This document shows, in pieces, positions 1-64,000 of a stretch of 64,000 nt of DNA (its first letter is position 1; each line of letters starts with the position of its first letter). The notes under the pieces were generated by a model. That model was not told the origin of the DNA, did no database searches, and was given only the letters and a program-made list of their open reading frames with translations. The stretch comes from Thioalkalivibrio paradoxus ARh 1 (GTDB lineage: Bacteria; Pseudomonadota; Gammaproteobacteria; Ectothiorhodospirales; Ectothiorhodospiraceae). The position numbers and the translations under genes are program-made. The stretch is from positions 842,501 to 906,500 of the forward strand of contig NZ_CP007029.1 in assembly GCF_000227685.2 (NCBI RefSeq), read 5' to 3'.

Positions 1-1
1 C

Positions 2-349
2 TTCTACCCGGACGTGATGGTGACCTGCGACGAGACGGATCGCTCCAGGGATCTGTACAAGACGGCGCCCGTCCTGGTGGTGGAGGTGCTGTCCCCCGGC
101 ACCGAGGCCTTCGACCGCGGGGCAAAGTTCGCCGCGTACCGGCTGTTGCCGAGCCTGCGGGAGTATTTGCTGATCGACCCGGCCACGGGGGCGCTGGACC
201 TGTACCGGCGCGATCCCGAGAATCACTGGGTACTGCATCCGCACGGTCCGCACGAGGCGGTCGAATTGCAGAGCGTTGGCCTGAACCTGACCGGTGCGCG
301 GATCTTCGAGGACGCCCCGTGGGGCCCGTCCAGCAATGAATCGGCGTGA
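2..349 (+). CDS. Uma2-type (DUF820) endonuclease-like protein, 3' part
   Basis: The reading frame is open from the first bases, so the 5' end lies outside the window; 115 codons remain. The visible part has the features of the Uma2/DUF820 family, a PD-(D/E)xK-fold nuclease-like group common in bacteria with many paralogues: a strand reading PDVMVTC, then VLVVEVLSPGT with the family's conserved E, then RGAKFAAYR (conserved K and Y) and a YLLIDP strand. The C-terminal half is the usual beta-rich tail with an LDLYRR strand. The cellular role of these proteins is unclear; nuclease activity is inferred from the fold. It ends just before the first copy of a 335-bp repeat and stands at the left edge of the mosaic accessory region. 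Confidence 0.75.
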   Translation, partial: FYPDVMVTCDETDRSRDLYKTAPVLVVEVLSPGTEAFDRGAKFAAYRLLPSLREYLLIDPATGALDLYRRDPENHWVLHPHGPHEAVELQSVGLNLTGARIFEDAPWGPSSNESA

Positions 350-406
350 TGTCAGCTCCGGGCGACCAAGCGGGATCCCGCGTGAATCCATCGGCCGACC
401 GGTCAG

Positions 407-741
407 GGACGCAGGGCGACGGTCGCGCATCTCTGCACGACCGCAGCCCTGCTGCGGCACGAGGAGGTCAGGGCAGTGCCGGAATCTCGAACTTCGGCAT
501 TTCGCCGGTCAGGGTGTGCAGGAAGGCCACCAGGTCGGCGACTTCGTCTTCCGAGTATTCACGACCCAGCATCTCCCGCCCCATGATCTCCACTGCTTCT
601 TCGAGCGTGGCCGTCGCGCCGTTGTTCATGTAGGGGTAGGTCAGCGCGACGTTGCGTAGGGTCGGGGTCTTGAACGCGAAGCGGTCGGCGTCCTTCCCGG
701 TGACCAGGAAGCGACCCTCGTCTTCGGAACCGGGCACTTGG
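407..741. repeat. 335-bp perfect direct repeat, copy 1
   Basis: Reading line by line, bases 407-741 match 9417-9751 with no difference (constant offset 9010). The match starts at GGAC and stops after GGCACTTGG, where this copy runs into the flavin oxidoreductase remnant and the other copy continues through the di-heme peroxidase gene. The repeat holds the last 91 codons or so of the peroxidase gene plus 61 bp downstream. The perfect identity suggests a recent duplication or gene conversion; an assembly artefact cannot be excluded from sequence alone. Confidence 0.95.
468..741 (-). pseudogene. 3' fragment of di-heme cytochrome c peroxidase gene
   Basis: This frame encodes the C-terminal part of the di-heme peroxidase, from PGSEDEGRF to the stop, identical to residues 243-333 of the intact gene at 9478-10479. 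Neither CXXCH heme motif is present, so the fragment cannot make a working enzyme. The frame is fused upstream, across the repeat boundary at 741, to antisense sequence of the flavin oxidoreductase remnant, giving a chimeric open frame with no biological meaning. Confidence 0.9.
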
Positions 742-1388
742 GTATGGACATGGTGACCGCCGACGGTCATCTGGTGCATGCCAGTGCCGATCAGCATCCC
801 GACCTGTTCTGGGGCCTGCGCGGCGGTGGCGGCAACTTCGGCGTGGTGACCGGTTTCGACTACCAATTGCATCCCGTCGGCCCCGAGGTCGTTGGGGGCG
901 TGGTGGCCTGGCCTGCCAGCGAGGCCTCGGCGGTGCTCGAGCACTATCGGCACCTGGCCGAGCAGGCGCCCCCTGAACTGACCCTGGTCGCCATGATGCG
1001 CCCGGCGCCGTCGTGCTCCTGGCTGCCCAAGGAGTGGCATGGCAAGCCGATCGTAGCATTGCTTGCCTGTTACAGCGGTGATCCGGAGCAAGGCGAGGCG
1101 GCAGTCGTCGCCCCAATCAAGGCGTTCGGTCAGCCCATCGGTGACATGCTGGTTCGGCGCTCCTATGCGGAGCTGCAAAAGCTGCTGGATGTGACGCAGC
1201 CCAAGGGGCGGCGCTACTACTGGAAGAGCGAATATCTGCCGGGTGTCGAGCCCGCGCTCTGCGAGAAGGTGATCGAGCATGCCGGACGCATTCGCTCGCC
1301 GCACTCGGCAGTGATCCTGTTCCAGCTCGCCGGCGCGTTGAACCGGCTCGACAACGACCACTCCCCGGTGGGCAATCGCAACGCCCCC
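742..1388 (+). pseudogene. BBE/FAD_binding_4 oxidoreductase, 5'-truncated first part
   Basis: The frame resumes inside a berberine-bridge-enzyme-like flavoprotein: MVTADGHLVHAS, then PDLFWGLRGGGGNFGVVT, the end of the FAD_binding_4 domain as in 6-hydroxy-D-nicotine oxidase relatives. About 210 residues of substrate domain follow. The N-terminal half of the FAD domain, including the His/Cys flavin-attachment region, is missing because sequence left of 741 belongs to the duplicated peroxidase tail. On the right the homology stops near 1385 (GNRNA) and resumes at 4943 with RARYVFNAGGAW, after a group II intron and an IS. Non-functional in this state; substrate unknown. Confidence 0.85.
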
Positions 1389-1962
1389 CCTCTGTCAGCA
1401 TGGAAGTGTGTGCCGCAGCGTGCGGATTGGATGACAGGAGTCTGCCATGAAGCACTAGAAGCTGCTCAAGTGATGGAGGGACCGACCCTCCGGAGTCTGC
1501 CTACAGGGGCCGGCTCCAAACCGCCCCGAGCGGCATTGGCTGAAGACCGTTGTCGTGAGCATCGAGGGAAAAGGCATACCCACGTGGTATGTCAGGTACG
1601 AATCAAGAAGGCGAGTGACCACGAACCATCGTCGAGGTGTCGAAACTGATAGGTGACATCAAAACCAAAGGCCACTTTTACTTTTGGGAGCAATCCACCG
1701 GAAACCTGTTTACTGGGTGGATGATGTCCGGCATAGAGATGGCGCGAGTTTGATTCAGGCGCTTGAGTGGAACTGCGGGAACTCGGGATCGTGATGTGAA
1801 GGGAGAACGTCAAGTGAAGAAAAGCGAGACGGAGAGTACCGATGCACGAGCCGAGGACGGATCGATCCGTACGAGCGACGAAGCGTCTGTAATGGCCGCC
1901 GAGCGAAGGGATCGAGTTGTTCCGATTGGGTCACGAACCAACTTCGAGAGGAGGATGAGTCC

Positions 1963-3225
1963 GTGGCACCAATGAGACCGTTTGATATTTCCAAGATGCT
2001 GGTGTGGGAGGCATACCAGCGCGTAAAGGCCAATCGAGGAGCGGCCGGTGTGGATGGGGAAACGATCGCGGAGTTTGATCGTGACCTCAGCAGGAATCTC
2101 TACCGGATCTGGAATCGGATGTCATCGGGCAGTTATTTTCCGCCGTCGGTGAAAGCGGTACCGATTCCCAAGAAATCTGGAGGTGAGCGGATGTTGGGCG
2201 TCCCGACGGTCGGCGATCGCATCGCCCAGACTGTGGTGGCGCTCGTGTTGGAGCCGATCCTGGAGCCCGTTTTTCATGCGGACTCCTACGGCTACCGGCC
2301 CGGTAGATCAGCGCACGATGCGCTTGCCATCACCCGCAAACGGTGCTGGGAGCGCGACTGGGTGCTGGAATATGACATTCGCGGCCTGTTTGACAACATC
2401 GACCACGGCCTTCTCCTGAAAGCACTCAGGTATCATTGCTCGGAAAAATGGGTTTTGCTGTACGTGGAGCGTTGGTTGGCGGCGCCGATGCAGATGCGGG
2501 ACGGGTCGGGGCAGGCGCGGACGATGGGTACGCCGCAAGGCGGGCCGCTATCGCCGATTCTTGCCAACCTGTTTCTGCATTACGCATTGGACCACTGGCT
2601 ATCACGCTTCCACGCCGATATCCCGTTTTGCCGCTACGCGGATGATGGCATCTTGCACTGCCGAACGGAGGCCGAAGCGCTGCAAATGCGGACGCATTTG
2701 GAGGAGCGGCTGGCCGCGGTCGGACTGGAGATGCACCCGGACAAGACCCGGGTGGTGTATTGCAAGGACAGCAGGCGAACCGGAACCCACGACCATATAC
2801 AGTTCGACTTCCTGGGCTACACGTTTAGGCCCCGGCGCATCCTAACTCGTCATGGCAAGGTCCGCACTGGGTTTACGCCTGCGGTCAGTCGCCAGTCGAT
2901 GACCGCGATGCGCCAGTCTTTGCGGCGGCGTCGACTTTCGCTGCGAAGTGACCTGTCTCTTGGGTCTCTCGCGGAGTATCTGGCTCCTCGCATTCGTGGC
3001 TGGATGGCGTACTACTGTCGGTTTCGTGGATCCGAATTTCAGCCGGTCGCGGCTCATATCGACCGGGTGATTGTTCGTTGGGCCATGAGGAAATACAAAC
3101 GCTTGCGCGGGCATAAGCACCGGGCGTTTGCCTGGCTTGCGCGCGTCAAGCGCCGATTCCCCGCGTTGTTTCCGCATTGGTGCGGGCGCGGGGCGTTCGT
3201 GGTCGGAACAATGGGAGCCCGGTGA
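1963..3225 (+). CDS. ltrA: Group II intron reverse transcriptase/maturase
   Basis: The 420-residue protein has the group II intron RT order: N-terminal RT-0/1 region with RVKANRGAAGVDG, finger motif SYFPPSVKAVPIPKK, PTVGDRIAQT, SYGYRPGRSAHDA, palm strand with a catalytic D (EYDIRGLFDNID), TPQGGPLSPILANL, and the active site CRYADD near residues 223-228. After FDFLGYTF comes the maturase X domain (IRGWMAYYCRF) and a basic C-terminus. No HNH endonuclease domain is seen, which fits its length. The start is taken as GTG 1963 because a GAGAGGAGG Shine-Dalgarno lies 9 bases upstream; ATG 1972 is an alternative. It should help intron splicing and retro-homing. Confidence 0.93.
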   Translation: MAPMRPFDISKMLVWEAYQRVKANRGAAGVDGETIAEFDRDLSRNLYRIWNRMSSGSYFPPSVKAVPIPKKSGGERMLGVPTVGDRIAQTVVALVLEPILEPVFHADSYGYRPGRSAHDALAITRKRCWERDWVLEYDIRGLFDNIDHGLLLKALRYHCSEKWVLLYVERWLAAPMQMRDGSGQARTMGTPQGGPLSPILANLFLHYALDHWLSRFHADIPFCRYADDGILHCRTEAEALQMRTHLEERLAAVGLEMHPDKTRVVYCKDSRRTGTHDHIQFDFLGYTFRPRRILTRHGKVRTGFTPAVSRQSMTAMRQSLRRRRLSLRSDLSLGSLAEYLAPRIRGWMAYYCRFRGSEFQPVAAHIDRVIVRWAMRKYKRLRGHKHRAFAWLARVKRRFPALFPHWCGRGAFVVGTMGAR

Positions 3226-3248
3226 GTCGAGAGGCTCACGCCGGGTTC
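3215..3248 (+). ncRNA. Group II intron domain V (catalytic hairpin)
   Basis: The 34-base element begins GAGCCCGGTGAG and ends CACGCCGGGTTC. The arms pair as a long stem with a GTCGAGAG loop region and the expected two-base bulge, matching the conserved domain V form. It starts 11 bases before the maturase stop codon. Confidence 0.9.
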
Positions 3249-3344
3249 TGCGAGCGGCCATGGGGGCAGTTCCCGTGGCCGACTCACCCCGCTGGATTGG
3301 ACGCAGTAAACTTAACCCTCGAGGGGGCGGAGAGAGCGGATGGA

Positions 3345-3841
3345 ATGCCACGGTACAGCGAAGAGTTCAAAGCCAAGGTGGTCGAGAAGATGATGCCGCC
3401 CAATGCCCGGGCGGTGGCCGACGTGCACCGGGAGACGGGGGTGTCGGAACCCACCCTGTATGCCTGGCGCCGGGAGTTCCAGGACCGGGGGCATGCGGTG
3501 CCGGCGGATCCGGCGAACCCGGAATCCTGGAGTGGCCGGGACAAGCTCGCGGTGGTGATCGAAACCGCCGCGCTGAATGAGCAGGCGCTCTCGGAGTACT
3601 GCCGGCGCAAGGGTCTGTATCCCGAGCAGATCGAGCGCTGGAAGGAAGCGGCCATGGCCGGCAGCGCCGATCCCCAGCGGCTGACCCGGGACGAGCGTGC
3701 CGCCTGGCAGCAGGAGAAGAAGCGCGTGCGCGACCTGGAGCGCGAGCTGCGCCGGAAAGAGAAAGCCCTGGCCGAGGCAGCCGCCTTGCTGGTGTTGAAA
3801 AAAAAGCCCAGGCGATCTGGGGGGACGACGAGGACGCATGA
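3345..3841 (+). CDS. IS3 transposase OrfA, frame broken at an A8 run
   Basis: The N-terminal region (MPRYSEEFKAKVV...) is a transposase_8 helix-turn-helix, with SEPTLYAWRREF as the recognition helix. A second HTH-like segment and a long basic coiled coil (DLERELRRKEKALAEA) follow. At 3798-3805 there is a run of eight A. Read straight through, the frame enters non-family sequence up to 4073. If one A is added, it reads KKKAQAIWGDDEDA and stops at TGA 3839-3841, overlapping the orfB ATG. This is either a programmed -1 slippage site (A_AAA_AAG) or a one-base deletion. The start ATG at 3345 is the first Met of the family-like sequence. Confidence 0.75.
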
Positions 3842-4914
3842 TCACGCCCGAGACCCGTGCCTTGGCGCTGGACCTGATCGACGAGGCGGTCGCCGCCGGT
3901 GCCCGGCTCACCCCGGCCTGTGCGGTCCTCGGCCTGACGCCGCGCACGCTGCGCCGCTGGCGCGCCCTCGCCGGCAGCGACACCGGGCTGGTGGACCGGC
4001 GCACCTGCACCCCGCGGGTGCCGGCCAACCGCCTGAGTGCCGAAGAGCAGGAGACGATCCTGACGGTCTGTAACGCGCCGGAGTACCGTAGCCTGCCACC
4101 GACCCAGATCGTGCCGCGCCTGGCCGACCAGGGCGTGTACATCGCGTCCGAGGCGAGCTTCTACCGCGTGCTGCGGGCCCATGACCAGGTACAGCGCCGG
4201 GGCCGGGCGGCGGCCCCACGGCAGGTGCCCAAACCGGAGGGGGTCTGCGCGACTGCGCCCAATGTTTGCTGGGCGTGGGACATCACCTTCCTGGCCTCTT
4301 CGATCCGGGGGCAGTTCTACCGCCTGTACCTGATCGAGGACGTCTTCAGCCGCAAGGTCGTCGGCTGGGAGGTGCACACCGAGGAAAGCGCCGAACACGC
4401 CAGTCGCCTGATCGAACGCGCCTGTCTCGCCGAGGGCGTCCATCGCCCGGGCCTGGTGCTGCACTCGGATAATGGCAGCCCCATGAAGGGTGCCACCATG
4501 CTCAGCACCCTGCAGCGCCTGGGTGTCGTCCCGTCCTTCAGTCGCCCCTCGGTGAGCGACGACAACCCCTACTCGGAAAGCCTGTTCCGGACCTTGAAAT
4601 ACACGCCGGCCTTTCCGCCTCAGCCGTTTGCCAGCCTCGCCGACGCCCGCGCCTGGGTCGCGCGCTTCGTCCACTGGTACAACGAGGAACATCGCCACAG
4701 CAAGATCCGCTTCGTCACCCCCGGCCAGCGTCATCGCGGGGAGGACATCGCGATCCTGGCGCACCGGCACCGGGTGTACCAAGACGCCCAACGCGCCAAC
4801 CCGACACGCTGGTCGCGGCACACGCGCAACTGGACACCGATCGATCACGTCTGGCTCAACCCACCGAAGGAACATGCCCAAACGCCAGCCCTGATGGTCG
4901 CTCAGGCGGCATGA
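3838..4914 (+). CDS. IS3 transposase OrfB (DDE integrase domain)
   Basis: The 358-residue protein has an N-terminal HTH (TPACAVLGLTPRTLRRW), the HTH_21 linker, then the rve integrase core. WAWDITF holds the first catalytic Asp, VLHSDNGSPM the second, and NPYSESLFRTLKY the Glu. WYNEEHRHSKI is the usual C-terminal IS3 signature. Complete and in frame, so it could be active if OrfA or an OrfAB fusion is made by slippage at the upstream A run. The ATG overlaps the expected OrfA stop (ATGA). Confidence 0.92.
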   Translation: MITPETRALALDLIDEAVAAGARLTPACAVLGLTPRTLRRWRALAGSDTGLVDRRTCTPRVPANRLSAEEQETILTVCNAPEYRSLPPTQIVPRLADQGVYIASEASFYRVLRAHDQVQRRGRAAAPRQVPKPEGVCATAPNVCWAWDITFLASSIRGQFYRLYLIEDVFSRKVVGWEVHTEESAEHASRLIERACLAEGVHRPGLVLHSDNGSPMKGATMLSTLQRLGVVPSFSRPSVSDDNPYSESLFRTLKYTPAFPPQPFASLADARAWVARFVHWYNEEHRHSKIRFVTPGQRHRGEDIAILAHRHRVYQDAQRANPTRWSRHTRNWTPIDHVWLNPPKEHAQTPALMVAQAA

Positions 4915-4942
4915 AAAAGCGGACAACTACGTTGACAAACAC

Positions 4943-5221
4943 CGCGCCCGCTATGTCTTCAATGCCGGAGGCGCATGGGAGCAGCCGGAAGACGACGAGG
5001 CGAATATCGCCTGGGCACGCGCGGCCTGGCAGGACCTGAAGGCGTTCTCCACGGGTGGCGCCTACATCAACTTCCAGACCGAGGATGAAGGGTCGGAGCG
5101 TATGGAAGCGGCGCTCGGCCCGGCCCTCCAGCGACTCGCCGAAATCAAGCAGCGCTGGGATCCGGACAACCGTTTCCGCGTCAACCGAAACATTCCACCC
5201 AGTGGGAAAGGGCACGGGTAG
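4943..5221 (+). pseudogene. BBE-type FAD oxidoreductase, C-terminal part after insertions
   Basis: Immediately after the IS the frame reads RARYVFNAGGAWEQPEDD, then WARAAWQDL, YINFQTEDEG and RWDPDNRFRVNRNI before a TAG stop. This is the berberine/BBE C-terminal domain, including the conserved (Y/F)DPxNxFR motif. It is the missing end of the gene at 742-1388. Removing the intron and the IS would rejoin ...GNRNA with RARYVFN in frame. Confidence 0.85.
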
Positions 5222-5240
5222 CACGAATAAGGAGAGGACC

Positions 5241-5561
5241 CTGAGAGTCGTCACATCGAACGAACATGAATTTCATCCGATGGGCAGCAGCAGCGACCTG
5301 GAGATATGCATGCTGCGGCAAGCCGACGACGGCGGCATCTCGGGGTTCATCAGAATCCGAAAAGGCGCCACGCTGCCCAGGCACCGGCACATCGCCGCCG
5401 AAGAAACCTACATGATCCAAGGCAGGATGGACCTCGGTGATGGGCGGATCGCTCAAGCGGGCGACTACCTGGTCATGGAGCCCGATGAAGTCCATGAAAT
5501 GGTTGCCATCGAGGACAGCCTGTTCTTCGTAACGGCTCACAGGGGAGTCGAGTGGCTCTGA
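5241..5561 (+). CDS. Small cupin-domain protein
   Basis: A single conserved beta-barrel (cupin_2/ChrR-cupin-like). The metal-binding motif 1 is seen as RHRHIAAEETYMIQGRMD (H, H, E spaced as expected) and motif 2 as GDYLVMEPDEVHEMVA (final His). The length of 106 residues fits a one-domain cupin. The start is uncertain: CTG 5241 lies 4 bases after a strong AAGGAGAGG Shine-Dalgarno (5228-5236), while the first in-frame ATG is at 5280 and would remove the first strand. It sits 19 bp after the oxidoreductase remnant and was probably its operon partner. Substrate unknown. Confidence 0.75.
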   Translation: MRVVTSNEHEFHPMGSSSDLEICMLRQADDGGISGFIRIRKGATLPRHRHIAAEETYMIQGRMDLGDGRIAQAGDYLVMEPDEVHEMVAIEDSLFFVTAHRGVEWL

Positions 5562-5746
5562 CAGGAGGGTCGGACCAACCTATGTCAGCGACCAAGCCGC
5601 CGGCACTGGTGCTTACCGGCCAACCAGGTGGGTGTCTGATCGTGTTTGCGCCCGTCGATCCCGGTCAAAATCGCCCGGAAAAGGCGCCTTCATGAATTAC
5701 GCGGAGTAAAGCGTGTATATAATCAAACGGGTCTTGACACGAACAG

Positions 5747-5789
5747 AAAGGCCCTGTGTGACTCGATGATTGAGTCACACAGGGCCTTT
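5747..5789. terminator. Strong bidirectional hairpin terminator
   Basis: An 18-bp perfect inverted repeat (5747-5764 and 5772-5789), with arm AAAGGCCCTGTGTGACTC, has a 7-base loop, and T or A runs flank it on either strand. It lies between the convergent cupin gene (+) and the secreted-protein gene (-), in the 345-bp gap 5562-5906, where nothing else was recognised. Confidence 0.85.
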
Positions 5790-5906
5790 TTTCGCCTCAT
5801 CTCTAATGCTTAAACTGTTCCAGGGAGTTCTGGTAGTACCGCGTTCCGCACCATCATCGCGGACGCGATCGTCACCAGGAACAGGATGGCTGGCCCAAGT
5901 CTGGAA

Positions 5907-6464
5907 TCAACCGCCTTGATACTCAAGTGATGAGTGATGCAGCATGATGCGAAGTGCGCCAGTATCATCCATCACATAGCCCCAGGTCTTATCGACCGAT
6001 GTCACCTTGCCATCGCTATCGGTAAAGTGCACCTTGCCCATGGTGGTTGCGGTATTTCCCGCGATAAATATTGCAGCATTCTCGGCCACGCATTCGGTCC
6101 AGCCCTTCAGTGCAAAGCCGGTGTCCTTGGGGAAGGATTCATTGCCGCCGACGAAGTAGGAAAGCGCTCCTTCGCGGGTCGTTCTGAAGGTTTGAGGGTT
6201 GACGGTCAGCGTCGGCTTGAACAGGACTGCGCCCATCTGATAAGCATAGGCCGCATCAATCACCGCATCAGCCAGGGACTGGGCTGCGGTGTGCCCGTCC
6301 TGCTGATAGGCGGCACCAATATCGAGCAATGCCGTGCACCATCCCTGCTGCGCAGCCAGAATCTCCTGCTCGGAAACAGTTTGATTCACCACGACACCTT
6401 GGGCTGCCACGTGACCCGTACACACCGTGAGCACTGCAGCAGCAAGCAGATATTTGAGCTTCAT
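5907..6464 (-). CDS. Exported protein of unknown function (185 aa)
   Basis: The N-terminus MKLKYLLAAAVLTVCTGHVAAQG is a clear Sec signal peptide with an AxA-type cleavage site near residue 21. The mature 160-residue protein resembles small periplasmic proteins with an NTF2/SnoaL-like look (GALSYFVGGN, GKVHFTDSDGKVTSVDKTWGYVMDD). Relatives have often been labelled phosphoribosyl-AMP cyclohydrolase, which the signal peptide and sequence do not support. Function unknown. A Shine-Dalgarno AAGGAAG lies just upstream, and its leader and promoter share a repeat module with the SEC-C gene about 1 kb away. Confidence 0.8.
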   Translation of the reverse strand: MKLKYLLAAAVLTVCTGHVAAQGVVVNQTVSEQEILAAQQGWCTALLDIGAAYQQDGHTAAQSLADAVIDAAYAYQMGAVLFKPTLTVNPQTFRTTREGALSYFVGGNESFPKDTGFALKGWTECVAENAAIFIAGNTATTMGKVHFTDSDGKVTSVDKTWGYVMDDTGALRIMLHHSSLEYQGG

Positions 6465-6480
6465 CGACTCTTCCTTATTG

Positions 6481-6523
6481 AAGGATAAAGGATAAAAGGA
6501 AAGGAAAAGGACAAAAGGATAGG
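6481..6523 (-). repeat. Degenerate (AAGGAT)n-like tract in 5' leader
   Basis: An A/G-rich tract on the plus strand is built from imperfect AAGGAT, AAAGGAT and AAAAGGA units. It lies in the 5' leader of the exported-protein gene, between its predicted promoter and start codon. A cleaner version with five exact AAGGAT units occupies the matching place before the SEC-C gene. Confidence 0.8.
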
Positions 6524-6544
6524 AAATCCAATCGCCTGTACTGC

Positions 6545-6573
6545 AATATCCGTTCGCCCCGAGGGTTTGTCAA
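6545..6573 (-). promoter_or_regulatory. Sigma-70-type promoter, duplicated module copy A
   Basis: On the minus strand TTGACA (6568-6573) is followed after exactly 17 bases by GATATT (6545-6550). The transcript would start near 6538 and run through the repeat tract into the exported-protein gene. The same hexamers and spacing recur at 7598-7626. About 130 bp around the two sites (6517-6645 and 7571-7720) are similar, with a shared GATAGGAAATCCAA block. Confidence 0.7.
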
Positions 6574-7065
6574 GTTCCAACGGAAGGCCCTTCTGAGAGG
6601 CAGGGGGCGCCTATGCGGCCGCAATCGGCCTGCCGCGGGCCGGGGCATGTCAAGACACCGGGATGCATGCGCACTGAGGAGGCGCTGCCCAATCACCACG
6701 GCCGCGACGGCGTTGCGGCCGTGGTCGATGGAAGCGCGGACGGGGGCCGGTACAGATCGTGAACGTACGGCTCGCCGGCAGCTCCAGCAACGGTTTCAAC
6801 AACTGTGTGGTGAATGCCTCCACGCGACGCCAGGCACGGTGATGAGCCGGCGGCGCCACGGCTCTGGGGCGATCCCCCCGTGTGGACGTAGCGCGTAGGC
6901 GGCAAGAACCTCGACCCTTGGTGGCCACTGCTTCATGCGCTGCTCATTCTCGGCGCCCGCTCGGCGAGTGGGCTCACCTCCCACACGTTCGCGGAGCTCT
7001 CGTGATGATCAGGACCCTCGAAGGTTCCGATCTCGGATCCGGGTGAGAGGACGAGGAACCCAAGG
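6574..7065. other. Non-coding stretch with one perfect 10-bp inverted repeat
   Basis: No frame with family resemblance is seen. The left 70 bases belong to the duplicated promoter module. At 6696-6724 CCACGGCCGC and its exact complement frame a 9-base loop, a possible terminator or REP-like hairpin. The rest is GC-rich sequence with only shadow frames. Confidence 0.5.
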
Positions 7066-7506
7066 TCAGGTCTTCCCCAAGCAGCACTTCTTGTATTTCC
7101 TGCCACTACCGCAGGGGCAGGGATCGTTCCGGCCCACCTTGGGGTGTTCACGGACATAGGGCGTGTCGAAGGCGAGCGGCAACGGCTCATCCTGCCAGCC
7201 GAGGTCGTCCCGCCCGATCCCCAGAACGTTGTCCCCGAGATCGTCATCCCCGCGGCCGCCCCGCTCCCGTTTCCAGCGCAACTGGCGTTCGCGGATCTCG
7301 ATGGGGTTGTAGAAGGAAAGAAAATGGGGATGCTGGAACGGGCGAGGAGACGGGCCACTGAACGCTTGCCCCACATCGGCAACGCTATAGGGAATGCCGG
7401 AACTGCGCTCGTCGGCCTCAAAGGTTGTGGCGAGCTTCATGAGCAACGCGTGGAACCGTTCCCGCGGGTGGTCCAGCAGCACCATCCCGGCGATCTCGCC
7501 GACCAT
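7066..7506 (-). CDS. SEC-C zinc-motif protein (146 aa)
   Basis: The C-terminus [20 protein letters not shown] is a textbook SEC-C metal-binding motif (CxC...CC), as at the end of SecA and in many small proteins where it binds zinc. The upstream 120 residues are an uncharacterised region. The frame is open further upstream through the (ATCCTT)n leader, which would give a LILILI stretch. ATG 7506 is preferred because GGAGG lies 6 bases before it and because the upstream frame would begin only about 14 bases after the predicted -10. Role unknown. Confidence 0.8.
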
Positions 7507-7536
7507 CGGGTCCTCCGATGCATCGGTCGTCAGGGA

Positions 7537-7573
7537 AAGGATAAGGATAAGGATAAGGATAAGGATAAAGGAT
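7537..7573 (-). repeat. Hexanucleotide tandem repeat (AAGGAT)5
   Basis: Five perfect AAGGAT units (7537-7566) are followed by AAAGGAT. They lie in the 5' leader of the SEC-C gene, between promoter and Shine-Dalgarno. Copy number could change by slipped-strand pairing and alter leader length. Confidence 0.95.
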
Positions 7574-7597
7574 AGGAAATCCAACCGCCTTCACCGC

Positions 7598-7626
7598 AAT
7601 ATCCCTTCGGTCCGGGTGCCTGTCAA
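7598..7626 (-). promoter_or_regulatory. Sigma-70-type promoter, duplicated module copy B
   Basis: TTGACA (7621-7626) and GATATT (7598-7603) on the minus strand are 17 bases apart, identical in both hexamers to copy A at 6545-6573. It is positioned to drive the SEC-C gene. Confidence 0.7.
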
Positions 7627-7630
7627 GTCG

Positions 7631-7670
7631 CAACGGAAGCCCCGTCTGAGCAACGGAAGCCCCGTCTAAG
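7631..7670. repeat. 20-bp unit repeated twice
   Basis: CAACGGAAGCCCCGTCTGAG is followed directly by the same unit with one change (TAAG), then by a third partial start CAACGG. Copy A of the promoter module has only one unit, so this is a local tandem expansion just upstream of promoter copy B. Confidence 0.9.
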
Positions 7671-7796
7671 CAACGGCGGCAGCCTATCCGGCCGAAATCG
7701 GCCCGCCAGGGGGTGGCGAGACGGTTTTTCCGGTCGGCTATGGGTGTGTTTCCGGAAAGCGGGCAACGGCGGGGCCGGTAGCTCAGCGGGGCTTCT

Positions 7797-9218
7797 TTAC
7801 CAGGACACCCGCTGATCGTACTCGCACTCCGGCGCGGGCTGGGCGTAGGGATCACCAGCGGAACCTGCCTCGGCAGCGATGACATGCTCCGTAGCGTCCT
7901 CGTACCACTCCGGCGGTCCGCGCGCCTGGGCGATACGGGGCGGGGTGGCGGGTTCGCCGATATGCTCCAGGATGGCCCGAACATCCACCGCCTCGGTGAT
8001 GAAGGCGATGATCCGCATCTCGGCTCCGCACCGCGGGCAGGTCAGCGGGAACGCCTCGTAGATGCGCGCCAGCAGCATCACCCAGAGGTAGCGGGCGGGA
8101 GACCGCCGGATCGTCTCGGGCGAATCCTCCGCTGCGGTCTTCACCGCCCGATGAGGTGTCGACGCGGGCGCCACGGCCTCGGGCGCCAGAGCGGTGACGG
8201 CGGGGCGCAGCGGTGAGTTTGGGGCGAGTACGCCATAGTACCGATGGCGATGCTGCCGGGGCGGTGGAACCAGCGCGGCGATGCGGCCGATCAGCTCCAG
8301 GGGCGAGAGGATGATCTGGGTGCGCCCGTCCGGACCCGGTTTGGGCAGGCGGTAGAGCAGCCGCTGCGCGTCGAGCTCCTCCAGTCGCTCGGCGGCGAAG
8401 GGAGGACGGGCGCAGTAGCGCAGCAGACGTTCCAGGCCCTTTCGGTCGTCGGCCTCGATGCGCACGGCCGCATCCAGCGAGAACCCGCCGCCGTGTTCCC
8501 ACGCTTCCATCTCTTTGCGGGTCTGCGCGTCGATCCGCTCACGGCGCACGAATGCTCGGAGGATGCGGCGGCGCACCTGCGTTTGCACGACCCGCACGGC
8601 ATCGGCGTCGATGGCCTGCGCCGCGATGAACCGGACACCCTGCTCCGGGTCGGGCTCGAACACGCCGTCGATCACGACGACATGGAAGTGCGTGTGCTCG
8701 TTCAGCGCGGAACCGAACCGGTGGATGAAGGCCACGGCCCCGGTGCGCGCCTGGGTAGTGGCATCCACGCTGCCGCACAGGTGATGCTCGATTGCATCCA
8801 GAAAAATGCGCAAGGCACTGTTGAGCGCTTCGCGGTCGTGCTGGAGTTAATAGCGTAGCCGCTTGGGTACGGACAGGACCCACTGGCGCACCGGCACGCG
8901 AGGCAGAACGTGATCGGCCAGATGTGCCGCGGTCTCGGCCATGCGCCGCGTGTTGCAGGACGGGCAGACAGCCCGGCCTTTGCAGGAGAAGGCGATCAGA
9001 AAGTCATGGCCGCAGGCGTCACAGCGGGCGCGGGCAAAGCCATGGGCCAGGATGCCACACTCCAGAAAGTGCCTCAGTTCGCGCTCCGCATGTGGTGGTA
9101 CCCGCGCCTCCCACCACTCGTCCCGACTCCGCGAGAGAAAGGTCTCCAGGTGGTTTTGCACCACTCGATACAGCGGTGTATGGGCGGGCGACGGCGGCGG
9201 TAGGGAGCGGCGACGCAT
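7797..9218 (-). pseudogene. IS91-family transposase with one in-frame stop
   Basis: The two open segments belong to one IS91-type (Y2, HUH) transposase. The N-terminal part has the zinc-binding domain (ARCDACGHDFLIAFSCKGRAVCPSC trimmed here to its Cys pairs: CDAC and CPSC) and ends in SVPKRLRY. After a TAA (8847-8849 on the plus strand reads TTA) the same frame continues QHDREALNSALRIFLDAI, then the HUH-like HTHFHVVVIDGVF and a C-terminal ARIYEAFPLTCPRCGAEMRI zinc motif. One base change (for example TTA to TAA) would explain the break. The start ATG at 9218 is the first Met before the family sequence. Element ends (oriIS/terIS) were not resolved. Not active as read. Confidence 0.85.
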
Positions 9219-9266
9219 CCCTGCAGTTGGACGTCCATGTTCGGGTCGGTGTCCGTGACGAGCAGC

Positions 9267-9290
9267 AATACTGACAATATAGACAGTATT
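9267..9290. promoter_or_regulatory. 24-bp operator-like palindrome upstream of IS91 transposase
   Basis: AATACTG and CAGTATT form a 7-bp inverted repeat around a 10-base AT-rich centre, in otherwise GC-rich DNA, about 50 bp upstream of the transposase start. It could be a repressor site or part of the element's terminus. The rest of the 9219-9416 interval holds nothing recognisable. Confidence 0.5.
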
Positions 9291-9416
9291 CTCGTTTCCG
9301 CTACCGGCCGGCGGGGCTTGTCGTCGATCGTGATGGCTGTGATGGTGAGCGGCTGGTCTACCCTTGACCCTTGAGAGGCGCCGCTCGGGCCGCCCGAGTG
9401 GCTGACCGTTTTTTTT

Positions 9417-9751
9417 GGACGCAGGGCGACGGTCGCGCATCTCTGCACGACCGCAGCCCTGCTGCGGCACGAGGAGGTCAGGGCAGTGCCGGAATCTCGA
9501 ACTTCGGCATTTCGCCGGTCAGGGTGTGCAGGAAGGCCACCAGGTCGGCGACTTCGTCTTCCGAGTATTCACGACCCAGCATCTCCCGCCCCATGATCTC
9601 CACTGCTTCTTCGAGCGTGGCCGTCGCGCCGTTGTTCATGTAGGGGTAGGTCAGCGCGACGTTGCGTAGGGTCGGGGTCTTGAACGCGAAGCGGTCGGCG
9701 TCCTTCCCGGTGACCAGGAAGCGACCCTCGTCTTCGGAACCGGGCACTTGG
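9417..9751. repeat. 335-bp perfect direct repeat, copy 2
   Basis: Identical to 407-741. Here the repeat is in its native context, the 3' part of the intact peroxidase gene plus 61 bp of downstream DNA, and begins right after a run of eight T. Confidence 0.95.
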
Positions 9752-10479
9752 ATCCGATGGAAGCGGCTGTCGGTGAACGCCGGCCCGCTGTGGCAGGCCT
9801 GGCAGCCGCTGTCGGCGAATTTCTTCATGCCCCGCTTTTCCTGTTCGGTCAGCGCCTCGAGATCGCCGTTCAGATAGCGGTCGAAACGCGAGTTCGGTGT
9901 GTTCAGCGTGCGCTGGAAGCCCGCGAGCGCCTTGGCGACGTTTTCCTCGCGGATCGGATTCTCGTCACCGGGGAAGGCAGCCGCGAATTTTTTCTCGTAG
10001 ACGTCGAACTTCTTCAGGCGGGTGATGGCCTCGTCGAGCGACATTGCCATCTCGATATCGGCTTCGATCGGGCCGAGCGCCTGTTCCTCCAGGTCGGCCG
10101 CGCGACCGTCCCAGAACTGTGCCTCGAAGAACCCGGAGTTGAGGACGGTCGGGGTATTGCGTTCGCCGACCTGGCCTTCGTGGCCAACCGCGCGCGGGAT
10201 GCGGTCGCTCCAGCCGAGCGCCGGATTGTGGCAAGTGGCGCAGCTGATCACGCCGCTGCTGGAAATGCGCGGTTCGAAGAACAGCATGTTGCCGAGCTCC
10301 ACGCGCTCGGGCGTCAGCGAGTTGTCGGCCGGAATCGGCGGCAACGCCGGCAAGGGTTCGAAACGGTCACGGTAGTCGCCATAGCCGTCGTCGGCCACGG
10401 CAGTTCCAGTGCAGGCTAGCATGATCCCCACTGCCAGGGCCGTAACGGCTGCCAGGGGGGATTTGCGAAGGCTGGTCAT
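9478..10479 (-). CDS. Di-heme cytochrome c peroxidase (CcpA/MauG family)
   Basis: The 333-residue protein has a signal peptide (residues 1-29, ending GTAVAD) and two c-type heme motifs, CATCH at 80-84 and CQACH at 226-230. The gap between them and the surrounding GERNTPTVLNSGF, FWDGRAADLEEQ and TPTLRNVALTYPYMNNG motifs match bacterial di-heme peroxidases. Such periplasmic enzymes reduce H2O2 with electrons from c-type cytochromes; some MauG-type members instead oxidise protein partners. ATG 10479 is preceded by GAGGAG at a good distance; the frame upstream is open but has no family sequence. Its last 91 codons are duplicated at 468-741. Confidence 0.93.
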   Translation of the reverse strand: MTSLRKSPLAAVTALAVGIMLACTGTAVADDGYGDYRDRFEPLPALPPIPADNSLTPERVELGNMLFFEPRISSSGVISCATCHNPALGWSDRIPRAVGHEGQVGERNTPTVLNSGFFEAQFWDGRAADLEEQALGPIEADIEMAMSLDEAITRLKKFDVYEKKFAAAFPGDENPIREENVAKALAGFQRTLNTPNSRFDRYLNGDLEALTEQEKRGMKKFADSGCQACHSGPAFTDSRFHRIQVPGSEDEGRFLVTGKDADRFAFKTPTLRNVALTYPYMNNGATATLEEAVEIMGREMLGREYSEDEVADLVAFLHTLTGEMPKFEIPALP

Positions 10480-10818
10480 CAGGTCATCTCCTCGGTAGTA
10501 CGGAAAGTGCGCGTGTTCCATCGCCATGCGTTCCCAAACGCGTTCATGGCAGGGCTTCCGGCTTTGCCGTATACCGCATTCGTGAATGGTCGGTACCGCG
10601 AAGGGGTAGCCCCCGTCGCGCATGTGGGTATAGACGACAGATCGGGTTTCGTACAGCCGGCCAGTCCATCCGGTCACCGCGTTGCGCGAATTCGGGCGCG
10701 AATGCAAAGGCTCGTGACGACCCGCGCTGCCCTTGGGACGTTGCCCGCGGGTCCGGCTCCGGCGGTAACCCGACGGGCGCAATGCCCACTGCGTTCGTGC
10801 TTTGGGTAGGATGCGCGC
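10480..10818. other. Divergent promoter region between peroxidase and RecJ-like genes
   Basis: This 339-bp gap separates two genes pointing away from each other. No coding frame with family resemblance was found on either strand and no convincing -35/-10 pair could be fixed by eye. Confidence 0.5.
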
Positions 10819-12597
10819 ATGGAACCCCTGATCGAGGCGTTCGTCGCCGATGGCGGCGTGTTACGAGAGGCCGAGCAGCTCGGGCTGCACCCGGTGGCGG
10901 CACGCGTGCTGGCCAATCGCGCGAGCCGGGCGGGGGTTGCACCCGACTGGCTGCTGGATTTCGCCCTGCGTTCGTTGGATCCCCCCGATGGTCTGCCGGA
11001 CATCGAAGTGGCCGCAGAGCGGGTGGCGCGTGCGGTGACGGAGCGGGAGACCGTCGCGCTGGTGACCGACGCCGATTCCGACGGGGTCAACGCCAGTGCG
11101 GTGCTCAGCCGCGCCCTGATCCATCACTTCGGCCATCCGCCGGACCGGGTGCAGCACTACATCGGCCTGAAACTGACCGAGGGCTATGGGCTGTCGGACG
11201 CGGTCTGTGATCGCATTCTAGAGTCCGCATCCCGCCCGAGGCTGGTGATCACCGCGGATATCGGCTCGTCCGACGGGCCCCGGATCGCCCGGCTGGCCGA
11301 GGCAGGGATCGATGTGGTGGTCACCGATCATCATGGCATTCCCGCGCAGGGTGGACCGGACGCGGCGCTGGCGTTCGTGAACCCCCAGCGTCCGGACTCG
11401 CGTTACCCGGATCCGCTGATCGCGGGGGTGATGGTGGCGTGGCTGCTGCTCTGGGCGACCCGCCGGCACCTGATCGCGCGCGGTCGGCTGCGCGCCGACA
11501 GCCCCAGCCTGCGCGAACTGTTCGGCTGGGTGGCCACCGGGACCGTGGCCGACGTCGTCTCGCTGGCGCGTAGCCGCAACAACCGCATTGTGGTGCGCGC
11601 AGGAATCGATCAGATCGAAGCCGGCACGTACCCTTGCTGGCGGGCGCTGCGCCCGCATCTCGGGGACGCGGCGAAACCGCTCGACGCCTCGGACCTCGCG
11701 TTCGGGATCGGTCCAAGGCTGAACGCAGCCGGGCGCCTGCACGACGCGATGGCAGGCGTGCACTTTCTGCTCGCGCCGGACGATGCGACGGCGGTGGATC
11801 GCGTGGCGGTGCTGAACCAGACCAACGAGACCCGGCGGGCAATCGAGAAACGACTGACCGCCGAAGCACTGGAGGTAGCGCGGGAACAGCTGCGGCAGGG
11901 GCGCTGTGCGCTGGTGGTGTTCCTGACCGACGGCCATGCCGGTGTGCAGGGAATCGTGGCGTCGCGGATCATGCAGGCCTTCGGGCGGCCTGGCGTGTGC
12001 TTGTCGGCGCGTCCGGACGCACCCGCGGTGCTGGCGGGTTCGTGCAGAAGCATCGATGGCCTGTCGATGCTCGACACGCTGCAAGCCCTTGCCTGCAACG
12101 AGCCGGGATTGTTTCTGAGCTACGGCGGACATGCCGGGGCCGCGGGTCTGACGCTCCGGCAGGAACGCCTCGCGGACTTCGAGGCAGCGTTCGAGTCCGA
12201 AGTGGCGCACCGCCTGCGCGGTCAGGTGCTGCGTCCGCGGATCCTGATCGATGGCGACGTTCCCGCCGGCGGCATCGACTGGGCGTTGCTGGAGGGGCTG
12301 GCCGCAATCGGTCCCTACGGCCGGGAGTTTCCCGAGCCGGTGTTCCGGTCGCAGTTCACGGTGCTGGAGGCCCGCGAGGTCGGTGCTGCCGGAGGGCATT
12401 GGCGCCTGGCACTGCGGCATGGCGGGGTGCGCCTCGGCGGCATCTGGTTCGGCGCTGGCCGGGACGCTCCTGTTCGCCCCGGAGAGGTCGTGCCGCTTGT
12501 ATTCACACCCGAGGCGAACTGGTGGCAAGGGCAGCGCCGGCTGCAGATTCGCGTGCTTGCGCGCGACCGGTCGGTGGCGCACGCTGCGGCATCCTGA
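10819..12597 (+). CDS. RecJ-like DHH-family exonuclease (592 aa)
   Basis: The protein has the DHH phosphoesterase order. Motif I is DADSDG (RecJ usually D-[YF]-D-A-D-G, so the three Asp are kept), then TADIGSSD in place of the usual VDNGIS, then VVVTDHH as the name-giving motif with a NPQRPDSRYP segment. A GWVATGTVADVV and GPRLNAAGR region follows, then DHHA1 with SYGGHAGAAGL, and a C-terminal OB-like domain with PEPVF. RecJ degrades single-stranded DNA 5' to 3' in recombination and mismatch repair. The motif changes suggest a divergent paralogue rather than the canonical RecJ. The start ATG is close behind TTTGGGTAGGATG with no strong Shine-Dalgarno. Confidence 0.8.
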   Translation: MEPLIEAFVADGGVLREAEQLGLHPVAARVLANRASRAGVAPDWLLDFALRSLDPPDGLPDIEVAAERVARAVTERETVALVTDADSDGVNASAVLSRALIHHFGHPPDRVQHYIGLKLTEGYGLSDAVCDRILESASRPRLVITADIGSSDGPRIARLAEAGIDVVVTDHHGIPAQGGPDAALAFVNPQRPDSRYPDPLIAGVMVAWLLLWATRRHLIARGRLRADSPSLRELFGWVATGTVADVVSLARSRNNRIVVRAGIDQIEAGTYPCWRALRPHLGDAAKPLDASDLAFGIGPRLNAAGRLHDAMAGVHFLLAPDDATAVDRVAVLNQTNETRRAIEKRLTAEALEVAREQLRQGRCALVVFLTDGHAGVQGIVASRIMQAFGRPGVCLSARPDAPAVLAGSCRSIDGLSMLDTLQALACNEPGLFLSYGGHAGAAGLTLRQERLADFEAAFESEVAHRLRGQVLRPRILIDGDVPAGGIDWALLEGLAAIGPYGREFPEPVFRSQFTVLEAREVGAAGGHWRLALRHGGVRLGGIWFGAGRDAPVRPGEVVPLVFTPEANWWQGQRRLQIRVLARDRSVAHAAAS

Positions 12598-12709
12598 AGC
12601 GCTTATCGCACGACACGAACCGCAGCCGGGCGAGGACGGTGCGTCGCGCAGGGAATGCGGCGTAGGCCAGGCCCCGACACGGGTCGTCGGGGCTGGAGTG
12701 GAACGGAAA

Positions 12710-12739
12710 AGGCCCGCCCGGGAATCCCCGGGCGGGCCT
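12710..12739. terminator. Hairpin terminator between convergent genes
   Basis: AGGCCCGCCCGGG (12710-12722) and its perfect complement (12727-12739) enclose a 4-base loop. On the minus strand a TTTT follows. It lies between the RecJ-like gene (+) and the peroxiredoxin gene (-). Confidence 0.8.
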
Positions 12740-12759
12740 GTACTCCCTCTGTCAGTGCG

Positions 12760-13419
12760 TTAGAGGGATTTGGTGCAGAAGTACCAGTCCTTGCACTCGT
12801 AGCCTTCCTTCATGCGGGCTTCGGCGGCTTCGGCCGTGGCGGGCGGCGGGACGATCACCTTGTCGCCCGGCTGCCAGCCCTCGGGCGTCGCGACGCCGTG
12901 GCTGTCGGAGGTCTGCAAGGCCTGGACCAGGCGCAGGAATTCGGGAATCGAGCGCCCGTTGGTCATCGGGTAGTAGACCATCGCCCGCAATACCCCGCGG
13001 TCGTCGATGATGAAGGTCGCCCGTACCGCAGAGGTATCCGAGGCGCCGGGCTGGATCATCCCGTAGGCATTCGCCACCTTCATCGAGAGGTCCTCGATGA
13101 TCGGGAACGGGATGTCCATTCCGAACTTTTCCTTGATGTTGCGGACCCAGGCCAGGTGGGCGTAGTTGCTGTCGATGGACAGGCCCACCAGTTCGGTATT
13201 GAGCTTCTGGAACTCCGGATGCGCGTTGGCGAAGGCCATGAACTCGGTGGTGCACACTGGCGTGAAGTCGGCCGGGTGGGAGAACAGCACCACCCACTTG
13301 CCGCGGTAGTCGGAGAGCTTCATCACGCCGTGCGTGGTCTTGGCCTCGAATTCCGGCGCCGGCTCGTTCAGGCGCGGCATGCCGGGGGCGGGATTCTGGA
13401 CTGCATTCGTGTTTTCCAT
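12760..13419 (-). CDS. Prx6-type peroxiredoxin
   Basis: The 219-residue protein is a thioredoxin-fold peroxidase. KWVVLFSHPADFTPVCTTE holds the peroxidatic Cys in PVCTTE with the upstream conserved T/P. GLSIDSNYAHLAW, RATFIIDDRGVLRAMVYYP and the extended C-terminal domain (TPEGWQPGDKVIVPPP) mark the Prx6/1-Cys group. Extra Cys residues occur in the C-terminal GYECKDWYFC tail. It reduces H2O2 and organic peroxides in the cytoplasm. An AGAGGA site precedes the ATG. Another oxidant-defence gene, the di-heme peroxidase, is 2 kb away. Confidence 0.95.
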   Translation of the reverse strand: MENTNAVQNPAPGMPRLNEPAPEFEAKTTHGVMKLSDYRGKWVVLFSHPADFTPVCTTEFMAFANAHPEFQKLNTELVGLSIDSNYAHLAWVRNIKEKFGMDIPFPIIEDLSMKVANAYGMIQPGASDTSAVRATFIIDDRGVLRAMVYYPMTNGRSIPEFLRLVQALQTSDSHGVATPEGWQPGDKVIVPPPATAEAAEARMKEGYECKDWYFCTKSL

Positions 13420-13706
13420 GGATCGGTATTCCTCTCAAGCATTCAGGGTGTCGTGGCTGCCTGCTGGGCCGTGGCCTGCAGCAAGCATGGGCATAGTATT
13501 GAATGCTTATTAAAATAGATCCAATCAAAAGTACGAATTCGGGCCATAGTTGTTGGCTAACACGGCTCTGACGCATATGACGCCGCCGGCCTTCTCGCCC
13601 GCGGGCGCACGGTGTCCAGGCGCTGGTACGGCTGCCGGGACGTGTGCCTGGAGGCCGGCATGTACCGGATTCGTCAGATCGGGATGCGCTACGGGTGTAG
13701 CGAGCC

Positions 13707-13732
13707 AAAAAAAACCGCCCCGTGGGGCGGTT
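13707..13732 (-). terminator. Rho-independent terminator
   Basis: AACCGCCCC and GGGGCGGTT form a 9-bp stem with a 2-base loop, followed on the minus strand by eight T. It lies 37 bp beyond the stop of the small gene at 13769-13969. The rest of the gap back to 13420 holds the peroxiredoxin 5' region, including an AT-rich patch near 13500-13530, and no gene. Confidence 0.92.
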
Positions 13733-13768
13733 GTCTGTTCGGCATGTCGCCTTGCCGGTCTTTCGGCG

Positions 13769-13969
13769 TTACTGCTGCACCCAGGCGCTGTAGCCGTCGG
13801 TCTTGCCTTCGAGCCCGTCGTTGTAGCCGGCATCGTAGGCATCGTCGACGCGCTGTTCTTCCAGCTTCGGGTTGTGCAGAAAACCGCTCTGCCACCCCAG
13901 CACGTAGGAAGGGTTGACGCCGGCGCTTTCCATCTTGGTGGAAGTCTCAAAATAGGTCTTCTTGTCCAT
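13769..13969 (-). CDS. Small conserved hypothetical protein (66 aa)
   Basis: MDKKTYFETSTKMESAGV begins a compact acidic protein with alternating aromatic residues (YVLGWQSGFLHNP, DAYDAGYNDG). The DAGYNDG and GWxxGF pattern resembles short helical repeats seen in small conserved gammaproteobacterial proteins. A GGAGGAG Shine-Dalgarno lies 7 bases before the ATG and a strong terminator follows, so it is a well-delimited monocistronic gene. No known domain or function was recognised. The 299 bp upstream (13970-14268) hold no gene. Confidence 0.8.
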   Translation of the reverse strand: MDKKTYFETSTKMESAGVNPSYVLGWQSGFLHNPKLEEQRVDDAYDAGYNDGLEGKTDGYSAWVQQ

Positions 13970-14268
13970 GCCGTTGCTCCTCCAGAAAGTGAATAGGGTT
14001 CAAGGTCTGCGGACATCGCAGCGCCCCGTGGCGGGAACCTTTTCCCGACATCGCGGCCGGATTACCACCGGTTTCGCCGCCAACTGTACCGCATTCTGTC
14101 CGCAACTTTGCGGGGCGCAGTATAGGGCGGCGGTCCGGGCCGACGTATATCCCGATCGAGAGGGTTACGCTGCGGCCCCGGTTCCGGCACCATGCACCGT
14201 CCCGGATCAGGGGCATCGGTTGCGTGCGCCCCGGATCCGCCGACCCATTCACGACCTCCGGACCGACG

Positions 14269-14730
14269 ATGCACTTTTCTGAAGACGACCAGATGAGCTT
14301 CGAGAGCGGCCTCGCGGCGTTCGAGGCCAAGCATTTCGCGCGAGCGATGCAACTGCTGTCGCCGCTGGCCGAGGCGGGTCATCCAGATGCCCAGTACCGC
14401 GTCGCCATCATGTGCCAGAACGGCCTCGGCGTGGTTCGCCAGCCCGAAACCGCGGTGGCCCAGATGCGCGCGGCCGCCGAACAGGGCCACGCGATGGCGC
14501 AGCATGGCCTTGGATTCATGTACCTCGAGGGCGACTGCGTGGACAAGGATCCGGCGCAGGCCGTCGGCTGGTTCGAGAAGGCGGCGGAGCAGGGCCTCGC
14601 GGGTTCCAAAACCACGCTGGCGATGATGTATGCGCAGGGCACGGGCGTGGAACGCGACCCCGAGACCGCCCGGCGCTGGTACCTCGCCGCCGGTTTCGAC
14701 CCCGACGAACTGGATTCGCTGCAGCGCTGA
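14269..14730 (+). CDS. Sel1-repeat protein
   Basis: The 153-residue protein is made of Sel1-like (TPR-related) helical repeats of about 36 residues: AEAGHPDAQYRVAIMCQNGLGV, AEQGHAMAQHGLGFMYLEG and AEQGLAGSKTTLAMMYAQGTGVERDPETARRWY. Such proteins act as scaffolds for protein-protein contacts; the partner is unknown. ATG 14269 (MHFSEDDQM) is taken as start; ATG 14293 is possible. No signal peptide, so probably cytoplasmic. It is followed after 38 bp by glutaredoxin. Confidence 0.85.
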   Translation: MHFSEDDQMSFESGLAAFEAKHFARAMQLLSPLAEAGHPDAQYRVAIMCQNGLGVVRQPETAVAQMRAAAEQGHAMAQHGLGFMYLEGDCVDKDPAQAVGWFEKAAEQGLAGSKTTLAMMYAQGTGVERDPETARRWYLAAGFDPDELDSLQR

Positions 14731-14768
14731 TGCAGCCGGGCGTTTCCTCCGGAAACGATGCCACTACG

Positions 14769-15041
14769 ATGACCCGGATTCGACTGTACCGTATCGAGAC
14801 CTGCCCCTACTGCGACCGGGCCGAGCGCCTGCTGCAGCGCAAGGGGGTGGCGGATTGGCTGGACGTGATCCGCATCGACGACTCGCGCAAGGCATTCGCC
14901 GAGATGGCGAAGCTCACCGGTCAGCGCACCGTGCCGCAGGTGTTCATCGGCGAGCGGCACGTGGGCGGCTTCGATGACCTGGTCGAGCTGGATATGGACG
15001 GCGATCTCGACGAACTGCTCGACGCGGTGCGGAATCCCTGA
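14769..15041 (+). CDS. grxC: Glutaredoxin (GrxC-like)
   Basis: The 90-residue protein has the CPYC active site at residues 12-15 and the cis-Pro and GSH-binding segment TVPQVFIGERHVGGFDDL. This is a dithiol glutaredoxin that reduces disulfides and glutathione-mixed disulfides. It sits 15 bp before cysG and may be co-transcribed with it, a sensible pairing with sulfur metabolism. Confidence 0.95.
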   Translation: MTRIRLYRIETCPYCDRAERLLQRKGVADWLDVIRIDDSRKAFAEMAKLTGQRTVPQVFIGERHVGGFDDLVELDMDGDLDELLDAVRNP

Positions 15042-15056
15042 CCACGGAATTCGAAC

Positions 15057-16532
15057 ATGGATTACTACCCTCTCTTCATGAAACTGACCGGCCGTCCCTG
15101 CCTCGTGGTCGGCGGCGGCAATGTCGCGATGCGCAAGGTCACGTTGCTGCGCAAGGCGGGGGCGCAGGTGACCGTGGTGGCGCCGGAGTTGTGTCCGGAA
15201 CTGGTCGCGTTGCGCGATGCTGGCGAAATCGAATATCGGCAGCGGCCGTTTCAGGACGACGACATCGATGGGCGCGTGCTGGTGATCGCGGCCACGAGCG
15301 ACGAGGCCGTCAACCGGCATGTGTCGGAACTCGCGACGGCCCGGTTCGTCCCGGTGAACGTGGTCGACCGCCCGGAGTTGTGCACCTTCATCACGCCGTC
15401 GATGATCGACCGGTCGCCGCTGCAGGTCGCGATCTCGACCGGCGGCGCCTCGCCAGTGCTGGCCCGGCTGATGCGGTCCCGCATCGAGAGCTTCATTCCG
15501 GCCACTTATGGCCGGCTGGCCGCGCTGGTCGAGGGGTTCCGCGACCGGGTCAAGGCGCGTTTGCCCGACACCGAGCTCCGCCGCCGGTTCTGGGAGCGGC
15601 AGCTCGAGGGGCCGGTCACCGAGCTGGTGCTGTCCGGGCGCGAGGATGCGGCGCGGGAGATTCTCGAGCAAGCCGTGCACGACGGGCTCGATCGGCGCGA
15701 TGACGGTGGTGAAGTGTTCCTGGTCGGCGCGGGTCCGGGCGATCCGGATCTGCTGACCTTCCGGGCGCTGCGGCTGATGCAGTTGGCCGACGTCGTGGTA
15801 CACGACAACCTCGTGTCGCCGGCGATCCTGGAACTCGTGCGCCGCGACGCCGAGATGATCTACGCAGGCAAGCGCCGCAACCAGCACACGCTGCCGCAGG
15901 AGGACATCAACCGGCTGCTGGTGAAGCTGGCGAAGGAAGGCAAGCGGGTGCTGCGCCTGAAGGGGGGCGACCCGTTCATCTTCGGTCGGGGCGGCGAGGA
16001 GATCGACACGCTGATGCAGGAAGGCATCCCGTTCCAGGTCGTCCCGGGCATTACCGCGGCCGCGGGCTGCGCGTCGTTCGCGGGCATCCCGTTGACGCAC
16101 CGGGACTATGCCCAGTCGCTGGTATTCGCAACGGGGCACCTGAAGGACGGCACCATCGACCTGAACTGGAACATGCTGGCGCAGCCCGCGCAGACGGTGG
16201 TCTTCTACATGGGGCTGCTCGGCTTGCCGATCATCTGCCGGGAACTCAAGGCGCACGGCCGCCCGGGATCGACGCCGGCGGCGCTGGTCGAGCAGGGCAC
16301 GACCCAGAACCAGCGGGTGCTGGTGGGTACGCTCGACACGCTGCCGGAACTGGTCGCGCAGCAGGATGTACAGCCGCCGACGCTGATCATCGTCGGCGAA
16401 GTGGTGGCGCTGCACGAGCGCCTGAAGTGGTTCCAGCCGGAATCCGAACATACCGCGCACAGCCTGTTCAGCAGCCACGGCCATGCGGCCCCGGCCGAGC
16501 AGGCGCAGGCGCAGGCGAGGGAATCGGCATGA
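15057..16532 (+). CDS. cysG: Siroheme synthase, fused three-activity enzyme
   Basis: The 491-residue protein joins an N-terminal NAD-binding precorrin-2 dehydrogenase/ferrochelatase ([13 protein letters not shown] near 15-27, [15 protein letters not shown]) to a C-terminal SAM uroporphyrinogen-III methyltransferase ([17 protein letters not shown] from about 221, [40 protein letters not shown]). It makes siroheme for sulfite and nitrite reductases. Length equals E. coli CysG plus a short His/Ala/Gln-rich tail. It overlaps the next gene by 4 bp (ATGA), indicating translational coupling. Confidence 0.97.
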
Positions 16533-16870
16533 ACCCGGAAATGGATCTGGATCTGTCGGGCACGGGCGGCTGCTCCGACAGCGAGCCGTTTGCGCTGCGC
16601 GTGCTAGGCGACAGTATGGCGCCCGAATTCGAGCACGGGATGATCATCATCATCGACCCGTCCGCGCCCGCCACCCATGGCGGCTACGTGGTCGCGCAGG
16701 TCGATGGCGAATACCTGTTCCGCCAGCTCGTGATCGAGGACGGAAGCCATTATCTGGTGGCCTTGAAGGAAGACCATCGCCGCCTGTCCATTCCCGGTCG
16801 CCAGGCGATCGTCGGCGTGGTCACCCAGCGCGCCGGTACGCGGCGGTCCCAGCACAAGCGCTACCTCTGA
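16529..16870 (+). CDS. LexA/S24-fold protein lacking the catalytic lysine
   Basis: The 113-residue protein has no DNA-binding domain and matches the S24 (LexA/UmuD) serine-lysine peptidase fold: [16 protein letters not shown] with the Ser of GDSM, then [18 protein letters not shown], where LexA has KRL, and a final IVGVVTQ strand. The position of the catalytic Lys appears to be Arg, so self-cleavage is doubtful. It may act as a sensor or binding module. It is translationally coupled to cysG, hinting at a role in siroheme or sulfite/nitrite reductase function. Confidence 0.75.
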
Positions 16871-16887
16871 CCGCGGCTGCGTGGTCG

Positions 16888-17574
16888 CTAGCTCGAACCC
16901 GAACCTGTGCCGGTTCCGGCCGTGCCGCCACCGATTCCGTGCTGCACCGCCAGCACCGCGGCCTCGACCCGCGAGTGCACGCCCAGCTTGCGCAGGATCG
17001 CCTTCACGTGCAGCTTCACGGTGCCATCCGAGATACCGAGGTTGCGTGCGATCACCTTGTTGCTCTGACCTTCGGCCAACAGGCTCAGGATCTCGCCCTC
17101 GCGCGGGGTCAGCGCGTCGAACGGACCGGGTTCGTCGTCCTCCGCGGGCTCGGGCTGTCCCTGTACCGCGCGCACCAGCAGCTGTGCGAGCCGGGGCGCG
17201 ACCACGGTCTCGCCCTGGATGATCTGCTCCAGCGCCTCCACCAGCTCGCCGGGTTCCATCTCCTTCAGCAGGTAGCCCTGCGCGCCGTTGCGCAGGCATT
17301 CGATCAGGTCGCTCTCGTCGGTGCTGGTCGTCAGCATCACGATGGGCATCTGCAGCCCGCTCTGACGCAGGCGGCGCAGTACCTCGAGGCCGCTCATCGT
17401 CGGCATCCGCATGTCCAGCAGGATCACGTCGGGCAGCAGCTCGCGCGCGAGGCGGATGCCGGTTTCGCCGTCGCCGACCGCGCCCACGGTCTCGATCCCG
17501 TGCCGGCTGAGCAGCTCCTGCAGCCCCTCGCGGAACAGGGTGTGGTCGTCGATCAGGAGCACACGCTGGGTCAT
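16888..17574 (-). CDS. NarL/LuxR-family response regulator
   Basis: A receiver domain (IDDHTLFREGLQELL; phospho-acceptor D54 in ILLDMRMP; TSTDESD; LLKEM with the conserved Lys) is joined to a LuxR-type HTH (LTPREGEILSLLAEGQSNKVIARNLGISDGTVKLHVKAILRKL cut short: LTPRE...GTVKLHVK). The C-terminus is a Gly/Ser/Thr tail. The ATG overlaps the kinase stop by 4 bases, so the pair is coupled. NarL-type regulators control nitrate/nitrite respiration and other processes; the target here is not visible, although cysG lies immediately convergent. Confidence 0.93.
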   Translation of the reverse strand: MTQRVLLIDDHTLFREGLQELLSRHGIETVGAVGDGETGIRLARELLPDVILLDMRMPTMSGLEVLRRLRQSGLQMPIVMLTTSTDESDLIECLRNGAQGYLLKEMEPGELVEALEQIIQGETVVAPRLAQLLVRAVQGQPEPAEDDEPGPFDALTPREGEILSLLAEGQSNKVIARNLGISDGTVKLHVKAILRKLGVHSRVEAAVLAVQHGIGGGTAGTGTGSGSS

Positions 17575-19214
17575 CGGGCGGCCTGCAGTCTGGGCTGGAA
17601 TTCGACCGATTGTGCCTTCGGGTACTGGAAGTTCAGCATCACCCGCGTGCCCTCGCCGGGTTCGGTTTCGATGCGGAAATCCCCGTCCAGGCGCGCCGAA
17701 CGCTCCTGCATCACGCTCAGGCCGATATGCTCGCCCGGCCCGCCGCTGGCCGGCTCCTCGATCCCGCGCCCGTCGTCTTCGACCATCACGAAGTAGTCCC
17801 CCCGGGGATCGCCGCGCAGGATGATGCGCACATGCTGGGCGTCGGCGTGCTTGCGCACGTTGCACAGGGCTTCCTGCACGATTCGTAGTACCTCGGTTTC
17901 CAGTTCGATCGGGAGCTTCCGGGAGTTCCATTCCTGCTGCAGATAAATGCGGATACCGGTGTCGGAGCGGAACTCGTTGACCGCCTTTTCGACCGCGGAC
18001 ACCAGGCCCTCGCGGTCCACCGGCGCCCGGAACTGGCTGATCAGTTCGCGCAGCTCGGTATTGGCGCGGGCCAGGTTTTCCTTGACCAGGTCCATCTCGC
18101 GGCGCAGGCCGGTGTGCTCCGCCCCGAGGGACGCATCGAGCGCGCTGACCCGAAAGCCCAGGCTGGCCAGCGTCTGCGCCAGCGAGTCGTGCAGTTCGTG
18201 GGCGAGATGGGTGCGTTCCTCCATGATGGTGAGCCGCTGCGCCTCTTCGTCGAGTCGGGCTTTCTCGATCGCCATACCGAGGTGCCGGCCGATGCTGGTC
18301 AGCAGGTTGTCCATGTCCTCGTTCAGGTTCTGCGGCCACTCATCCAGAAACAGGCTGTAGACGCCCAGGGTCCGCCCCTGGTGCTGCAGCGGAACGGCGA
18401 GCATCGCCGGCTCGTCATCGCTTTGATCGTCGCAGACGCGGCCGCATTCGTGCACGTCGGCCTTCCAGAGCATCTCGCTGCCGGCGATGACCTTGCCGCA
18501 GACGCATTGCCCGATCGGGAGGGTGTCGCGGCAATGACCGCTCTGGGTGTCGAAGCCCAGATTGGCCACCAGGCGCATCTGCCCGTCCGCGGTCAACAGG
18601 CGGGCGGTCGCGGCCCGGGCACCCAGGGTGCGCTTCAGGCTGGAGAGGAACCGCGTCAGCAGATCGTCGAGGTCGCGAGACATGTTGATGCTCGCGGCTA
18701 CGTCGTAGAGCACCTCGAGCGTATGCGACTTGTCCTGCATGCTCCGGGTCTGGACCCGGACCTCGTCCTGCATCTCGTGGGTCAGACGCTGCAACTGTTC
18801 GGTCAGGGCGTTCACGTCGCGCGCCAGCTCCCCGAATTCACCGGTGCGGGGAACGGGGATGCGCGCGGCCAGGTTGCCGCCGCGCACGCGCTGTGCCCAG
18901 TGACGCAGGTGGAACAGCGGGGCGACCAGGTGATGGTAGATCACCACCGGCACCGTGAGCATGGCCAGGAAGCCCACCCACAGTACGAAGGACTGCACCA
19001 CGAGATGCGGAATCGCCGTCCAGGTCGTGAACAGGATCCAGGCGTTCATCGCCAGCGCGATCAACAGCGCGCCGGCGATGAACGCGAGCGGCAGGAACAT
19101 CCGGTTCTGCATCATGCCGCGGGCCTTGTGATGCCAGCCCTTCGCCGGTCGGATCAGCCAGTTGGCCACGCCCGACGGGCCGTGCTCGCGCTGCATAGTG
19201 GAATGGAATTTCAT
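17571..19214 (-). CDS. NarX-like sensor histidine kinase
   Basis: The 547-residue protein has two membrane segments near 40-65 and 72-95 with only a very short loop, a HAMP domain (LAARIPVPRTGEFGELARDVNAL), a coiled coil, a GAF-like domain (about 165-320) with a Cys cluster at 228, 237, 239, 257 and 261, then HisKA_3 with H342 in HELHDSLAQ and a HATPase domain (VQEALCNVRKHADA; EDDGRGIEE; GLSVMQERS). Unlike NarX there is no large periplasmic nitrate-binding domain, so the Cys-rich GAF may sense redox, metal or NO internally. ATG 19214 follows GGAGGA by 11 bases. Confidence 0.9.
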   Translation of the reverse strand: MKFHSTMQREHGPSGVANWLIRPAKGWHHKARGMMQNRMFLPLAFIAGALLIALAMNAWILFTTWTAIPHLVVQSFVLWVGFLAMLTVPVVIYHHLVAPLFHLRHWAQRVRGGNLAARIPVPRTGEFGELARDVNALTEQLQRLTHEMQDEVRVQTRSMQDKSHTLEVLYDVAASINMSRDLDDLLTRFLSSLKRTLGARAATARLLTADGQMRLVANLGFDTQSGHCRDTLPIGQCVCGKVIAGSEMLWKADVHECGRVCDDQSDDEPAMLAVPLQHQGRTLGVYSLFLDEWPQNLNEDMDNLLTSIGRHLGMAIEKARLDEEAQRLTIMEERTHLAHELHDSLAQTLASLGFRVSALDASLGAEHTGLRREMDLVKENLARANTELRELISQFRAPVDREGLVSAVEKAVNEFRSDTGIRIYLQQEWNSRKLPIELETEVLRIVQEALCNVRKHADAQHVRIILRGDPRGDYFVMVEDDGRGIEEPASGGPGEHIGLSVMQERSARLDGDFRIETEPGEGTRVMLNFQYPKAQSVEFQPRLQAAR

Positions 19215-19514
19215 CTGGGGTCGTCTCCTCCGGCCCGTGACGGTGCCGGCTGCCGGTCCGACGGTCATTGCTTCGTTGACCGGCGCGGCACTGGGGCCGG
19301 TCCGCGTTCCTTCAGGCGCGAGGTACACCGCGGGTCGCCGCGTCGTTTCGGGCCCCATCCCGGAAAGGGCTGTCGAGCCCGTGGTTGGCCGGTCAAGGCC
19401 AATCCGCACCATCGGATCCCTTTTTACACCATTTTCGGGGCAGGAGGCGGGATCCCGCGCCGTTCGAAGGCACTCCCGGGGTCAGGAGGTTGCCAATCGA
19501 TTCGAACCGGTTCG
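19215..19514. other. Gap between kinase 5' end and trpB 3' end
   Basis: These 300 bp carry the kinase leader on the minus strand. The kinase frame stays open upstream but shows no family sequence. No terminator for either gene was recognised. Confidence 0.4.
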
Positions 19515-20744
19515 CTAGAGCCCGAGGGTCTCGGCAACGAAGTCAGCATCCTTGTCGCCCCGGCCGGAAAGGTTGATCAGATAGCGCACCCGGCGGTCCG
19601 CGTTCCGTGCCTGCTGCAGTACCCAGGCGAGCGCATGCGCCGATTCCAGTGCCGGGATGATGCCCTCGAAGCGGGATAGATCCATGAAGGCGTCCAGGCA
19701 GGCGCGGTCGTCCACGGCATGGTATTCGGCGCGGCCGGTATCCTTCAGGTACGCATGCTCAGGTCCAACCGACGGATAATCGAGCCCGGATGCGATCGAG
19801 TGCACGGGCTGGGGCTGTCCGTTCTCGTCCTGCAGCATGTAGGAATGGAAGCCGTGCATCGTGCCCGGCTTGCCGAGGCTGAGCGTGGCTGCATGGTCGC
19901 CGACCGCCAGGCTACGGCCCGACGGCTCCACACCGACCAGGCGCACCGAGGGTTCGTCGATGAAGCCGGAGAAGATGCCCATCGCGTTCGAGCCTCCGCC
20001 GACGCAGGCCACCACGTAGTCCGGGAGCGCGCCGGTCATCGCCGCGAACTGCTGGCGCGCCTCGCGGCCCACGATGGCCTGGAAATCGCGGACCATCATC
20101 GGGAACGGGTGAGGACCGACCACCGAACCGATCGCATAGAAATAGTTCTGCGGATCCTTCAGGTAGGCGTCGAACGCGCTGTCGACCGCATCCTTCAGGG
20201 TCCGGGTGCCGCTGTCGACCTGCACGATCCGGGCGCCGAGGATCTTCATCTTGGTGACGTTCGGGTGTTCCTTGGCGATGTCGACCGCGCCCATGTGGAT
20301 TTCGCAGGGAATGCCCGCCAGCGCGCAGGCCGTGGCCATCGCCACGCCGTGCTGGCCAGCACCGGTTTCGGCAATCACCCGGGTCTTGCCCATGTGCTTG
20401 GCCAGCAGCGCCTCGCCGAGCGCATGGTTGATCTTGTGCGCACCGGTGTGGTTCAGGTCTTCGCGTTTCAGGTAGATCTCGGCCTGGCCACCGGCGTGAG
20501 CGCTCAGGCGGCGGGCGTGGTAGATCGGGCTCGGCCGGCCGACGTAGTGGGTGTGCAACTCGGCCAGTTCCTGCTGGTAGGCCTCGGTCTCGCGGATCGC
20601 CATGTAGGCGTCCGCGATGGAGTCCATGATCGCCTTCAGCTGCGGCGGGACGGCCTGACCGCCGTAGGGTCCGAAAAAGCCGCCCGTATCGGGCAATGCT
20701 TGTATCGCTCCGATGGGCGAAACGCGGTCGGGTGTCGAGTTCAT
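19515..20744 (-). CDS. trpB: Tryptophan synthase beta chain
   Basis: The 409-residue PLP enzyme has [16 protein letters not shown] at the start, the PLP lysine in [30 protein letters not shown], the Gly-rich phosphate loop [12 protein letters not shown], and a C-terminal SGRGDKD. It condenses indole with serine to tryptophan. ATG 20744 gives the family's normal N-terminus; upstream in-frame sequence is unlike TrpB. No trpA or trpF is adjacent in the window, so it is either a stand-alone copy or the trp genes are dispersed. Confidence 0.95.
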
Positions 20745-20871
20745 TGGTTCAACCTGTACGGGCCTGGATCGGGGGTGTGGCCTGGGATCCGTCAAGCGCC
20801 TCGAGGCCGGACTTTTCCGGCCCAAGGCGTTGGGATCGCGGGTTCCGCGGGGATTGTAGCCCAGTCGGTCG

Positions 20872-21363
20872 TCAGATCATCAGATTGCGCAGTTCCAGCG
20901 CCTCGGTGCCGAAGATCCAGCTTTCGTCGAAGCGATCGGCGGCGATTCGCGCGCCTGGCGGGTCGTCGTGCATGGACTTCAGCCCGACGTGGCCCTGGTG
21001 CTGGACCAGGTACAGCCACGCATGCTGGTCGACGATCAGCAGCAGGCTGGCCGGTGTGTCTTCCTCGGGTTGAAAGCAGCGCACCTCGACGGCCGTAGTC
21101 AGGCGCATCACGGCGCGCGCCAGTTGCGGCTGGCCTTCCTTCAAGGCGAGGGCGTCGTCGATCAGCAGCCGGAGGTCTGCATACCGGCTGCGCCGGGCAA
21201 CCCGGGACAGGGCCTCGGCGATGTCGATCGGAGGCAGGGCGCACAAGAGTTGCGAGCGGGTCTGCAGCCAGATCCTCCTGCGCGCGGAGTCCAGCAGTTC
21301 ACGCATTTCGCCGGCGGCCCGTTCGAGGCCGTTGTCCCGGTCCTGGCTGGCTTCCCCGGTCAA
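20872..21363 (-). CDS. Conserved cytoplasmic protein (DUF7931-like)
   Basis: About 163 residues with [27 protein letters not shown] near the N-terminus, [12 protein letters not shown] in the middle and a C-terminal [20 protein letters not shown]. It resembles the phospholipase-D-like C-terminal domain (DUF7931) that often follows or is fused to a GNAT acetyltransferase in gammaproteobacteria, and such a gene lies directly upstream here. The start is uncertain: TTG 21363 is chosen, while ATG 21462 would overlap the GNAT gene by 77 bases. Function unknown. Confidence 0.6.
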
Positions 21364-21385
21364 TGGAACGCCGGCTCCCCGGGCT

Positions 21386-21835
21386 CTAGCTCGCCATGGC
21401 CATGCTGCGGTGCAACCGTCTGAGCATGCGTTGGTGCGGGATGCCGGCGTCTTCGAACACATCGCTGATCACGATGAATCCATGGGGCGCATAGAAGCTG
21501 CGCCGCGTATGCTGGGCGTTCAGCCAGACTTCGTGCCAGCCGTGCGCCTCCGCGGCCGCGATGGCGTGATGGAGCAGCCGCGATCCGATCTTCCGGCCTC
21601 GGTAGGCGGGCAGCACGGCCATGCGCCCGATCTGGCCGCTGGGCAGCAGGCGCAGCGTGCCCACGGGCTTGTCGTCCTCAGCGAGGGCCAACCAGTGCAG
21701 TGCGGTCGCGTCCAGCCCGTCGAACTCGAGTGTGCGCGGAACGTTCTGCTCCTTGATGAACACCTCGCAACGGACGGCCTCCAGGGCCTCTCTGTCAGCG
21801 GGCCAACTGGCCTCGCGGATCCGGATTCGGCTCAT
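21386..21835 (-). CDS. GNAT-family N-acetyltransferase
   Basis: The 149-residue protein has the acetyl-CoA-binding motif A (IGRMAVLPAYRGRKIGSRLL, with R/Q-x-x-G-x-G/A as RGRKIG) and motif B (VWLNAQHTRRSFYAPHGF). The N-terminus VRCEVFIKEQNVP and ALAEDDKPVGTLRLLP match the ElaA/YjcF-like subgroup. The acetyl acceptor is unknown. The downstream DUF7931-like gene is probably co-transcribed. Confidence 0.88.
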   Translation of the reverse strand: MSRIRIREASWPADREALEAVRCEVFIKEQNVPRTLEFDGLDATALHWLALAEDDKPVGTLRLLPSGQIGRMAVLPAYRGRKIGSRLLHHAIAAAEAHGWHEVWLNAQHTRRSFYAPHGFIVISDVFEDAGIPHQRMLRRLHRSMAMAS

Positions 21836-22169
21836 TACCTGTCTTTCCTTGGCGGGGCGGCAGTCGTGCGCGTCGCTGCCGCGTGTTACTTGGGACCGTG
21901 GGACGATCGGAGCACTCCTTTTCAGCGGTTCTTGCCACGAGTGTAGTGCCTGCCGCCGGACGCTGCAGGCATTCGTGTCCGACCTGGCGAGGAGCGCCAG
22001 TCTACGGACTGGGTGCTACGGCGCGGTGACGACCGAACTCCGCACTGAGCGGCGCATTGTCGGTGAACGGCCCGGCGGTGCCTAGTCGCGCCCGAATCCA
22101 GCACCGGCAGGCGGTGCGCATGGTCGCGCCGGTTGCCCGCCCGTCGCGCGCCGACCGGAGGCGTTTTGA
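21836..22169. other. Non-coding gap of about 330 bp
   Basis: It lies between the GNAT gene start and the end of the CFA-synthase gene, both on the minus strand. No gene or clear terminator was recognised; the GNAT promoter must lie here. Confidence 0.4.
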
Positions 22170-23396
22170 CTATGGCCGCTGCAGGATGGTCTGCATCAGG
22201 TCCACACGGCCGGTCCGGAAACCGGTCTCGCAGTAGGCGAGGTAGTAGCGCCACATCCGCAGGAAGCGGTCGTCGTACCCCAGCGCGCGAATGACATCGG
22301 AGGAACGCCTGACTTCCTCGAACCAGCGGTGCAGCGTCAGCGCGTAGTCCGCGCCAAAGAAGTCCTGTTCCCGCTGCACGAGGCCGGCCGAGCCGGCGAG
22401 GGCATTGAACCGGCGGACCGGGGGCAGCATGCCCCCGGGAAAGACGTACAGCTGGATGAAGTCGGCGCTGGCGCGGTAGCGGGCGAATGCCCGTTCGTCG
22501 ATGGTGATGACCTGGAGCGCGGCACGACCGCCAGGACGCAGACATTCGCGCAGCCGGTCGAAGTACGTGGCCCACCATTCTTCGCCTACCGCCTCGAACA
22601 TCTCGATGGATACGACGTGGTCGTACTGTCCCGAGAGCTCGCGGTAGTCCTGCAGCCGCAGTTCGACACGCTCCGACAGGCCGGCGCGTGCGATGCGCTC
22701 GCGGGCATAGTCGAGCTGTTCCTGTGAAAGAGTGATACCGGTGACCCGGTAGCCTCGGCGCGCCGAGGCCTCGGCGAAGCCACCCCAGCCGCAGCCGATC
22801 TCCAGAATATGCGCGCCGGGCTCCGCGTCGAGTCGATCGAGCAATCGCTGGTACTTGCGCTGCTGTGCGGTTTCGAGGGCTTCGTCGCCCTTGCTGAATA
22901 ATGCCGACGAGTAGGACATCGTCGAGTCGAGCCATTGGCGGTAAAACTCGTTGCCGAGATCGTAGTGAAAACGGATATTGGCGCGGCTTCCGCGGCGGCT
23001 GTTGCGGCGCAGCCGATGGCGGAAGCGGTCCAGATGCCGCTGCCACGCGGGGCGTTCGGCCAGATCGGTCAGCGCGCGCTCGTTGTCCATCGTGAACCGC
23101 AGCAGGGATTGCAGGTCGGGGCTGTCCCAGTCGCCCGCAATATAGCCCTCGGCGAAGCCGATTTCGCCCCGGTTCAGGACGCGGAACAGCGCGCGCCACG
23201 GGTGGCGCAAGCGCCAGGTGGCAGCAACACCCGGCGCGTGCCCGCGCAGGCTCAGCCGATTTCCGGCGGTGTCGATCAGCAGGATCTCACCGCGGTCGAT
23301 GCCGGCCAGTGCCCGGGCCAGCCAGCGTAACGGCAGCGCCGGCGAGCGCTGCCCGGCGGTCGCGAGAGCGGTGGAGGGGACGGGATCGTGGGACAT
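22170..23396 (-). CDS. Cyclopropane/furan fatty-acid-type SAM methyltransferase
   Basis: The 408-residue protein belongs to the CFA-synthase family (Mycolic_acid/CMAS). The N-terminal domain has GYIAGDWDSPDL, then ANIRFHYDLGNEFYRQWLDSTMSYSSALF, the SAM motif ILEIGCGWGGFAEASARRGY, and SIEMFEAVGEEWW. C-terminal YVFPGGMLP and YYLAYCETGF are family signatures. These enzymes methylate double bonds of phospholipid acyl chains. Last gene of an operon in which each stop overlaps the next start (TGATG). In Rhodobacter similar clusters answer to singlet-oxygen stress and relate to furan fatty acids, a likely analogue. Confidence 0.9.
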   Translation of the reverse strand: MSHDPVPSTALATAGQRSPALPLRWLARALAGIDRGEILLIDTAGNRLSLRGHAPGVAATWRLRHPWRALFRVLNRGEIGFAEGYIAGDWDSPDLQSLLRFTMDNERALTDLAERPAWQRHLDRFRHRLRRNSRRGSRANIRFHYDLGNEFYRQWLDSTMSYSSALFSKGDEALETAQQRKYQRLLDRLDAEPGAHILEIGCGWGGFAEASARRGYRVTGITLSQEQLDYARERIARAGLSERVELRLQDYRELSGQYDHVVSIEMFEAVGEEWWATYFDRLRECLRPGGRAALQVITIDERAFARYRASADFIQLYVFPGGMLPPVRRFNALAGSAGLVQREQDFFGADYALTLHRWFEEVRRSSDVIRALGYDDRFLRMWRYYLAYCETGFRTGRVDLMQTILQRP

Positions 23397-24160
23397 CAGC
23401 TGATCTCCTGTGTCGGGGGCCCGGGTTTGCGATGGAAGCGACCGCCGCGCAGCCAGATCTTCAGAGCCTGCCAGTGGATCAGCAGCAGGATCCTGGCGGT
23501 TGCCCAAGGCATGGTGAACAGGATCCGGAGCAGGGCGCGGTCGGTGAACTCCTGGCGCCGGCCGGACTGGCTCGCCACGAGCAGCAGGTCCTGGTGTTCG
23601 TACTCCCGGATCGCGATGCCAAGACTCTCTGCCGGCACCTGCAGCCGGAAAGCGTAGCGCGCCTGCATGCCGATGAACGGCGAGACATGGAAGCGCTTGG
23701 GTTTCTCGCCCCGAACCGGCCAGGTCAGTGGGGCACCATCGTTGTGCAGCAGATAGTGATGGTGCTCGCCGAAAGTGTTGCGGACCTCGAGCAGTGCCGC
23801 GCGTGCTGTGCCGTCGCGATGCTCGCAGTACCAGATACTCAGCGGGTTGAACGCGTGGCCAAGAATCCGCGGCATCGCCAGCAGCCGGATTCGGCCTCCC
23901 TCGAGCCGGATCGCGTGCCTGGCGAGGACGGCCTCGATCCAGGGCCGCCACGGACTTCCATCGCGGCGTCCGTGGTCGCGCGTGTACAGGCTGAACAGGT
24001 TGAACCGGTCCTTCGAGAACCAGCGATGGTCTTGCGCCAGCGCCTCGAGCCGGTCGATGTCGAACAGCATCGTGAACAGCCGGTAGCGGAAGCGGTAGGC
24101 GACCGGGAACAAGCGCTGGTGCATCACCTGGCAGTGGTAGATATGTGCGGGTGCTGACAT
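23396..24160 (-). CDS. DUF1365 protein
   Basis: The 254-residue protein matches DUF1365: IYHCQVMHQRLFPVAYRFRYRLFTMLFDIDRL, NLFSLYTRDHG, LLAMPRILGHAFNPLSIWYC, EVRNTFGEHHHYLL and KRFHVSPFIGM. The His-rich segments are conserved in the family. Function is not settled; it almost always lies between a flavin amine-oxidase-like gene and a CFA-synthase-like gene, as here. Overlaps both neighbours by one base. Confidence 0.93.
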   Translation of the reverse strand: MSAPAHIYHCQVMHQRLFPVAYRFRYRLFTMLFDIDRLEALAQDHRWFSKDRFNLFSLYTRDHGRRDGSPWRPWIEAVLARHAIRLEGGRIRLLAMPRILGHAFNPLSIWYCEHRDGTARAALLEVRNTFGEHHHYLLHNDGAPLTWPVRGEKPKRFHVSPFIGMQARYAFRLQVPAESLGIAIREYEHQDLLLVASQSGRRQEFTDRALLRILFTMPWATARILLLIHWQALKIWLRGGRFHRKPGPPTQEIS

Positions 24161-25491
24161 CACGCGGCCCGGGCAACCCCGGTGATCGGATCGGTCGCCG
24201 GAACCGGGATCGCTTCCTGCCCGGAGTTCCACGGTGCGTTCACCCCCAGGTGCCGTGCGACCGACACGGCCGAGCGGATGCCGTCCTCATGAAAGCCGAA
24301 GCCGGTCCAGGCACCGGCCAGGTACAGGCCGTCCTGGCCCTGTATGGCCGGGAGACGGCGCTGGGCAGCGATCGCCGCCGAATCCATGATCGGATGGCGC
24401 CACTGGAATTCGCCCAGCACGCTGGCAGGGTCCGGCTCGCGCCAGGGATTCAGGCTGATGATGTAATCGCGGGGCTGGTCCAGCCGGTGTAGCCGGTTCA
24501 TGTAATACGACACCGAAACGCGCTGCTCGTCGGCGCCCTGCCGGTTCGTCAGGTAGTTCCAGGACGACCAGACCCGTTTCGAGCGCGGCATCAGACGGGC
24601 ATCAGTATGCAGGACCGCCCGGTTGTCCTGGAAGCGGCACGCCGCAAGTACGGAAGCCTGCTCCGGTCTCGGGTGGGTCAGCAGGGACAGCGCATCGTCC
24701 GCGTGACAGGCAAAGACCACGGCAGCGAAGCGTTCGCTTCCCGCATCAGTGTTCACCTGCCAGCCGCCCGCCATGCGCCGTACCGCGGCAACTGCCTGGT
24801 GTCGAAGCGTGCCCGGGGGCAGCTGCCCGACGAGCCGGTTGACGTAGCTGCGGCTGCCGCCCACCACGGTACGCCATTGCGGCCGGCCATCGATGTCGAG
24901 CAGTCCGTGGTTGCGGAAGAACTCGAGAAATCCGAGCGCTGGGAACGCGCGCATCGTGGCGGTCGGGCAGGACCAGATCGCCGCCGCCATTGGCAACAGG
25001 TAATCGTCGGTGAAGCCGGCGCCGAAGCGGTGCTGGTCGAGGAACTGCCCGAGCGTGATCCCGCTGGTGCGGTGCTCCGCGAGCAGCTGCCTGCCGAGCC
25101 GGTTGAAGCGCAGGATGTCGGTGATCATTCGCAGGAAGCGGGGTCGCAACAGATTCCGCCGCTGTGCGAACAGGGTGTTCAGGTCGGTACCGGCGTACTC
25201 GATGCCCCCGGGCTGCAACGAGTAGGCAAAGGACATATCGGTGGGCTGGGTGGGCACCTCAAGGTGCGCGAAAAGCCGCGTCAGCAACGGGTAGTTGCGC
25301 TGGTTGTACACGACGAAGCCGGTATCGATCGCGAGCGGGCCGCCAGGGGTTGGCACGGTCACCGTGTGCGCATGGCCACCCGGCACGGGCGCTTTTTCGA
25401 ACAGTCGGACCTCGAAACGCGGGTGTAGCAGCCAAGCGGTGGCCAGTCCGGAAATGCCGGCGCCGATGACTGCGATGCGTTGCCTGCCCAT
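24160..25491 (-). CDS. FAD-dependent amine-oxidase-like oxidoreductase
   Basis: The 443-residue protein starts with a Rossmann motif IAVIGAGISGLATAWLL followed by E/K (VRLFEKAPVPGGHAHT), and has DTGFVVYNQRNYP, GGSRSYVNRL and the C-terminal FAD motif GLYLAGAWTGFGFHEDGIRSA. It belongs to the NAD(P)-binding amine oxidase group that heads the FAD/DUF1365/CFA operon. Likely substrate is a membrane acyl chain in the modification pathway (inference). ATG 25491 follows a strong predicted promoter. Confidence 0.92.
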   Translation of the reverse strand: MGRQRIAVIGAGISGLATAWLLHPRFEVRLFEKAPVPGGHAHTVTVPTPGGPLAIDTGFVVYNQRNYPLLTRLFAHLEVPTQPTDMSFAYSLQPGGIEYAGTDLNTLFAQRRNLLRPRFLRMITDILRFNRLGRQLLAEHRTSGITLGQFLDQHRFGAGFTDDYLLPMAAAIWSCPTATMRAFPALGFLEFFRNHGLLDIDGRPQWRTVVGGSRSYVNRLVGQLPPGTLRHQAVAAVRRMAGGWQVNTDAGSERFAAVVFACHADDALSLLTHPRPEQASVLAACRFQDNRAVLHTDARLMPRSKRVWSSWNYLTNRQGADEQRVSVSYYMNRLHRLDQPRDYIISLNPWREPDPASVLGEFQWRHPIMDSAAIAAQRRLPAIQGQDGLYLAGAWTGFGFHEDGIRSAVSVARHLGVNAPWNSGQEAIPVPATDPITGVARAA

Positions 25492-25524
25492 GTGGTCCCC
25501 CGTTGCGGTCGGATTGTGGACATA

Positions 25525-25554
25525 GTTATACAGTACTTGTACAATCATTGTAAA
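25525..25554 (-). promoter_or_regulatory. Promoter with TTGTACAA-type dyad, divergent region
   Basis: On the minus strand TTTACA (25549-25554) and TATAAC (25525-25530) are 18 bases apart, a good sigma-70-like promoter for the flavoprotein operon. Between and around them are TTGTACAA-like dyads, a form that recalls sites of MerR/CarH/LitR-type light regulators. The AT-rich patch also serves the divergent plus-strand genes. The link to light or singlet oxygen is inference from the operon type. Confidence 0.55.
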
Positions 25555-25573
25555 TCTCTGCAGGAGATGGTTC

Positions 25574-25807
25574 ATGACGACGTTGCCATTCGGGGCTCCA
25601 GTCCTTGCCATCGTGGTCGGGGGAATGTCCCCGACCCGGCTTGATCGGTGCGCGGAATCCCTCGACTCGAGAATGCACCCGCCGGTGGGCCTGGACCCCC
25701 TGCGGTTATGGGGGCGGCATCGGGGCTGGGTGCTGGCATCGTCGGGCACGCGGGTATGGGCGACGGAACGTCGCCCACGCGCCAACGTCGATGCGGTGCT
25801 GCAGTGA
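25574..25807 (+). other. Possible small ORF or structured leader before DUF3429 gene
   Basis: An ATG at 25574 with AGGAG 7 bases upstream opens a 77-codon frame ending in GTGA that overlaps the DUF3429 start. The sequence resembles no family. The DNA instead contains strong hairpins (GGTCGGGG/CCCCGACC at 25615-25636; GGGCGAC/GTCGCCC near 25758-25776). It could be a translated leader or a structured untranslated region. Confidence 0.35.
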
Positions 25808-26547
25808 CGGGCTGGCCCGAAGACGTCGCCGCGGCGCTGGAGCGCCACGAGGTCATCGCGATCACCTCGGGGATCACCGACCTGCGCGAGGCCGCCGAGT
25901 TGCTCGATCGTCTACGTCCGGGGCGCTGGCAGAGGATCGAGTGGGGGATGGGTTCCGCCGCCAATCGTGCCCGCTTTCACGCGCTGCAACAGGCCTCCGG
26001 ATTTCACATGCTGCCGATGTTCGTTGCCCGGGACGGTGTCATCGGTGGGCTGCCCGAACTGCGTCGCTATCTGCGGGCGGGACGCCGGCCGCTCGATGGC
26101 GGGGCGCCGCCATCGCTGCTGGCGTCTCTCGGCTACGCCGGTCTGATCCCGTTCCTGTTCTTCGGTGCTGCGTCCTGGCTTGGGTCACCCACGTGGCAGG
26201 ATTTCGCGCTGAACGCGCTCGCGCTGTACGGCGCGGTGATCCTCGCCTTCCTCGGAGCGGTGCACTGGGGGCTGTATCTGGCGGACCGGAACCATCGCGT
26301 GGCGGGTCTTGCCGCCCCGGCCTGGGCAGTGCTGCCGGCCGTTACCGGCTGGGCGGCTCTACTGCTGCCGGCGCCGCTCTCCGTGGCCGCACTGGTGCCG
26401 ATGTTCGCGCTGGCGTTCATGGTTGACCGGGTGAGCCTGATTCGGCGCGCATCGGCCTCCGGTTATCTCGTGCTGCGAGGGTATTTGACCTTGGGTGCGA
26501 TGCTTTCCCTATCATCTGGCGCAATTGCCAGCCTGGTTCTGCCCTGA
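25804..26547 (+). CDS. DUF3429 membrane protein with N-terminal glutaredoxin-like domain
   Basis: The first 85 residues read like a glutaredoxin ([41 protein letters not shown] in the place of the GSH-binding PxVFI-GG-DL segment) but lack the CxxC pair. The rest is a DUF3429 membrane domain with about five hydrophobic segments and the signature [15 protein letters not shown]. Function unknown; a membrane redox-binding or thiol-sensing part is possible. Start GTG 25804 is inferred from where family sequence begins. It faces the flavoprotein operon and is followed by folE after 38 bp. Confidence 0.75.
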
Positions 26548-26585
26548 TGTCTGCCCCCATGCCTGGCGGTGACAAGGAGATTGTG

Positions 26586-27209
26586 ATGACTGCCGTATCC
26601 CGACCGATTAAGATCGAACAAAACGAGACCGAGCCAATGACCGTTCCGCTGGCCAGCGTGGAGACCCTTTCCGAGCACTATCGACAGCTCCTGCGCGGGC
26701 TGGGTGAGGATGTCGAGCGCGAGGGACTGCTCGATACACCCGCTCGCGCGGTGAAGGCGATGAAATACCTGACCCGCGGGTATCACCAGAATCTCGACGA
26801 GATCGTGAACAATGCGTTGTTCACCTCCGAGAACGACGAGATGGTGCTGCTGAAGGATATCGAGCTTTATTCCCTGTGCGAGCATCACGTACTGCCGATC
26901 ATCGGCAAGGCCCACGTCGCCTACCTGCCCAACGGACGGGTGATCGGCCTGTCGAAAATCGCCCGCATCGTCGATATGTTCGCGGCCCGCCTCCAGATCC
27001 AGGAAAACCTGACCCGGCAGATCGCCGAGGCGCTGATGCAGGTGACCGACGCCCGCGGTGTCGGGGTGGTGATCGACGCCAAGCACATGTGCATGACCAT
27101 GCGCGGGGTCGAGAAACAGAATTCCTCGATGGCCACTTCGGTGATGCTCGGCGCGTTCCGCGACGATCAGCGCACTCGCGAGGAGTTCCTCGACCTGATC
27201 CGGCGCTGA
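26586..27209 (+). CDS. folE: GTP cyclohydrolase I
   Basis: The 207-residue enzyme has [19 protein letters not shown], the zinc-binding [22 protein letters not shown] with Cys/His ligands, [20 protein letters not shown], and [14 protein letters not shown]. It converts GTP to dihydroneopterin triphosphate for folate or pterins. ATG 26586 is preferred over ATG 26547 because AAGGAGA lies 5 bases upstream. In some bacteria a folE copy beside CFA/FAD/DUF1365 or photolyase genes supplies pterin for light-stress proteins; here that is only a possibility. Confidence 0.95.
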
Positions 27210-27231
27210 ATCCCCGCGGGCCGCGGGGATT
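27209..27231 (+). terminator. Hairpin after folE
   Basis: AATCCCCGCGG and CCGCGGGGATT form an 11-bp perfect stem around a single-base centre, starting at the folE stop codon. There is no U-run after it, so it may be a Rho-assisted or REP-type structure rather than a full intrinsic terminator. Confidence 0.6.
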
Positions 27232-27442
27232 CCGTTGCCTGGTCGGAGCGGTTGCGGCGGGTGGAATGCGAGGATCCTGTCGAACCGCGATGGTTCTTGT
27301 CGCCGCTTCGGGTGTCGGGGTGCGTGCACAATGATTGACCCCAACACCCGCGGGTGCTACGAGTAGGTTGGGAACCGCCTCGGCTCCCGGGCTCGGGCGG
27401 CAGGTCGCCTCCCGGGCCTCCACACACCCTCGGAGACTGGTG

Positions 27443-28000
27443 ATGGACAACAGGACATTCAGGCGCAGCGGGATGCTGGTCCTTGCGATTCTTGGTATGG
27501 CCGTGATGGCGCCTGCGCAGGCGATCAACTTCGGCGACATGATGAGCCCAGGCCGCTGGTTCAGTGGCCAGGACCGCGACTATGGTTATGGCGACCCCTA
27601 TGGCGGACCCGGCTACGGCCAGCCCTATGCTCAACCCTATGGCCACCAGCCGTACGGTCAGCCAGGAGGATACCGGCCCTACGGTCAGCCGGGGCTCTAC
27701 CAGCCCTACGGTCAACCGGGTCTGCCGATGGAAGGCGTATCGCCCTACGGATATGGCACTCCGCCGGCGGGGCTGCCACACGACTACCGCGGAATGGACC
27801 CCGGATTCGGTTACCCGGGACTCTATGGCGATCCGGGCATGGGGCTGCCGGGAGAATACCGTGATCCCTGGGCCGACGACGCCGCCCAGCAGCGCATTCG
27901 CGCGCTGGAGCAGCGGATCGAGGAACTCGAGCGCCGGCAGCAGGAGCGTCCGCTGGAGAGCCCCGATTACCACCAGCCCATGTATCCGCCAATGCGCTGA
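27443..28000 (+). CDS. Exported Pro-Tyr-Gly-Gln repeat protein with C-terminal coiled coil
   Basis: A signal peptide (residues 1-27, ending PAQA) leads a 158-residue mature protein dominated by PYGQPG/GYGQPY units between about residues 45 and 100. A Gly/Asp/Tyr-rich stretch follows, then a short charged coiled coil (QQRIRALEQRIEELERRQQE). Low-complexity Tyr/Pro/Gly composition recalls sulfur-globule envelope proteins of purple sulfur bacteria and other structural repeat proteins, but there is no specific homology claim. Likely a periplasmic or surface structural protein. ATG 27443 follows a GGAGA-like site. Confidence 0.7.
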   Translation: MDNRTFRRSGMLVLAILGMAVMAPAQAINFGDMMSPGRWFSGQDRDYGYGDPYGGPGYGQPYAQPYGHQPYGQPGGYRPYGQPGLYQPYGQPGLPMEGVSPYGYGTPPAGLPHDYRGMDPGFGYPGLYGDPGMGLPGEYRDPWADDAAQQRIRALEQRIEELERRQQERPLESPDYHQPMYPPMR

Positions 28001-28087
28001 GCGCATGCGGATACAGGGTGCCCTGCAACGGCGTCCCTTGAGCCCGAGGCTTGGGGGCTCGATCGGGTTCGGTGGGGCAGCTGGTCC

Positions 28088-28882
28088 GTGCCGGTGTCCA
28101 TCGCTCCGGTGGCGGGCGCGAACCGCGTTACGCGGGGCGCAGCGTTCTGGCGGGTCGCGCTGATGGCCGGGTCGCGGATCGCCTTTCTGGTCGCCCTGGC
28201 GGCAGTATTGTTGCTGCTGGTCTCGGGTCCAGGCACGCGCCTTGGCCTGTGGGAGTTCCCGACCGGTTTCCTGATGATGCGCTGGTCGGTGTACCTCGGG
28301 CTGGCCGCGCTGGCCTTGACGGTGGTCCATATGCTGGTACCCGGCCTGCGCAGGCGCGGCGCAGGCTGGCGGGCCGGGGCCCTGGTGCTCGGTCTCGCTG
28401 CCGTCTACATCCCCTGGCAGGCCTTGGAGAAAGCGCGCGAGGTGCCGCCGATTCACGACATCACCACCGATACGCAGAACCCTCCCGCTTTCGTCGCGAT
28501 CCTGCCGCGGCGCGCGGATGCGCCGAATCCCGCCACCTACCCGGGCGAGGACGTGGCGCGCCAGCAGCGGGAAGCCTACCCGGATATCCGCAGTCTGCAA
28601 CTCGAACTGCCGCCTGAGCGCGCGTTCGCGGTCGCACTCGACACTGCCGGATCGATGCGCTGGGAGATCGTTGCCGCGGATCCTGCCGAGGGTCTTATCG
28701 AGGCCGTTGCCACCACGTTCTGGTACGGGTTCCGGGATGACGTGGTGGTACGGATCCGGCCCGATGAACTCGGCAGCCGGGTGGACGTGCGCTCGGCATC
28801 GCGCGTCGGGCGCAGCGATGCCGGGACGAATGCTCGCCGCATCCGGTCGTTTCTGGAACGCCTGCAACAGGCAGTCGAGTAG
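28088..28882 (+). CDS. DUF1499 protein with N-terminal membrane region
   Basis: The 264-residue protein has three hydrophobic segments (about 26-47, 60-82 and 94-112), then a soluble DUF1499 domain: HDITTDTQNPPAFVAILPRR, YPDIRSLQLELPPERAF, WEIVAADPAEGLIEAVATTFWYGFRDDVVVRIRP and SRVGRSDAGTNARRIRSFL. DUF1499 has no firm function; the fused membrane anchor is common in gammaproteobacteria. GTG 28088 is taken as start; internal starts are possible. Confidence 0.85.
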   Translation: MPVSIAPVAGANRVTRGAAFWRVALMAGSRIAFLVALAAVLLLLVSGPGTRLGLWEFPTGFLMMRWSVYLGLAALALTVVHMLVPGLRRRGAGWRAGALVLGLAAVYIPWQALEKAREVPPIHDITTDTQNPPAFVAILPRRADAPNPATYPGEDVARQQREAYPDIRSLQLELPPERAFAVALDTAGSMRWEIVAADPAEGLIEAVATTFWYGFRDDVVVRIRPDELGSRVDVRSASRVGRSDAGTNARRIRSFLERLQQAVE

Positions 28883-28966
28883 CGGGCGCCGCGGCCGACA
28901 CCGTAACGCCACCACCGTAACGGCAGCACCGCCAAAGACTCCGAACGCGAACCTCGTGTCCCCCGG

Positions 28967-30631
28967 TCAGCGGGTCAGCCCGAGCCCGATCGCCGCGCCG
29001 AGGGCGAGGGTCACCAGCACCACGGCCCGCCCGATCAGCCGCCAGGCATGCAGGTGACGCTCCCAAACGGCGAGGTGGAAGGCCAGCGGCCGGCCGGCGG
29101 GCACGTTCTTGGCGCGGAATCCGAACGATGGCCGATACCGGCGTAACCCGGTCGCCCGCTGCGTCGCACCCGGCCAGCGCGATGCGGCAACCGCGATCGG
29201 CAGCGCCACGGCCAGAGGCAGCGCGGCCGCCGCCTGCCCGGACAAGGTCGCTGCGGCGGCCATTACCGGGGCGCCCTGAAACAGCAGCCAGGGCAGCAGC
29301 AATACCGCGCCGAGCAGCAGCAGCCAGGGTAGTTCCGGATAGCGTCCCACGGCGGGAGCCTGCGCCGTATCCGGGGCCGGCGTGCCGCGGGTCAGCCACA
29401 GGAAGCGCAGCATCAACAGGGCGCTGGCCAGGCCGGTCAGGTGCAGCGCCGCAGTGAGACCGGCGCCTTGCCCGGTTGCGGCCACCGCGAGGTCCAGTGC
29501 CGACTTCGCGAGCACGCCGGTCGTGGCGGGCGCGCCGGCAAGCGCGAGCGCCGGCAGCCACAAGCCGATCCAGATCCCGGTGCGCCGTCGTCCCGCGGCC
29601 GCCCCCAGCAGACCGACGCCAAGGAACAGGGCTGCCTTGGCGAGCCCGTGGTGGATCACAAGCACCGAGATCGCCGCGATCGCGGGCTCGCCGGTTATCA
29701 GCGCCAGCCCGGCCAGGACCGTGAGCAGACCCATCTGGCTGACGCTGGACCAGCCGAGCAGGACCTTGGGATCGCGGCAGGCCAGACCCCGCAGCGCGGC
29801 GTAGAGGGCGCCCGCGACGCCCAGCACGACGAGCAGCGGCGGCAGCGCCGAGCCGATCGTGTCCGCGGACGGCTGCACCAGGCGCAGCCACCCCAGGATG
29901 CCGGCCTTGATCATCACGCCACTCAGCACGGCACTCGCCGGGACCGGCGCCACCGGGTGAGCGCGCGGCAGCCAGCTGTGCAGGCCCAGCGCACCGAGCT
30001 TGAGCCCGAAGGCCAGCGCCAGCAGGGCCAGCACCGGCCCCGGTAGCCGGGTGGCGGCCGCGTCGAACCGCGTGTCCCCGCCTGCGTCCGTCACCAGCGC
30101 CGCGATGGCCACGAACAGCGCGACCTCCGCGAGCATCATCATCACGAGGTACAGGCGCCCCGCGGCCAATGCCTCGGCGGTGCGCTCGAAGACGATCAGC
30201 CCGAGCGCGGCGAAGGTCATCAGGGCGATCCCGGCGTACAGGGCCAGCAAATCCTGTGCGAGGATCAGCGCGAGGTTTCCTGCCAGCGCGAGCAGCCAAA
30301 GGGCTGCGAACAATGGTGACCGGGCCTGCTCCGGGCGAAGCTGGCACGCCAGCCATCCGGAAAGGGTCCAGACCAGTGCCGCCGGAAGGAGGAAAACGCG
30401 CGCAGTCGCGTCCATGCCGAAGGACAGGCCGGCAGGAAGCAGCGCTGCCGTCAGCGCGGTGCCGTCGGGTAGCACGAGTGCGGCGAGCAACGCCGCAACT
30501 GGCGCCAGCGGCAGCAGCAACGCCCGGCCGGTGGCGCGCGTGAACGCCAGCACCGCGAGCGCGAGCCAGGGCGCCAGCAGCGTGGCGGCGAGCAATGCCG
30601 TGTGCAGCCCCGAGTCCGGTGTCGCGGTCAT
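28967..30631 (-). CDS. NuoL/MrpA-type proton-translocating subunit of Mrp antiporter
   Basis: The 554-residue polytopic protein belongs to the Proton_antipo_M family. Conserved pieces are LKLGALGLHSWLPRAHPVAPVPASAVLSG (Lys and His of the proton path), GWSSVSQMGLLTVLAG and HHGLAKAALFLGVGLLG. It is the last gene of the operon and lacks the C-terminal MbhD/E part of MrpA, which here sits in the MnhB-like gene. It probably replaces the N-terminal half of MrpA. Overlaps the previous gene by 4 bases. Confidence 0.85.
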   Translation of the reverse strand: MTATPDSGLHTALLAATLLAPWLALAVLAFTRATGRALLLPLAPVAALLAALVLPDGTALTAALLPAGLSFGMDATARVFLLPAALVWTLSGWLACQLRPEQARSPLFAALWLLALAGNLALILAQDLLALYAGIALMTFAALGLIVFERTAEALAAGRLYLVMMMLAEVALFVAIAALVTDAGGDTRFDAAATRLPGPVLALLALAFGLKLGALGLHSWLPRAHPVAPVPASAVLSGVMIKAGILGWLRLVQPSADTIGSALPPLLVVLGVAGALYAALRGLACRDPKVLLGWSSVSQMGLLTVLAGLALITGEPAIAAISVLVIHHGLAKAALFLGVGLLGAAAGRRRTGIWIGLWLPALALAGAPATTGVLAKSALDLAVAATGQGAGLTAALHLTGLASALLMLRFLWLTRGTPAPDTAQAPAVGRYPELPWLLLLGAVLLLPWLLFQGAPVMAAAATLSGQAAAALPLAVALPIAVAASRWPGATQRATGLRRYRPSFGFRAKNVPAGRPLAFHLAVWERHLHAWRLIGRAVVLVTLALGAAIGLGLTR

Positions 30632-32082
30632 GGCAGTGCCGGGAGCTCGGCGGCAAGCAGCGCCGCGACCGTCGGCGCAGCCAGCCCGAGTGCAGTCGCG
30701 CCCAGTGCCAGCGCCAGAGCGCTCAGCCCGAGTGCCGCAGACAGGGTCGAGCGGCCGTCCGTGACGTTCCAGCCGGGAAGAACGGCCGCCTGCAGCGCAC
30801 GCCACAGGTAGGCGGCGGTGAAGGCCGTTCCCAGCATCAGCACCGCGAGCCAGAAATACTCTCCGGTGGCCAGGGCCGCCTGCGCCAGCCACCATTTGCC
30901 GACGAAGCCTCCGGTCGGCGGCAGGCCGATCAGGCTTGCGCTCGCGATCGCGAACGCGACCCAGGCGATGACCGCGCCCTGCTGATCACCGCCCAGTGCC
31001 TGGAGCCGCCCGATCCCGTGGCGCAGCACGATCGCGCCCGCTGCGAGAAACAGCGCGGCCTTCGCGAGGCCGTGGGCCAGCACCAGCATCACCGCGCCGG
31101 ACCACGCCTGAGCCGTGGCTCCCGCCGCCGCGAGCGGGAAGACCAGCAGCCCGTAGCCCAGCTGGGATACGGTCGAGTAGGCGATCAGCATCTTCAGGTG
31201 CCGCTGCAACAGCGCCTGCAGCCCACCCCAGAGGACTGCCGCGGCGCCCAGCAGCCCGAGCAGTGTGGCCACTTCCCGCCCGAGCAGCGGCGCGAACGGG
31301 CCGAACCAGAGACGCACCAGCAGGTAGTAGGCGGCCGCGATCACCACGGCGGAGAGCACCGCGCTGACCGCCGGTGGCGCGCGCCCGTGGGCTGCAGGCA
31401 GCCAGAAATGGAGCGGGAACACTGCTGCCTTCAGCAACAGGCCCAGGGTCATCAGCGCCGCCGCGACGGCGGTGATCAGGTCGGAGTCGACATTCGCGGC
31501 CAGCAGCGCGAAGTCGAGCGCGGCGTAGCGGCCGTACAGCAGCGCCACGCCGAGCAGGTAGATGGTGGACCCCAGCAGCGTCGCGAGCAGGTAGCGCCAC
31601 GCCGCGGCCTGGGCAGAGCCGCCGGCCAGCCCGATCAGTCCTACCGATGCGATCGACACGAGTTCCAGGGCGACATAGATGTTGAACAGGTCGGCCGAGA
31701 GGAACAGGGCGTTCAGGCCGCCCCACAGGAACAGCCAGAGCGGCCAGAAAAAGCGTGGGTCACGGACCGGCGCGCGACTCGCCGGACGCGCGGCATGGAA
31801 CACCGCCCCGGCCAGCCCGACCGCGGCGGTGAGCAGCAGCAGGGCGGCCGACAGGCCGTCCACGGTCCAGCCGATTCCGAGCGGCGCGGCCCAGCCGCCG
31901 ATCGCCTGCCGCCATGCGCCCTGCTGCAGCACCGCCCCTGCCACGCCCAGCGCTGCCGCCAGCAATGCGACGCCGGATGCCAACGTGACCGGCACCGCCC
32001 AGCGCGGCCGGATGAAGACCACGATGGCTGCCGCGAGCGGCAGGCTGAACTGTACGATCGTGCCCGCGGCTCCCGGGGTCAC
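30628..32082 (-). CDS. mnhD: Na+/H+ antiporter subunit MnhD (MrpD)
   Basis: The 484-residue Proton_antipo_M protein has LNALFLSADLFNIYVALELVSIASVGLIG (conserved E), LLKAAVFPLHFWLPAAHGRAPPAVSAVLS, YSTVSQLGYGLLVFPLAA, AHGLAKAALFLAAGAI and GLPPTGGFVGKWWL. It is one of the two NuoL/M/N-like proton-translocating subunits of the Mrp complex in the inner membrane. GTG start overlaps the mnhC stop (GTGA). Confidence 0.93.
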   Translation of the reverse strand: MTPGAAGTIVQFSLPLAAAIVVFIRPRWAVPVTLASGVALLAAALGVAGAVLQQGAWRQAIGGWAAPLGIGWTVDGLSAALLLLTAAVGLAGAVFHAARPASRAPVRDPRFFWPLWLFLWGGLNALFLSADLFNIYVALELVSIASVGLIGLAGGSAQAAAWRYLLATLLGSTIYLLGVALLYGRYAALDFALLAANVDSDLITAVAAALMTLGLLLKAAVFPLHFWLPAAHGRAPPAVSAVLSAVVIAAAYYLLVRLWFGPFAPLLGREVATLLGLLGAAAVLWGGLQALLQRHLKMLIAYSTVSQLGYGLLVFPLAAAGATAQAWSGAVMLVLAHGLAKAALFLAAGAIVLRHGIGRLQALGGDQQGAVIAWVAFAIASASLIGLPPTGGFVGKWWLAQAALATGEYFWLAVLMLGTAFTAAYLWRALQAAVLPGWNVTDGRSTLSAALGLSALALALGATALGLAAPTVAALLAAELPALP

Positions 32083-32387
32083 CCGGCATCCCCGCGCCGT
32101 CCGGCCGCGGCATCCGTCTCGTCGTCGCGCACGCGACCGGCGATCCGGACCACCAGCGCCAGCGCGACCGCCGTGGTGCTGACCGTGACCACGATCCCGG
32201 TCAGCACGATGGCGTGGGGCACCGGGTCCAGCGGCTCGGCGAGGCGCGCCATGACGACGAACAGCAGGAACACCGCCGTGGTGAGCACGTTCAGCGCGAG
32301 CAGCCGCCGCAGCAGGTTCCGGGCGGTGAAGAAACCGTGCAGCCCGATCAGGAACAGCACGCCCGCAAGGCTCAGGTACACGGTCAC
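32079..32387 (-). CDS. mnhC: Na+/H+ antiporter subunit MnhC (MrpC, NuoK-like)
   Basis: A 102-residue protein with three membrane segments and the NuoK-like signature GLHGFFTARNLLRRLLALNVLTTAVFLLF, then HAIVLTGIVVTVSTTAVALALVVRI. GTG start coupled by GTGA to the upstream gene. Part of the Mrp membrane complex. Confidence 0.93.
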   Translation of the reverse strand: MTVYLSLAGVLFLIGLHGFFTARNLLRRLLALNVLTTAVFLLFVVMARLAEPLDPVPHAIVLTGIVVTVSTTAVALALVVRIAGRVRDDETDAAAGRRGDAG

Positions 32388-33328
32388 GTTCCGGACCCCC
32401 GGTACCCGTGCTCGCAGGGTTCGCCGCGCAGGTACAGCGCAAACAGCAGCAGCGCGATCGAGAGTCCCGCGGCCACCTCCAGCAGCAGGATCACCGGCCC
32501 CGCGGTGCCCGGCGGGTATTCGAAGAAGGCGTGACCGGACAGCAAGCCGGTGAGCCCGGCTGCGAGCATCATCGCCAGCCCGAGCGACAGGATCCAACGC
32601 CACGGTCCGTGCTCGCTGCTGCGGATCCAGGGACGGGCGCCCGCGAGCAGCATCAGGATCCCGCCGGCTCCGAGCACCGCGCCCGCCGGAAAGGCGCCGC
32701 CGGGTGCATGGCTGCCGCGCCAGAGCAGGTAGCCCGAGACCAGCACGAACACCGGGAACAGCAGGCGCCCGAGCGCCGGGAGTGCCGGCGACGGCATCGC
32801 CGGGACCAGCGGCGACGGTGCGCGGCCGAGCGACCAGATCGTCACCGCCGCAAGCAGCAGCACCCCGATCTCCAGCAGGGTATCGAGGGCCCGGAAGTTC
32901 AGCAGCACCGCGGTGACCGGATGGTCGACCCCCGAGTCCGGCAGCGACGCGAGCACCTCGTGTCCCAGTCCAGGGGCCGGGAGCTTCCAGGCGGCGAGGG
33001 TCAGTCCGCCGAGCAACGCACCGCCGGCCGGGATCCAGAACCCCCAGGCGGTCGCCGGCTCGTAGAGCAGCCGGCGCCGTTCGTCGCGGCCCGCGAGCCG
33101 GTCGAGCGCCGAGAGGAGCAGGGCACCGGTTGCCCCGGCCCCGATCGCGGCCTCGGCGAGCGCGATGTCCGGTGCTTCGAGGCGGACCCAGGCCAGCGCC
33201 ATCAGCAACCCGAACACGATGAAGCTGACCACCGCGTGGAACAGATCGGCGGCCCGCGTGGCCTGCCAGGCCAGCCACACCAGCGCGAGCGCGAGGAGAC
33301 CGTCGAAAACGACGCCGGCCACGCCCAT
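32384..33328 (-). CDS. mnhB: Fused MrpA C-terminal (DUF4040/MbhD-MbhE) and MnhB subunit
   Basis: The 314-residue protein starts with a DUF4040/MbhD domain (AADLFHAVVSFIVFGLLMALAWVRLEAPDIALAEAAIGAGATGALLL; acidic residues kept), continues with an MbhE-like stretch (HPVTAVLLNFRALDTLLEIGVLLLAAVTIWSL) and ends with a MnhB domain (VFVLVSGYLLWRGSHAPGGAFPAGAVLGAGGILMLLAG). In classical Mrp systems the first two are the tail of MrpA. Here they are fused to MrpB instead. The ATG overlaps the mnhG stop. Confidence 0.88.
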   Translation of the reverse strand: MGVAGVVFDGLLALALVWLAWQATRAADLFHAVVSFIVFGLLMALAWVRLEAPDIALAEAAIGAGATGALLLSALDRLAGRDERRRLLYEPATAWGFWIPAGGALLGGLTLAAWKLPAPGLGHEVLASLPDSGVDHPVTAVLLNFRALDTLLEIGVLLLAAVTIWSLGRAPSPLVPAMPSPALPALGRLLFPVFVLVSGYLLWRGSHAPGGAFPAGAVLGAGGILMLLAGARPWIRSSEHGPWRWILSLGLAMMLAAGLTGLLSGHAFFEYPPGTAGPVILLLEVAAGLSIALLLFALYLRGEPCEHGYRGSGT

Positions 33329-33627
33329 CAGGTGCCCCAGGGCTTCAGCCCGCGAGCCAGCGCGGTGCGTGCGATCAGGCCGGCTCCGGTGGCGGACGCG
33401 ATCAGCATCAGCACCCAGATCAGCACCAGCTTCAGCAGCAGCGCGACGCTTCCGGACTGGATTCCGAGACCGATGCAGACCAGCCCGAGTCCGACGTTGT
33501 CCGCCTTGGCCAGCGCGTGCAGGCGCGTGTACACGTCGGGAAAGCGCAGCAGCCCCAGCGTGCCGAGCAGGAAGAACGGGATCCCGGCAAGAACCATCAG
33601 GCCGCCGGCCCACGCGGCGGCGTTCAC
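33328..33627 (-). CDS. mnhG: Na+/H+ antiporter subunit MnhG (MrpG)
   Basis: A 99-residue, three-helix protein with GIPFFLLGTLGLLRFPDVYTRLHALAKADNVGLGLVCIGL, the MnhG signature, then LVLIWVLMLIASATGAGLIARTALARG. GTG 33627 is chosen because it overlaps the mnhF stop as GTGA, the pattern of the whole operon; ATG 33654 would add nine residues. Confidence 0.92.
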   Translation of the reverse strand: MNAAAWAGGLMVLAGIPFFLLGTLGLLRFPDVYTRLHALAKADNVGLGLVCIGLGIQSGSVALLLKLVLIWVLMLIASATGAGLIARTALARGLKPWGT

Positions 33628-33935
33628 GGCTCTTGCTCCGGCGGGTCGGCGCACTGTGCCGCTGCCCCGGTTTCGGCGATCGCGGACCAGGCACGGCTGA
33701 CGAAGGTGACCGACGCGAGTGCCGCCAGCAGGGCGAATACCAGCGCGACGTCGACCAGCGCGAGGTTGCCGCTGGAGACCGCCATCAGCAGCACGATCAC
33801 GACTGCCGAGGTCGCGAACATCTCCGCGGCCAGCATGCGGTCGGCCGCCGTCGGGCCGCGCAGAATGCGGACCATGCCGACCACGATATTCAGGAGCAGC
33901 AACACGGCCAGCGCCGGATAGAACTCAGTCATCAT
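33624..33935 (-). CDS. mnhF: Na+/H+ antiporter subunit MnhF (MrpF)
   Basis: A 103-residue protein with NIVVGMVRILRGPTAADRMLAAEMFATSAVVIVLLMAVSSGNLALVDVALVFALLAALASVTFVSR, the MnhF/PhaF pattern of three helices with the RGPTAADR motif. Two adjacent ATGs; the first (33935) overlaps the mnhE stop. A GGAGGAAG site precedes it. Confidence 0.93.
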   Translation of the reverse strand: MMTEFYPALAVLLLLNIVVGMVRILRGPTAADRMLAAEMFATSAVVIVLLMAVSSGNLALVDVALVFALLAALASVTFVSRAWSAIAETGAAAQCADPPEQEP

Positions 33936-34474
33936 TCTTCCTCCACCGCCAGGAACATCCGCCCGACCACGGTTTCGAGGCGCACGAGACCCTCCAACGT
34001 GCGGGCGGGATCGCCGAGGATATGCACCGTCATGCCCCGCTCGGTGATCCGGACACACAGGGTGCCGGGCATCAGATTGATCAGGTTGGCGAGAAACACG
34101 CGGGCGTGGGCACCCTCGATGTGCCAGATGAAGTCGAGCAGCGCCGGGGTCAGTGGCCGCCGCGGGTGGATCGCGCGATACGCCACGTCCAGCGCACTGC
34201 GCAGCGACAGCCACGCAAACACCGGAACGAAGCGCAGCGCCCCGCGCAGATGCCAGCGCCAGCGCTCGGTGCTCGGAAACGGGTTGAACAGGGCCGCCGC
34301 GATCACCGCGGGCAGGCCCCAGAGCCAGCCGCCTTCGCCGCCGGTGATGATCCACCAGATGCCGGCGTAGGCCACGATGCGCAGCGGCAGGCCGACACCG
34401 GACCGTTGCATCCGGACCCAGCGTGCCACCCGCTCGGTTCGATCCCGCATGGTCTGTCGCGCCGATGAGGTCAT
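33932..34474 (-). CDS. mnhE: Na+/H+ antiporter subunit MnhE (MrpE)
   Basis: A 180-residue protein, first gene of the operon. MnhE signatures: FAWLSLRSALDVAYRAIHPRRPLTPALLDF, ARVFLANLINLMPGTLCVRI and MTVHILGD. Two hydrophobic segments near the N-terminus carry it in the membrane. Divergent from the P-type ATPase gene with a 143-bp shared upstream region. Confidence 0.9.
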   Translation of the reverse strand: MTSSARQTMRDRTERVARWVRMQRSGVGLPLRIVAYAGIWWIITGGEGGWLWGLPAVIAAALFNPFPSTERWRWHLRGALRFVPVFAWLSLRSALDVAYRAIHPRRPLTPALLDFIWHIEGAHARVFLANLINLMPGTLCVRITERGMTVHILGDPARTLEGLVRLETVVGRMFLAVEEE

Positions 34475-34617
34475 CACAGTCCGATTTCCGGCTCCCCGCT
34501 GCTGCAACTCTACTCGAACCGCGGTTGCGGGCGCACCGGCGGCCGGGATGCGCTGCCAAACCGCGAGCGCCATGCGTATGATCATGCGCACCGACACACG
34601 ATCGGCCAGAGGTTCCC

Positions 34618-37326
34618 GTGAGCGATTCGAACGAAAAACCCCGCTGGCACGCACTGGATGCAGACGAGGCGCTGCAGCGTCTCGAGAGCGTCAGGGAAGG
34701 GTTGGACCGCGACGGCGTACGGGAACGGCTGGAACGCTACGGCCCCAACCGCCTTCCGGACCCCGAGCGCGCGGGTCCGCTGCAGCGCTTCCTGCTGCAG
34801 TTCCACAACGTGCTGATCTATATCCTGATCGTCGCCGGCGTCGGCACCGCGCTGCTTGGCCACTGGATCGACACCTGGGTGATCTTCGGCGTGGTGCTGA
34901 TCAACGCCATCATCGGCTACATCCAGGAGGGCAAGGCGGAACAGGCGCTGGACGCGATCCGCCAGATGTTATCGCCGAAGGCGCTGGTGGTGCGCGACGG
35001 CCAGCGCCGCACCATCCCGGCCGAGGACCTGGTGCCCGGCGATGTAGTGATCCTGAAGGCCGGCGACAAGGTGCCGGCCGATCTGCGACTGTTCAAGGCC
35101 CACAACCTGCGCATCGACGAAGCGGTGCTGACCGGCGAGTCGGTCGCGGTGGACAAGCAGACCGAAGCGGCGGAGGAGAATGCCGGCCTCGGCGACCGTG
35201 CGTCGATGGCGTTCTCCGGAACCCTGGTCGCGTACGGCCAGGGGCGCGGCGTGGTCGTCGGCACCGGTGCCGACACCGAGATCGGCCGCATCTCGACGAT
35301 GCTCGGCGAGGTCGAATCGCTGACCACGCCGCTGCTGGCGCAGATCGCGCAGTTCGGTCGCTGGCTGTCGGTGGCAATCGTGCTGCTGGCCGGTTTCACC
35401 TTCGTGTTCGGCTACTGGGTGCGTGACTACGCGCTGGTCGAGACCTTCCTCGCGGCGGTCAGCCTCGCGGTGGCGGCGATCCCCGAGGGTCTGCCCGCGA
35501 TCATGACCATCACGCTTGCGATCGGCGTGCAGCGCATGGCGGGCCGCAACGCGATCATCCGCCGGCTGCCCGCAGTGGAGACGCTGGGCTCGGTCACCAC
35601 CATCTGCTCGGACAAGACCGGCACGCTGACCCGCAACGAGATGACGGTGAAGAGCATCGTCACCGCCGAGCACGAGTTCGAGGTCAGCGGGGTCGGCTAC
35701 GCGCCCGAGGGGCATTTCGCGAGCGACGGCGAGAAGGTCGCGGTGGACGATCAGCCGGTGCTCGCCGAGGCACTGCGCGGCATCCTGCTGTGCAATGACG
35801 CCGAGGTCTATCGCTCGGACGGGCGCTGGGTAATGGAGGGTGACCCCACGGAAGGTGCGCTGGTGACCGCCGCGGTAAAGGGCGGGCTGGACCAGAAGGA
35901 GCTGAACCGGAACCTGTCGCGGATCGACGTGATCCCGTTCGAGTCGACCTACAAGTTCATGGCGACCCTGCATCACGACGAGCGGGGCGAGGGCGTGATC
36001 TACCTGAAGGGTGCACCGGAGCGCGTGCTGGCGGTCTGCGACAAGGAACGCACCCCGGACGGCGACCGGCCGCTCGAGCGCGAGCGCTGGGAAAAATGGA
36101 TGGAGACCATCGCCGCCCGCGGGCAGCGGTTGCTCGCGGTGGCCGCGAAGGACGCGGCCGCAGACAAGTCGCAGCTCGAATTTCCCGACATCGAGGACGG
36201 CGGTCTCACGCTGCTCGCGGTGTGCGGGATCATCGACCCACCCCGGGACGAGGCGATCCGTGCCGTGGCCGAGTGCCAGCAGGCGGGCATCCGGGTGAAG
36301 ATGATCACCGGCGACCATGGCGTCACCGCGCGCGCGATCGCCGACGAGCTCGGCATCGAAACCGCGAGCGGTGTCGTGACCGGGCACGAACTCGAGGAAA
36401 TTTCCGACGACGACCTGAAGCGACAGGTGCACGATGTCGACGTGTTCGCGCGCACCACGCCCGAGCACAAGCTGCGGCTGGTGAAGGCGATCCAAGCCGA
36501 CCGGCACGTGGTCGCGATGACCGGGGACGGGGTCAACGACGCTCCGGCGCTGAAGCGCGCCGACGTCGGCGTGGCGATGGGGATCAAGGGTACCGAGGCG
36601 TCGAAGGAGGCGTCGGAGATGGTGCTCGCGGACGACAACTTCGCGTCGATCGCAGCGGCGGTCGAGGAAGGCCGCACCGTCTACGACAACCTGAAGAAGG
36701 CCATCCTGTTCATCCTGCCGACCAACGGCGGCCAGGCGTTCACCATCGTCGCCGCGATCCTGCTCGGGCTGACCTTGCCGCTGACGCCGGTGCAGGTGCT
36801 GTGGGTGAACATGGTCACAGCGGTCACGCTGGCATTGGCGCTGGCCTTCGAACCCACCGAGCGCGACGTGATGCGGCGCGCCCCGCGGCCGCCGAACACG
36901 CCGATCCTGTCACCTTTCCTGTTGTGGCGGATCGGCTTTGTGTCGTTGCTGCTGGTGGCCGGCACCTTCGGGCATTTTCTGTGGATGCTGCAGCACACGG
37001 ACGACATCGATCTCGCGCGCACGGTCGCGATCAATACCTTGGTGGTGGGTCAGGTGTTCTACCTGTTCAACAGCCGCTACATCGTGCAGTCGGTGCTGAA
37101 TCGGGAGGGCTTTTTCGGCAGCCGCGCGGTCCTGATCGCGATCGGCATCCTGGTGGTGCTGCAGACGCTGTTCACCTATGCACCGCCGGTACAGTTCCTG
37201 TTCGGCACCACCGGCATCGGCCTGGAAGAGTGGGGCCGCATCCTGCTGTTCGGAGTCGCGCTGCTGCTGATCGTGGAATTCGAGAAGGCCTTGTTGCGCA
37301 ACCGCGGGCTGGCCCGCAACGGCTGA
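34618..37326 (+). CDS. P-type cation-transporting ATPase (type II)
   Basis: The 902-residue pump has a cation-ATPase N-terminal domain (about 9-75), actuator motif TGES at 172-175, PEGLPA in M4 (289-294), phosphorylation site DKTGT with D332, nucleotide domain [22 protein letters not shown] and hinge [24 protein letters not shown]. Six C-terminal helices end in [11 protein letters not shown]. The PEGLPA motif and overall form fit type IIA (Ca2+-type) pumps, though Na+ or other cations are possible. GTG start. It faces the Mrp operon, suggesting a joint role in cation balance in salty or alkaline conditions. Confidence 0.92.
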
Positions 37327-37406
37327 CGCGGCAGGTGCCGGTGCCGGCCGGTCGGGCCACCGGTCTTAGCGTGAAAGTCACGGCCTGTCTCGTGCCCCGG
37401 GCGACC

Positions 37407-37521
37407 CGTAGGGCGGAAAAGCGCAGCGTCATCCGCCGTACGGCGTTCGCGGTGCCCAGGCGCCCGCGGCAATCCGGGCGCCAGCTGGCGGATGACGGCC
37501 TTCGGCCTCTTCCGCCCTACG
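37407..37521. repeat. Large imperfect palindrome (REP/MITE-like)
   Basis: The left end CGTAGGGCGGAA and right end TTCCGCCCTACG are exact complements. Inner parts (GCGTCATCCGCC and GGCGGATGACG) also pair. The 115-bp unit could fold into one long hairpin. It lies in the 403-bp gene-free gap 37327-37729, where no coding frame was recognised. Confidence 0.8.
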
Positions 37522-37622
37522 CCTACGCCTCTTTCATCCTCCAGGGTGGCTGACTACACCATGACAGTTAGCGTGAAATTACAGCCACGGAAGGCACGGA
37601 CAAGGGCCGGAAGGCGTTCTTT

Positions 37623-37679
37623 GCCACGGATGAACACGGATGTTTCTTGGTTGAAACCCTATCCGTGTTCATCCGTGGC
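37623..37679. repeat. 19-bp inverted repeat with 19-base loop
   Basis: GCCACGGATGAACACGGAT at 37623-37641 has its exact complement at 37661-37679. The CATCCGTGTTCATCCGTGG type of sequence recurs as an interspersed repeat in many bacterial genomes (from memory). Low-GC relative to surroundings, so probably a mobile palindromic element remnant. Confidence 0.8.
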
Positions 37680-37729
37680 CAACCTTTTTCATCGTTCGGG
37701 GTGGCCCGTAGCCATGAGAGGTTAGGGTC

Positions 37730-37987
37730 TCAGGGCAGGGCGTCTTCGTCCAGCCACTCGAGCAGGTAGTAGAGATACTGGCCCTCGGAGGATTTCGACG
37801 GCCCGAGCACCACGGCCGCGAACTGCCGCTGGACGGCGTCGGCCTCGGCCAGTGCCTGCTCGCGTGATGTCACCACACGCACGCATCCGGCGGGGAAGCG
37901 CTTGCGGGTGCGGCCGGGCATGAACACCACCGCGTAGCTGGGGGCCGAGACGCCGCCTTCGGGATCAGGGGGTACGAGTCCGCGCAT
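37730..37987 (-). CDS. Small hypothetical protein (85 aa)
   Basis: Reads MRGLVPPDPEGGVSAPSYAV, then VFMPGRTRKRFPAGCVRVV, EQALAEADAVQRQFAAVVLGPSKSSEG and a C-terminal YLYYLLEWLDED. It has alternating strands and one helix, a plausible compact fold, but no known family. The start is a weak choice, with no good Shine-Dalgarno. Unknown function. Confidence 0.6.
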   Translation of the reverse strand: MRGLVPPDPEGGVSAPSYAVVFMPGRTRKRFPAGCVRVVTSREQALAEADAVQRQFAAVVLGPSKSSEGQYLYYLLEWLDEDALP

Positions 37988-38164
37988 GCGGACAAGGATA
38001 ACAGGGCCTGATGCCCAATGCGGCCACTGATCTCGGCCCGGCTGCGCGAACCGTCCCTCGGTCCACCGGCAGGTCCGTGCCACCGCAGCCGGGGTGCTTT
38101 GAGCCCCTCTGCGTCCTGGCGGGCAGTATGATGGGCCATCCCTTTCCACCCCGGCCCCGTTGCG

Positions 38165-38923
38165 TTGGACGCCTACTCGCTGAACGAAATCCTGGTTGCG
38201 CTGCTGATCGTGGCCTTCGCCGGCGCGGTGCATGGCACCTTCGGTCTCGGATTCCCGATGGTGGCCACGCCGGTGCTGGCGCTCTTGACCGATGTCCAGA
38301 CCGCGATCCTGCTGACGCTGGCGCCGACGATGGCGGTGAACCTTTGGACCATGCTGCGGGGCGGCAATCTGGCGGCGAGTGTCGGGCGCTTCTGGTTCGT
38401 GGCGGTGTGGATGCTGGTGGGATCGGCCGTGGGTACGCTGGTCCTGGTCGCGCTGGATCCGAATCCATTCCGGCTGTTGCTGGCATTGGTGATCCTGCTG
38501 TACCTGATGGGCGACCGCCTGAAGCGGGTCGACTGGAGCTGGATCCCTCGTTACCCACGGGCAAGTGGAGCCGGCGCCGGCATGCTGGGCGGGCTTCTGG
38601 GTGGGACCGTGAACGTGGGCGGGCCGGCACTGATGATCTATTTCCTCGAGATGCGGGTGCCTGCGCTGGTGATGGTGCAAGCGATCAACCTAGCGTTCCT
38701 GCTCGGCAAGTCCACTCAGGCGGCGACGTTTGCCGCAGTGGGCGAGCTGACCCCGGTGCTGCTGCTCGTGTCGTTGCCGTTGGGAGTGTGTGCGCTGGCC
38801 GGGCTGCGTGCCGGCATGTGGCTGAGCGACCGATGCTCCGCCGAGGTCTACCGCCACTGGCTGCGCCGCCTGCTGTGGCTCCTGGCCGGCCTGCTGGTGG
38901 TGCAGTTCCTGCGCGATCTCTGA
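38165..38923 (+). CDS. TauE/SafE-family membrane permease
   Basis: The 252-residue protein has about eight membrane helices and the family repeats AGAVHGTFGLGFPMVATPVLALL and GGLLGGTVNVGGPALMIYFL. TauE/SafE proteins export or import small sulfur-containing or carboxylate anions (sulfoacetate, sulfite, thiosulfate). In a sulfur-oxidising context a sulfur-anion role is likely but unproven. The start is TTG 38165. Confidence 0.9.
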   Translation: MDAYSLNEILVALLIVAFAGAVHGTFGLGFPMVATPVLALLTDVQTAILLTLAPTMAVNLWTMLRGGNLAASVGRFWFVAVWMLVGSAVGTLVLVALDPNPFRLLLALVILLYLMGDRLKRVDWSWIPRYPRASGAGAGMLGGLLGGTVNVGGPALMIYFLEMRVPALVMVQAINLAFLLGKSTQAATFAAVGELTPVLLLVSLPLGVCALAGLRAGMWLSDRCSAEVYRHWLRRLLWLLAGLLVVQFLRDL

Positions 38924-39116
38924 TGGGTGGGACCGCCCTGCGGGCAAAGCCGGTAGATCAAGGCCGGTACGTCATTGCGGCGGTTTGCCTTGACCATGGT
39001 CCGGGGGTTGCCTACGTTCAGGGAGTATAACGGGTTCGCGAATCGACCATCTGCAAGAAATCGCCGCAAGGGCGTGGACAGGCGGTGTCGTACCGCCAGG
39101 GTTGAGGAGGAAAACG

Positions 39117-39644
39117 ATGTCACGAATGAAACATCTGAAGACGCTGCTGTTGGTTCCGATGCTGCTGCTTGTATGGGGTGCCCAGGCGGTGGCCAGCGAG
39201 GTGCAGACGCGGGGCGGTGCGTTCTACGTGTACCTGTCCCCCGCCGTCGAGTTCAGCGAGGTGCTGGAGCGCCTGTACACCGAGATCGAGGCGCAGAGCT
39301 GGGAGGTGCTGCGGGTCCAGGACATTGACGATGGCCTGCGCGAGCACTATGGCATCGATATCGAGAACAAGGTCATCTATGCCTGCCGGTCCAAGTACCT
39401 CGCGGAAGCGATCAAGGAGAACCCGAACGTCACGTTGCTGGTGCCCTGCCGCATCGCGATCTACCGGGTCGACTACGCCGGCCGCGCTGCCGGTCCCGGC
39501 GCCGAGGGGGGCAAGATCGTGATCGGCGTGACCAACCCGATCCACGAGGCCGACCTGCTGGGTATCGAGGAACGCGAGACGATCAAGGTCGTCGCCGACG
39601 AACTGCGCAGCATGCTGGAGGGCGTGGCCGAGTTCTACCACTGA
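39117..39644 (+). CDS. Exported DUF302 protein
   Basis: The 175-residue protein has a signal peptide (about 1-26, LVWGAQAVAS) and a DUF302 domain: FSEVLERLYTEIEAQSWEVLRVQDIDDGLREHYG, ENKVIYACRSKYLAEAIKENPNVTLLVPCRIAIYR (conserved Cys) and a C-terminal NPIHEAD. DUF302 proteins are common in sulfur oxidisers and periplasmic settings; function is unknown. GAGGAGG lies 7 bases before the ATG. Confidence 0.9.
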   Translation: MSRMKHLKTLLLVPMLLLVWGAQAVASEVQTRGGAFYVYLSPAVEFSEVLERLYTEIEAQSWEVLRVQDIDDGLREHYGIDIENKVIYACRSKYLAEAIKENPNVTLLVPCRIAIYRVDYAGRAAGPGAEGGKIVIGVTNPIHEADLLGIEERETIKVVADELRSMLEGVAEFYH

Positions 39645-39713
39645 TTCCCTCCACACTGCCGCCCGATTCCTGGCGTCGCATCCGGACCCAGGGTCGGGCG
39701 GAAAACGCCGACA

Positions 39714-39762
39714 CGACCGCCATCCGCCATTTTGGGGCGGTTGCCCCGGCGGATGGGGGTCG
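39714..39762. repeat. Imperfect palindrome downstream of DUF302 gene
   Basis: CGACCGCCATCCGCC and GGCGGATGGGGGTCG pair over most of their length around a centre with its own GGGGC/GCCCC pairing. It shares the ATCCGCC core with the element at 37407. Possibly a REP-like unit that also acts as terminator. The remaining 39645-39932 interval holds no gene. Confidence 0.65.
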
Positions 39763-39932
39763 GCCGGCGCCGATCGGCGCATGACGCTGGGGTCTTGCGA
39801 CCTGCAGATGGTCAGCTAGCGCGCAAGCAGCCGAAGGCCGTCATCCGCGGTGCGGCGGCGGTTCCGAGTCGGGCCAGCGGGTCCCACCCTCGTGAGCCGC
39901 TTCTGCTCCGTTGCGCAGGATGGGGATCCCGT

Positions 39933-40667
39933 TTACCTCCCGGCTTCGAGAACGAGTTCGGCGAAGCGATGCAATACCCGCTGACTCTCCGGTGCGGGCC
40001 GGACTGCGGCCTGCAGTTCGCCTGCCGAACGTCCCTGTTCGGCCAGGATTTCGCGGTAGTACCCGACGAAGCACGCGATGATCCGGTCATCGAACTCCGG
40101 GTGGAACTGGACGCCCCAGGCCGTTCGGCCGTAGGCGAAGCCCTGGTGCGGTTCCATCGCGCTGCGGCCAAGTGCCCTTGCTCCCGCAGGCAGGCTGCGC
40201 ACCGACTGGCGGTGGCTGAGCTGCGCGGGCAGCCGCTCGGGGAGCGCGGAGAACAGTGGGTCCGCGGCTGCAGCGGCCGATAGCGTGACTTCGACCGTGC
40301 CGACCTCGACGCCCGCCGGGTTGTAATGCACCTCGCCCCCGAGCGCATGGGCAAGCAACTGGTGGCCGAAGCAGATGCCCAGTACGGGCACCTCCTGCGA
40401 GACCGCATCCGCAAGCCATGCAGCGGAACGCCGGATCCAGTCCGTCTGCTCGGTGACCATCGCGCCCGAACCGGTTACCACGATCCCGGCCGCGTCGCCC
40501 GGTTCCGGGAAAGCCGCCGCTGCCGCCGCGTCGACCACGCAGACCTGCCCCGGGGCCCAGCCCATGCCGGACGCGATCCAGTCCTCGTAGTCGCCGGGCA
40601 CGCCGTCGAGGCAGGGGATCTTGCGCCCGGTTTTCAGGATCACCAATGGCCTGTCGGCGGGGCTCAT
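39933..40667 (-). CDS. Class I glutamine amidotransferase-like protein
   Basis: The 244-residue protein has a GATase1 fold. VLGICFGHQLLAHALGG holds the nucleophile Cys, and WGVQFHPEFDDR holds the catalytic His and Glu/Asp, with VVTGSGAMV upstream. It resembles stand-alone GMP-synthase-like amidotransferases (GuaA_GATase-like) including gamma-glutamyl hydrolases of polyamines; the acceptor is unknown. Overlaps the DUF924 gene by 4 bases (ATGA). Confidence 0.9.
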   Translation of the reverse strand: MSPADRPLVILKTGRKIPCLDGVPGDYEDWIASGMGWAPGQVCVVDAAAAAAFPEPGDAAGIVVTGSGAMVTEQTDWIRRSAAWLADAVSQEVPVLGICFGHQLLAHALGGEVHYNPAGVEVGTVEVTLSAAAAADPLFSALPERLPAQLSHRQSVRSLPAGARALGRSAMEPHQGFAYGRTAWGVQFHPEFDDRIIACFVGYYREILAEQGRSAGELQAAVRPAPESQRVLHRFAELVLEAGR

Positions 40668-41230
40668 CCGCGGAAGGCTTGCTTCGAACTCAGCCACTCG
40701 GTCTCCTCCGGGGTGTCCCTGCGCTCGAGGGCCGCGTTCCGGTGCGGAAAACGGCCGAAACGGCGAATGATTTCGCGATGGTGTTCGGCCCAGCGCAGGC
40801 TGTCGGTCAGGCCGGCCGCACGGTACAGGGCCACCGAGCGTTCCTGGTCCGCGAGCGACTCGCTGTGCATGAACGGCAGGTACAGAAACGCCTTGCGAAT
40901 GTCGTCGAACTCGGTGTCCCAGCCTTGCCCGATCGCGTGATCGGCCACCTCGCGAGCCATCGCTTCGGTCGAGAAGCTTTCGGCTTGCCCCCGGAACATG
41001 TTCAGCGGGAACTGGTCGAGCACGATCACCAAGGCCAGCGCGCTGTCGGCAGCCTCCCGCCAGCCGTCCAGATCGTGGCGCGCGGCGGTCTGCCAGACTG
41101 CCCGATACCGCTCGCGCAGTTGTTCGTCGAATGCGGGCGTGGATCGGAACCACAGTGGCCGCACCGGTTCCGAGAACCAGAAATCGAGTACGTCCCGATG
41201 ATCGTGTTCCACCGCGGTGTTCCGGTTCAT
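40664..41230 (-). CDS. DUF924 family protein
   Basis: The 188-residue alpha-helical TPR-like protein begins [19 protein letters not shown] and has [52 protein letters not shown] and [24 protein letters not shown], all diagnostic of DUF924. Function unknown. First gene of a two-gene unit with the amidotransferase. Confidence 0.93.
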
Positions 41231-41495
41231 GACTGGCCCCGATTCTACGTCGCGGCAGGGCACTCGTCGCATTTCCCGACCCGGTTCGAATCCATGCACC
41301 GCAGCGTCGTTGATCCGAGTCAGGATGAAAATCCTGAAAACTCTTTCTTTTCCCGAGCATTCCCCGTATGCTGCGCCGCATCGAACGCCCCGCCCGTCGG
41401 CGTCCGTTCATCCGATCGCACCGATCCCCCTGATTACGTCTGCCTCGATGGGCGCCTCTCCTTGCTGGAGCGGCGGGCCGCCGTTGGAGATGTTC

Positions 41496-42833
41496 ATGTC
41501 TGTCGTATCCCCGTTCGCCGGCCTCGGGCTGGCCGATCCCCTGTTGCGCGCGCTCGCCGATGCCGGCTACGAGGCGCCCACGCCGATCCAGTCCAAAGCC
41601 GTTCCCGAAATCCTGAACGGCCGTGACCTGCTCGCCGCCGCTCAGACTGGCACCGGCAAGACCGCCGCGTTCACGCTGCCGATCCTGCAGCGGCTGTCCG
41701 AGCGGCCGGCAGCGTCCGCCCGTGCCGGCCGCCCGCGCTGCCTGGTGCTGACGCCGACCCGCGAGCTCGCCGCCCAGGTTCAGGCGTCGGTGACCGAGTA
41801 TGGCCGCTACCTGAAGCTGCGCTCGATGGTCGTCTTCGGCGGCGTGAACATCAACCCGCAGATCCAGGCGCTGCGGAGCCCGATGGACATCGTCGTCGCG
41901 ACCCCCGGGCGTCTGCTCGACCACGTGGGTCAGAAAACCGTGGACCTGTCCGGCGTCGAGATCCTGGTGCTGGACGAGGCCGACCGGATGCTGGATATGG
42001 GCTTCATTCACGACATTCGGCGGATCCTGAAGCTGCTGCCGGCGACGCGTCAGAACCTGCTGTTCTCGGCGACGTTCTCCGACGAGATCCGCCGCCTCTC
42101 CGGCGGCATCCTGGACAACCCCGCCGAGGTCGAGGTCGCGGCGCGGAATACCGCATCCGAACTGGTCCAGCAGTCGGTGCACCTGGTGGAAACGCACCAG
42201 AAGCGCGAACTGCTCAGTCACCTGATCCGCGAGCACCGCTGGGACCAGGTTCTGGTGTTCACACGGACCAAGCACGGTGCAAACCGCCTCGCCGAGAAGC
42301 TCGCGAAAGACGGCATCCCGGCGGCCGCCATCCACGGCAACAAGAGCCAGGCGGCGCGCACCAAGGCGCTGGACCAGTTCAAGAACCGCCGCATTCCGGT
42401 GCTGGTGGCCACCGATATCGCCGCACGTGGGTTGGACATCGACCAGTTGCCGCAGGTGGTCAACTTCGAACTGCCGAACGTGCCCGAGGACTACGTGCAC
42501 CGCATCGGCCGCACCGGCCGCGCGGGCAGTGCCGGTTCTGCGCTGTCGCTGGTCGATGCCGGTGAACTGAAGCTGCTCTCGGGTATCGAGCGCCTGATCC
42601 AGCGTCCGATCGACCGGATCCAGACCGAGGGTTTCGTGGCGCCCGCGGTGTCGATCGGGGCCGCCGCGAACCGTTCCAACGGCACCGCCGGTCGTGGCGC
42701 CCCGAAGGCCGCGCCCCGTGGTCCCAGGACCGGCAATCCCGGCAAAGGGGGGCGAAGCGGCAACGCGGCCGGCCGGCGCCCGCCACGCGGCGCCGGCCGC
42801 GGTGGCCCGCCGCGCGGCACTCGCGCCCGCTGA
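41496..42833 (+). CDS. rhlE: DEAD-box RNA helicase, RhlE-type
   Basis: The 445-residue helicase has the Q motif (FAGLGL...YEAPTPIQ), [32 protein letters not shown] (the DEAD box), [32 protein letters not shown] and [10 protein letters not shown]. The basic Gly/Arg/Pro-rich C-terminal tail (from about 385) binds RNA. Acts in ribosome assembly or mRNA decay. ATG 41496 is chosen since GGAG lies 6 bases before it; ATG 41490 is too close to that site. Confidence 0.93.
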
Positions 42834-42981
42834 GCCGCCGGCAGGGCCGGGTACCAGTGGGCCCGCGCCGCCGGGCCGGGCCCGGTGGTCCGGAGCCGAC
42901 CGTTGGGGAAAGCCCCGCCGCGGACAGCCAGCCGCGCGTTCAGGGTCGAGCGCAGCCGGCTGGCAGCGACGCAGGCACCGC

Positions 42982-43461
42982 TCAGAGGAACCGCACGGTC
43001 AGAAACAGCGCCAGCATCATGAAACCCAGTGCAACCTTGGCGGCGGTCCCGAGCACCAGTCCGATGGTTGCGCCCCAGCCGGCACGGCCCGCGGCCAGCA
43101 GATCCCTGCGGGCCGAGAGTTCGCCCAGTACGGCGCCGATGAACGGCCCGAGCAGCAGGCCGGCCAGCCCGAAAAACAGGCCGACCACGGCCCCGATGGC
43201 TGCACCTGCCACCGAGCGCGGCGACGCGCCGTAACGGCGCGCGCCGAACGCGCCGGCGATGAAATCCGCCAGCGAGGCCAGCGCCGCCATGACCCCCAGC
43301 GCGATCAGGGTCTTCATACCCACGTACGCGAACCCCTCGGCCCAGGCGGCCGTCCACAGGCCGGCGAACAGCAGCAGCGGGCCCGGCAGTGCGGGCAGCA
43401 CCAGTCCGGCAATGCCGGCGATCACCAGCAGGGCGGCGAGCAGCCAAGTGAGTAGGGTCAT
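42982..43461 (-). CDS. DUF456 membrane protein
   Basis: The 159-residue protein has about five hydrophobic segments and matches DUF456: GIAGLVLPALPGPLLLFAGLW, ALASLADFIAGAFGARRYGAS and AGAAIGAVVGLFFGLAGLLLGPFIGAVLGEL (Gly-zipper type). Inner-membrane protein of unknown function. Convergent with rhlE. Confidence 0.9.
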   Translation of the reverse strand: MTLLTWLLAALLVIAGIAGLVLPALPGPLLLFAGLWTAAWAEGFAYVGMKTLIALGVMAALASLADFIAGAFGARRYGASPRSVAGAAIGAVVGLFFGLAGLLLGPFIGAVLGELSARRDLLAAGRAGWGATIGLVLGTAAKVALGFMMLALFLTVRFL

Positions 43462-43615
43462 GCGTGGGCACTATAGCCGACCGGGCCCCTTGCGCGGGAC
43501 CGGGCTGCCGGGGGTACACGCCCGACGCGGCCTGTCCACGGCTTGCAAGCCCCCTGGGCTGCGTCCACCAGGCGCAACTCAAGGCACCGCGGCGTCGCGG
43601 CCAGCCGTGCTGCGT

Positions 43616-43960
43616 CTAGTCCGGAACCGGGGCGATGCTTAGCTCGGCGGTGCCCCGGTGGATCTCCAGGTCGATCTCGCAATACTCGGCGTTCTCGTTC
43701 TCCGGCGTGGGGTCGTCGGCGCAGGCGCATCCCGATAGAACGCTGTTGAAGAAGATGCCGGCACGCAGGTGAATGGCCGCCGGCGATTCGGTCACGCGCA
43801 GCAGCATCACGCCCAGATTCTCCCCGAGACTGATGCTGCCCGCAGCCAGCCCCTGCTGCAGGCCCAGCACGTCCGGGCCGAGGGCCGCGAGTTCCTTTTT
43901 CAGCGTCGCCTCGAACCCGGGGGTTCCGTAGGCTCGCAGGCTGCGGGGCAGGTGGGGCAT
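43616..43960 (-). CDS. Conserved hypothetical protein (114 aa)
   Basis: The sequence starts MPHLPRSLRAYGTPGFEATLKKELAAL and contains LPLQQGLAAGS-like and GENLGVMLLRVTES segments, a Cys pair in SGCACADDP and an acidic YCEIDLEIHR. The pattern is that of a small conserved gammaproteobacterial protein; no domain assigned. The Cys pair could bind metal. The 287 bp upstream (43961-44247) hold no recognisable gene. Confidence 0.7.
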   Translation of the reverse strand: MPHLPRSLRAYGTPGFEATLKKELAALGPDVLGLQQGLAAGSISLGENLGVMLLRVTESPAAIHLRAGIFFNSVLSGCACADDPTPENENAEYCEIDLEIHRGTAELSIAPVPD

Positions 43961-44247
43961 GGCAGGCTCGGTTTATTGACGAGTCTGCGTTGAGTCTAGC
44001 TCCCTGCCCGGAAGCAATAAAGACTCGCTCGGGGTATTCGCATTCGGCGGGTATCCCTTCCGAGGACCTTCATGCGATGATCTGCTAGCGCACCGCGCCG
44101 CGATCCATCCGGACCGAACGAACCCGGTGTGCAATCCGCTGCACGGGGACGTGGAAACCCTTGGTTGTAGGATACTCAGGCGCGCCGGGTGTATAGGGGG
44201 CACCGTCTACGATTGTATTGTTTCAGGTTCGCAACAATATCCGGAGT

Positions 44248-44283
44248 ATGAAAAGTATGAAAAGTATGAAAAGTATGAAAAGC
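44248..44283 (+). repeat. 9-bp tandem repeat (ATGAAAAGT)4 over a start codon
   Basis: Four consecutive ATGAAAAG[TC] units give four in-frame ATG codons nine bases apart. A GGAG Shine-Dalgarno at 44243-44246 is one base before the first ATG and ten bases before the second. Copy-number change keeps the frame but alters N-terminal length. Confidence 0.95.
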
Positions 44284-44850
44284 GGAATAGCGTCGATGGT
44301 TGTTGCGTTGGCCGCGGCGACGGCCCTTTGGGCGTGCGGAAGTGACGATCCGGAATCCGCTTCCCGGGAACAGGCGGCGGTCGAGCAATCCGACCCGCAG
44401 GCGCACGATTCTGCGTCTCCGGATTCCAAGGCGGGGCTCGCGGATGAGCGGGTCCGGCCCCGGGACGATCGTCGCGCTCAGAATGCGACCGAAGGGCGGG
44501 ATTCACCTCGCGGCGAACATGCCCCCGCGGCGGATCTGAACGGTGAGGTAACCGAGGTCGGCGAAGATTGGATCGTGCTTCGGCTTGCCGATCGCGCAGC
44601 GACCGGGGACTACGCTCCGGCGAGGCAACGGGAGCTCCGGGAACCCGCGATGACCTGGTCGGGTGAAACTGCAACGGTCCAGTTTTCTGCGGCCACCCGG
44701 GTGCGGATGCGCGGTACAGAAAGCGATGGGCGACGTGCCCAGCCTGCAACGCCGGGTGACATCAAGGTTGGCGATCGTGTCGCGATCTGGTTCGTCGAGG
44801 ACTCTGGAATAGCCGAGCGAATCAGCGTGCGGCGAGCGTCTACGCCCTGA
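44257..44850 (+). CDS. Lipoprotein of unknown function with repeat-encoded start
   Basis: After one to four MKS units comes GIASMVVALAAATALWACGS, a type II signal peptide with lipobox LWAC. The mature part is a long charged, disordered segment followed by a small domain: LNGEVTEVGEDWIVLRLADR, ATVQFSAATRVRMRG and PGDIKVGDRVAIWFVEDSG, which looks like a DUF5666/OB-like beta-barrel. Sorting to the outer or inner membrane cannot be told, though the +2 Gly suggests outer. ATG 44257 has the best Shine-Dalgarno spacing. Confidence 0.75.
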   Translation: MKSMKSMKSGIASMVVALAAATALWACGSDDPESASREQAAVEQSDPQAHDSASPDSKAGLADERVRPRDDRRAQNATEGRDSPRGEHAPAADLNGEVTEVGEDWIVLRLADRAATGDYAPARQRELREPAMTWSGETATVQFSAATRVRMRGTESDGRRAQPATPGDIKVGDRVAIWFVEDSGIAERISVRRASTP

Positions 44851-44870
44851 GTGCCACACTTCCGAGGTTC

Positions 44871-45734
44871 ATGAAGCTGGTGAGTCGTTTTGCGCGGCAA
44901 TCGGTCGGCAGCGATTTTTTCTCGCTGCAGACTGTGGATATCCCGGGCCGCAGTGGCGCTGAGCTGTAAGTCGTGGCTGTTATGGGATACCGGAAGACGG
45001 AGGTGGCAAATGCGTTCCTCGAATACCAGCGTTCGCTCGCTCTCTACCAGTTGAGCCTGGAAAGCAGGGCCTTCTCGGCCCCGCAGCCGTTGCGTGCCGA
45101 TACAGCGGCGCGGGCCCTGGAGCTCGAGCGCCTGCCTCCTGGGCTGCCATTGAGAGACGCGTTTGCCCGTGCGGCACTTGGGCTGACGGACAGACGTCTC
45201 GTGGGCACCGGCTTCCGGGATGCCGGAGTCGCCCTGGCCAGTATCCACAATATCGGTGCCCGGGGACGGCAAGGTTTTTCGAGCTACAGCGGTGCTGCGT
45301 CTGCCGGATCTGGGGCGTTTCGGGCGCACGGCGATTTCTGGGTAGGTAACGTCTGGGTCGCCGCGGACGGGCGCATCTGGATCCATGACCCCGTTGTTGC
45401 CAAGCGGCGACATGCCCGTGCCTCTGAGTTAATGAGCGACCCTTGGTCTGATCTGGCGTCGTTCCTCTTCAATCTCGGAGTGGTGCACCCGCTCTGGTTG
45501 CTTCCCTTGATTCGCCAGGACTGGATCAGCGAATGCGAAACGGCGTTCCTGGCGGGTTATCGCGACGAGTATCGCGGCGTGTTCGATCCGTCCATGATCC
45601 GGGAGCCCATCGAGTCGACCTTTCAGGACTATGCAGCTTATCTTTCCGGATGCGGTCGCCGGGTACGTTCATCTATCCGACTGCGCTATGCGCGCCGACG
45701 GCTCGTGTCGTTGCAGACGGTGTTCAGGTGCTGA
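44871..45734 (+). pseudogene. APH/lipopolysaccharide-kinase-like phosphotransferase with in-frame stop
   Basis: The frame MKLVSRFARQSVGSDFFSLQ...GAEL is interrupted by TAA at 44967-44969 and goes on in the same frame with VVAVMGYRKTEVANAFLEYQRSL. The later part carries the kinase catalytic motif HGDFWVGNVWVAADGRIWIHDP (Brenner motif H-x-D-x5-N and the DxD-like Asp), then DLASFLFNL. This is the aminoglycoside/choline-kinase-like fold used on sugars or lipids. A single change at the stop would restore one 287-residue protein. Alternatively GTG 44973 gives a shortened product lacking the first strands. It borders the glycan locus. Confidence 0.7.
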
Positions 45735-45776
45735 GCACAGAATCACGGTGGTCTAAGGGCTTTTTGCGCGATCGGT

Positions 45777-46781
45777 TCACGGATCTTGGACGCGAGCAGG
45801 CCCATTTCTGACAGCTCGGCGCGCAGCAGCGATCGCGAGTTCAACGCGTTGCCTGAACGAACCGCGGCAGCGCCGCACGGCGAGCAGGACGTAGATCAAC
45901 GCGAGCTGAATACGGGCCCGCCCACTGCACGGCCAGGCCCGGAGCTTGGCCTCGTCCGCCAGAGCGCTGGCACTGGGCGGGTCGCTATCGGGGGCGGACG
46001 ACTGCAGGCACCGGTTCCGGATGCTTCGCGTCCTGTTGCGCCGCTGGCGCCAGCGCTCGAAAGGCTCCCGAAGGGAACGGTGGTGGTTTGCGCCGTGAAT
46101 GCGGTATCCGAACCCTGCTTCCGCGAGTGCATACTTGCGGGCCCCCAACAGATCCGCTCCGCGCACCAGGACGGCGTCCGGGAACATCGCCAGTCCCGGG
46201 GCAGGGACGCCAACCCGTTCGAAGATGGCCCGTGCCAGGGGGCGTCGGAGCGCCAGCCCGGAGGTCGGGCTGCCGACCCAGTCCGATGCGAGCGCGGCGA
46301 CGAGTGCATTGGAACCGACCGGGCCCGGCGGGTACTCCATGCGCCGGAGGATGGCTGCCGAGGCACGCGGATCGCTGCCGGGAGCGGCATGGATGCGCCC
46401 CCTGGCAAAGGCGAAGTCGATCTCGCGGTGTTCCTCGAACAGGGTGCGCACGCGCTCTAGGTGGCCTTCTAGATACCAGTCGTCCGCGTCGAGAAAGGTT
46501 ACGATCTCGTTGCGTGCGAGGGTTAGTCCATTCGCAAGTGCGTCCAAGGAGCCCGAGTTCCGTTGCAGGATGATGCGAAGCCGGGAGGCGCCTGCTAGCG
46601 ATTTCAGGATCTCGCGGGACTCGTCTGTGGACCCATCGTCGACGACGATGATCTCGTCCTCCGGACCCAGTTGCGAAAGCACACTCGCAATCGTCTCTGC
46701 CAGGAAACGGCCGTAGTTGTAGTTGCTCACGATTACGCTGATCTGCAATCGCGGCACAGATGGCGTTGCGGCCATTACCAT
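45777..46781 (-). CDS. Family-2 glycosyltransferase
   Basis: The 334-residue protein has the GT-A fold: ISVIVSNYNYGRFLAETIASVLSQ, DEIIVVDDGSTDESREIL, and the DXD motif in VTFLDADDWYLEGHL. The C-terminal half is basic with a hydrophobic segment (IQLALIYVLLAV). It transfers a sugar to a growing surface glycan, donor unknown. The start ATG 46781 overlaps the sulfotransferase stop (TGATG). Confidence 0.92.
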   Translation of the reverse strand: MVMAATPSVPRLQISVIVSNYNYGRFLAETIASVLSQLGPEDEIIVVDDGSTDESREILKSLAGASRLRIILQRNSGSLDALANGLTLARNEIVTFLDADDWYLEGHLERVRTLFEEHREIDFAFARGRIHAAPGSDPRASAAILRRMEYPPGPVGSNALVAALASDWVGSPTSGLALRRPLARAIFERVGVPAPGLAMFPDAVLVRGADLLGARKYALAEAGFGYRIHGANHHRSLREPFERWRQRRNRTRSIRNRCLQSSAPDSDPPSASALADEAKLRAWPCSGRARIQLALIYVLLAVRRCRGSFRQRVELAIAAARRAVRNGPARVQDP

Positions 46782-47560
46782 CAGCTGGGCCAGCCCCAGT
46801 CCTCGCCGATGAGCTCGAACAGGCGGCGGTTGTAAGGGCGGAAGTGCTCTGTCAGGTAGCGCCGACATCGGTCATCCATCTGGTCCGCATAACGCCCCCG
46901 GGTTTGAGAGGAGTACCGGAGCGCTTGCTCGGGTCTAAGGCCCCGGTCTCTGACCAGACGTTCAAGTTCCCGCGTTACCCGTTCCCCCTCCCGTTGCAAT
47001 GCTTCCCAAAAGGATTCCTTTGGGAATCGTAGCGAATGTCGATACCAGTGCCGGTAATGCGAGTAGGCCCGGCTTACCGGATCCCGCAAGATCATCACGA
47101 TGCGCGCATCCGGAACCAGCTCTGCGGCTAGGGGTGCATACGACGGCAGGTGCATCTGGGGTGTGGCCTCGCCGGTCAGTGCCCGATAGCCCAGTTGCTC
47201 ACTGGTCCGGTCGATCCGGGCGCGCGTTGGGAATTGTGCACGGTGCCAGCGTTCCCCCTGTCGCTGGTGCCGGGGCGAGTTGAAATATTGGATCTCCTTG
47301 GTGGTTGCCGGGAGTTTCCCAGGATGCTGGCGGACGTAATCGTAGAGTGACGTGGTGCCCGCCTTCATCGCTCCGATGAGTAGAAAGTCAGGAAGCACGC
47401 CTGGATCCCCAAGGTGCATGCGGCGCAGGTAACGGGCCTGGTGCCGAGCCTCCCGGAAGTGCTGGCGTCCGCGCAGGAAAAGGTTTCGGACGAGGCTGCC
47501 GGAGCCACCACTCATCAGTCGAGGCTGGATCCGGGCGGGTTTGGTGGACCTTCTGCTCAT
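46781..47560 (-). CDS. Sulfotransferase (PAPS-dependent, heparan-type family)
   Basis: The 259-residue protein has the 5'-phosphosulfate loop LLIGAMKAGTTSLYDYVRQHPG and the 3'-phosphate segment IVMILRDPVSRAYSHYRHWYR, the two PAPS-binding motifs of the Sulfotransfer_1/3 family. KEIQYFN matches the substrate loop. It likely adds sulfate to a polysaccharide. It is translationally coupled to the polymerase/ligase upstream and the glycosyltransferase downstream. Confidence 0.92.
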   Translation of the reverse strand: MSRRSTKPARIQPRLMSGGSGSLVRNLFLRGRQHFREARHQARYLRRMHLGDPGVLPDFLLIGAMKAGTTSLYDYVRQHPGKLPATTKEIQYFNSPRHQRQGERWHRAQFPTRARIDRTSEQLGYRALTGEATPQMHLPSYAPLAAELVPDARIVMILRDPVSRAYSHYRHWYRHSLRFPKESFWEALQREGERVTRELERLVRDRGLRPEQALRYSSQTRGRYADQMDDRCRRYLTEHFRPYNRRLFELIGEDWGWPS

Positions 47561-49161
47561 GCGGTCTCCGGCTGTACCACCCTCTTGCCCACCAGTCGGT
47601 GCAACATCAGCACCAGAACGACCACCAACACCCACGGCCCGGAGTGGAACAGGTATCCCCCGGCCGAATATCGGACGAGTACCAGCGCCATCAGTGCCAG
47701 GATACCGGCCAACAGGATGCCGTCGGCATCGATCGGTTCTTTTCGCGCTACATGCAGCTGGCGCAGGCCTGTTGCCCCCGGCCACAGCAGCATGAGTGCG
47801 AACAGCGCCGTCCCGATCACGCCGAGGTCGAGGATCACGTCGACCCAGAACGCATGGCCGAACCGTGGAATCCAGCCATGGGGCATTGTCTCCCGAAGGG
47901 CTGCCGAGGGTCCGTCCTGCCCGCGCCAGAATCCACCCAGACCGTGGCCCAGGATCGGGCGGTTCCAAGCCTCGGTTAGCGCCGCGTCCCAGATGCGGGT
48001 ACGCCCGTCAGGGTTGCGCGAGTAGGCGCGGAATGCGTCGGGTTGCGGCTGTTGCCTTCTATCCCGCCAGCCTTGCTCCGCAACTTGGGCCTCGGTCCGA
48101 ATCTCTCGCCTTGCTTCCTGGCGGGATTGCAGATCCGGTACAGCGGTCTCGAGTTGTCTGTTGATCTGTCGCAAACGGGATTCCAGTTTCCGGATGTCCC
48201 GTGTGATCCCTCCAATACGTGCCGGATCCCGCGTCGCTTCCTGCCGTTGCATTGCTTGGGCGAGTGCCTGCTCGACGGCGGCCCGTTTTTCATCGAGCGG
48301 GATCGTGGGCCATTGCGGCAGCGAGATGGCTGCGTAGAATCCCGCTGCCAGGGCCGCCGTCAGCAGGGTGATGCGGCCCAGGGAGAGGCCGCGCCAGAAG
48401 GCCAACAGCGCGAACGCCACGATGAAGGCACCGAGCCCGACCAGCGGTGCCACGGCCTCGGCACGTGCCATCAGGTAGCTCAGCGCGAAGATGACCCCCA
48501 GACCGAGGAGCAGGCGAACCCCTTTGAGACCGGCGGTATAGACCACCCATACCGCGGCCCCGAGCGCTCCGAAGGTGCCCAGGAGGTTCTTGTGGTGAAA
48601 GACGCCGCGCCAGCGGTCGACGTCAGTGTTGGCGATTCCGGTTTCCCCAGCCCCCATGATGCCGATTTCCGGCGCGAACGTGACCACCAGGTAGCTTGCC
48701 GTGCCGATCACCAGGCTCCAGAGGGCCAGCAGTTCCAGCAGGCCCTGGCCGCCGAAGCGCCATGCCAGCCACAGCGCCACAGCCGTCGCACCGGCTATGC
48801 CCCCGAACTGGAATAGGGTCCGACCCGGTGCATCCGACCAGAGTACCGACAGCAGCGCCCAGGCCAGGAAGATGCCGATGGTGAGCAGTCCAAGCCTGGG
48901 TAGCGATCGGAGCCAGTGCAGAACCTCCCGGCGTGCGAGCAACAGCAGCACACCGGTGATCAGGAACGCACCGGCGTGGAGCAGGATCTCGATCGCGTCG
49001 AACGACATCTGGAACCAGCGGGCGTCCGGACTTCGCGCAAGACGCGGTACGATGGCCTGGAACATCAGGGTCAGCACCAGTACTCCCCACCAGGTGGCCG
49101 GATCCACGAGACGGAGTGTGAGCTTGGGTGCGCTTGTGGGAGTGTCTTCCTGCGTTGCCAT
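47557..49161 (-). CDS. O-antigen ligase/polymerase-like membrane protein
   Basis: The 534-residue protein has about 12 hydrophobic segments and a large central soluble part, rich in Arg and Gln (about 300-390), before the Wzy_C motif: RTRIWDAALTEAWNRPILGHGLGGFWRGQ. This is the WaaL/Wzy/ExoQ superfamily, which polymerises or ligates lipid-linked oligosaccharides at the periplasmic face. It heads a three-gene coupled unit and is divergent from the flippase. Confidence 0.88.
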   Translation of the reverse strand: MATQEDTPTSAPKLTLRLVDPATWWGVLVLTLMFQAIVPRLARSPDARWFQMSFDAIEILLHAGAFLITGVLLLLARREVLHWLRSLPRLGLLTIGIFLAWALLSVLWSDAPGRTLFQFGGIAGATAVALWLAWRFGGQGLLELLALWSLVIGTASYLVVTFAPEIGIMGAGETGIANTDVDRWRGVFHHKNLLGTFGALGAAVWVVYTAGLKGVRLLLGLGVIFALSYLMARAEAVAPLVGLGAFIVAFALLAFWRGLSLGRITLLTAALAAGFYAAISLPQWPTIPLDEKRAAVEQALAQAMQRQEATRDPARIGGITRDIRKLESRLRQINRQLETAVPDLQSRQEARREIRTEAQVAEQGWRDRRQQPQPDAFRAYSRNPDGRTRIWDAALTEAWNRPILGHGLGGFWRGQDGPSAALRETMPHGWIPRFGHAFWVDVILDLGVIGTALFALMLLWPGATGLRQLHVARKEPIDADGILLAGILALMALVLVRYSAGGYLFHSGPWVLVVVLVLMLHRLVGKRVVQPETA

Positions 49162-49355
49162 CGTTTACCGTGTCGGCTCGTTATGCGGGCTGCGCTCGCG
49201 ATGGGGCGCGGCCGGGTTTGGGGCGCCGGCTCCAACGCGCTTGCGTATCCCCGGCGAGCTTGGGGGCGCAGGAGAATACGAACTCGGATCCCTGCAGGAC
49301 TTGAATCTGCCACCAACAGCATCGCCCCTGGTGGGCAAAGGCCATACTAGCACCG

Positions 49356-50714
49356 ATGTCAGAATCCGAAACCACTCGACGCCGGCACCAGGGTCGGCGC
49401 TCGTCATCGCATATCGCACTCGTGTTCGGGCTCCAGGTACTCGGGCTGGCGGCCGGGTTCATCACTCATGTGATGCTGGCCCGTCTGATGGGCGATCCCG
49501 GGCAGTACGGCTGGGTGGCCGTCGGACAGAATGTCGCCCAGATCCTGGCGGCGCTGGTGGCGTTCGGTATCCCGATGGTGATCATGCGGCGGGCGTCCCA
49601 GCTCAGCGCGACAGGGGAACACCAAGCCATCCTCGCGCTGCGCCGGTTGGGATCGGCGGCCCTGATGCGTACCACGGGTCTGGTCTTGGTGCCGGCGCTG
49701 ATTCTGGCGGCGGGCGCGTATTTCTGGCCATCGGGCGGGACCGGCGAGATCGTCTTGGTGCTGGTCTTGGCGTTGCTGGCAGCGCCTTTCCTGGCGCTGA
49801 GCCGGCTGTATACGGGGTTCTCCCGGACCTACGGCTGGTTTGGCCTGTCGGTGGCTCCGGACCGGCTTTGGCGGCCGCTGCTGGTGCTGTTGCTGGCGTT
49901 GTTTCAGTGGTGGCTATGGCCGCCACTGGTGGCTGCACAGGCGCTGTTGGCATTTGTCGTCGCCAGTGTCGTCGTGGCTCTGTCGATGGGGTTCGTGACC
50001 GGCAGACGTCAGCGTGCCCGGGCATCTGTGCAGCCGGGCCCAGGGAATGACGTCGCCTTCACCGGTTCGTTGTGGCGCGTGTCCGCGGTGTTCGGCGCGC
50101 AGTCGATATTGGATGTCGTGGTCCGGCGCAGCGACGTGATCCTGGTGGGGCTCATGGTGGGCCCTGCATCCGCGGGCATCTACTTCGCCGCTTCACGGAT
50201 CGCGGAACTGCTGTCAATGCCCAGTGCAGCCGTCGGCACCGTGATTGCGCCGCGTTATGCACGCCGCCGGCAGATGAATGACCACCACGGTTTGCAGCGC
50301 CTGGTCACGCTCTCCGCACACGCGTCGTTCTGGCCCACCCTTGCCGGGGTCGTGCTGATGTTCTGGTTGGGGGAATGGGTTCTGGCGTGGTTCGGCGAGG
50401 AGTTCCGGGCAGGTACCGAGATACTGGCCCTGTTGTTGCTGGCGCGACTCGTGTTGGCCAGCGCGGGCCGTCTGCAGGCCCTGCTCAACATGGCCGGTGC
50501 AGAGCAAAGTGTACTCAGGTTGCAGATCGGTACGGCGATCCTGAATCTGTTCCTGCTGCTGATCTTGATCCCTTGGTACGGGGCTGTGGGTGCCGCGCTC
50601 GCACACCTGCTGGTCTGGACCACTTGGGTGGTCGTGGGCTCGCTGATTACACGGCGCCAGCTGGGAATTCGCCCGGGGATCCTCGGTATGTTGTGGCGGC
50701 CCACGCACGAATGA
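49356..50714 (+). CDS. Polysaccharide flippase (Wzx/MOP superfamily)
   Basis: The 452-residue protein has about 12-14 helices with the polysaccharide-export pattern: LQVLGLAAGFITHVMLARLMGDPGQYGWVAV at the start, RRSDVILVGLMVGPASAGIYFAASRIAELLS in the second half, then a Leu-rich C-terminal bundle. It flips lipid-linked repeat units across the inner membrane. Faces the sulfotransferase gene at 50740 convergently. Confidence 0.9.
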   Translation: MSESETTRRRHQGRRSSSHIALVFGLQVLGLAAGFITHVMLARLMGDPGQYGWVAVGQNVAQILAALVAFGIPMVIMRRASQLSATGEHQAILALRRLGSAALMRTTGLVLVPALILAAGAYFWPSGGTGEIVLVLVLALLAAPFLALSRLYTGFSRTYGWFGLSVAPDRLWRPLLVLLLALFQWWLWPPLVAAQALLAFVVASVVVALSMGFVTGRRQRARASVQPGPGNDVAFTGSLWRVSAVFGAQSILDVVVRRSDVILVGLMVGPASAGIYFAASRIAELLSMPSAAVGTVIAPRYARRRQMNDHHGLQRLVTLSAHASFWPTLAGVVLMFWLGEWVLAWFGEEFRAGTEILALLLLARLVLASAGRLQALLNMAGAEQSVLRLQIGTAILNLFLLLILIPWYGAVGAALAHLLVWTTWVVVGSLITRRQLGIRPGILGMLWRPTHE

Positions 50715-50739
50715 GATCCGCTATACGGGACAGGCCGGT

Positions 50740-51756
50740 TTAGTAGTCGGTTGAACCCGATCCGGGGGCCGGCAGGGATATGTCGTCGCGAGCTTGTGGC
50801 GAGGGCATCAGCCAGTGGTCGAGATCCCGCCCCAGCAGGTGGCCGAGTTCGACGATCTCGTCGCGGTATTCGTTGCGCAGCCGTTCGTGCGCAGCGACAG
50901 GCAGTGGTGGAAACGGACGCAGGTTGCGTTTTTCGACCCAGTGGCGCAGCTGGCTGAGCAGGTCGAATGGCAGCATCCGTAGCAAGTGGTGCTTCAGGCG
51001 GTGCGAGGTCGCCAACGATTGCAATAGGCGGACTCGTGGGATGCCCGATCGGTTGCGCGCGTGGCCGGCGATGGACGCGAGTTCGGGATCGATGTCCAGG
51101 AACAGGCAAAGGCGGCGCCAGACTGCCTGAGGATCTCTGCGCAGGTCGTCGAACAGCAGCACGAGTAGCCGTTCGCGCGGAAATGATTCGAGGTACGGCC
51201 TGAGCTGGCGAACGTAGCGCCCCATGTGCAGGTATCGCAGCAGAAACTCGGATTCCCCGCGGGCCGGTTCCGCATCCAGTGCTTGCTCGAAATCCTCGAT
51301 CGGCTCGAGCCCGTCGCGGCGGGCGTGGCACCAGGCCGAGTAGGCGCGCTCGACCGGGTTGCGCAGGATGACCACGATCCGTGCGTCGGGGAACTCGCGG
51401 CAGATGCGCTCCGCGGTTCCGGGAACCGCCAGATACCAGGTGCTGGCTTCGCCGATGATGCGTTGGTCGGCGCGCGCCTTTTGGAACAGCCCGAGGTACT
51501 TGCCATGGCTGGTGACGACCCACTCGCGGGCGGGGGATGTGCGGCCGTGGCCATCGGGAAAGCGATAGCCGCGTTCCCCGAATGCGAGGTACCCCGGTTC
51601 CTTCGGGAAGGCCATGAAGGCTTGCGGATGCAGCATCAGCCAGTTGGCCAGAGTGGTCGTACCCGACTTCTGGGCACCCACGATGAACAGGTTGGGGCGC
51701 GCGCCGTGAGAGATACCCCCGAGACCGGATCCCATGGATTCTTCTTCGGACCTCAT
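50740..51756 (-). CDS. Sulfotransferase (second copy, larger)
   Basis: The 338-residue protein has LFIVGAQKSGTTTLANWLMLHP (5'-PSB loop) and IVVILRNPVERAYSAWCHARR (3'-PB), plus KEPGYLAF and GEASTWYLAVPG. It differs from the copy at 46781 in length and C-terminus, so they probably act on different positions or sugars. ATG 51756 or ATG 51735 could be the start. It follows the methyltransferase gene on the same strand with a 94-bp gap. Confidence 0.92.
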   Translation of the reverse strand: MRSEEESMGSGLGGISHGARPNLFIVGAQKSGTTTLANWLMLHPQAFMAFPKEPGYLAFGERGYRFPDGHGRTSPAREWVVTSHGKYLGLFQKARADQRIIGEASTWYLAVPGTAERICREFPDARIVVILRNPVERAYSAWCHARRDGLEPIEDFEQALDAEPARGESEFLLRYLHMGRYVRQLRPYLESFPRERLLVLLFDDLRRDPQAVWRRLCLFLDIDPELASIAGHARNRSGIPRVRLLQSLATSHRLKHHLLRMLPFDLLSQLRHWVEKRNLRPFPPLPVAAHERLRNEYRDEIVELGHLLGRDLDHWLMPSPQARDDISLPAPGSGSTDY

Positions 51757-51850
51757 CGAATTGATCCGCAGTGGCAGCGAGCACAGGATGGCACGCCATG
51801 CCCCCCGCACAGGGAGATGGCCTGCGCAGGTCTTGCTCGCATCGGTACCA

Positions 51851-52495
51851 TCAGCGGCGTACGAACCAGAAGGCCATGCCGGGAGCGGTCTGGCGTGGCA
51901 ACGGTCCAGCAGAGCGCTCCAGGTCCTGGCGGGTCCGTGCGTGGCGCTCCAGTTCGAAATCGCTTCCCAGAAGGTCCCGGACACTGTCGATCAATACGCT
52001 GGCTTCACCTTCCTGGCGATGGAGCAGCAGCAGCCGGCCCCCGGGGCGGCACCATGCTGCGACGTTCCGGGCATAGGTGCGCCGGAACTCGGTGGGGATG
52101 GTGTGCAGACAGCCGCGGTCCAGCAGGGCATCGAAGCTCCCGGGTTCGGGCGCATCGTGGAGGATGTCCAATCGGCGGAACTCCAGCCGGCCGGGAATCT
52201 CACCAAACTCCCGCCGCGCCAGTTGCGCCGCTTCCTCCGCCAGGTCACCGCCAACCACGGAAAATCCCCTTTCTGTCAGCCAGGCGCTGATTTGCCCCCG
52301 CCCGCTACCGATGTCGAGCACACGGCAGCCTTGGGGGAACCAGCCGGTTTCTACCGCTTCGACCAGTTCCTCCGGAACGGTGGTCGCCAGGGCACCATGG
52401 GGACGCTTGGATTCCACATGCCAGAGATGCTCCCACTTGCGCCGGTGGATTTTCCGCTCAAGACGGGGCGAGACTCGGCGCACGTATTTCAGCAC
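51851..52495 (-). CDS. SAM-dependent methyltransferase, class I
   Basis: About 214 residues with the SAM motif CRVLDIGSGRGQISAWLTERGFSVVGGD, LDILHDAPEPGSFDALLDRGCLHTI (the D/E-x-x-x-D-R-G pattern of thiopurine/tellurite-type methyltransferases) and WCRPGGRLLLLHRQEG. A conserved KWEHLWHVESKRPHG lies before the fold. GTG 52495 is a tentative start; the frame is open to 52714 but lacks family sequence. Last gene of the halogenase operon; substrate unknown. Confidence 0.75.
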   Translation of the reverse strand: MLKYVRRVSPRLERKIHRRKWEHLWHVESKRPHGALATTVPEELVEAVETGWFPQGCRVLDIGSGRGQISAWLTERGFSVVGGDLAEEAAQLARREFGEIPGRLEFRRLDILHDAPEPGSFDALLDRGCLHTIPTEFRRTYARNVAAWCRPGGRLLLLHRQEGEASVLIDSVRDLLGSDFELERHARTRQDLERSAGPLPRQTAPGMAFWFVRR

Positions 52496-52595
52496 GGTGT
52501 TGACGAGCCTGAGCCGCAGGCGCAGCAGCCCATCCTGTCGTGCGGGCTGGACTGTGTTCGGGCGTGTATGCGGGCGGTCTGGCCCGCTGGTCGGT

Positions 52596-53306
52596 TCATT
52601 TGATTGCAAGGAATCCCTCGAAGCAGATGTACTTGAACACTGTGGTGATGTCGGTGAACCCGGCCCGTTGCAGCAGGCCGAGGTTGCCTTCGGAGGAGAA
52701 GGGCTCCAGCACACCCTTCAAACTGCGCATCTTGGCCACGATCTCTTCCGATTGATAGCCCTGTTCCAGCTTGTACTCGGTGTACAGTGCATTCAGCATG
52801 TCCTGAAAGCGGGCATCCGGCCCGCGCACCTTTTCGAACAGGAAGAAGGCGCCGCCCCAGTTCAGACTTTGGTAGATGCGGTCGATCAACTGCTGGCGCA
52901 CCCGCGGCAGCACGAACTGCACCGTGTAGTACGCAATGATGACATCGGCGTTCTCCAGCGGTACTTCGAGGATGTCGCCCTCGATCACCTCCACGTTCGG
53001 GTGGCCGGCGCATTTCTCCCGTGCCCTGGCGACCATCTCCGGTTCCCGGTCGATGCCGACGATGCGTACGTCCTTGCGCCGGTGCCGTGCAGCCAGCCGG
53101 GTCAGCAGCGAGCCCGTCGAACAACCCAGTTCGTACAGCAGCGAGCCGTTGGGCAGGAAGAAGTCGGTCGCATGGGTAACCAATTCGTGGCCCGCTCGGT
53201 AGAACGGAACCGACCGCTGCACGTGTTCATCGAAGTGTTCGCTGACATCACCGCCAAATGACCAGTTGGCGTTGTCGGCCCGCAGTTCGTCACCGACCCC
53301 CGGCAT
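52596..53306 (-). CDS. CmoA-like SAM methyltransferase
   Basis: The 236-residue protein has FDEHVQRSVPFYRAGHELV, SLLYELGCSTGSLLTRLAARH, RIVGIDREPEMVARAREKC, and IIAYYTVQFVLPRVRQQLIDRIYQSLNWGGAFFLFEKVRG. The overall plan is that of CmoA (carboxy-SAM synthase) and related polyketide-operon methyltransferases. In this operon a tailoring role, such as O-, N- or ester methylation, is more likely than tRNA modification. ATG 53306 is chosen because GGAGAGG lies directly upstream; ATG 53321 is an alternative. It overlaps the DUF3179 gene by 17 bases. Confidence 0.8.
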   Translation of the reverse strand: MPGVGDELRADNANWSFGGDVSEHFDEHVQRSVPFYRAGHELVTHATDFFLPNGSLLYELGCSTGSLLTRLAARHRRKDVRIVGIDREPEMVARAREKCAGHPNVEVIEGDILEVPLENADVIIAYYTVQFVLPRVRQQLIDRIYQSLNWGGAFFLFEKVRGPDARFQDMLNALYTEYKLEQGYQSEEIVAKMRSLKGVLEPFSSEGNLGLLQRAGFTDITTVFKYICFEGFLAIK

Positions 53307-54339
53307 GTGCGCCCTCTCCATGTTGTCCGGCGTTCTCGGTTGCAGAGGCTTCACTGGCCAGCACGATGCCCGGATGGCGGGCCGCCAATGTTTGCCATTC
53401 CTCCAGTCGCGAGGCAAGGAGACGGAGTTGTGTGCCGGTCAGTGAGCCGGACACAGCCCGTCCAGTGAAATCCCAGTGACTTCCGGTTTGACGGTCCACC
53501 ATCCGGAAGCTGTCTGGATCGAATCGTAGACTTCGACCGTCGACCGCGGTGTCGTACGCGACCGCAAGCCAGGTGCCGGGAGGGGAAAAGGCCACCAGGG
53601 TCGTACCGTCTACATCGAGGTGGAGCATGCCTCCATGCCGGTGGATCAAGGACAGCGGGATGGCGAGGTGCGATGCCCCGGCGGTCACGCCAAGGGTCAG
53701 CGTCTCCGAGGCAAGCCGTGCGTCCGCACGCAGCAGCGTGCGGCTGACCCGAGGATAGCGGCGATGCTCTCCAGCCACTGGCCGAGTCTGTTCAACGCGC
53801 ACGGGTGCGGCCGTAGGTGACAGCACCCGGGTATCCGGGCAAAGCGTGTGCCACTCGCGCCAGCGGCACTGGTACAGGGGCAGATGTTCCAGTTCACGTC
53901 CCTCGAAGGGGCCGGTGACGGCGGTCCCGGTCCCCGGGAGCCAGAGACTGCCCTGGGACCGGTCGGCCATGATCATCGCCCCGTTATGGATACCCGCGAC
54001 CCGGAAGCGAAGCCGCTGACCGTCCACCACGGGTCGAAAGGCCGCGGCATGGCTGCACGCAGGGCAGAGCGTGACGAGGACCGGCTCAGCGCCCAGCGTC
54101 AGATTCGCGATATGCGGTGCGGATACCTGTGACCAAGGTAGCGCCCAGGATCGACCATCCAGTACCAGTCCGAGGACTGGATCGTCCGGGGCGAGGTGGA
54201 TGGCTTCGGTCGCGCCGACCCAGTCGACATCATCCAAAGATTGCCGGTACGGACCCCAATGCATTCCGGGAAGGGGCGGCCTGCGTAGCCGAGCGATGCG
54301 CCCGCGCAGGCGAGCCCAGATCTCAGAAGCGGATCGCAT
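53290..54339 (-). CDS. DUF3179 protein
   Basis: The 349-residue protein matches DUF3179: ALPWSQVSAPHIANLTLGAEPVLVTLCPACSHAAAFRPVVDGQRLRF (with TLCPxC), DRSQGSLWLPGTGTAVTGPFEG, LEHLPLYQCRWREWHTLCPDTRVL, and a second half VAFSPPGTWLAVAYDT, TGSHWDFTGRAVSG and LRLLASRLEEWQTLAARHP. Conserved Cys/His residues suggest a metal site. No signal peptide is obvious. No biochemical role is established; in this operon it overlaps both the halogenase and the methyltransferase, so it is likely a part of the same pathway. Confidence 0.85.
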   Translation of the reverse strand: MRSASEIWARLRGRIARLRRPPLPGMHWGPYRQSLDDVDWVGATEAIHLAPDDPVLGLVLDGRSWALPWSQVSAPHIANLTLGAEPVLVTLCPACSHAAAFRPVVDGQRLRFRVAGIHNGAMIMADRSQGSLWLPGTGTAVTGPFEGRELEHLPLYQCRWREWHTLCPDTRVLSPTAAPVRVEQTRPVAGEHRRYPRVSRTLLRADARLASETLTLGVTAGASHLAIPLSLIHRHGGMLHLDVDGTTLVAFSPPGTWLAVAYDTAVDGRSLRFDPDSFRMVDRQTGSHWDFTGRAVSGSLTGTQLRLLASRLEEWQTLAARHPGIVLASEASATENAGQHGEGAHAGGR

Positions 54340-55624
54340 CCAGCTTCCGGCTCTTGTTCCAGCGGGCGACGGCCGCATCGTCGAGGTCGGCCACGGCCTG
54401 GAAGTTGCGGGCACGCGTCGTCAGTAGCGCGGCGGTGTAGGTCAGCTCCTGTTCCCTGCTCGGTTGGAAGCCCATGAAACGGCGGGCACGTTGGAGCGAT
54501 GTATCGCCCGCGTCGCGCCCGGGGAGCGCCATCGCGCGGGCCACTTCGTAACGGCCCCTGAACTGCTGCGCATAGATGCCCTGGTTGTGTTCCGTGTTCT
54601 CAGGCTGGCGCAGGGACCGGTCGATCGCCCAGGCGGCCGCGTGCCCCGAATACATGCCGAGCACTACGCCGAGCGAGAAGATCGGGTCCACGAATGCAGC
54701 GGCATCGCCGACGATGAAGTATCCGGGACCGGTCAGGCGGGTTGGCACATAGGAATAGTCCCGGATCACGCCGAGACTGCCTTGTCGGTAACGCGCCTGC
54801 TCCAGCAGGCGTCCGAGATAGGGTGTGCGCGTGCAGGTATCGAGGAAGTACTGTTCGAGCCGGTCGCCCGCCACCTTCGCCGCCTTGAACTGTTCCAGCG
54901 GAAGGATCAGGCCCACGCTCGTGGTGTCTCTCTGCGGGATGTGCCAGGACCATCCCCAGTCGCCGAGCGAGGTCACCAGCGTGGTTGGCGGGATCTCGCG
55001 CAGCCGCTCGAACGGGTAGGCACAGCCGTCGCCCGCCACGTATCGGGAGTCGTCGAAATAGCCCCACATCGCGACGAAGCGGAAATCCTCGTCGATGACC
55101 CGGGTACCCATCTGCCGCGAAAGCACCGCGGCCTGGCCGCTGGCGTCGACGACGAAGCGGCAGCGGATCTCGCCTGTGCCCGTGTCGGCCCCCGAGTAGC
55201 GCACCCGCGGGCCCGTCGGCGCATCGAGATCCACGTTACGTACGGCGACCTGTTCGAAGACCTGAACATTCTGCCGACGCGCGTGGTCGAGCAGCAGCCA
55301 GTCGAACCGGTCGCGCTCGACGTGCAGGCCGGGGCGCGTGTAGCCGAAATCGCGGAACGCGATCTGGTTGATCTCGTCGTTCCAGATCACGGTGCCACCC
55401 GATTTCACGACGAACCCGGCGTCGGTGATCGTGTCCGTGACGCCGAGCAGGTCGAAAAAGCGCCACGCCTGGGGCAGCAGACTCTCGCCCACGGTGGCCC
55501 GCGGATGGGTCTGGCGGTCGAGCAGCGCAACCTCGTAGCCCTTGCTTGCGAGCATCGTCGCGGCAGTGCTCCCGGAAGGTCCGCCCCCGATGACGACGAC
55601 GTCGGCACGCACAGGGATGGTCAT
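54323..55624 (-). CDS. Flavin-dependent halogenase, PltA-like
   Basis: The 433-residue flavoprotein has GGGPSGS at 13-18, HPRATVGESLLPQ near 40-52, the halogenase signature W-S-W-H-I-P at 225-230 (preceded by another W at 223), a Lys at 74 in KSGGTVIW where PltA-type halogenases have their active-site Lys, and FIVGDAAAFVDPIFSLGV. These features separate halogenases from monooxygenases. PltA-group enzymes chlorinate or brominate a pyrrole held on a carrier protein. The carrier-protein gene lies 3 bp upstream and the prolyl-activating-type enzyme next, supporting that substrate. A flavin reductase is needed and is not in the window. Confidence 0.85.
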   Translation of the reverse strand: MTIPVRADVVVIGGGPSGSTAATMLASKGYEVALLDRQTHPRATVGESLLPQAWRFFDLLGVTDTITDAGFVVKSGGTVIWNDEINQIAFRDFGYTRPGLHVERDRFDWLLLDHARRQNVQVFEQVAVRNVDLDAPTGPRVRYSGADTGTGEIRCRFVVDASGQAAVLSRQMGTRVIDEDFRFVAMWGYFDDSRYVAGDGCAYPFERLREIPPTTLVTSLGDWGWSWHIPQRDTTSVGLILPLEQFKAAKVAGDRLEQYFLDTCTRTPYLGRLLEQARYRQGSLGVIRDYSYVPTRLTGPGYFIVGDAAAFVDPIFSLGVVLGMYSGHAAAWAIDRSLRQPENTEHNQGIYAQQFRGRYEVARAMALPGRDAGDTSLQRARRFMGFQPSREQELTYTAALLTTRARNFQAVADLDDAAVARWNKSRKLDAIRF

Positions 55625-55627
55625 GGC

Positions 55628-55879
55628 TCAGGTTTCCGTGCTGCGTTCGACCAGCGCGACGATCGTGGTCGGAGTCTCGAAGTTTTCCGGTGTCAGCGCG
55701 TCGCTGTCGATCTTGATCCCGTAACGTTCCTCGAGGAACGCGACCAGGTTGAGGAAATCGAGGGAGTCCATCAGGTTCTCGGCAAGCAGGGGGGTGTCCG
55801 GGTCGACTTGGATCGCCTGCCCCCCTCTGGCGCAGTTCTGGCGGATCCAGCCGATCACGCTTTCGGTGATATCGCTCAT
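55628..55879 (-). CDS. Acyl/peptidyl carrier protein
   Basis: The 83-residue four-helix carrier has the phosphopantetheine site in NLMDSLDFLNLVAFLE, Ser39. DPDTPLLAE before it and YGIKIDSDALTPENFETPTTIVALVE after are typical. PltL/PigG-type proline carriers have the same length and place between adenylation and halogenase/oxidase genes. Its ATG is 4 bases after the adenylation-enzyme stop. Confidence 0.93.
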   Translation of the reverse strand: MSDITESVIGWIRQNCARGGQAIQVDPDTPLLAENLMDSLDFLNLVAFLEERYGIKIDSDALTPENFETPTTIVALVERSTET

Positions 55880-55883
55880 CTTG

Positions 55884-57449
55884 TTACTCTTGCAGGGCCG
55901 ATTCTTCGGCCACCCGATGGTCGGAACGGGCGTGCTCGCGCAACAGCCCGCGGTCGACCTTTCCGGTGGCGGTTCGTGGCAGCGAAGGATACCGCATCCA
56001 GCGCGTTGGAATGCTGTAGGCCGGCAGGTGCCCTGCGGCGTGGCTGCGGAGCTGGTCGTCGCCGGTCTCGTCCGGGGCGACCACCGCGCCCACGAGTTCG
56101 GGCTCACTGTCACCGGCGACGACTACGGCAACCTCCGTGATGTCCGGGTGCAGACCCAGTACATTCTCGACGTCGCCCAGCTCGATCCGGTGGCCGCGAA
56201 GCTTCACCTGGTGGTCTCGGCGCCCGACCAGGGTCAGCCGTCCCTGTGCGTCGCGGAAGCCGAAATCGCCGGTGCGGTAGGAATCCGGACGCCCGGCGAT
56301 GCGGACTGCGTGGGTCAGCGCCGGGCGCCCCCAGTAGCCCTGCATCACCGCGGGTCCCAGGACACAGATCTCTCCGGTGGTGCCGTCAGCAACGTCGTCT
56401 CCGTGCTCGTCGAGCAGACGCACTTCGAGATGCGCGCACGCCTGCCCGATGGGGATCGACCGACAGCCGGGCATGGGTGGCTCGGGCACTTCGTAGCTGG
56501 TGCAGACGTTGGTTTCGGTGGGGCCGTACCAGTTCAGAAATCGCGCGCCGGGCAGGGCGTGCATCGCGGCGGCAAGCCGCCGCGGCGGGTAGGCCTCGCC
56601 GGCAAAGATCATCAGGCGCAGTGCCGGCAGGCGTGTCGCGTCGAGTGCATCGCGGTCCACGAGCATCCGGATCGCGGTGGGGACCGAATACCAGACGCTG
56701 ATCCGCTCGGTCTCGAGCATGCGCGCGACGGATCCTGGAAACTTCACCGCGACCTCATCCAGCAGGTGGACCGCGGCGCCGACGCTGAACGTGGCGAAGA
56801 GGTCGAAGGTGGAGAGGTCGAAATGAAACGGCGCGTGGCTGCTGACCCGGTCATCGGCCGTCAGTCCGGTTTCATGCACGGCCCAGTCGACAAAGGCGCT
56901 GATGTTGGCGTGGCTCAGCATCACGGCCTTCGGGGTTCCCGTGGAACCCGAAGTATAGAGCAGTGCGGCCAGTGCCTCACCGGAGGGAGGCGGCAGGGGC
57001 GGGCCGGACGGCGTGTCCCCGATCCGCGCGCGCAGCGCTTCGCCGTGTGCGACCCGGGGCAGCGCCAGCGTGGCTACCGACGAGTCTTCGAGGGCCGGCT
57101 GCAGGCGGCCGAGGGTTGAGTCGGTGCCCGCGACCAGTTTTGGCCGGGCATCCTCGAGGATCCGCCGAGCCCGTTCGGGCGGAATCTGGGCGTCGAGCGG
57201 TACGTAGGCGCTGCCCGCGGCCAGGGTTCCCAGGATCAGTGCGACTGCGTCGACCGACTTCGGCAGGCATAGCGCGACGCGGTCGCCGGGCTGAACTCCC
57301 TGGCGCAGCAGCCAGGTCGCCGTGGACTGTGCCAGCTCCGCCAGTTCGCGGTAACTGGTCGCCTGGCCTCGGAAGACCACTGAGGGGCGTTCGGCTGTGG
57401 CCGGCCGGGTCGCGTGGTCCAATGCGTCGAACAGCGCCGACGTGGACAT
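55884..57449 (-). CDS. Stand-alone adenylation enzyme, L-prolyl-AMP ligase (PltF/PigI)-like
   Basis: The 521-residue ANL enzyme has A3 TSGSTGTPK at 166-174, A4-A5 SSHAPFHFDLSTFDLFATFSVGAAV and NWYGPTETNVC, A7 YRTGDFG, A8 GRRDHQVKLRGHRIELGDVEN, and A10 LPRTATGKVDR with the catalytic Lys. The HFDLS[TV]FD segment and the small size fit proline-activating PltF/PigI/RedM-type enzymes that load free carriers. Specificity is inferred from neighbours (carrier plus acyl-CoA-dehydrogenase-like oxidase plus halogenase) and not proven. Its start overlaps the oxidase stop by one base. Confidence 0.85.
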   Translation of the reverse strand: MSTSALFDALDHATRPATAERPSVVFRGQATSYRELAELAQSTATWLLRQGVQPGDRVALCLPKSVDAVALILGTLAAGSAYVPLDAQIPPERARRILEDARPKLVAGTDSTLGRLQPALEDSSVATLALPRVAHGEALRARIGDTPSGPPLPPPSGEALAALLYTSGSTGTPKAVMLSHANISAFVDWAVHETGLTADDRVSSHAPFHFDLSTFDLFATFSVGAAVHLLDEVAVKFPGSVARMLETERISVWYSVPTAIRMLVDRDALDATRLPALRLMIFAGEAYPPRRLAAAMHALPGARFLNWYGPTETNVCTSYEVPEPPMPGCRSIPIGQACAHLEVRLLDEHGDDVADGTTGEICVLGPAVMQGYWGRPALTHAVRIAGRPDSYRTGDFGFRDAQGRLTLVGRRDHQVKLRGHRIELGDVENVLGLHPDITEVAVVVAGDSEPELVGAVVAPDETGDDQLRSHAAGHLPAYSIPTRWMRYPSLPRTATGKVDRGLLREHARSDHRVAEESALQE

Positions 57450-58603
57450 CAGGCCGGGCCTCCCCGCCCAAGTGTGCGTGCGATGATCGCGAGCTGTACG
57501 TCCGAGGTGCCGGACGCGGAAAGGGTTCCCACGACATCGGCAAGGCCGCCGCCGAGGCCCTGGGGATCGGTCCAGCCTTCGCCGGCCGTCACCCGCATCA
57601 GGTCCAGCGCGATCTCGACCAGTGCCTCGCTGGCCGCAAACTTGGCCGTGGCGGCGCCGGCCAGATCGCGCCGGCCCTGGTCGATTTCCCAGGCAGCCCG
57701 ATACAGTAGCAGACGGGCACCCTCGAGCCGGACCTGCATGCGTGCCAGTCGCAGCGCGACGGTCTCGTGCTCAAATAGTGCGCCGCGCCCGTCGCGTTTC
57801 TCCCGCAAGCGTGCTGTGGCGCGGGCAATGTCCCGCTCGGCCGCACCCAGCAGGCCGGCGAGGATGCCGGTCCGCTCCCACTGCATGCAGGTGGAGAACA
57901 CCCGCAGGCCGGCTCCGGATCCACCGACCACGGCGCGTGCCGGAACACGGCAGTCGTCGAGCGCCACCGTGCCCATAGGGGCCCCCTCCATGCCCAGCGT
58001 CCCCCGGTGGGGGGTTACCCGCAGTCCGGGAGTATCCTTGGGAACGAGGAACGCAGTCAGACCGAAGCCTCCGCGGTCGGGCTTCTCGGACGTCAACACC
58101 AGAAACAGGTCCGCATCCGGTGCATTGGTAATGAAGACCTTTTCGCCGGAGATCCGGTAGCCCCCGTCGCCGTCGGCGTCCGCGCGGGTCGACATTGTGA
58201 CCGGGTTGGAGCCACCGCTCGTCTCGGTGACTGCGAGCGCGGCCAGCGTCCGGCCCGACGCCAATGCCTCGACCCACTCGCGCTGCTGGTCGTCGTTCAG
58301 ATAGCGGGCCAGCGGAATCGTAACGCCCAGCAGGTGGGCACCCAGTGCAAATAGGAATCCGCGCTCGGCACCCCCCTGGCCGAGCGCCTCGAGTGCGCGT
58401 ACCAAGGCCAGAAAGCCGAGATCCCGCCCACCCCATTCGGCGGGCAACGGCCATCGAGGCAGCCCGGTGGCCGCCAGCGCCTGCCAAGCCGAGCGATCGA
58501 AGCCGTTCGGCGTGCGAGGAGACGCCCAGTGGGTCTCGGCAAAGGCCCGCATGTCTGCGGCGAGCTGCCGCAGTCCCTCATCCCATCCGAATTCCACGTG
58601 CAC
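57449..58603 (-). CDS. Acyl-CoA-dehydrogenase-like flavoenzyme, prolyl-carrier oxidase (PltE/PigA)-like
   Basis: The 384-residue protein has the ACAD fold: RWPLPAEWGGRDLGFLAL, AALAVTETSGGSNPVTMSTRA, GYRISGEKVFITNAPDADLFLVLTSE, GLRVTPHRGTLGMEGAPMG, and the C-terminal RVTAGEGWTDPQGLGGGLADVVGTLSASGTSDVQL. PltE/PigA/RedW enzymes oxidise prolyl-S-carrier to pyrrolyl-S-carrier in four electrons; operon position supports this. Two GTG codons (58603, 58597) are possible starts. Confidence 0.82.
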   Translation of the reverse strand: MHVEFGWDEGLRQLAADMRAFAETHWASPRTPNGFDRSAWQALAATGLPRWPLPAEWGGRDLGFLALVRALEALGQGGAERGFLFALGAHLLGVTIPLARYLNDDQQREWVEALASGRTLAALAVTETSGGSNPVTMSTRADADGDGGYRISGEKVFITNAPDADLFLVLTSEKPDRGGFGLTAFLVPKDTPGLRVTPHRGTLGMEGAPMGTVALDDCRVPARAVVGGSGAGLRVFSTCMQWERTGILAGLLGAAERDIARATARLREKRDGRGALFEHETVALRLARMQVRLEGARLLLYRAAWEIDQGRRDLAGAATAKFAASEALVEIALDLMRVTAGEGWTDPQGLGGGLADVVGTLSASGTSDVQLAIIARTLGRGGPA

Positions 58604-58625
58604 CCCCCGGTCGAACTCGTAGTCG

Positions 58626-59513
58626 TTATTCCAGCGTGTCCAGGTATTGCCGGATCTGGTCAGCAAGAACCTGGCTCGGATCCCGGCGCCACCTTGCCTC
58701 CAGCCGCTTTCCGTATGCCCGGACCATCGTCGCGATTGCTTCGCGCTGCTCTAGTTTGGCGTCCGGTCGTGCCAGTGCGGGCTCGAACTCGATCTGAACC
58801 CTGCCGCTCGGTTCCAGGGTCGAGAATACCGGGATGACTTCGGCTCCCGTCAGTAAGGCAAGGGATGCGAAGCCACCACGCAGATCCCGCGTTCCGTGCA
58901 GGAATGGCAGGGTCATCGGGTTGCCCCCACGCCCACCATCTCCGGCCAGGTGCAGCACCCGACCCTGTTCGAGCGCTTCGCGGGCCCGCGCAAGCCCCTG
59001 TAACTGGAAGGCTCCACGCCCGAGTTCGATGAAGTGCAGAGGCTCCCCGCTGCCCGTGGTGGACACACCGTAGGTGGAATCAAGGCGATTCTGGGTCAGC
59101 AGGGATACCGTATCGATCCCCTCGCGTGCCAAGGCAACGTTCGCGATATGTCCGAGTCCATAATGGGAGTTCAGCACGATGACACGTTTGCCGCTCTTCA
59201 GAGGATCGGTGATTCGTTCGAGCGCGGAGACGGTGACCCAATGCTCCCATACCTGCCGGGGGGCGCAAGTCAGTGCACAGTAGCGCCAGGAGCCCAGGAC
59301 CGCGAGTCCGAGGTGGCGCCGCTGAATCGAATCGGGATGCATGCGCGACTGACCCAGGAGTTGTGTCAACGTGGCGATTGGGCGCAGGCGGGCGCGTAGG
59401 ATCTGGGTAACGCCGGGCAGTTGGGCGGCCATCCAGAGCAACCGGGTTCCGGCCGGATAGGGTAGCTTCTGGCAAAGCACCCGTTTTGCGGAATCCTTGT
59501 TGAATCGCCGCAT
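58626..59513 (-). CDS. LpxL-like acyltransferase
   Basis: About 295 residues of the lysophospholipid/lipid A late acyltransferase type: VIVLNSHYGLGHIANVALA (in place of the HxxxxD/E core, here N-S-H-Y-G-L-G-H), RALEQGRVLHLAGDGGRGG-like middle (LHLAGDGGRGGNPMTLPFL) and AEVIPVFSTLEPSGRVQIEFEP. Aryl-polyene clusters carry similar acyltransferases thought to join the polyene to a glycerolipid core. ATG 59513 is used; TTG 59531 is possible. First gene of the leftward operon. Confidence 0.8.
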   Translation of the reverse strand: MRRFNKDSAKRVLCQKLPYPAGTRLLWMAAQLPGVTQILRARLRPIATLTQLLGQSRMHPDSIQRRHLGLAVLGSWRYCALTCAPRQVWEHWVTVSALERITDPLKSGKRVIVLNSHYGLGHIANVALAREGIDTVSLLTQNRLDSTYGVSTTGSGEPLHFIELGRGAFQLQGLARAREALEQGRVLHLAGDGGRGGNPMTLPFLHGTRDLRGGFASLALLTGAEVIPVFSTLEPSGRVQIEFEPALARPDAKLEQREAIATMVRAYGKRLEARWRRDPSQVLADQIRQYLDTLE

Positions 59514-59901
59514 CGGGTGCTTTAGGGCCAAGGATGGGAGCGCCGCCCCATCATGCGTCCGATTTCGCCCGAAGAATCGGTCGGGTCGTGCGAGTATGTG
59601 CCCACGCGATGCCTGGTAGCAGCGAGTTGACCTGGGCCACGAATGTCAACGATGGTTGGACGCATGAGAGCAGGGGTGCGATTTATGGGAATCATGATCA
59701 GATTAGGTTACAACGTGTCGCGTGACTATCCAAAATGCACAGGAATCCGCTGGCAAGCGCCCGATGCTGGCCGGCAGCTCGCCAACCGTGGTCCGCGCGC
59801 GCTATTGGGTGTGCAGTGGAAGAGGTGCTTGCCGATGCGCCATCTCCCGAACGCTTCCGGAAAACGGTAAGGTCATCGGGGGCTTGCATCGACCGATCGT
59901 C
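59514..59901. promoter_or_regulatory. Divergent intergenic control region of the two pigment operons
   Basis: This 388-bp gap separates the two operons. A weak sigma-70-like pair TTACAA (59708-59713) and CAAAAT (59731-59736), 17 bases apart, could serve the rightward operon. An A/T-rich patch around 59690-59715 stands out. No regulator gene or operator was recognised, and the frame of the chorismate-lyase-like gene is open upstream to 59722 without family sequence. Confidence 0.35.
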
Positions 59902-60471
59902 ATGAGCATTTCCCGCTCCGCGGCCTTGCGGCATGCCCGTTGGTACCGGGGCTGTCGATTGCACCGCTCATCGGTGCCCGGCCTCGTGCGCGGGTGGCTG
60001 CTGGAGCCGGGTTCGTTGACCCAACGCCTGCGGCAAGGGTGCCCGGATGGCTTTCACCTTGATCTGCTGGAGCAGCGCCTGATGCGGCCTCTGCGCGACG
60101 AGGCCCTGGCGCTGGGCAGGCCGAGCCATGAAGTGGCCATGGTGCGGCAGGTGCGGTTGTGTTGTAAGGGGGTGGTGTGGGTGCATGCGCGCACAGTGAT
60201 CCCGCTTCCCTCACTCGAACGGGGTCTCAGGCGCCTGACGCGCCTCGGTGCGCGTCCACTCGGCGAGGTGTTGTTCGCGGATCCGACGATGACCCGCGGA
60301 GAGGTGGAGGTTATTCGGTTAACCCCGGGTCATTTCCTTCATGCCCAGAGTGGCGCCGCTGGGGACGAGGTGCTGTGGGGGCGGCGTTCGGTTTTTACCC
60401 TCCAGCGGCAGCCTTTATTGGTCAGTGAGTTCTTCCTTCCGTGGCTCTGGCGCGCGGGGCCGGGCCGGTGA
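59902..60471 (+). CDS. Chorismate lyase-like enzyme (UbiC family)
   Basis: The 189-residue protein fits UbiC: WLLEPGSLTQRLRQG near 32-46, EVAMVRQVRLCCKGVVWVHARTVIP (Arg82/85 in the place of the product-binding Arg), PLGEVLFADP and a C-terminal LLVSEFFLPWL with Glu176 in the place of the catalytic Glu. UbiC releases pyruvate from chorismate to give 4-hydroxybenzoate. Next to an AMP ligase and a carrier protein it probably makes an aromatic starter rather than ubiquinone. GTG/ATG choices are open; ATG 59902 has no strong Shine-Dalgarno. Confidence 0.8.
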   Translation: MSISRSAALRHARWYRGCRLHRSSVPGLVRGWLLEPGSLTQRLRQGCPDGFHLDLLEQRLMRPLRDEALALGRPSHEVAMVRQVRLCCKGVVWVHARTVIPLPSLERGLRRLTRLGARPLGEVLFADPTMTRGEVEVIRLTPGHFLHAQSGAAGDEVLWGRRSVFTLQRQPLLVSEFFLPWLWRAGPGR

Positions 60472-60621
60472 CCTACCATGGGCCGGAGTCGGCGCGAACG
60501 GTCCGGGGCTCTCGCTCAGTGTGTACAGGTCGGGCGAGACCGTATGCAGCTGCGGGTCGGGGCTCGACCGGCGGGTGCCGACGGGGCACAGTAAAGGCTG
60601 CCGCTTCAGGGAGCGCAGGTC

Positions 60622-62403
60622 ATGAATGAAGCCGTCTCTCGCACCAGATCCGCTATCGAAGTCCACGAGGTTGCGTCCGAGTGGGATGTGGTCGTTTGCG
60701 GTGCGGGTGTTGCCGGTCTGACCTTCGCCTTGCAACTGCGCCAGCGGCTTCCCGGGGTCTCGATTGCCGTGGTCGACCGGCTGGAACGGCCGCTGCCCCG
60801 GGCCGCGTTCAAGGTGGGCGAGGCTACCACGGAGGCGGGTGCCTGGTATCTCACCGAGGTCATCGGGATCGGTGACTATCTGGAGCAGCGGCACGTGCGC
60901 AAGCTCGGCCTGCGCATGTACTTCCAGGGCGATACTCCCGGCCACTCGCTCGATGCCCGCCCGGAGATCGGCGTATCGCGGTTCCTGACGCCGTATGCGT
61001 ATTCTGTCGACCGAGGCCGGCTGGAGAACGATCTGAGGGGGTTGCTGGAGGAGCGCGCGATTCACTTGATCGAAGGGGGCAACGTCGCGGACTTCCAGTT
61101 GGCGGCAGATGATGGTGCCTGGCACGAGATCCGGATCGAAAGCAAGACTGGTATGCGGCGGCTGCATGCCCGCTGGCTTGTCGATGGCTCGGGGCGTCGG
61201 GCCTTGTTGCGCCGGCGCATGGGGCTCACGCAGCACAACCCCGGGTATGGCTCGGTCTGGTTTCGGGTCGCCACCGAGATCGACGTTGAGGACTGGGTGG
61301 CGCCAGAATCGGAATCGTGGCACTCACGGGCCGGCAACGGGGCCCGCCGCTATCATGCGACTTGCCATCTCGTGGGACCCGGCTACTGGGTCTGGTTGAT
61401 CGCCCTGCCGGGCGGATACACCAGCATCGGCATTGTCTCGAACGGAAAGGATCATCCCTATACCAGCTTTAACACCCCAGACAAGTGCATGGGCTGGATC
61501 GAGCGCAACGAGCCGCTGCTCGCGGCAGCGCTGCAGGGGCATGAGCTCTGCGACTTCGCCAAGATGCCCAACTACAGCTACGTGACTCGGCAGGCGTTCT
61601 CGGCGTCGCGCTGGGCTTGCATCGGGGAGGCCGCCGCATTCCCCGACCCGTTGTATGGCACCGGTTTCGAAGTGATCGCATTGTCCAACTCGATGACCGT
61701 GAATTTCATCGAGAAGGATTTCCGCGGCACGCCTTGCGCACGCGAAATCGATGCAGCCAACCGCTTCTTCACACAGTATTGTCTCGGGCTTACCGACGCC
61801 ATCCAGTCGTCGTACGACTACTTCGGACATCCGGTTATTGCCACCCTGAAGGTTCTCTGGGACACGCTGGCGGGCTGGCTCTTCAATGCACCGCTGCTGA
61901 CGCATGCGTTGTACGACGACCCCGAAATGCGGTTGCGTCTGCGGGCCGAGACGGGGCGTTTCTATTTTCTCAGCAGACGCCTGCGCAGGCTGATGAACGA
62001 GTGGTCGCGGGCGCAGACGCAGATGGTTCGGCTCGAGTACCTGGATTTCACCCGCCTGCCCTTCTTCCGGGCCGCGCGACAGGCCGGTTTCCGCAAGGAG
62101 ATGGACGCGGCCACGCTGCTTGCCCATCATCGCGATAGCCTCGCCCTGATGGAGCGATTCACCTTGGTCATCTTCCTGCTCGCGCTGGCCGACTGCCGGC
62201 CGGGTTTGCTCGCACGGGTGCCCGACGATCTGCGGCTCAACGCTTGGGCGGTCGGGCTCGACCCCGGGCGCTGGGAAGTCGACGGGCTGCTCGCCCGGGA
62301 CAATCCCCGGCACGACCTCGACGATATGCTGCGCCCGTTGCTCTCGATGATCCGGGCGCCGGTGCTGGATCGCTTCCTCGAGAGCGAAGTGGTGGGAGGC
62401 TGA
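60622..62403 (+). CDS. Halogenase-like FAD flavoprotein, long form (593 aa)
   Basis: The protein has GAGVAG at 27-32, FKVGEATTEAG at 63-73, a Lys at 94 in KLGLRMYF, YSVDRGRLENDL and W-V-W-L-I-A at 256-261, where halogenases have WxWxIP. IGEAAAFPDPLYGTGFEV is the second FAD motif. A helical C-terminal extension of about 200 residues follows (LLAHHRDSLALMERF). Similar long flavoproteins sit in xanthomonadin/aryl-polyene pigment clusters. Whether it halogenates, hydroxylates or only binds is open because the motif Pro is Ala. The AMP-ligase gene follows after 3 bp. Confidence 0.8.
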   Translation: MNEAVSRTRSAIEVHEVASEWDVVVCGAGVAGLTFALQLRQRLPGVSIAVVDRLERPLPRAAFKVGEATTEAGAWYLTEVIGIGDYLEQRHVRKLGLRMYFQGDTPGHSLDARPEIGVSRFLTPYAYSVDRGRLENDLRGLLEERAIHLIEGGNVADFQLAADDGAWHEIRIESKTGMRRLHARWLVDGSGRRALLRRRMGLTQHNPGYGSVWFRVATEIDVEDWVAPESESWHSRAGNGARRYHATCHLVGPGYWVWLIALPGGYTSIGIVSNGKDHPYTSFNTPDKCMGWIERNEPLLAAALQGHELCDFAKMPNYSYVTRQAFSASRWACIGEAAAFPDPLYGTGFEVIALSNSMTVNFIEKDFRGTPCAREIDAANRFFTQYCLGLTDAIQSSYDYFGHPVIATLKVLWDTLAGWLFNAPLLTHALYDDPEMRLRLRAETGRFYFLSRRLRRLMNEWSRAQTQMVRLEYLDFTRLPFFRAARQAGFRKEMDAATLLAHHRDSLALMERFTLVIFLLALADCRPGLLARVPDDLRLNAWAVGLDPGRWEVDGLLARDNPRHDLDDMLRPLLSMIRAPVLDRFLESEVVGG

Positions 62404-62406
62404 ACA

Positions 62407-63891
62407 GTGCTGTTCCACTACATCGCGCACCGAGCCGGTGCCTGGCCTGACGCGACCGCGCTGGTATGCGGGGAGCAGCGGCTAAGCTACGCGGACCTGA
62501 TTGCAGAAGTGCGAAGGGAAGCCGGACGCCTGCGGGGGGCCGGAGTCAGGGAAGGCGATGCGGTCGTGCTGCGGCTGCCGAACGGGCCGGATTTCGTGAT
62601 CGGGTTTCTGGCGCTGTCGGCGCTCGGCGCGTTGGCGATGCCGATGGCCGCAGATGCGACGGCCGACGAGATCCTGCGGTTGGCGCAGGTGCGACCGGTC
62701 AGGCTGGTGCTGACCGAGCACCCGCTTGATTTCGCAGGGTCACTGGTCGCAGACGGACCCCCCCGGTGCCTGGCTCCACACGAACTTCCGGTCGCGCCGC
62801 CGCTGCGGACGGTCAGCGGATCCGACGGACCCTTGCTGTGTCAGCGGTCCTCGGGATCGAGTGGTGAACCGAAAAGCGTGACACGGACCCAGCGCCACTG
62901 CGTCGAAGAATCCAAGATGCTGGCCGCGGCCGCTGGGGTCGGACCCGGCGACGCAACCCTCGCGGCGATTCCTCTGTGCCATGCTCATGGGCTGGGCAAC
63001 TGCCTGCTGCTGGCGCTGTGCAACGGGGCCCGGCTCGTCATTCTGCCGCCTCGGGTGATGCCGGGAAACAACCGGGAGGTACCTCTGCCTCTGCGTCGCA
63101 AGGAGCTGCTGAACCTGGTGCTTGGGGAACGTATCACCATCCTGCCAGGTGTACCGGCACTGTTCTCGCTCCTGTGCGATGCGGCAATGCGGGGTAGTCC
63201 GGAACACTCGCTGCGGCTTTGTTTTACCGCAGGCAGCCCGCTGGCGCGCGATATCCACGATCGTTTCGTCGCCGGTTTCGGCGTTGCGTTGCGGCAATTG
63301 TATGGTTCGACCGAGACCGGCGCGGTTGCGATCAACCTGGCGGTCGAGGCCGGAGACAACTGGGAGTCGGTGGGCCAGCCGTTGCCCGGTTGCGAAGTCC
63401 GCATCGGTGGGTGTACGGAAGGCGAGGCCGACGGCGAGATTGCGCTGCGCAGTCCGGCGATGGCCACGGGCTACGCCGACCACCCGGTGCTTACCCGCGA
63501 ACGCTTCGTCGACGGCTGGTTTCTACCCGGGGATATGGCGCGGCGCGATGCCCATGGCGACGTCCGCATCCTGGGGCGGCTGCGTCCGTTCATCGTCAGT
63601 GCGGGCCACAAGGTCGACCCTGCCGAGGTGGAGGCCGTGCTGTGCGAGCACGCCGCCATCGACGAGGCTGTCGTCGTCGGTACTCCCCATGCCAGTGCCG
63701 GTGAGCTTGTGCGGGCGTTCGTGGCGGGTGCTGTTCGCGTTCCCGAGCAGGAACTGGTCCGCCATTGTCGCGAGCGGCTCTCTCCGTATAAGGTGCCACG
63801 CCGGATCCATGTCCTGGACGCGCTACCCCGTACCGCTCTTGGTAAGGTTTCCACGGACATGTTGCTAAAAATGCAAGGGATGGATTTATGA
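62407..63891 (+). CDS. AMP-dependent aryl/acyl ligase (aryl-polyene starter type)
   Basis: The 494-residue ANL enzyme has A3 RSSGSSGEPKSVT at 147-159, IPLCHAHGLGNCLLLALCNGARLVIL, LRQLYGSTETGAVAIN, WFLPGDMARRDAHGDVRILGR, SAGHKVDPAEVEAVL and LPRTALGKV with the catalytic Lys. The HAHGLGN motif occurs in aryl-polyene and xanthomonadin ligases and aryl-CoA-type enzymes. It likely activates the hydroxybenzoate made by the lyase and loads the adjacent carrier. GTG start; its stop overlaps the carrier gene by 4 bases. Confidence 0.87.
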   Translation: MLFHYIAHRAGAWPDATALVCGEQRLSYADLIAEVRREAGRLRGAGVREGDAVVLRLPNGPDFVIGFLALSALGALAMPMAADATADEILRLAQVRPVRLVLTEHPLDFAGSLVADGPPRCLAPHELPVAPPLRTVSGSDGPLLCQRSSGSSGEPKSVTRTQRHCVEESKMLAAAAGVGPGDATLAAIPLCHAHGLGNCLLLALCNGARLVILPPRVMPGNNREVPLPLRRKELLNLVLGERITILPGVPALFSLLCDAAMRGSPEHSLRLCFTAGSPLARDIHDRFVAGFGVALRQLYGSTETGAVAINLAVEAGDNWESVGQPLPGCEVRIGGCTEGEADGEIALRSPAMATGYADHPVLTRERFVDGWFLPGDMARRDAHGDVRILGRLRPFIVSAGHKVDPAEVEAVLCEHAAIDEAVVVGTPHASAGELVRAFVAGAVRVPEQELVRHCRERLSPYKVPRRIHVLDALPRTALGKVSTDMLLKMQGMDL

Positions 63892-64000
63892 CCCACGACA
63901 CGATTCGTGAAAAGGTCCGCTCGGCCGTGGCCAAGGTGATGGAGACCGGTGTGTCGGATCTCGACGACGCTGCTGATCTGTATATCGATTCCGTGGCGAC
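63888..64000 (+). CDS. Acyl carrier protein, 5' part cut by window edge
   Basis: The first 37 codons read MTHDTIREKVRSAVAKVMET, then DLDDAADLYIDSVA. DSV holds the phosphopantetheine Ser at residue 35. The gene continues beyond base 64000. It is coupled to the ligase by ATGA and should carry the starter or the growing polyene. Confidence 0.85.
   Translation, partial: MTHDTIREKVRSAVAKVMETGVSDLDDAADLYIDSVA

Follow-up and report, generated by a model that had tools for sequence, protein, structure and literature searches.

We propose that the window, the whole 64,000-nucleotide stretch of DNA analysed here, encodes a system in which rings built on carrier proteins would be esterified by LpxL-type enzymes onto a cell-surface glycan or glycolipid whose synthesis genes belong to the same genomic island; we put the probability of this reading at about one in two. 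In the proposed route, a ligase would adenylate L-proline and load it onto the operon's own carrier, a dehydrogenase would remove four electrons to convert the prolyl-carrier into a pyrrole-2-carboxyl thioester, a halogenase would then add chlorine or bromine to the ring, and an LpxL-like enzyme would move the ring from the carrier to an acceptor hydroxyl, most likely on a sugar residue within a sulfated glycan or glycolipid of the cell surface. Judging from gene content, a divergent sister module with a paralogous LpxL-like enzyme would follow the same route with a chorismate-derived hydroxybenzoyl group, and two methyltransferases and the sulfotransferases may tailor the product. The genes are as follows.

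43947-64000, no strand: in-window part of a block absent from a close congener (genome comparison)
45777-46868, minus: family 2 glycosyltransferase (PF00535, 103.3 bits)
46781-47665, minus: second sulfotransferase (PF13469, 40.1 bits on a longer ORF; start uncertain)
47557-49161, minus: O-antigen ligase/polymerase-like protein (PF04932, 24.3 bits, below the cut-off of 31.7)
49356-50714, plus: polysaccharide flippase-like protein (PF01943, 46.9 bits; cut-off 28.2)
50740-51738, minus: sulfotransferase (PF13469, 73.7 bits)
51851-52588, minus: class I methyltransferase (PF13649, 55 bits)
52596-53321, minus: CmoA-like class I methyltransferase (TIGR00740, 165.0 bits; 4gek, 126.9 bits; start inferred)
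53290-54339, minus: DUF3179 protein (PF11376, 158.7 bits)
54323-55624, minus: flavin-dependent halogenase with WxWxIP and the family Lys, K74 (Pfam, solved matches, alignment)
55628-55879, minus: carrier protein, 83 aa (PF00550, solved matches)
55884-57449, minus: stand-alone adenylation enzyme, predicted L-proline type (solved-ligase matches, specificity code)
57449-58603, minus: predicted prolyl-carrier dehydrogenase, a pyrrole-forming relative of acyl-CoA dehydrogenases (NCBIfam, structures, trees)
58626-59513, minus: LpxL-like acyltransferase 1 (PF03279, paralogue, His117/Asp192)
59722-60471, plus: chorismate lyase, first gene of the sister module (PF04345, 96.4 bits; start uncertain)
60622-62403, plus: flavin halogenase-like enzyme, sister module (PF01494 and PF04820)
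62407-63891, plus: predicted aryl acid:carrier ligase, sister module (PF00501, 190.1 bits)
63888-64000, plus, cut by the window end (L004:4389-4643): carrier, sister module (PP-binding, 34.3 bits)
L004:4670-5632, minus, beyond the window: LpxL-like acyltransferase 2, convergent to the sister-module carrier and a paralogue of acyltransferase 1

The minus-strand operon runs in the order LpxL-like enzyme, dehydrogenase, ligase, carrier, halogenase, DUF3179 protein, two methyltransferases and sulfotransferase; the genes named in the earlier note for 50740-59513, and their order, were borne out by the list of open reading frames and by Pfam and NCBIfam matches. The spacing of -1 to 22 bp claimed there holds from the LpxL-like gene through the halogenase: 22 bp lie between the LpxL-like gene (59513-58626) and the inferred dehydrogenase start (GTG 58603), the dehydrogenase (58603 to 57449) and the ligase (57449-55884) overlap by one base, 4 bp separate the ligase end from the carrier ATG (55879), and 3 bp separate the carrier end (55628) from the halogenase start (55624). 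Downstream, the DUF3179 ORF (about 54339-53290) overlaps the halogenase stop (54323), and the sulfotransferase gene (50740-51738), the last of the operon, ends at 50740; the starts of the DUF3179 protein, both methyltransferases and this sulfotransferase are uncertain. Pfam E-values were 2e-87 for the ligase (AMP-binding), 8.3e-28 for the dehydrogenase (Acyl-CoA_dh_1) and 2.5e-24 for the halogenase (Trp_halogenase), and the annotation of the core operon genes is above chance. The genes are thus present as stated, but the unit is larger than 50740-59513, extending left to about 43947 and right past the window end. It corresponds to a block of about 22.9 kb, reaching to about position 66828, that is absent at this place from the close congener G010 (pieces of at least 120 bits among the matches listed). 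Besides both carrier modules, this block holds flippase-like, glycosyltransferase and two sulfotransferase genes; that a single glycosyltransferase turned up in it, and that the O-antigen ligase-like protein scores below its cut-off, count against the glycan reading.

The step that would join ring chemistry to the envelope is assigned to the LpxL-like enzymes. The two copies in this genome are 60% identical, one beside each carrier module. PF03279 scored 24.9 bits for acyltransferase 1 and 32.0 bits for a relative in a distantly related locus (L110), against a cut-off of 22.3, and 19.8 bits, under that cut-off, for acyltransferase 2, for which an overlong ORF was used. Acyltransferase 1 measures about 295 aa, and other domains were not found in it; its single-sequence fold model had a mean pLDDT of 33.6. 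His117 and Asp192 are invariant in all three aligned homologues, and the acid of the H(X)4D/E motif is missing from each (L110 reads HIGLSR, and the copies in this genome read HYGLGH and HYGQGH, both HX4H). In the available text of PMC9597891, VexE of the Vi capsule likewise lacks the motif acid and acts through a distal Asp, using a carrier-protein acyl donor in a capsule context, and the His and distal acid of VexE and PatA fit His117 and Asp192. Because a paralogue lies beside each carrier module and these residues fit VexE/PatA, we proposed a transfer role: the earlier note had the enzyme acylating the pyrrole, and it more likely removes the pyrrole from the carrier and places it on an acceptor. 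Acyltransferase 1 resembles LpxL, LpxM, PatA and VexE in a PF03279 score over cut-off and in the His with distal Asp, but its donor would be an aryl group instead of a fatty acid, and HX4H replaces HX4D/E. If true, LpxL-family enzymes would be aroyl transferases with a new kind of acyl donor.

The acceptor would be a sulfated surface glycan or glycolipid. We proposed it because glycan genes lie in the same indel block and because, in L110, a polysaccharide locus (WecG-type, GNVR/Wzz-like, glycosyltransferase and sulfotransferase genes) also houses a carrier, a ligase, a chorismate lyase and an LpxL-like gene; this is the one example outside the present genome of an LpxL-like gene among glycan genes, which counts against the reading. 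Clorobiocin offers a known precedent for placing a pyrrole-2-carboxyl group on a sugar hydroxyl: in the accessible part of PMC11218499, the group is assembled on a carrier and passed to the sugar by an acyltransferase (CloN4-CloN5-CloN3 with CloN1/CloN2/CloN7); the window differs in having an LpxL-like acyltransferase, surface-glycan genes without an aminocoumarin, and a halogenase inside the operon. Alternatively, the operon product might be a diffusible halopyrrole (an antibiotic, signal or UV screen), with the LpxL-like enzyme joining a small alcohol or amine to the ring and the glycan genes being unrelated passengers of the island. The characterised halopyrrole cassettes Plt, Bmp and Mpy yield small molecules, the DUF3179 protein and the two methyltransferases have no obvious glycan role, and the glycan gene set of the block is small. 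We nevertheless consider a diffusible product less likely, since the ORF list and domain search revealed neither a thioesterase nor a condensation or ketosynthase gene in the operon (PF00109 gave one full and two short ketosynthase matches in the whole genome), the LPLAT enzymes LpxL, LpxM, PatA and VexE use hydroxyls of glycolipids or nucleotide sugars as acceptors in the available text of PMC9597891, and the same enzyme type occurs in the L110 polysaccharide cluster.

The divergent sister module, together with its link to the glycan genes, had been missed in the earlier reading. A genome-wide PF04345 search matched its chorismate lyase alone, so this enzyme may serve quinone synthesis. Its halogenase-like enzyme has WVWLIA where WxWxIP is expected and matches PltA best among solved structures, at only 58.9 bits, and its ligase is 39% identical to the L110 ligase that adjoins a chorismate lyase. 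A fuller version of the glycan reading, in which halopyrrole-2-carboxyl and (halo)hydroxybenzoyl groups would both be esterified by the paralogous LpxL-type enzymes onto one sulfated glycan or glycolipid, is offered tentatively. Aryl polyene and xanthomonadin clusters likewise combine an aryl acid derived from chorismate with a ligase, a carrier, a halogenase-like enzyme and an LpxL-type acyltransferase; identity as an aryl polyene cluster was rejected because the genome shows no ketosynthase set beyond one full and two short matches. The Bmp1-4 and Bmp5-8 genes offer another likeness, a pyrrole set with its halogenase next to a chorismate lyase and a second flavin halogenase (the roles of Bmp5/Bmp6 in the bromophenol genes). 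The window departs from Bmp in its carrier, which has no fused thioesterase, and in its additional LpxL-like enzymes; moreover, in place of a decarboxylation, a ligase would activate the aryl acid and load it onto a second carrier.

The operon halogenase contains GGGPSG, WSWHIP and K74, in keeping with GxGxxG, WxWxIP and an active-site Lys, which we take to be the defining motifs of PltA-type halogenases; K74 is invariant in the four aligned halogenases, and WxWxIP occurs in the window protein only (1/4). Single-sequence matches to solved structures were 3e1t (175 bits), 8zop (163), CmlS (155), 5buk (139), PltA (119) and 5bva (101), and family-profile matches were 3e1t (200), CmlS (195), 5buk (192.5), ChlB4 (192), PltA (189) and 5bva (112), where we take 3e1t to be CndH, 5buk Mpy16 and 5bva Bmp2. 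PltA, Mpy16 and Bmp2 were thus rejected as nearest solved relatives, 3e1t and CmlS scoring higher in both searches. The earlier claim that the pyrrole is halogenated is plausible: the enzyme likely puts chlorine or bromine on the ring. Less probably, the pyrrole is made but the halogenation target of this enzyme is instead the hydroxybenzoyl group or the completed product, an improbable course to which the top single-sequence matches (3e1t, 8zop, CmlS) lend some weight, as do the nearest relatives, whose loci resemble polyene-type clusters by eye, one of them (L108) with no ligase or dehydrogenase match in the 20 kb read. In the available text of PMC8269204, phenolic and pyrrole halogenases cluster together and substrate is hard to tell from sequence. 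Against this course, the gene directly follows the carrier gene, the sister module owns a halogenase-like gene, and two of three close relatives (L046 and L109) adjoin a prolyl-code ligase and a same-clade dehydrogenase, a count biased because L046 was found via its dehydrogenase.

Proline activation, as claimed earlier, is backed by the specificity code and by the rank of two solved L-proline--carrier ligases (7thn, 278 bits; 6o6e, 275 bits), directly behind multi-domain synthetases that match in two stretches. The code, DLFYIAWVC, is proline-type, agreeing at seven of nine positions with the DLFYLALVC of three ligases (L009, L037, L046; DLLYLALVC in L010); its Trp322 is odd, being absent from all five other proline-type codes read, and Ile299 is shared with L109, which has the same gene set alongside. 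The sequence thus strongly indicates that proline is adenylated by this enzyme and loaded onto the carrier. The carrier scored 26.6 bits with PF00550 (cut-off 20.8), its DSL motif with the phosphopantetheine serine was read directly, and its best solved match was 6cxt_A, the carrier that partners Bmp3 in the complex of entry 6cxt, which bears out the dedicated carrier.

For the dehydrogenase, the closest NCBIfam models were RedW (289.4 bits) and PigA (279.9), the next family scoring 151; both cut-offs (650 and 500) were missed, so neither name applies, which does not bar the wider cassette. Structure matches were 4irn (218.7 bits), 6cxt_B (215.4) and 5zw0 (205.1), with the next other family at 153.1. 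Two trees (86 and 30 rows) place it, on a long branch in both, with AnaB, Bmp3 and RedW-like enzymes at 100/100 rather than with fatty acyl-CoA dehydrogenases. The catalytic Glu is kept (MQWER, aligned with MEWER/MDWER/MIWEK); 12 of 18 other dehydrogenases in the alignment have Glu there, so it alone is not diagnostic. Some members of the same clade (L005, L011, L013, L015, L020) neighbour ligases whose codes are not of the proline type, as does the L115 dehydrogenase, left out of the tree. Models, structures and trees together support the claimed oxidation to pyrrole: removal of four electrons from the prolyl-carrier is strongly indicated, and ring formation on the carrier is well supported. 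The proline-to-pyrrole reading thereby withstood both refuting conditions set in the earlier note, a non-proline ligase code and a fatty acyl-CoA dehydrogenase placement. It is quite improbable that a proline analogue or other small amino acid is loaded and becomes an unsaturated aminoacyl thioester other than pyrrole-2-carboxyl, with the flavin enzyme acting on it or serving as a hydroxylase, since the code is largely proline-type, Ile299 recurs in L109, and the dehydrogenase keeps its Glu, whereas the N-oxygenase ChmG has Met in the available text of PMC10849742, in spite of Trp322, the mixed codes across the clade and the N-oxygenation by a dehydrogenase relative described there.

The operon resembles other pyrrole pathways in its stand-alone prolyl ligase and carrier and its pyrrole-forming dehydrogenase. 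These gene roles are those of PltF/PltL/PltE/PltA in pyoluteorin and of the PigI/PigG/PigA and RedW sets in prodiginines; a flavin halogenase is shared with PltA, to which the window enzyme is less near than to CndH. In contrast to these sets, polyketide or condensation partners were not seen in the operon, and LpxL-like, DUF3179, CmoA-like and sulfotransferase genes are present. If the glycan reading is true, an autotrophic sulfur bacterium of soda lakes would possess a classic antibiotic-type route to pyrrole and couple it to envelope chemistry, the cell envelope would be served by halopyrrole chemistry of the natural-product kind, and a gene signature of carrier and ligase together with an LpxL-like enzyme among glycan genes could be used to find ring-decorated surface polymers. 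Among the remaining genes, identity of the CmoA-like protein as a carboxy-SAM synthase was rejected (TIGR00740, 165.0 versus 193.3 bits; NF011995, 129.9 versus 285), the Arg of QKR in the 4gek alignment, presumably the substrate-binding R199 of CmoA, being replaced by Met. The operon sulfotransferase is 34% identical to that of L110.

The genome that carries the window (home) is one contig of 3,756,729 bases from Thioalkalivibrio paradoxus ARh 1, which a passage of PMC4653848 describes as a sulfur oxidiser of soda lakes. The window spans contig positions 842501-906500. An earlier note on this DNA had described a coupled leftward operon with tight spacing, at 50740-59513, and the gene order and gaps that we read bore this out. 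On the minus strand, the genes were arranged in the order LpxL-like acyltransferase (PF03279-type), dehydrogenase, ligase, carrier, halogenase, DUF3179 protein, CmoA-like methyltransferase, second methyltransferase and sulfotransferase, including the following:

57449-58603, minus strand, dehydrogenase
55884-57449, minus strand, ligase
55628-55879, minus strand, carrier
53290-54339, minus strand, DUF3179 protein (PF11376, a family of unknown function according to Pfam), inside the candidate halopyrrole operon

The structure model of the DUF3179 protein had a mean pLDDT of 33.5, and the repeat, promoter and PHROGs scans gave no useful result.

We propose, with a probability of about 0.85, that this cassette loads proline and forms pyrrole. 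Compared with solved structures, the ligase matched the L-proline--carrier ligases 7thn (278 bits) and 6o6e (275 bits), and the only entries ranked above these were multi-domain synthetases with two matched stretches: linear gramicidin synthase, whose total of 398 bits comes from stretches of 192 and 203 bits, and 8xjz_C, with 318 bits summed over two stretches. With a profile of four cassette ligases, 6o6e reached 442 bits and 7thn 377, and the next one-stretch chain was tyrocidine synthase 1 with 365. We take these two solved ligases to be PltF and PigI. The earlier note had asked how the specificity code compares with PltF/PigI; the code DLFYIAWVC (PheA numbering) proved to be proline-type, with a Trp at 322 that is without precedent among the proline-type codes read at the loci compared. 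DLFYLALVC was found in the ligases of three loci (L009, L037 and L046), DLLYLALVC in L010 and DLFYIALVS in L109, all beside dehydrogenases of the same clade, and the L109 code thus provides a precedent for the Ile at 299. Ligases near related dehydrogenases in six other loci (L005, L011, L013, L015, L020 and L115) had clearly different codes; therefore, the proline assignment is drawn from the code and not from the dehydrogenase clade by itself. In the Geomonas loci L011 and L013, the clade dehydrogenase adjoins a ligase with the code DLFNHSVSS or DLFNHSISS, which is not proline-like. A literature search with the specificity codes as text words found no paper.

The dehydrogenase scored 289 bits with the RedW model and 280 with PigA, under the cut-offs of both, and 151 with the next family. 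Its best solved relatives were 4irn, a prolyl-ACP dehydrogenase that we take to be AnaB (218.7 bits), 6cxt_B (215.4), and the RedW-like L-prolyl-carrier dehydrogenase 5zw0 (205.1) with its mutant 6af6 (202.5), followed by the next other protein at 153.1 bits. Named relatives were the best 80 of at least 595 stretches. A first tree had 86 rows: 82 for loci and the window, three for typed references and one for L109. In it, the window dehydrogenase fell in a 15-row branch with 4irn, 6cxt_B and 5zw0 (support 100/100), a placement to be read with the caveat of its own long branch. The 12 clade rows again lay on one side of a branch (100/100) in a tree of 30 of these rows, with 18 others, from which L037, L046 and L109, all inside the clade in the larger tree, were omitted for their long branches. 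Thus, on the question of PltE/PigA-type versus fatty acyl-CoA dehydrogenases, the enzyme groups with the prolyl-carrier enzymes, and both trees rule out a fatty-acid dehydrogenase. The catalytic-column Glu is consistent with this and not diagnostic, since it occurs in 12/12 clade rows and also in 12 of the 18 others (isovaleryl-CoA-dehydrogenase-like) of the 30-row set. In a set of 58 genomes that included home and 29 congeners, the dehydrogenase was confined to home at E <= 1e-60; in the class sample it was present in 2/369 genomes, home and G249, and the G249 ligase has a non-proline code. A plasmid search with the dehydrogenase matched 23 records, four of which were inspected. On two Rhodobacterales plasmids (L115:7564-11741 and L119:11595-15772), polysaccharide export genes stand next to a carrier, dehydrogenase, methyltransferase and ligase (code DIFFIGSMC, from L115 only). 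This set may be a non-proline relative of the window cassette that sits in a glycan locus.

The carrier had a PP-binding match above cut-off, and its best solved match was 6cxt_A, the carrier partner of Bmp3; that carrier is named alpha/beta hydrolase fold protein in the entry, whereas the window carrier has 83 residues and no thioesterase. The halogenase contains the flavin motif and WSWHIP. As a single sequence it matched 3e1t (175 bits), 8zop (163), CmlS (155), 5buk (139), ChlB4 (132), RadH (130), PltA (119) and 5bva (101), and a profile built from it and the three relatives closest to it matched 3e1t (200), CmlS (195), 5buk (192.5), ChlB4 (192), PltA (189) and 5bva (112); we take 3e1t, 5buk and 5bva to be CndH, Mpy16 and Bmp2. 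At E <= 1e-60, it was found in three of the 369 class-sample genomes, home included. The close relatives (39-44% identical) adjoin a prolyl-code ligase, a clade dehydrogenase and, by eye, ketosynthase-like genes in L046 (Methyloprofundus) and L109, and by-eye exporter-like genes in L108, with no ligase or dehydrogenase match in the 20 kb read, a neighbour count that is biased because L046 came from the dehydrogenase search. The two Methyloprofundus-type clusters (L046:6799-12653 and L109:5735-10080) are candidates for a halogenated pyrrolyl polyene. A plasmid search with the halogenase matched 42 records, in one of which no acyl-CoA dehydrogenase was among the listed features of a table self-described as incomplete. 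Pyrrole and phenolic halogenases fall in common clusters, according to a passage of PMC8269204. We therefore grade it as likely, judging from sequence, that the operon enzyme would halogenate the pyrrole ring.

A second module diverges from the operon on the plus strand. It encodes a chorismate lyase (PF04345, 96 bits), a halogenase-like flavin enzyme of 593 residues, a ligase of aryl type and a carrier. The lyase may also serve quinone synthesis, since it is the sole PF04345 match in the home genome. A second LpxL-like gene, 60% identical to the first, lies convergent behind this module past the window end, so each of the two carrier modules comes with an LpxL-like enzyme. Among the same 58 genomes, either LpxL-like copy (E <= 1e-15) and the second halogenase-like gene (E <= 1e-30) occurred in home only; a plasmid search with the LpxL-like protein gave no match at E 1e-8, and its structure model had a mean pLDDT of 33.6. 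The LpxL-like pair matched 2/369 class genomes at E <= 1e-25, home and G116. In G116, the LpxL-like gene diverges from genes for a carrier, a chorismate lyase (Rv2949c-like) and a ligase that shares 39% identity with the second ligase. The locus around them also encodes a GNVR/Wzz-like protein, several glycosyltransferases including a WecG type, and a sulfotransferase that shares 34% identity with that of the window. It is mainly because of this single case that we read the LpxL-like enzymes as glycan-acting aryl transferases. As a passage of PMC9597891 describes, LPLAT enzymes pair a His with an acid, VexE lacks the HX4D/E acid, VexE and PatA use a distal acid, and in capsule synthesis VexE transfers the acyl group of an acyl carrier protein to UDP-GlcNAc. 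The three LpxL-like homologues resemble this variant: all lack the HX4D/E acid and retain His117, and all retain Asp192, which we infer to be the distal acid. In clorobiocin, according to an excerpt of PMC11218499, a carrier-built pyrrole-2-carboxyl group goes onto a sugar hydroxyl, a precedent for the pyrrole-to-sugar step proposed here. We lean towards the LpxL-like enzyme as the transferase that off-loads the ring from the carrier, and tentatively suggest a glycan or glycolipid as the acceptor.

Of nine congeners, G010 was the nearest (86% identical), judged by a single protein, the helicase that flanks the block on its left. The G010 alignment ended at window 43946, restarted patchily at L004:7330 (66829 in window numbering; L004 runs past the window end) and was continuous from L004:9859 onward; thus, about 22.9 kb in home stands where G010 has about 0.4 kb (pieces of at least 120 bits). 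This one pair is compatible with either insertion in home or loss in G010. The block contains both aryl modules, a TauE-like protein and, from left to right, a glycosyltransferase, a sulfotransferase, an O-antigen-ligase-like gene (under cut-off), a flippase-like gene and a second sulfotransferase. Near its left edge, a lipoprotein-like ORF (44218-44850, plus strand) opens with a repeated MKS unit, and the Met codon in every copy gives several candidate starts. Another ORF (44973-45734, plus strand) with HGDFWVGNVWVAADGRIWIHDP gave no family match and by eye resembles aminoglycoside-kinase-fold proteins.

The earlier note knew of no such pyrrole cassette in this kind of bacterium, and among the papers searched we likewise found no description of one in Thioalkalivibrio and no paper combining Thioalkalivibrio, pyrrole and halogenase. 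The cassette itself is of a known type; what is new is that it is linked with glycan genes and a pair of LpxL-like enzymes. Identity of the first methyltransferase as the tRNA enzyme CmoA was rejected, as its scores fell short of the cut-offs of both CmoA models and the substrate-binding Arg of CmoA (R199) is absent. An aryl polyene pigment came into question on two grounds, the presence of LpxL-like, halogenase-like, ligase and carrier genes and the production of the yellow pigment natronochrome by congeners; the genes for natronochrome were unidentified as of 2011 according to a passage of PMC3368412. The lack of ketosynthases ruled out an aryl polyene at this locus. Halogenase-like matches (E <= 1e-30) with 36-38% identity and open frames of 458-616 aa were found in 8/29 congeners (G002, G004, G009, G011, G018, G021, G022 and G024; loci L093-L099 and L101), and these genes could be a lead for chloronatronochrome.
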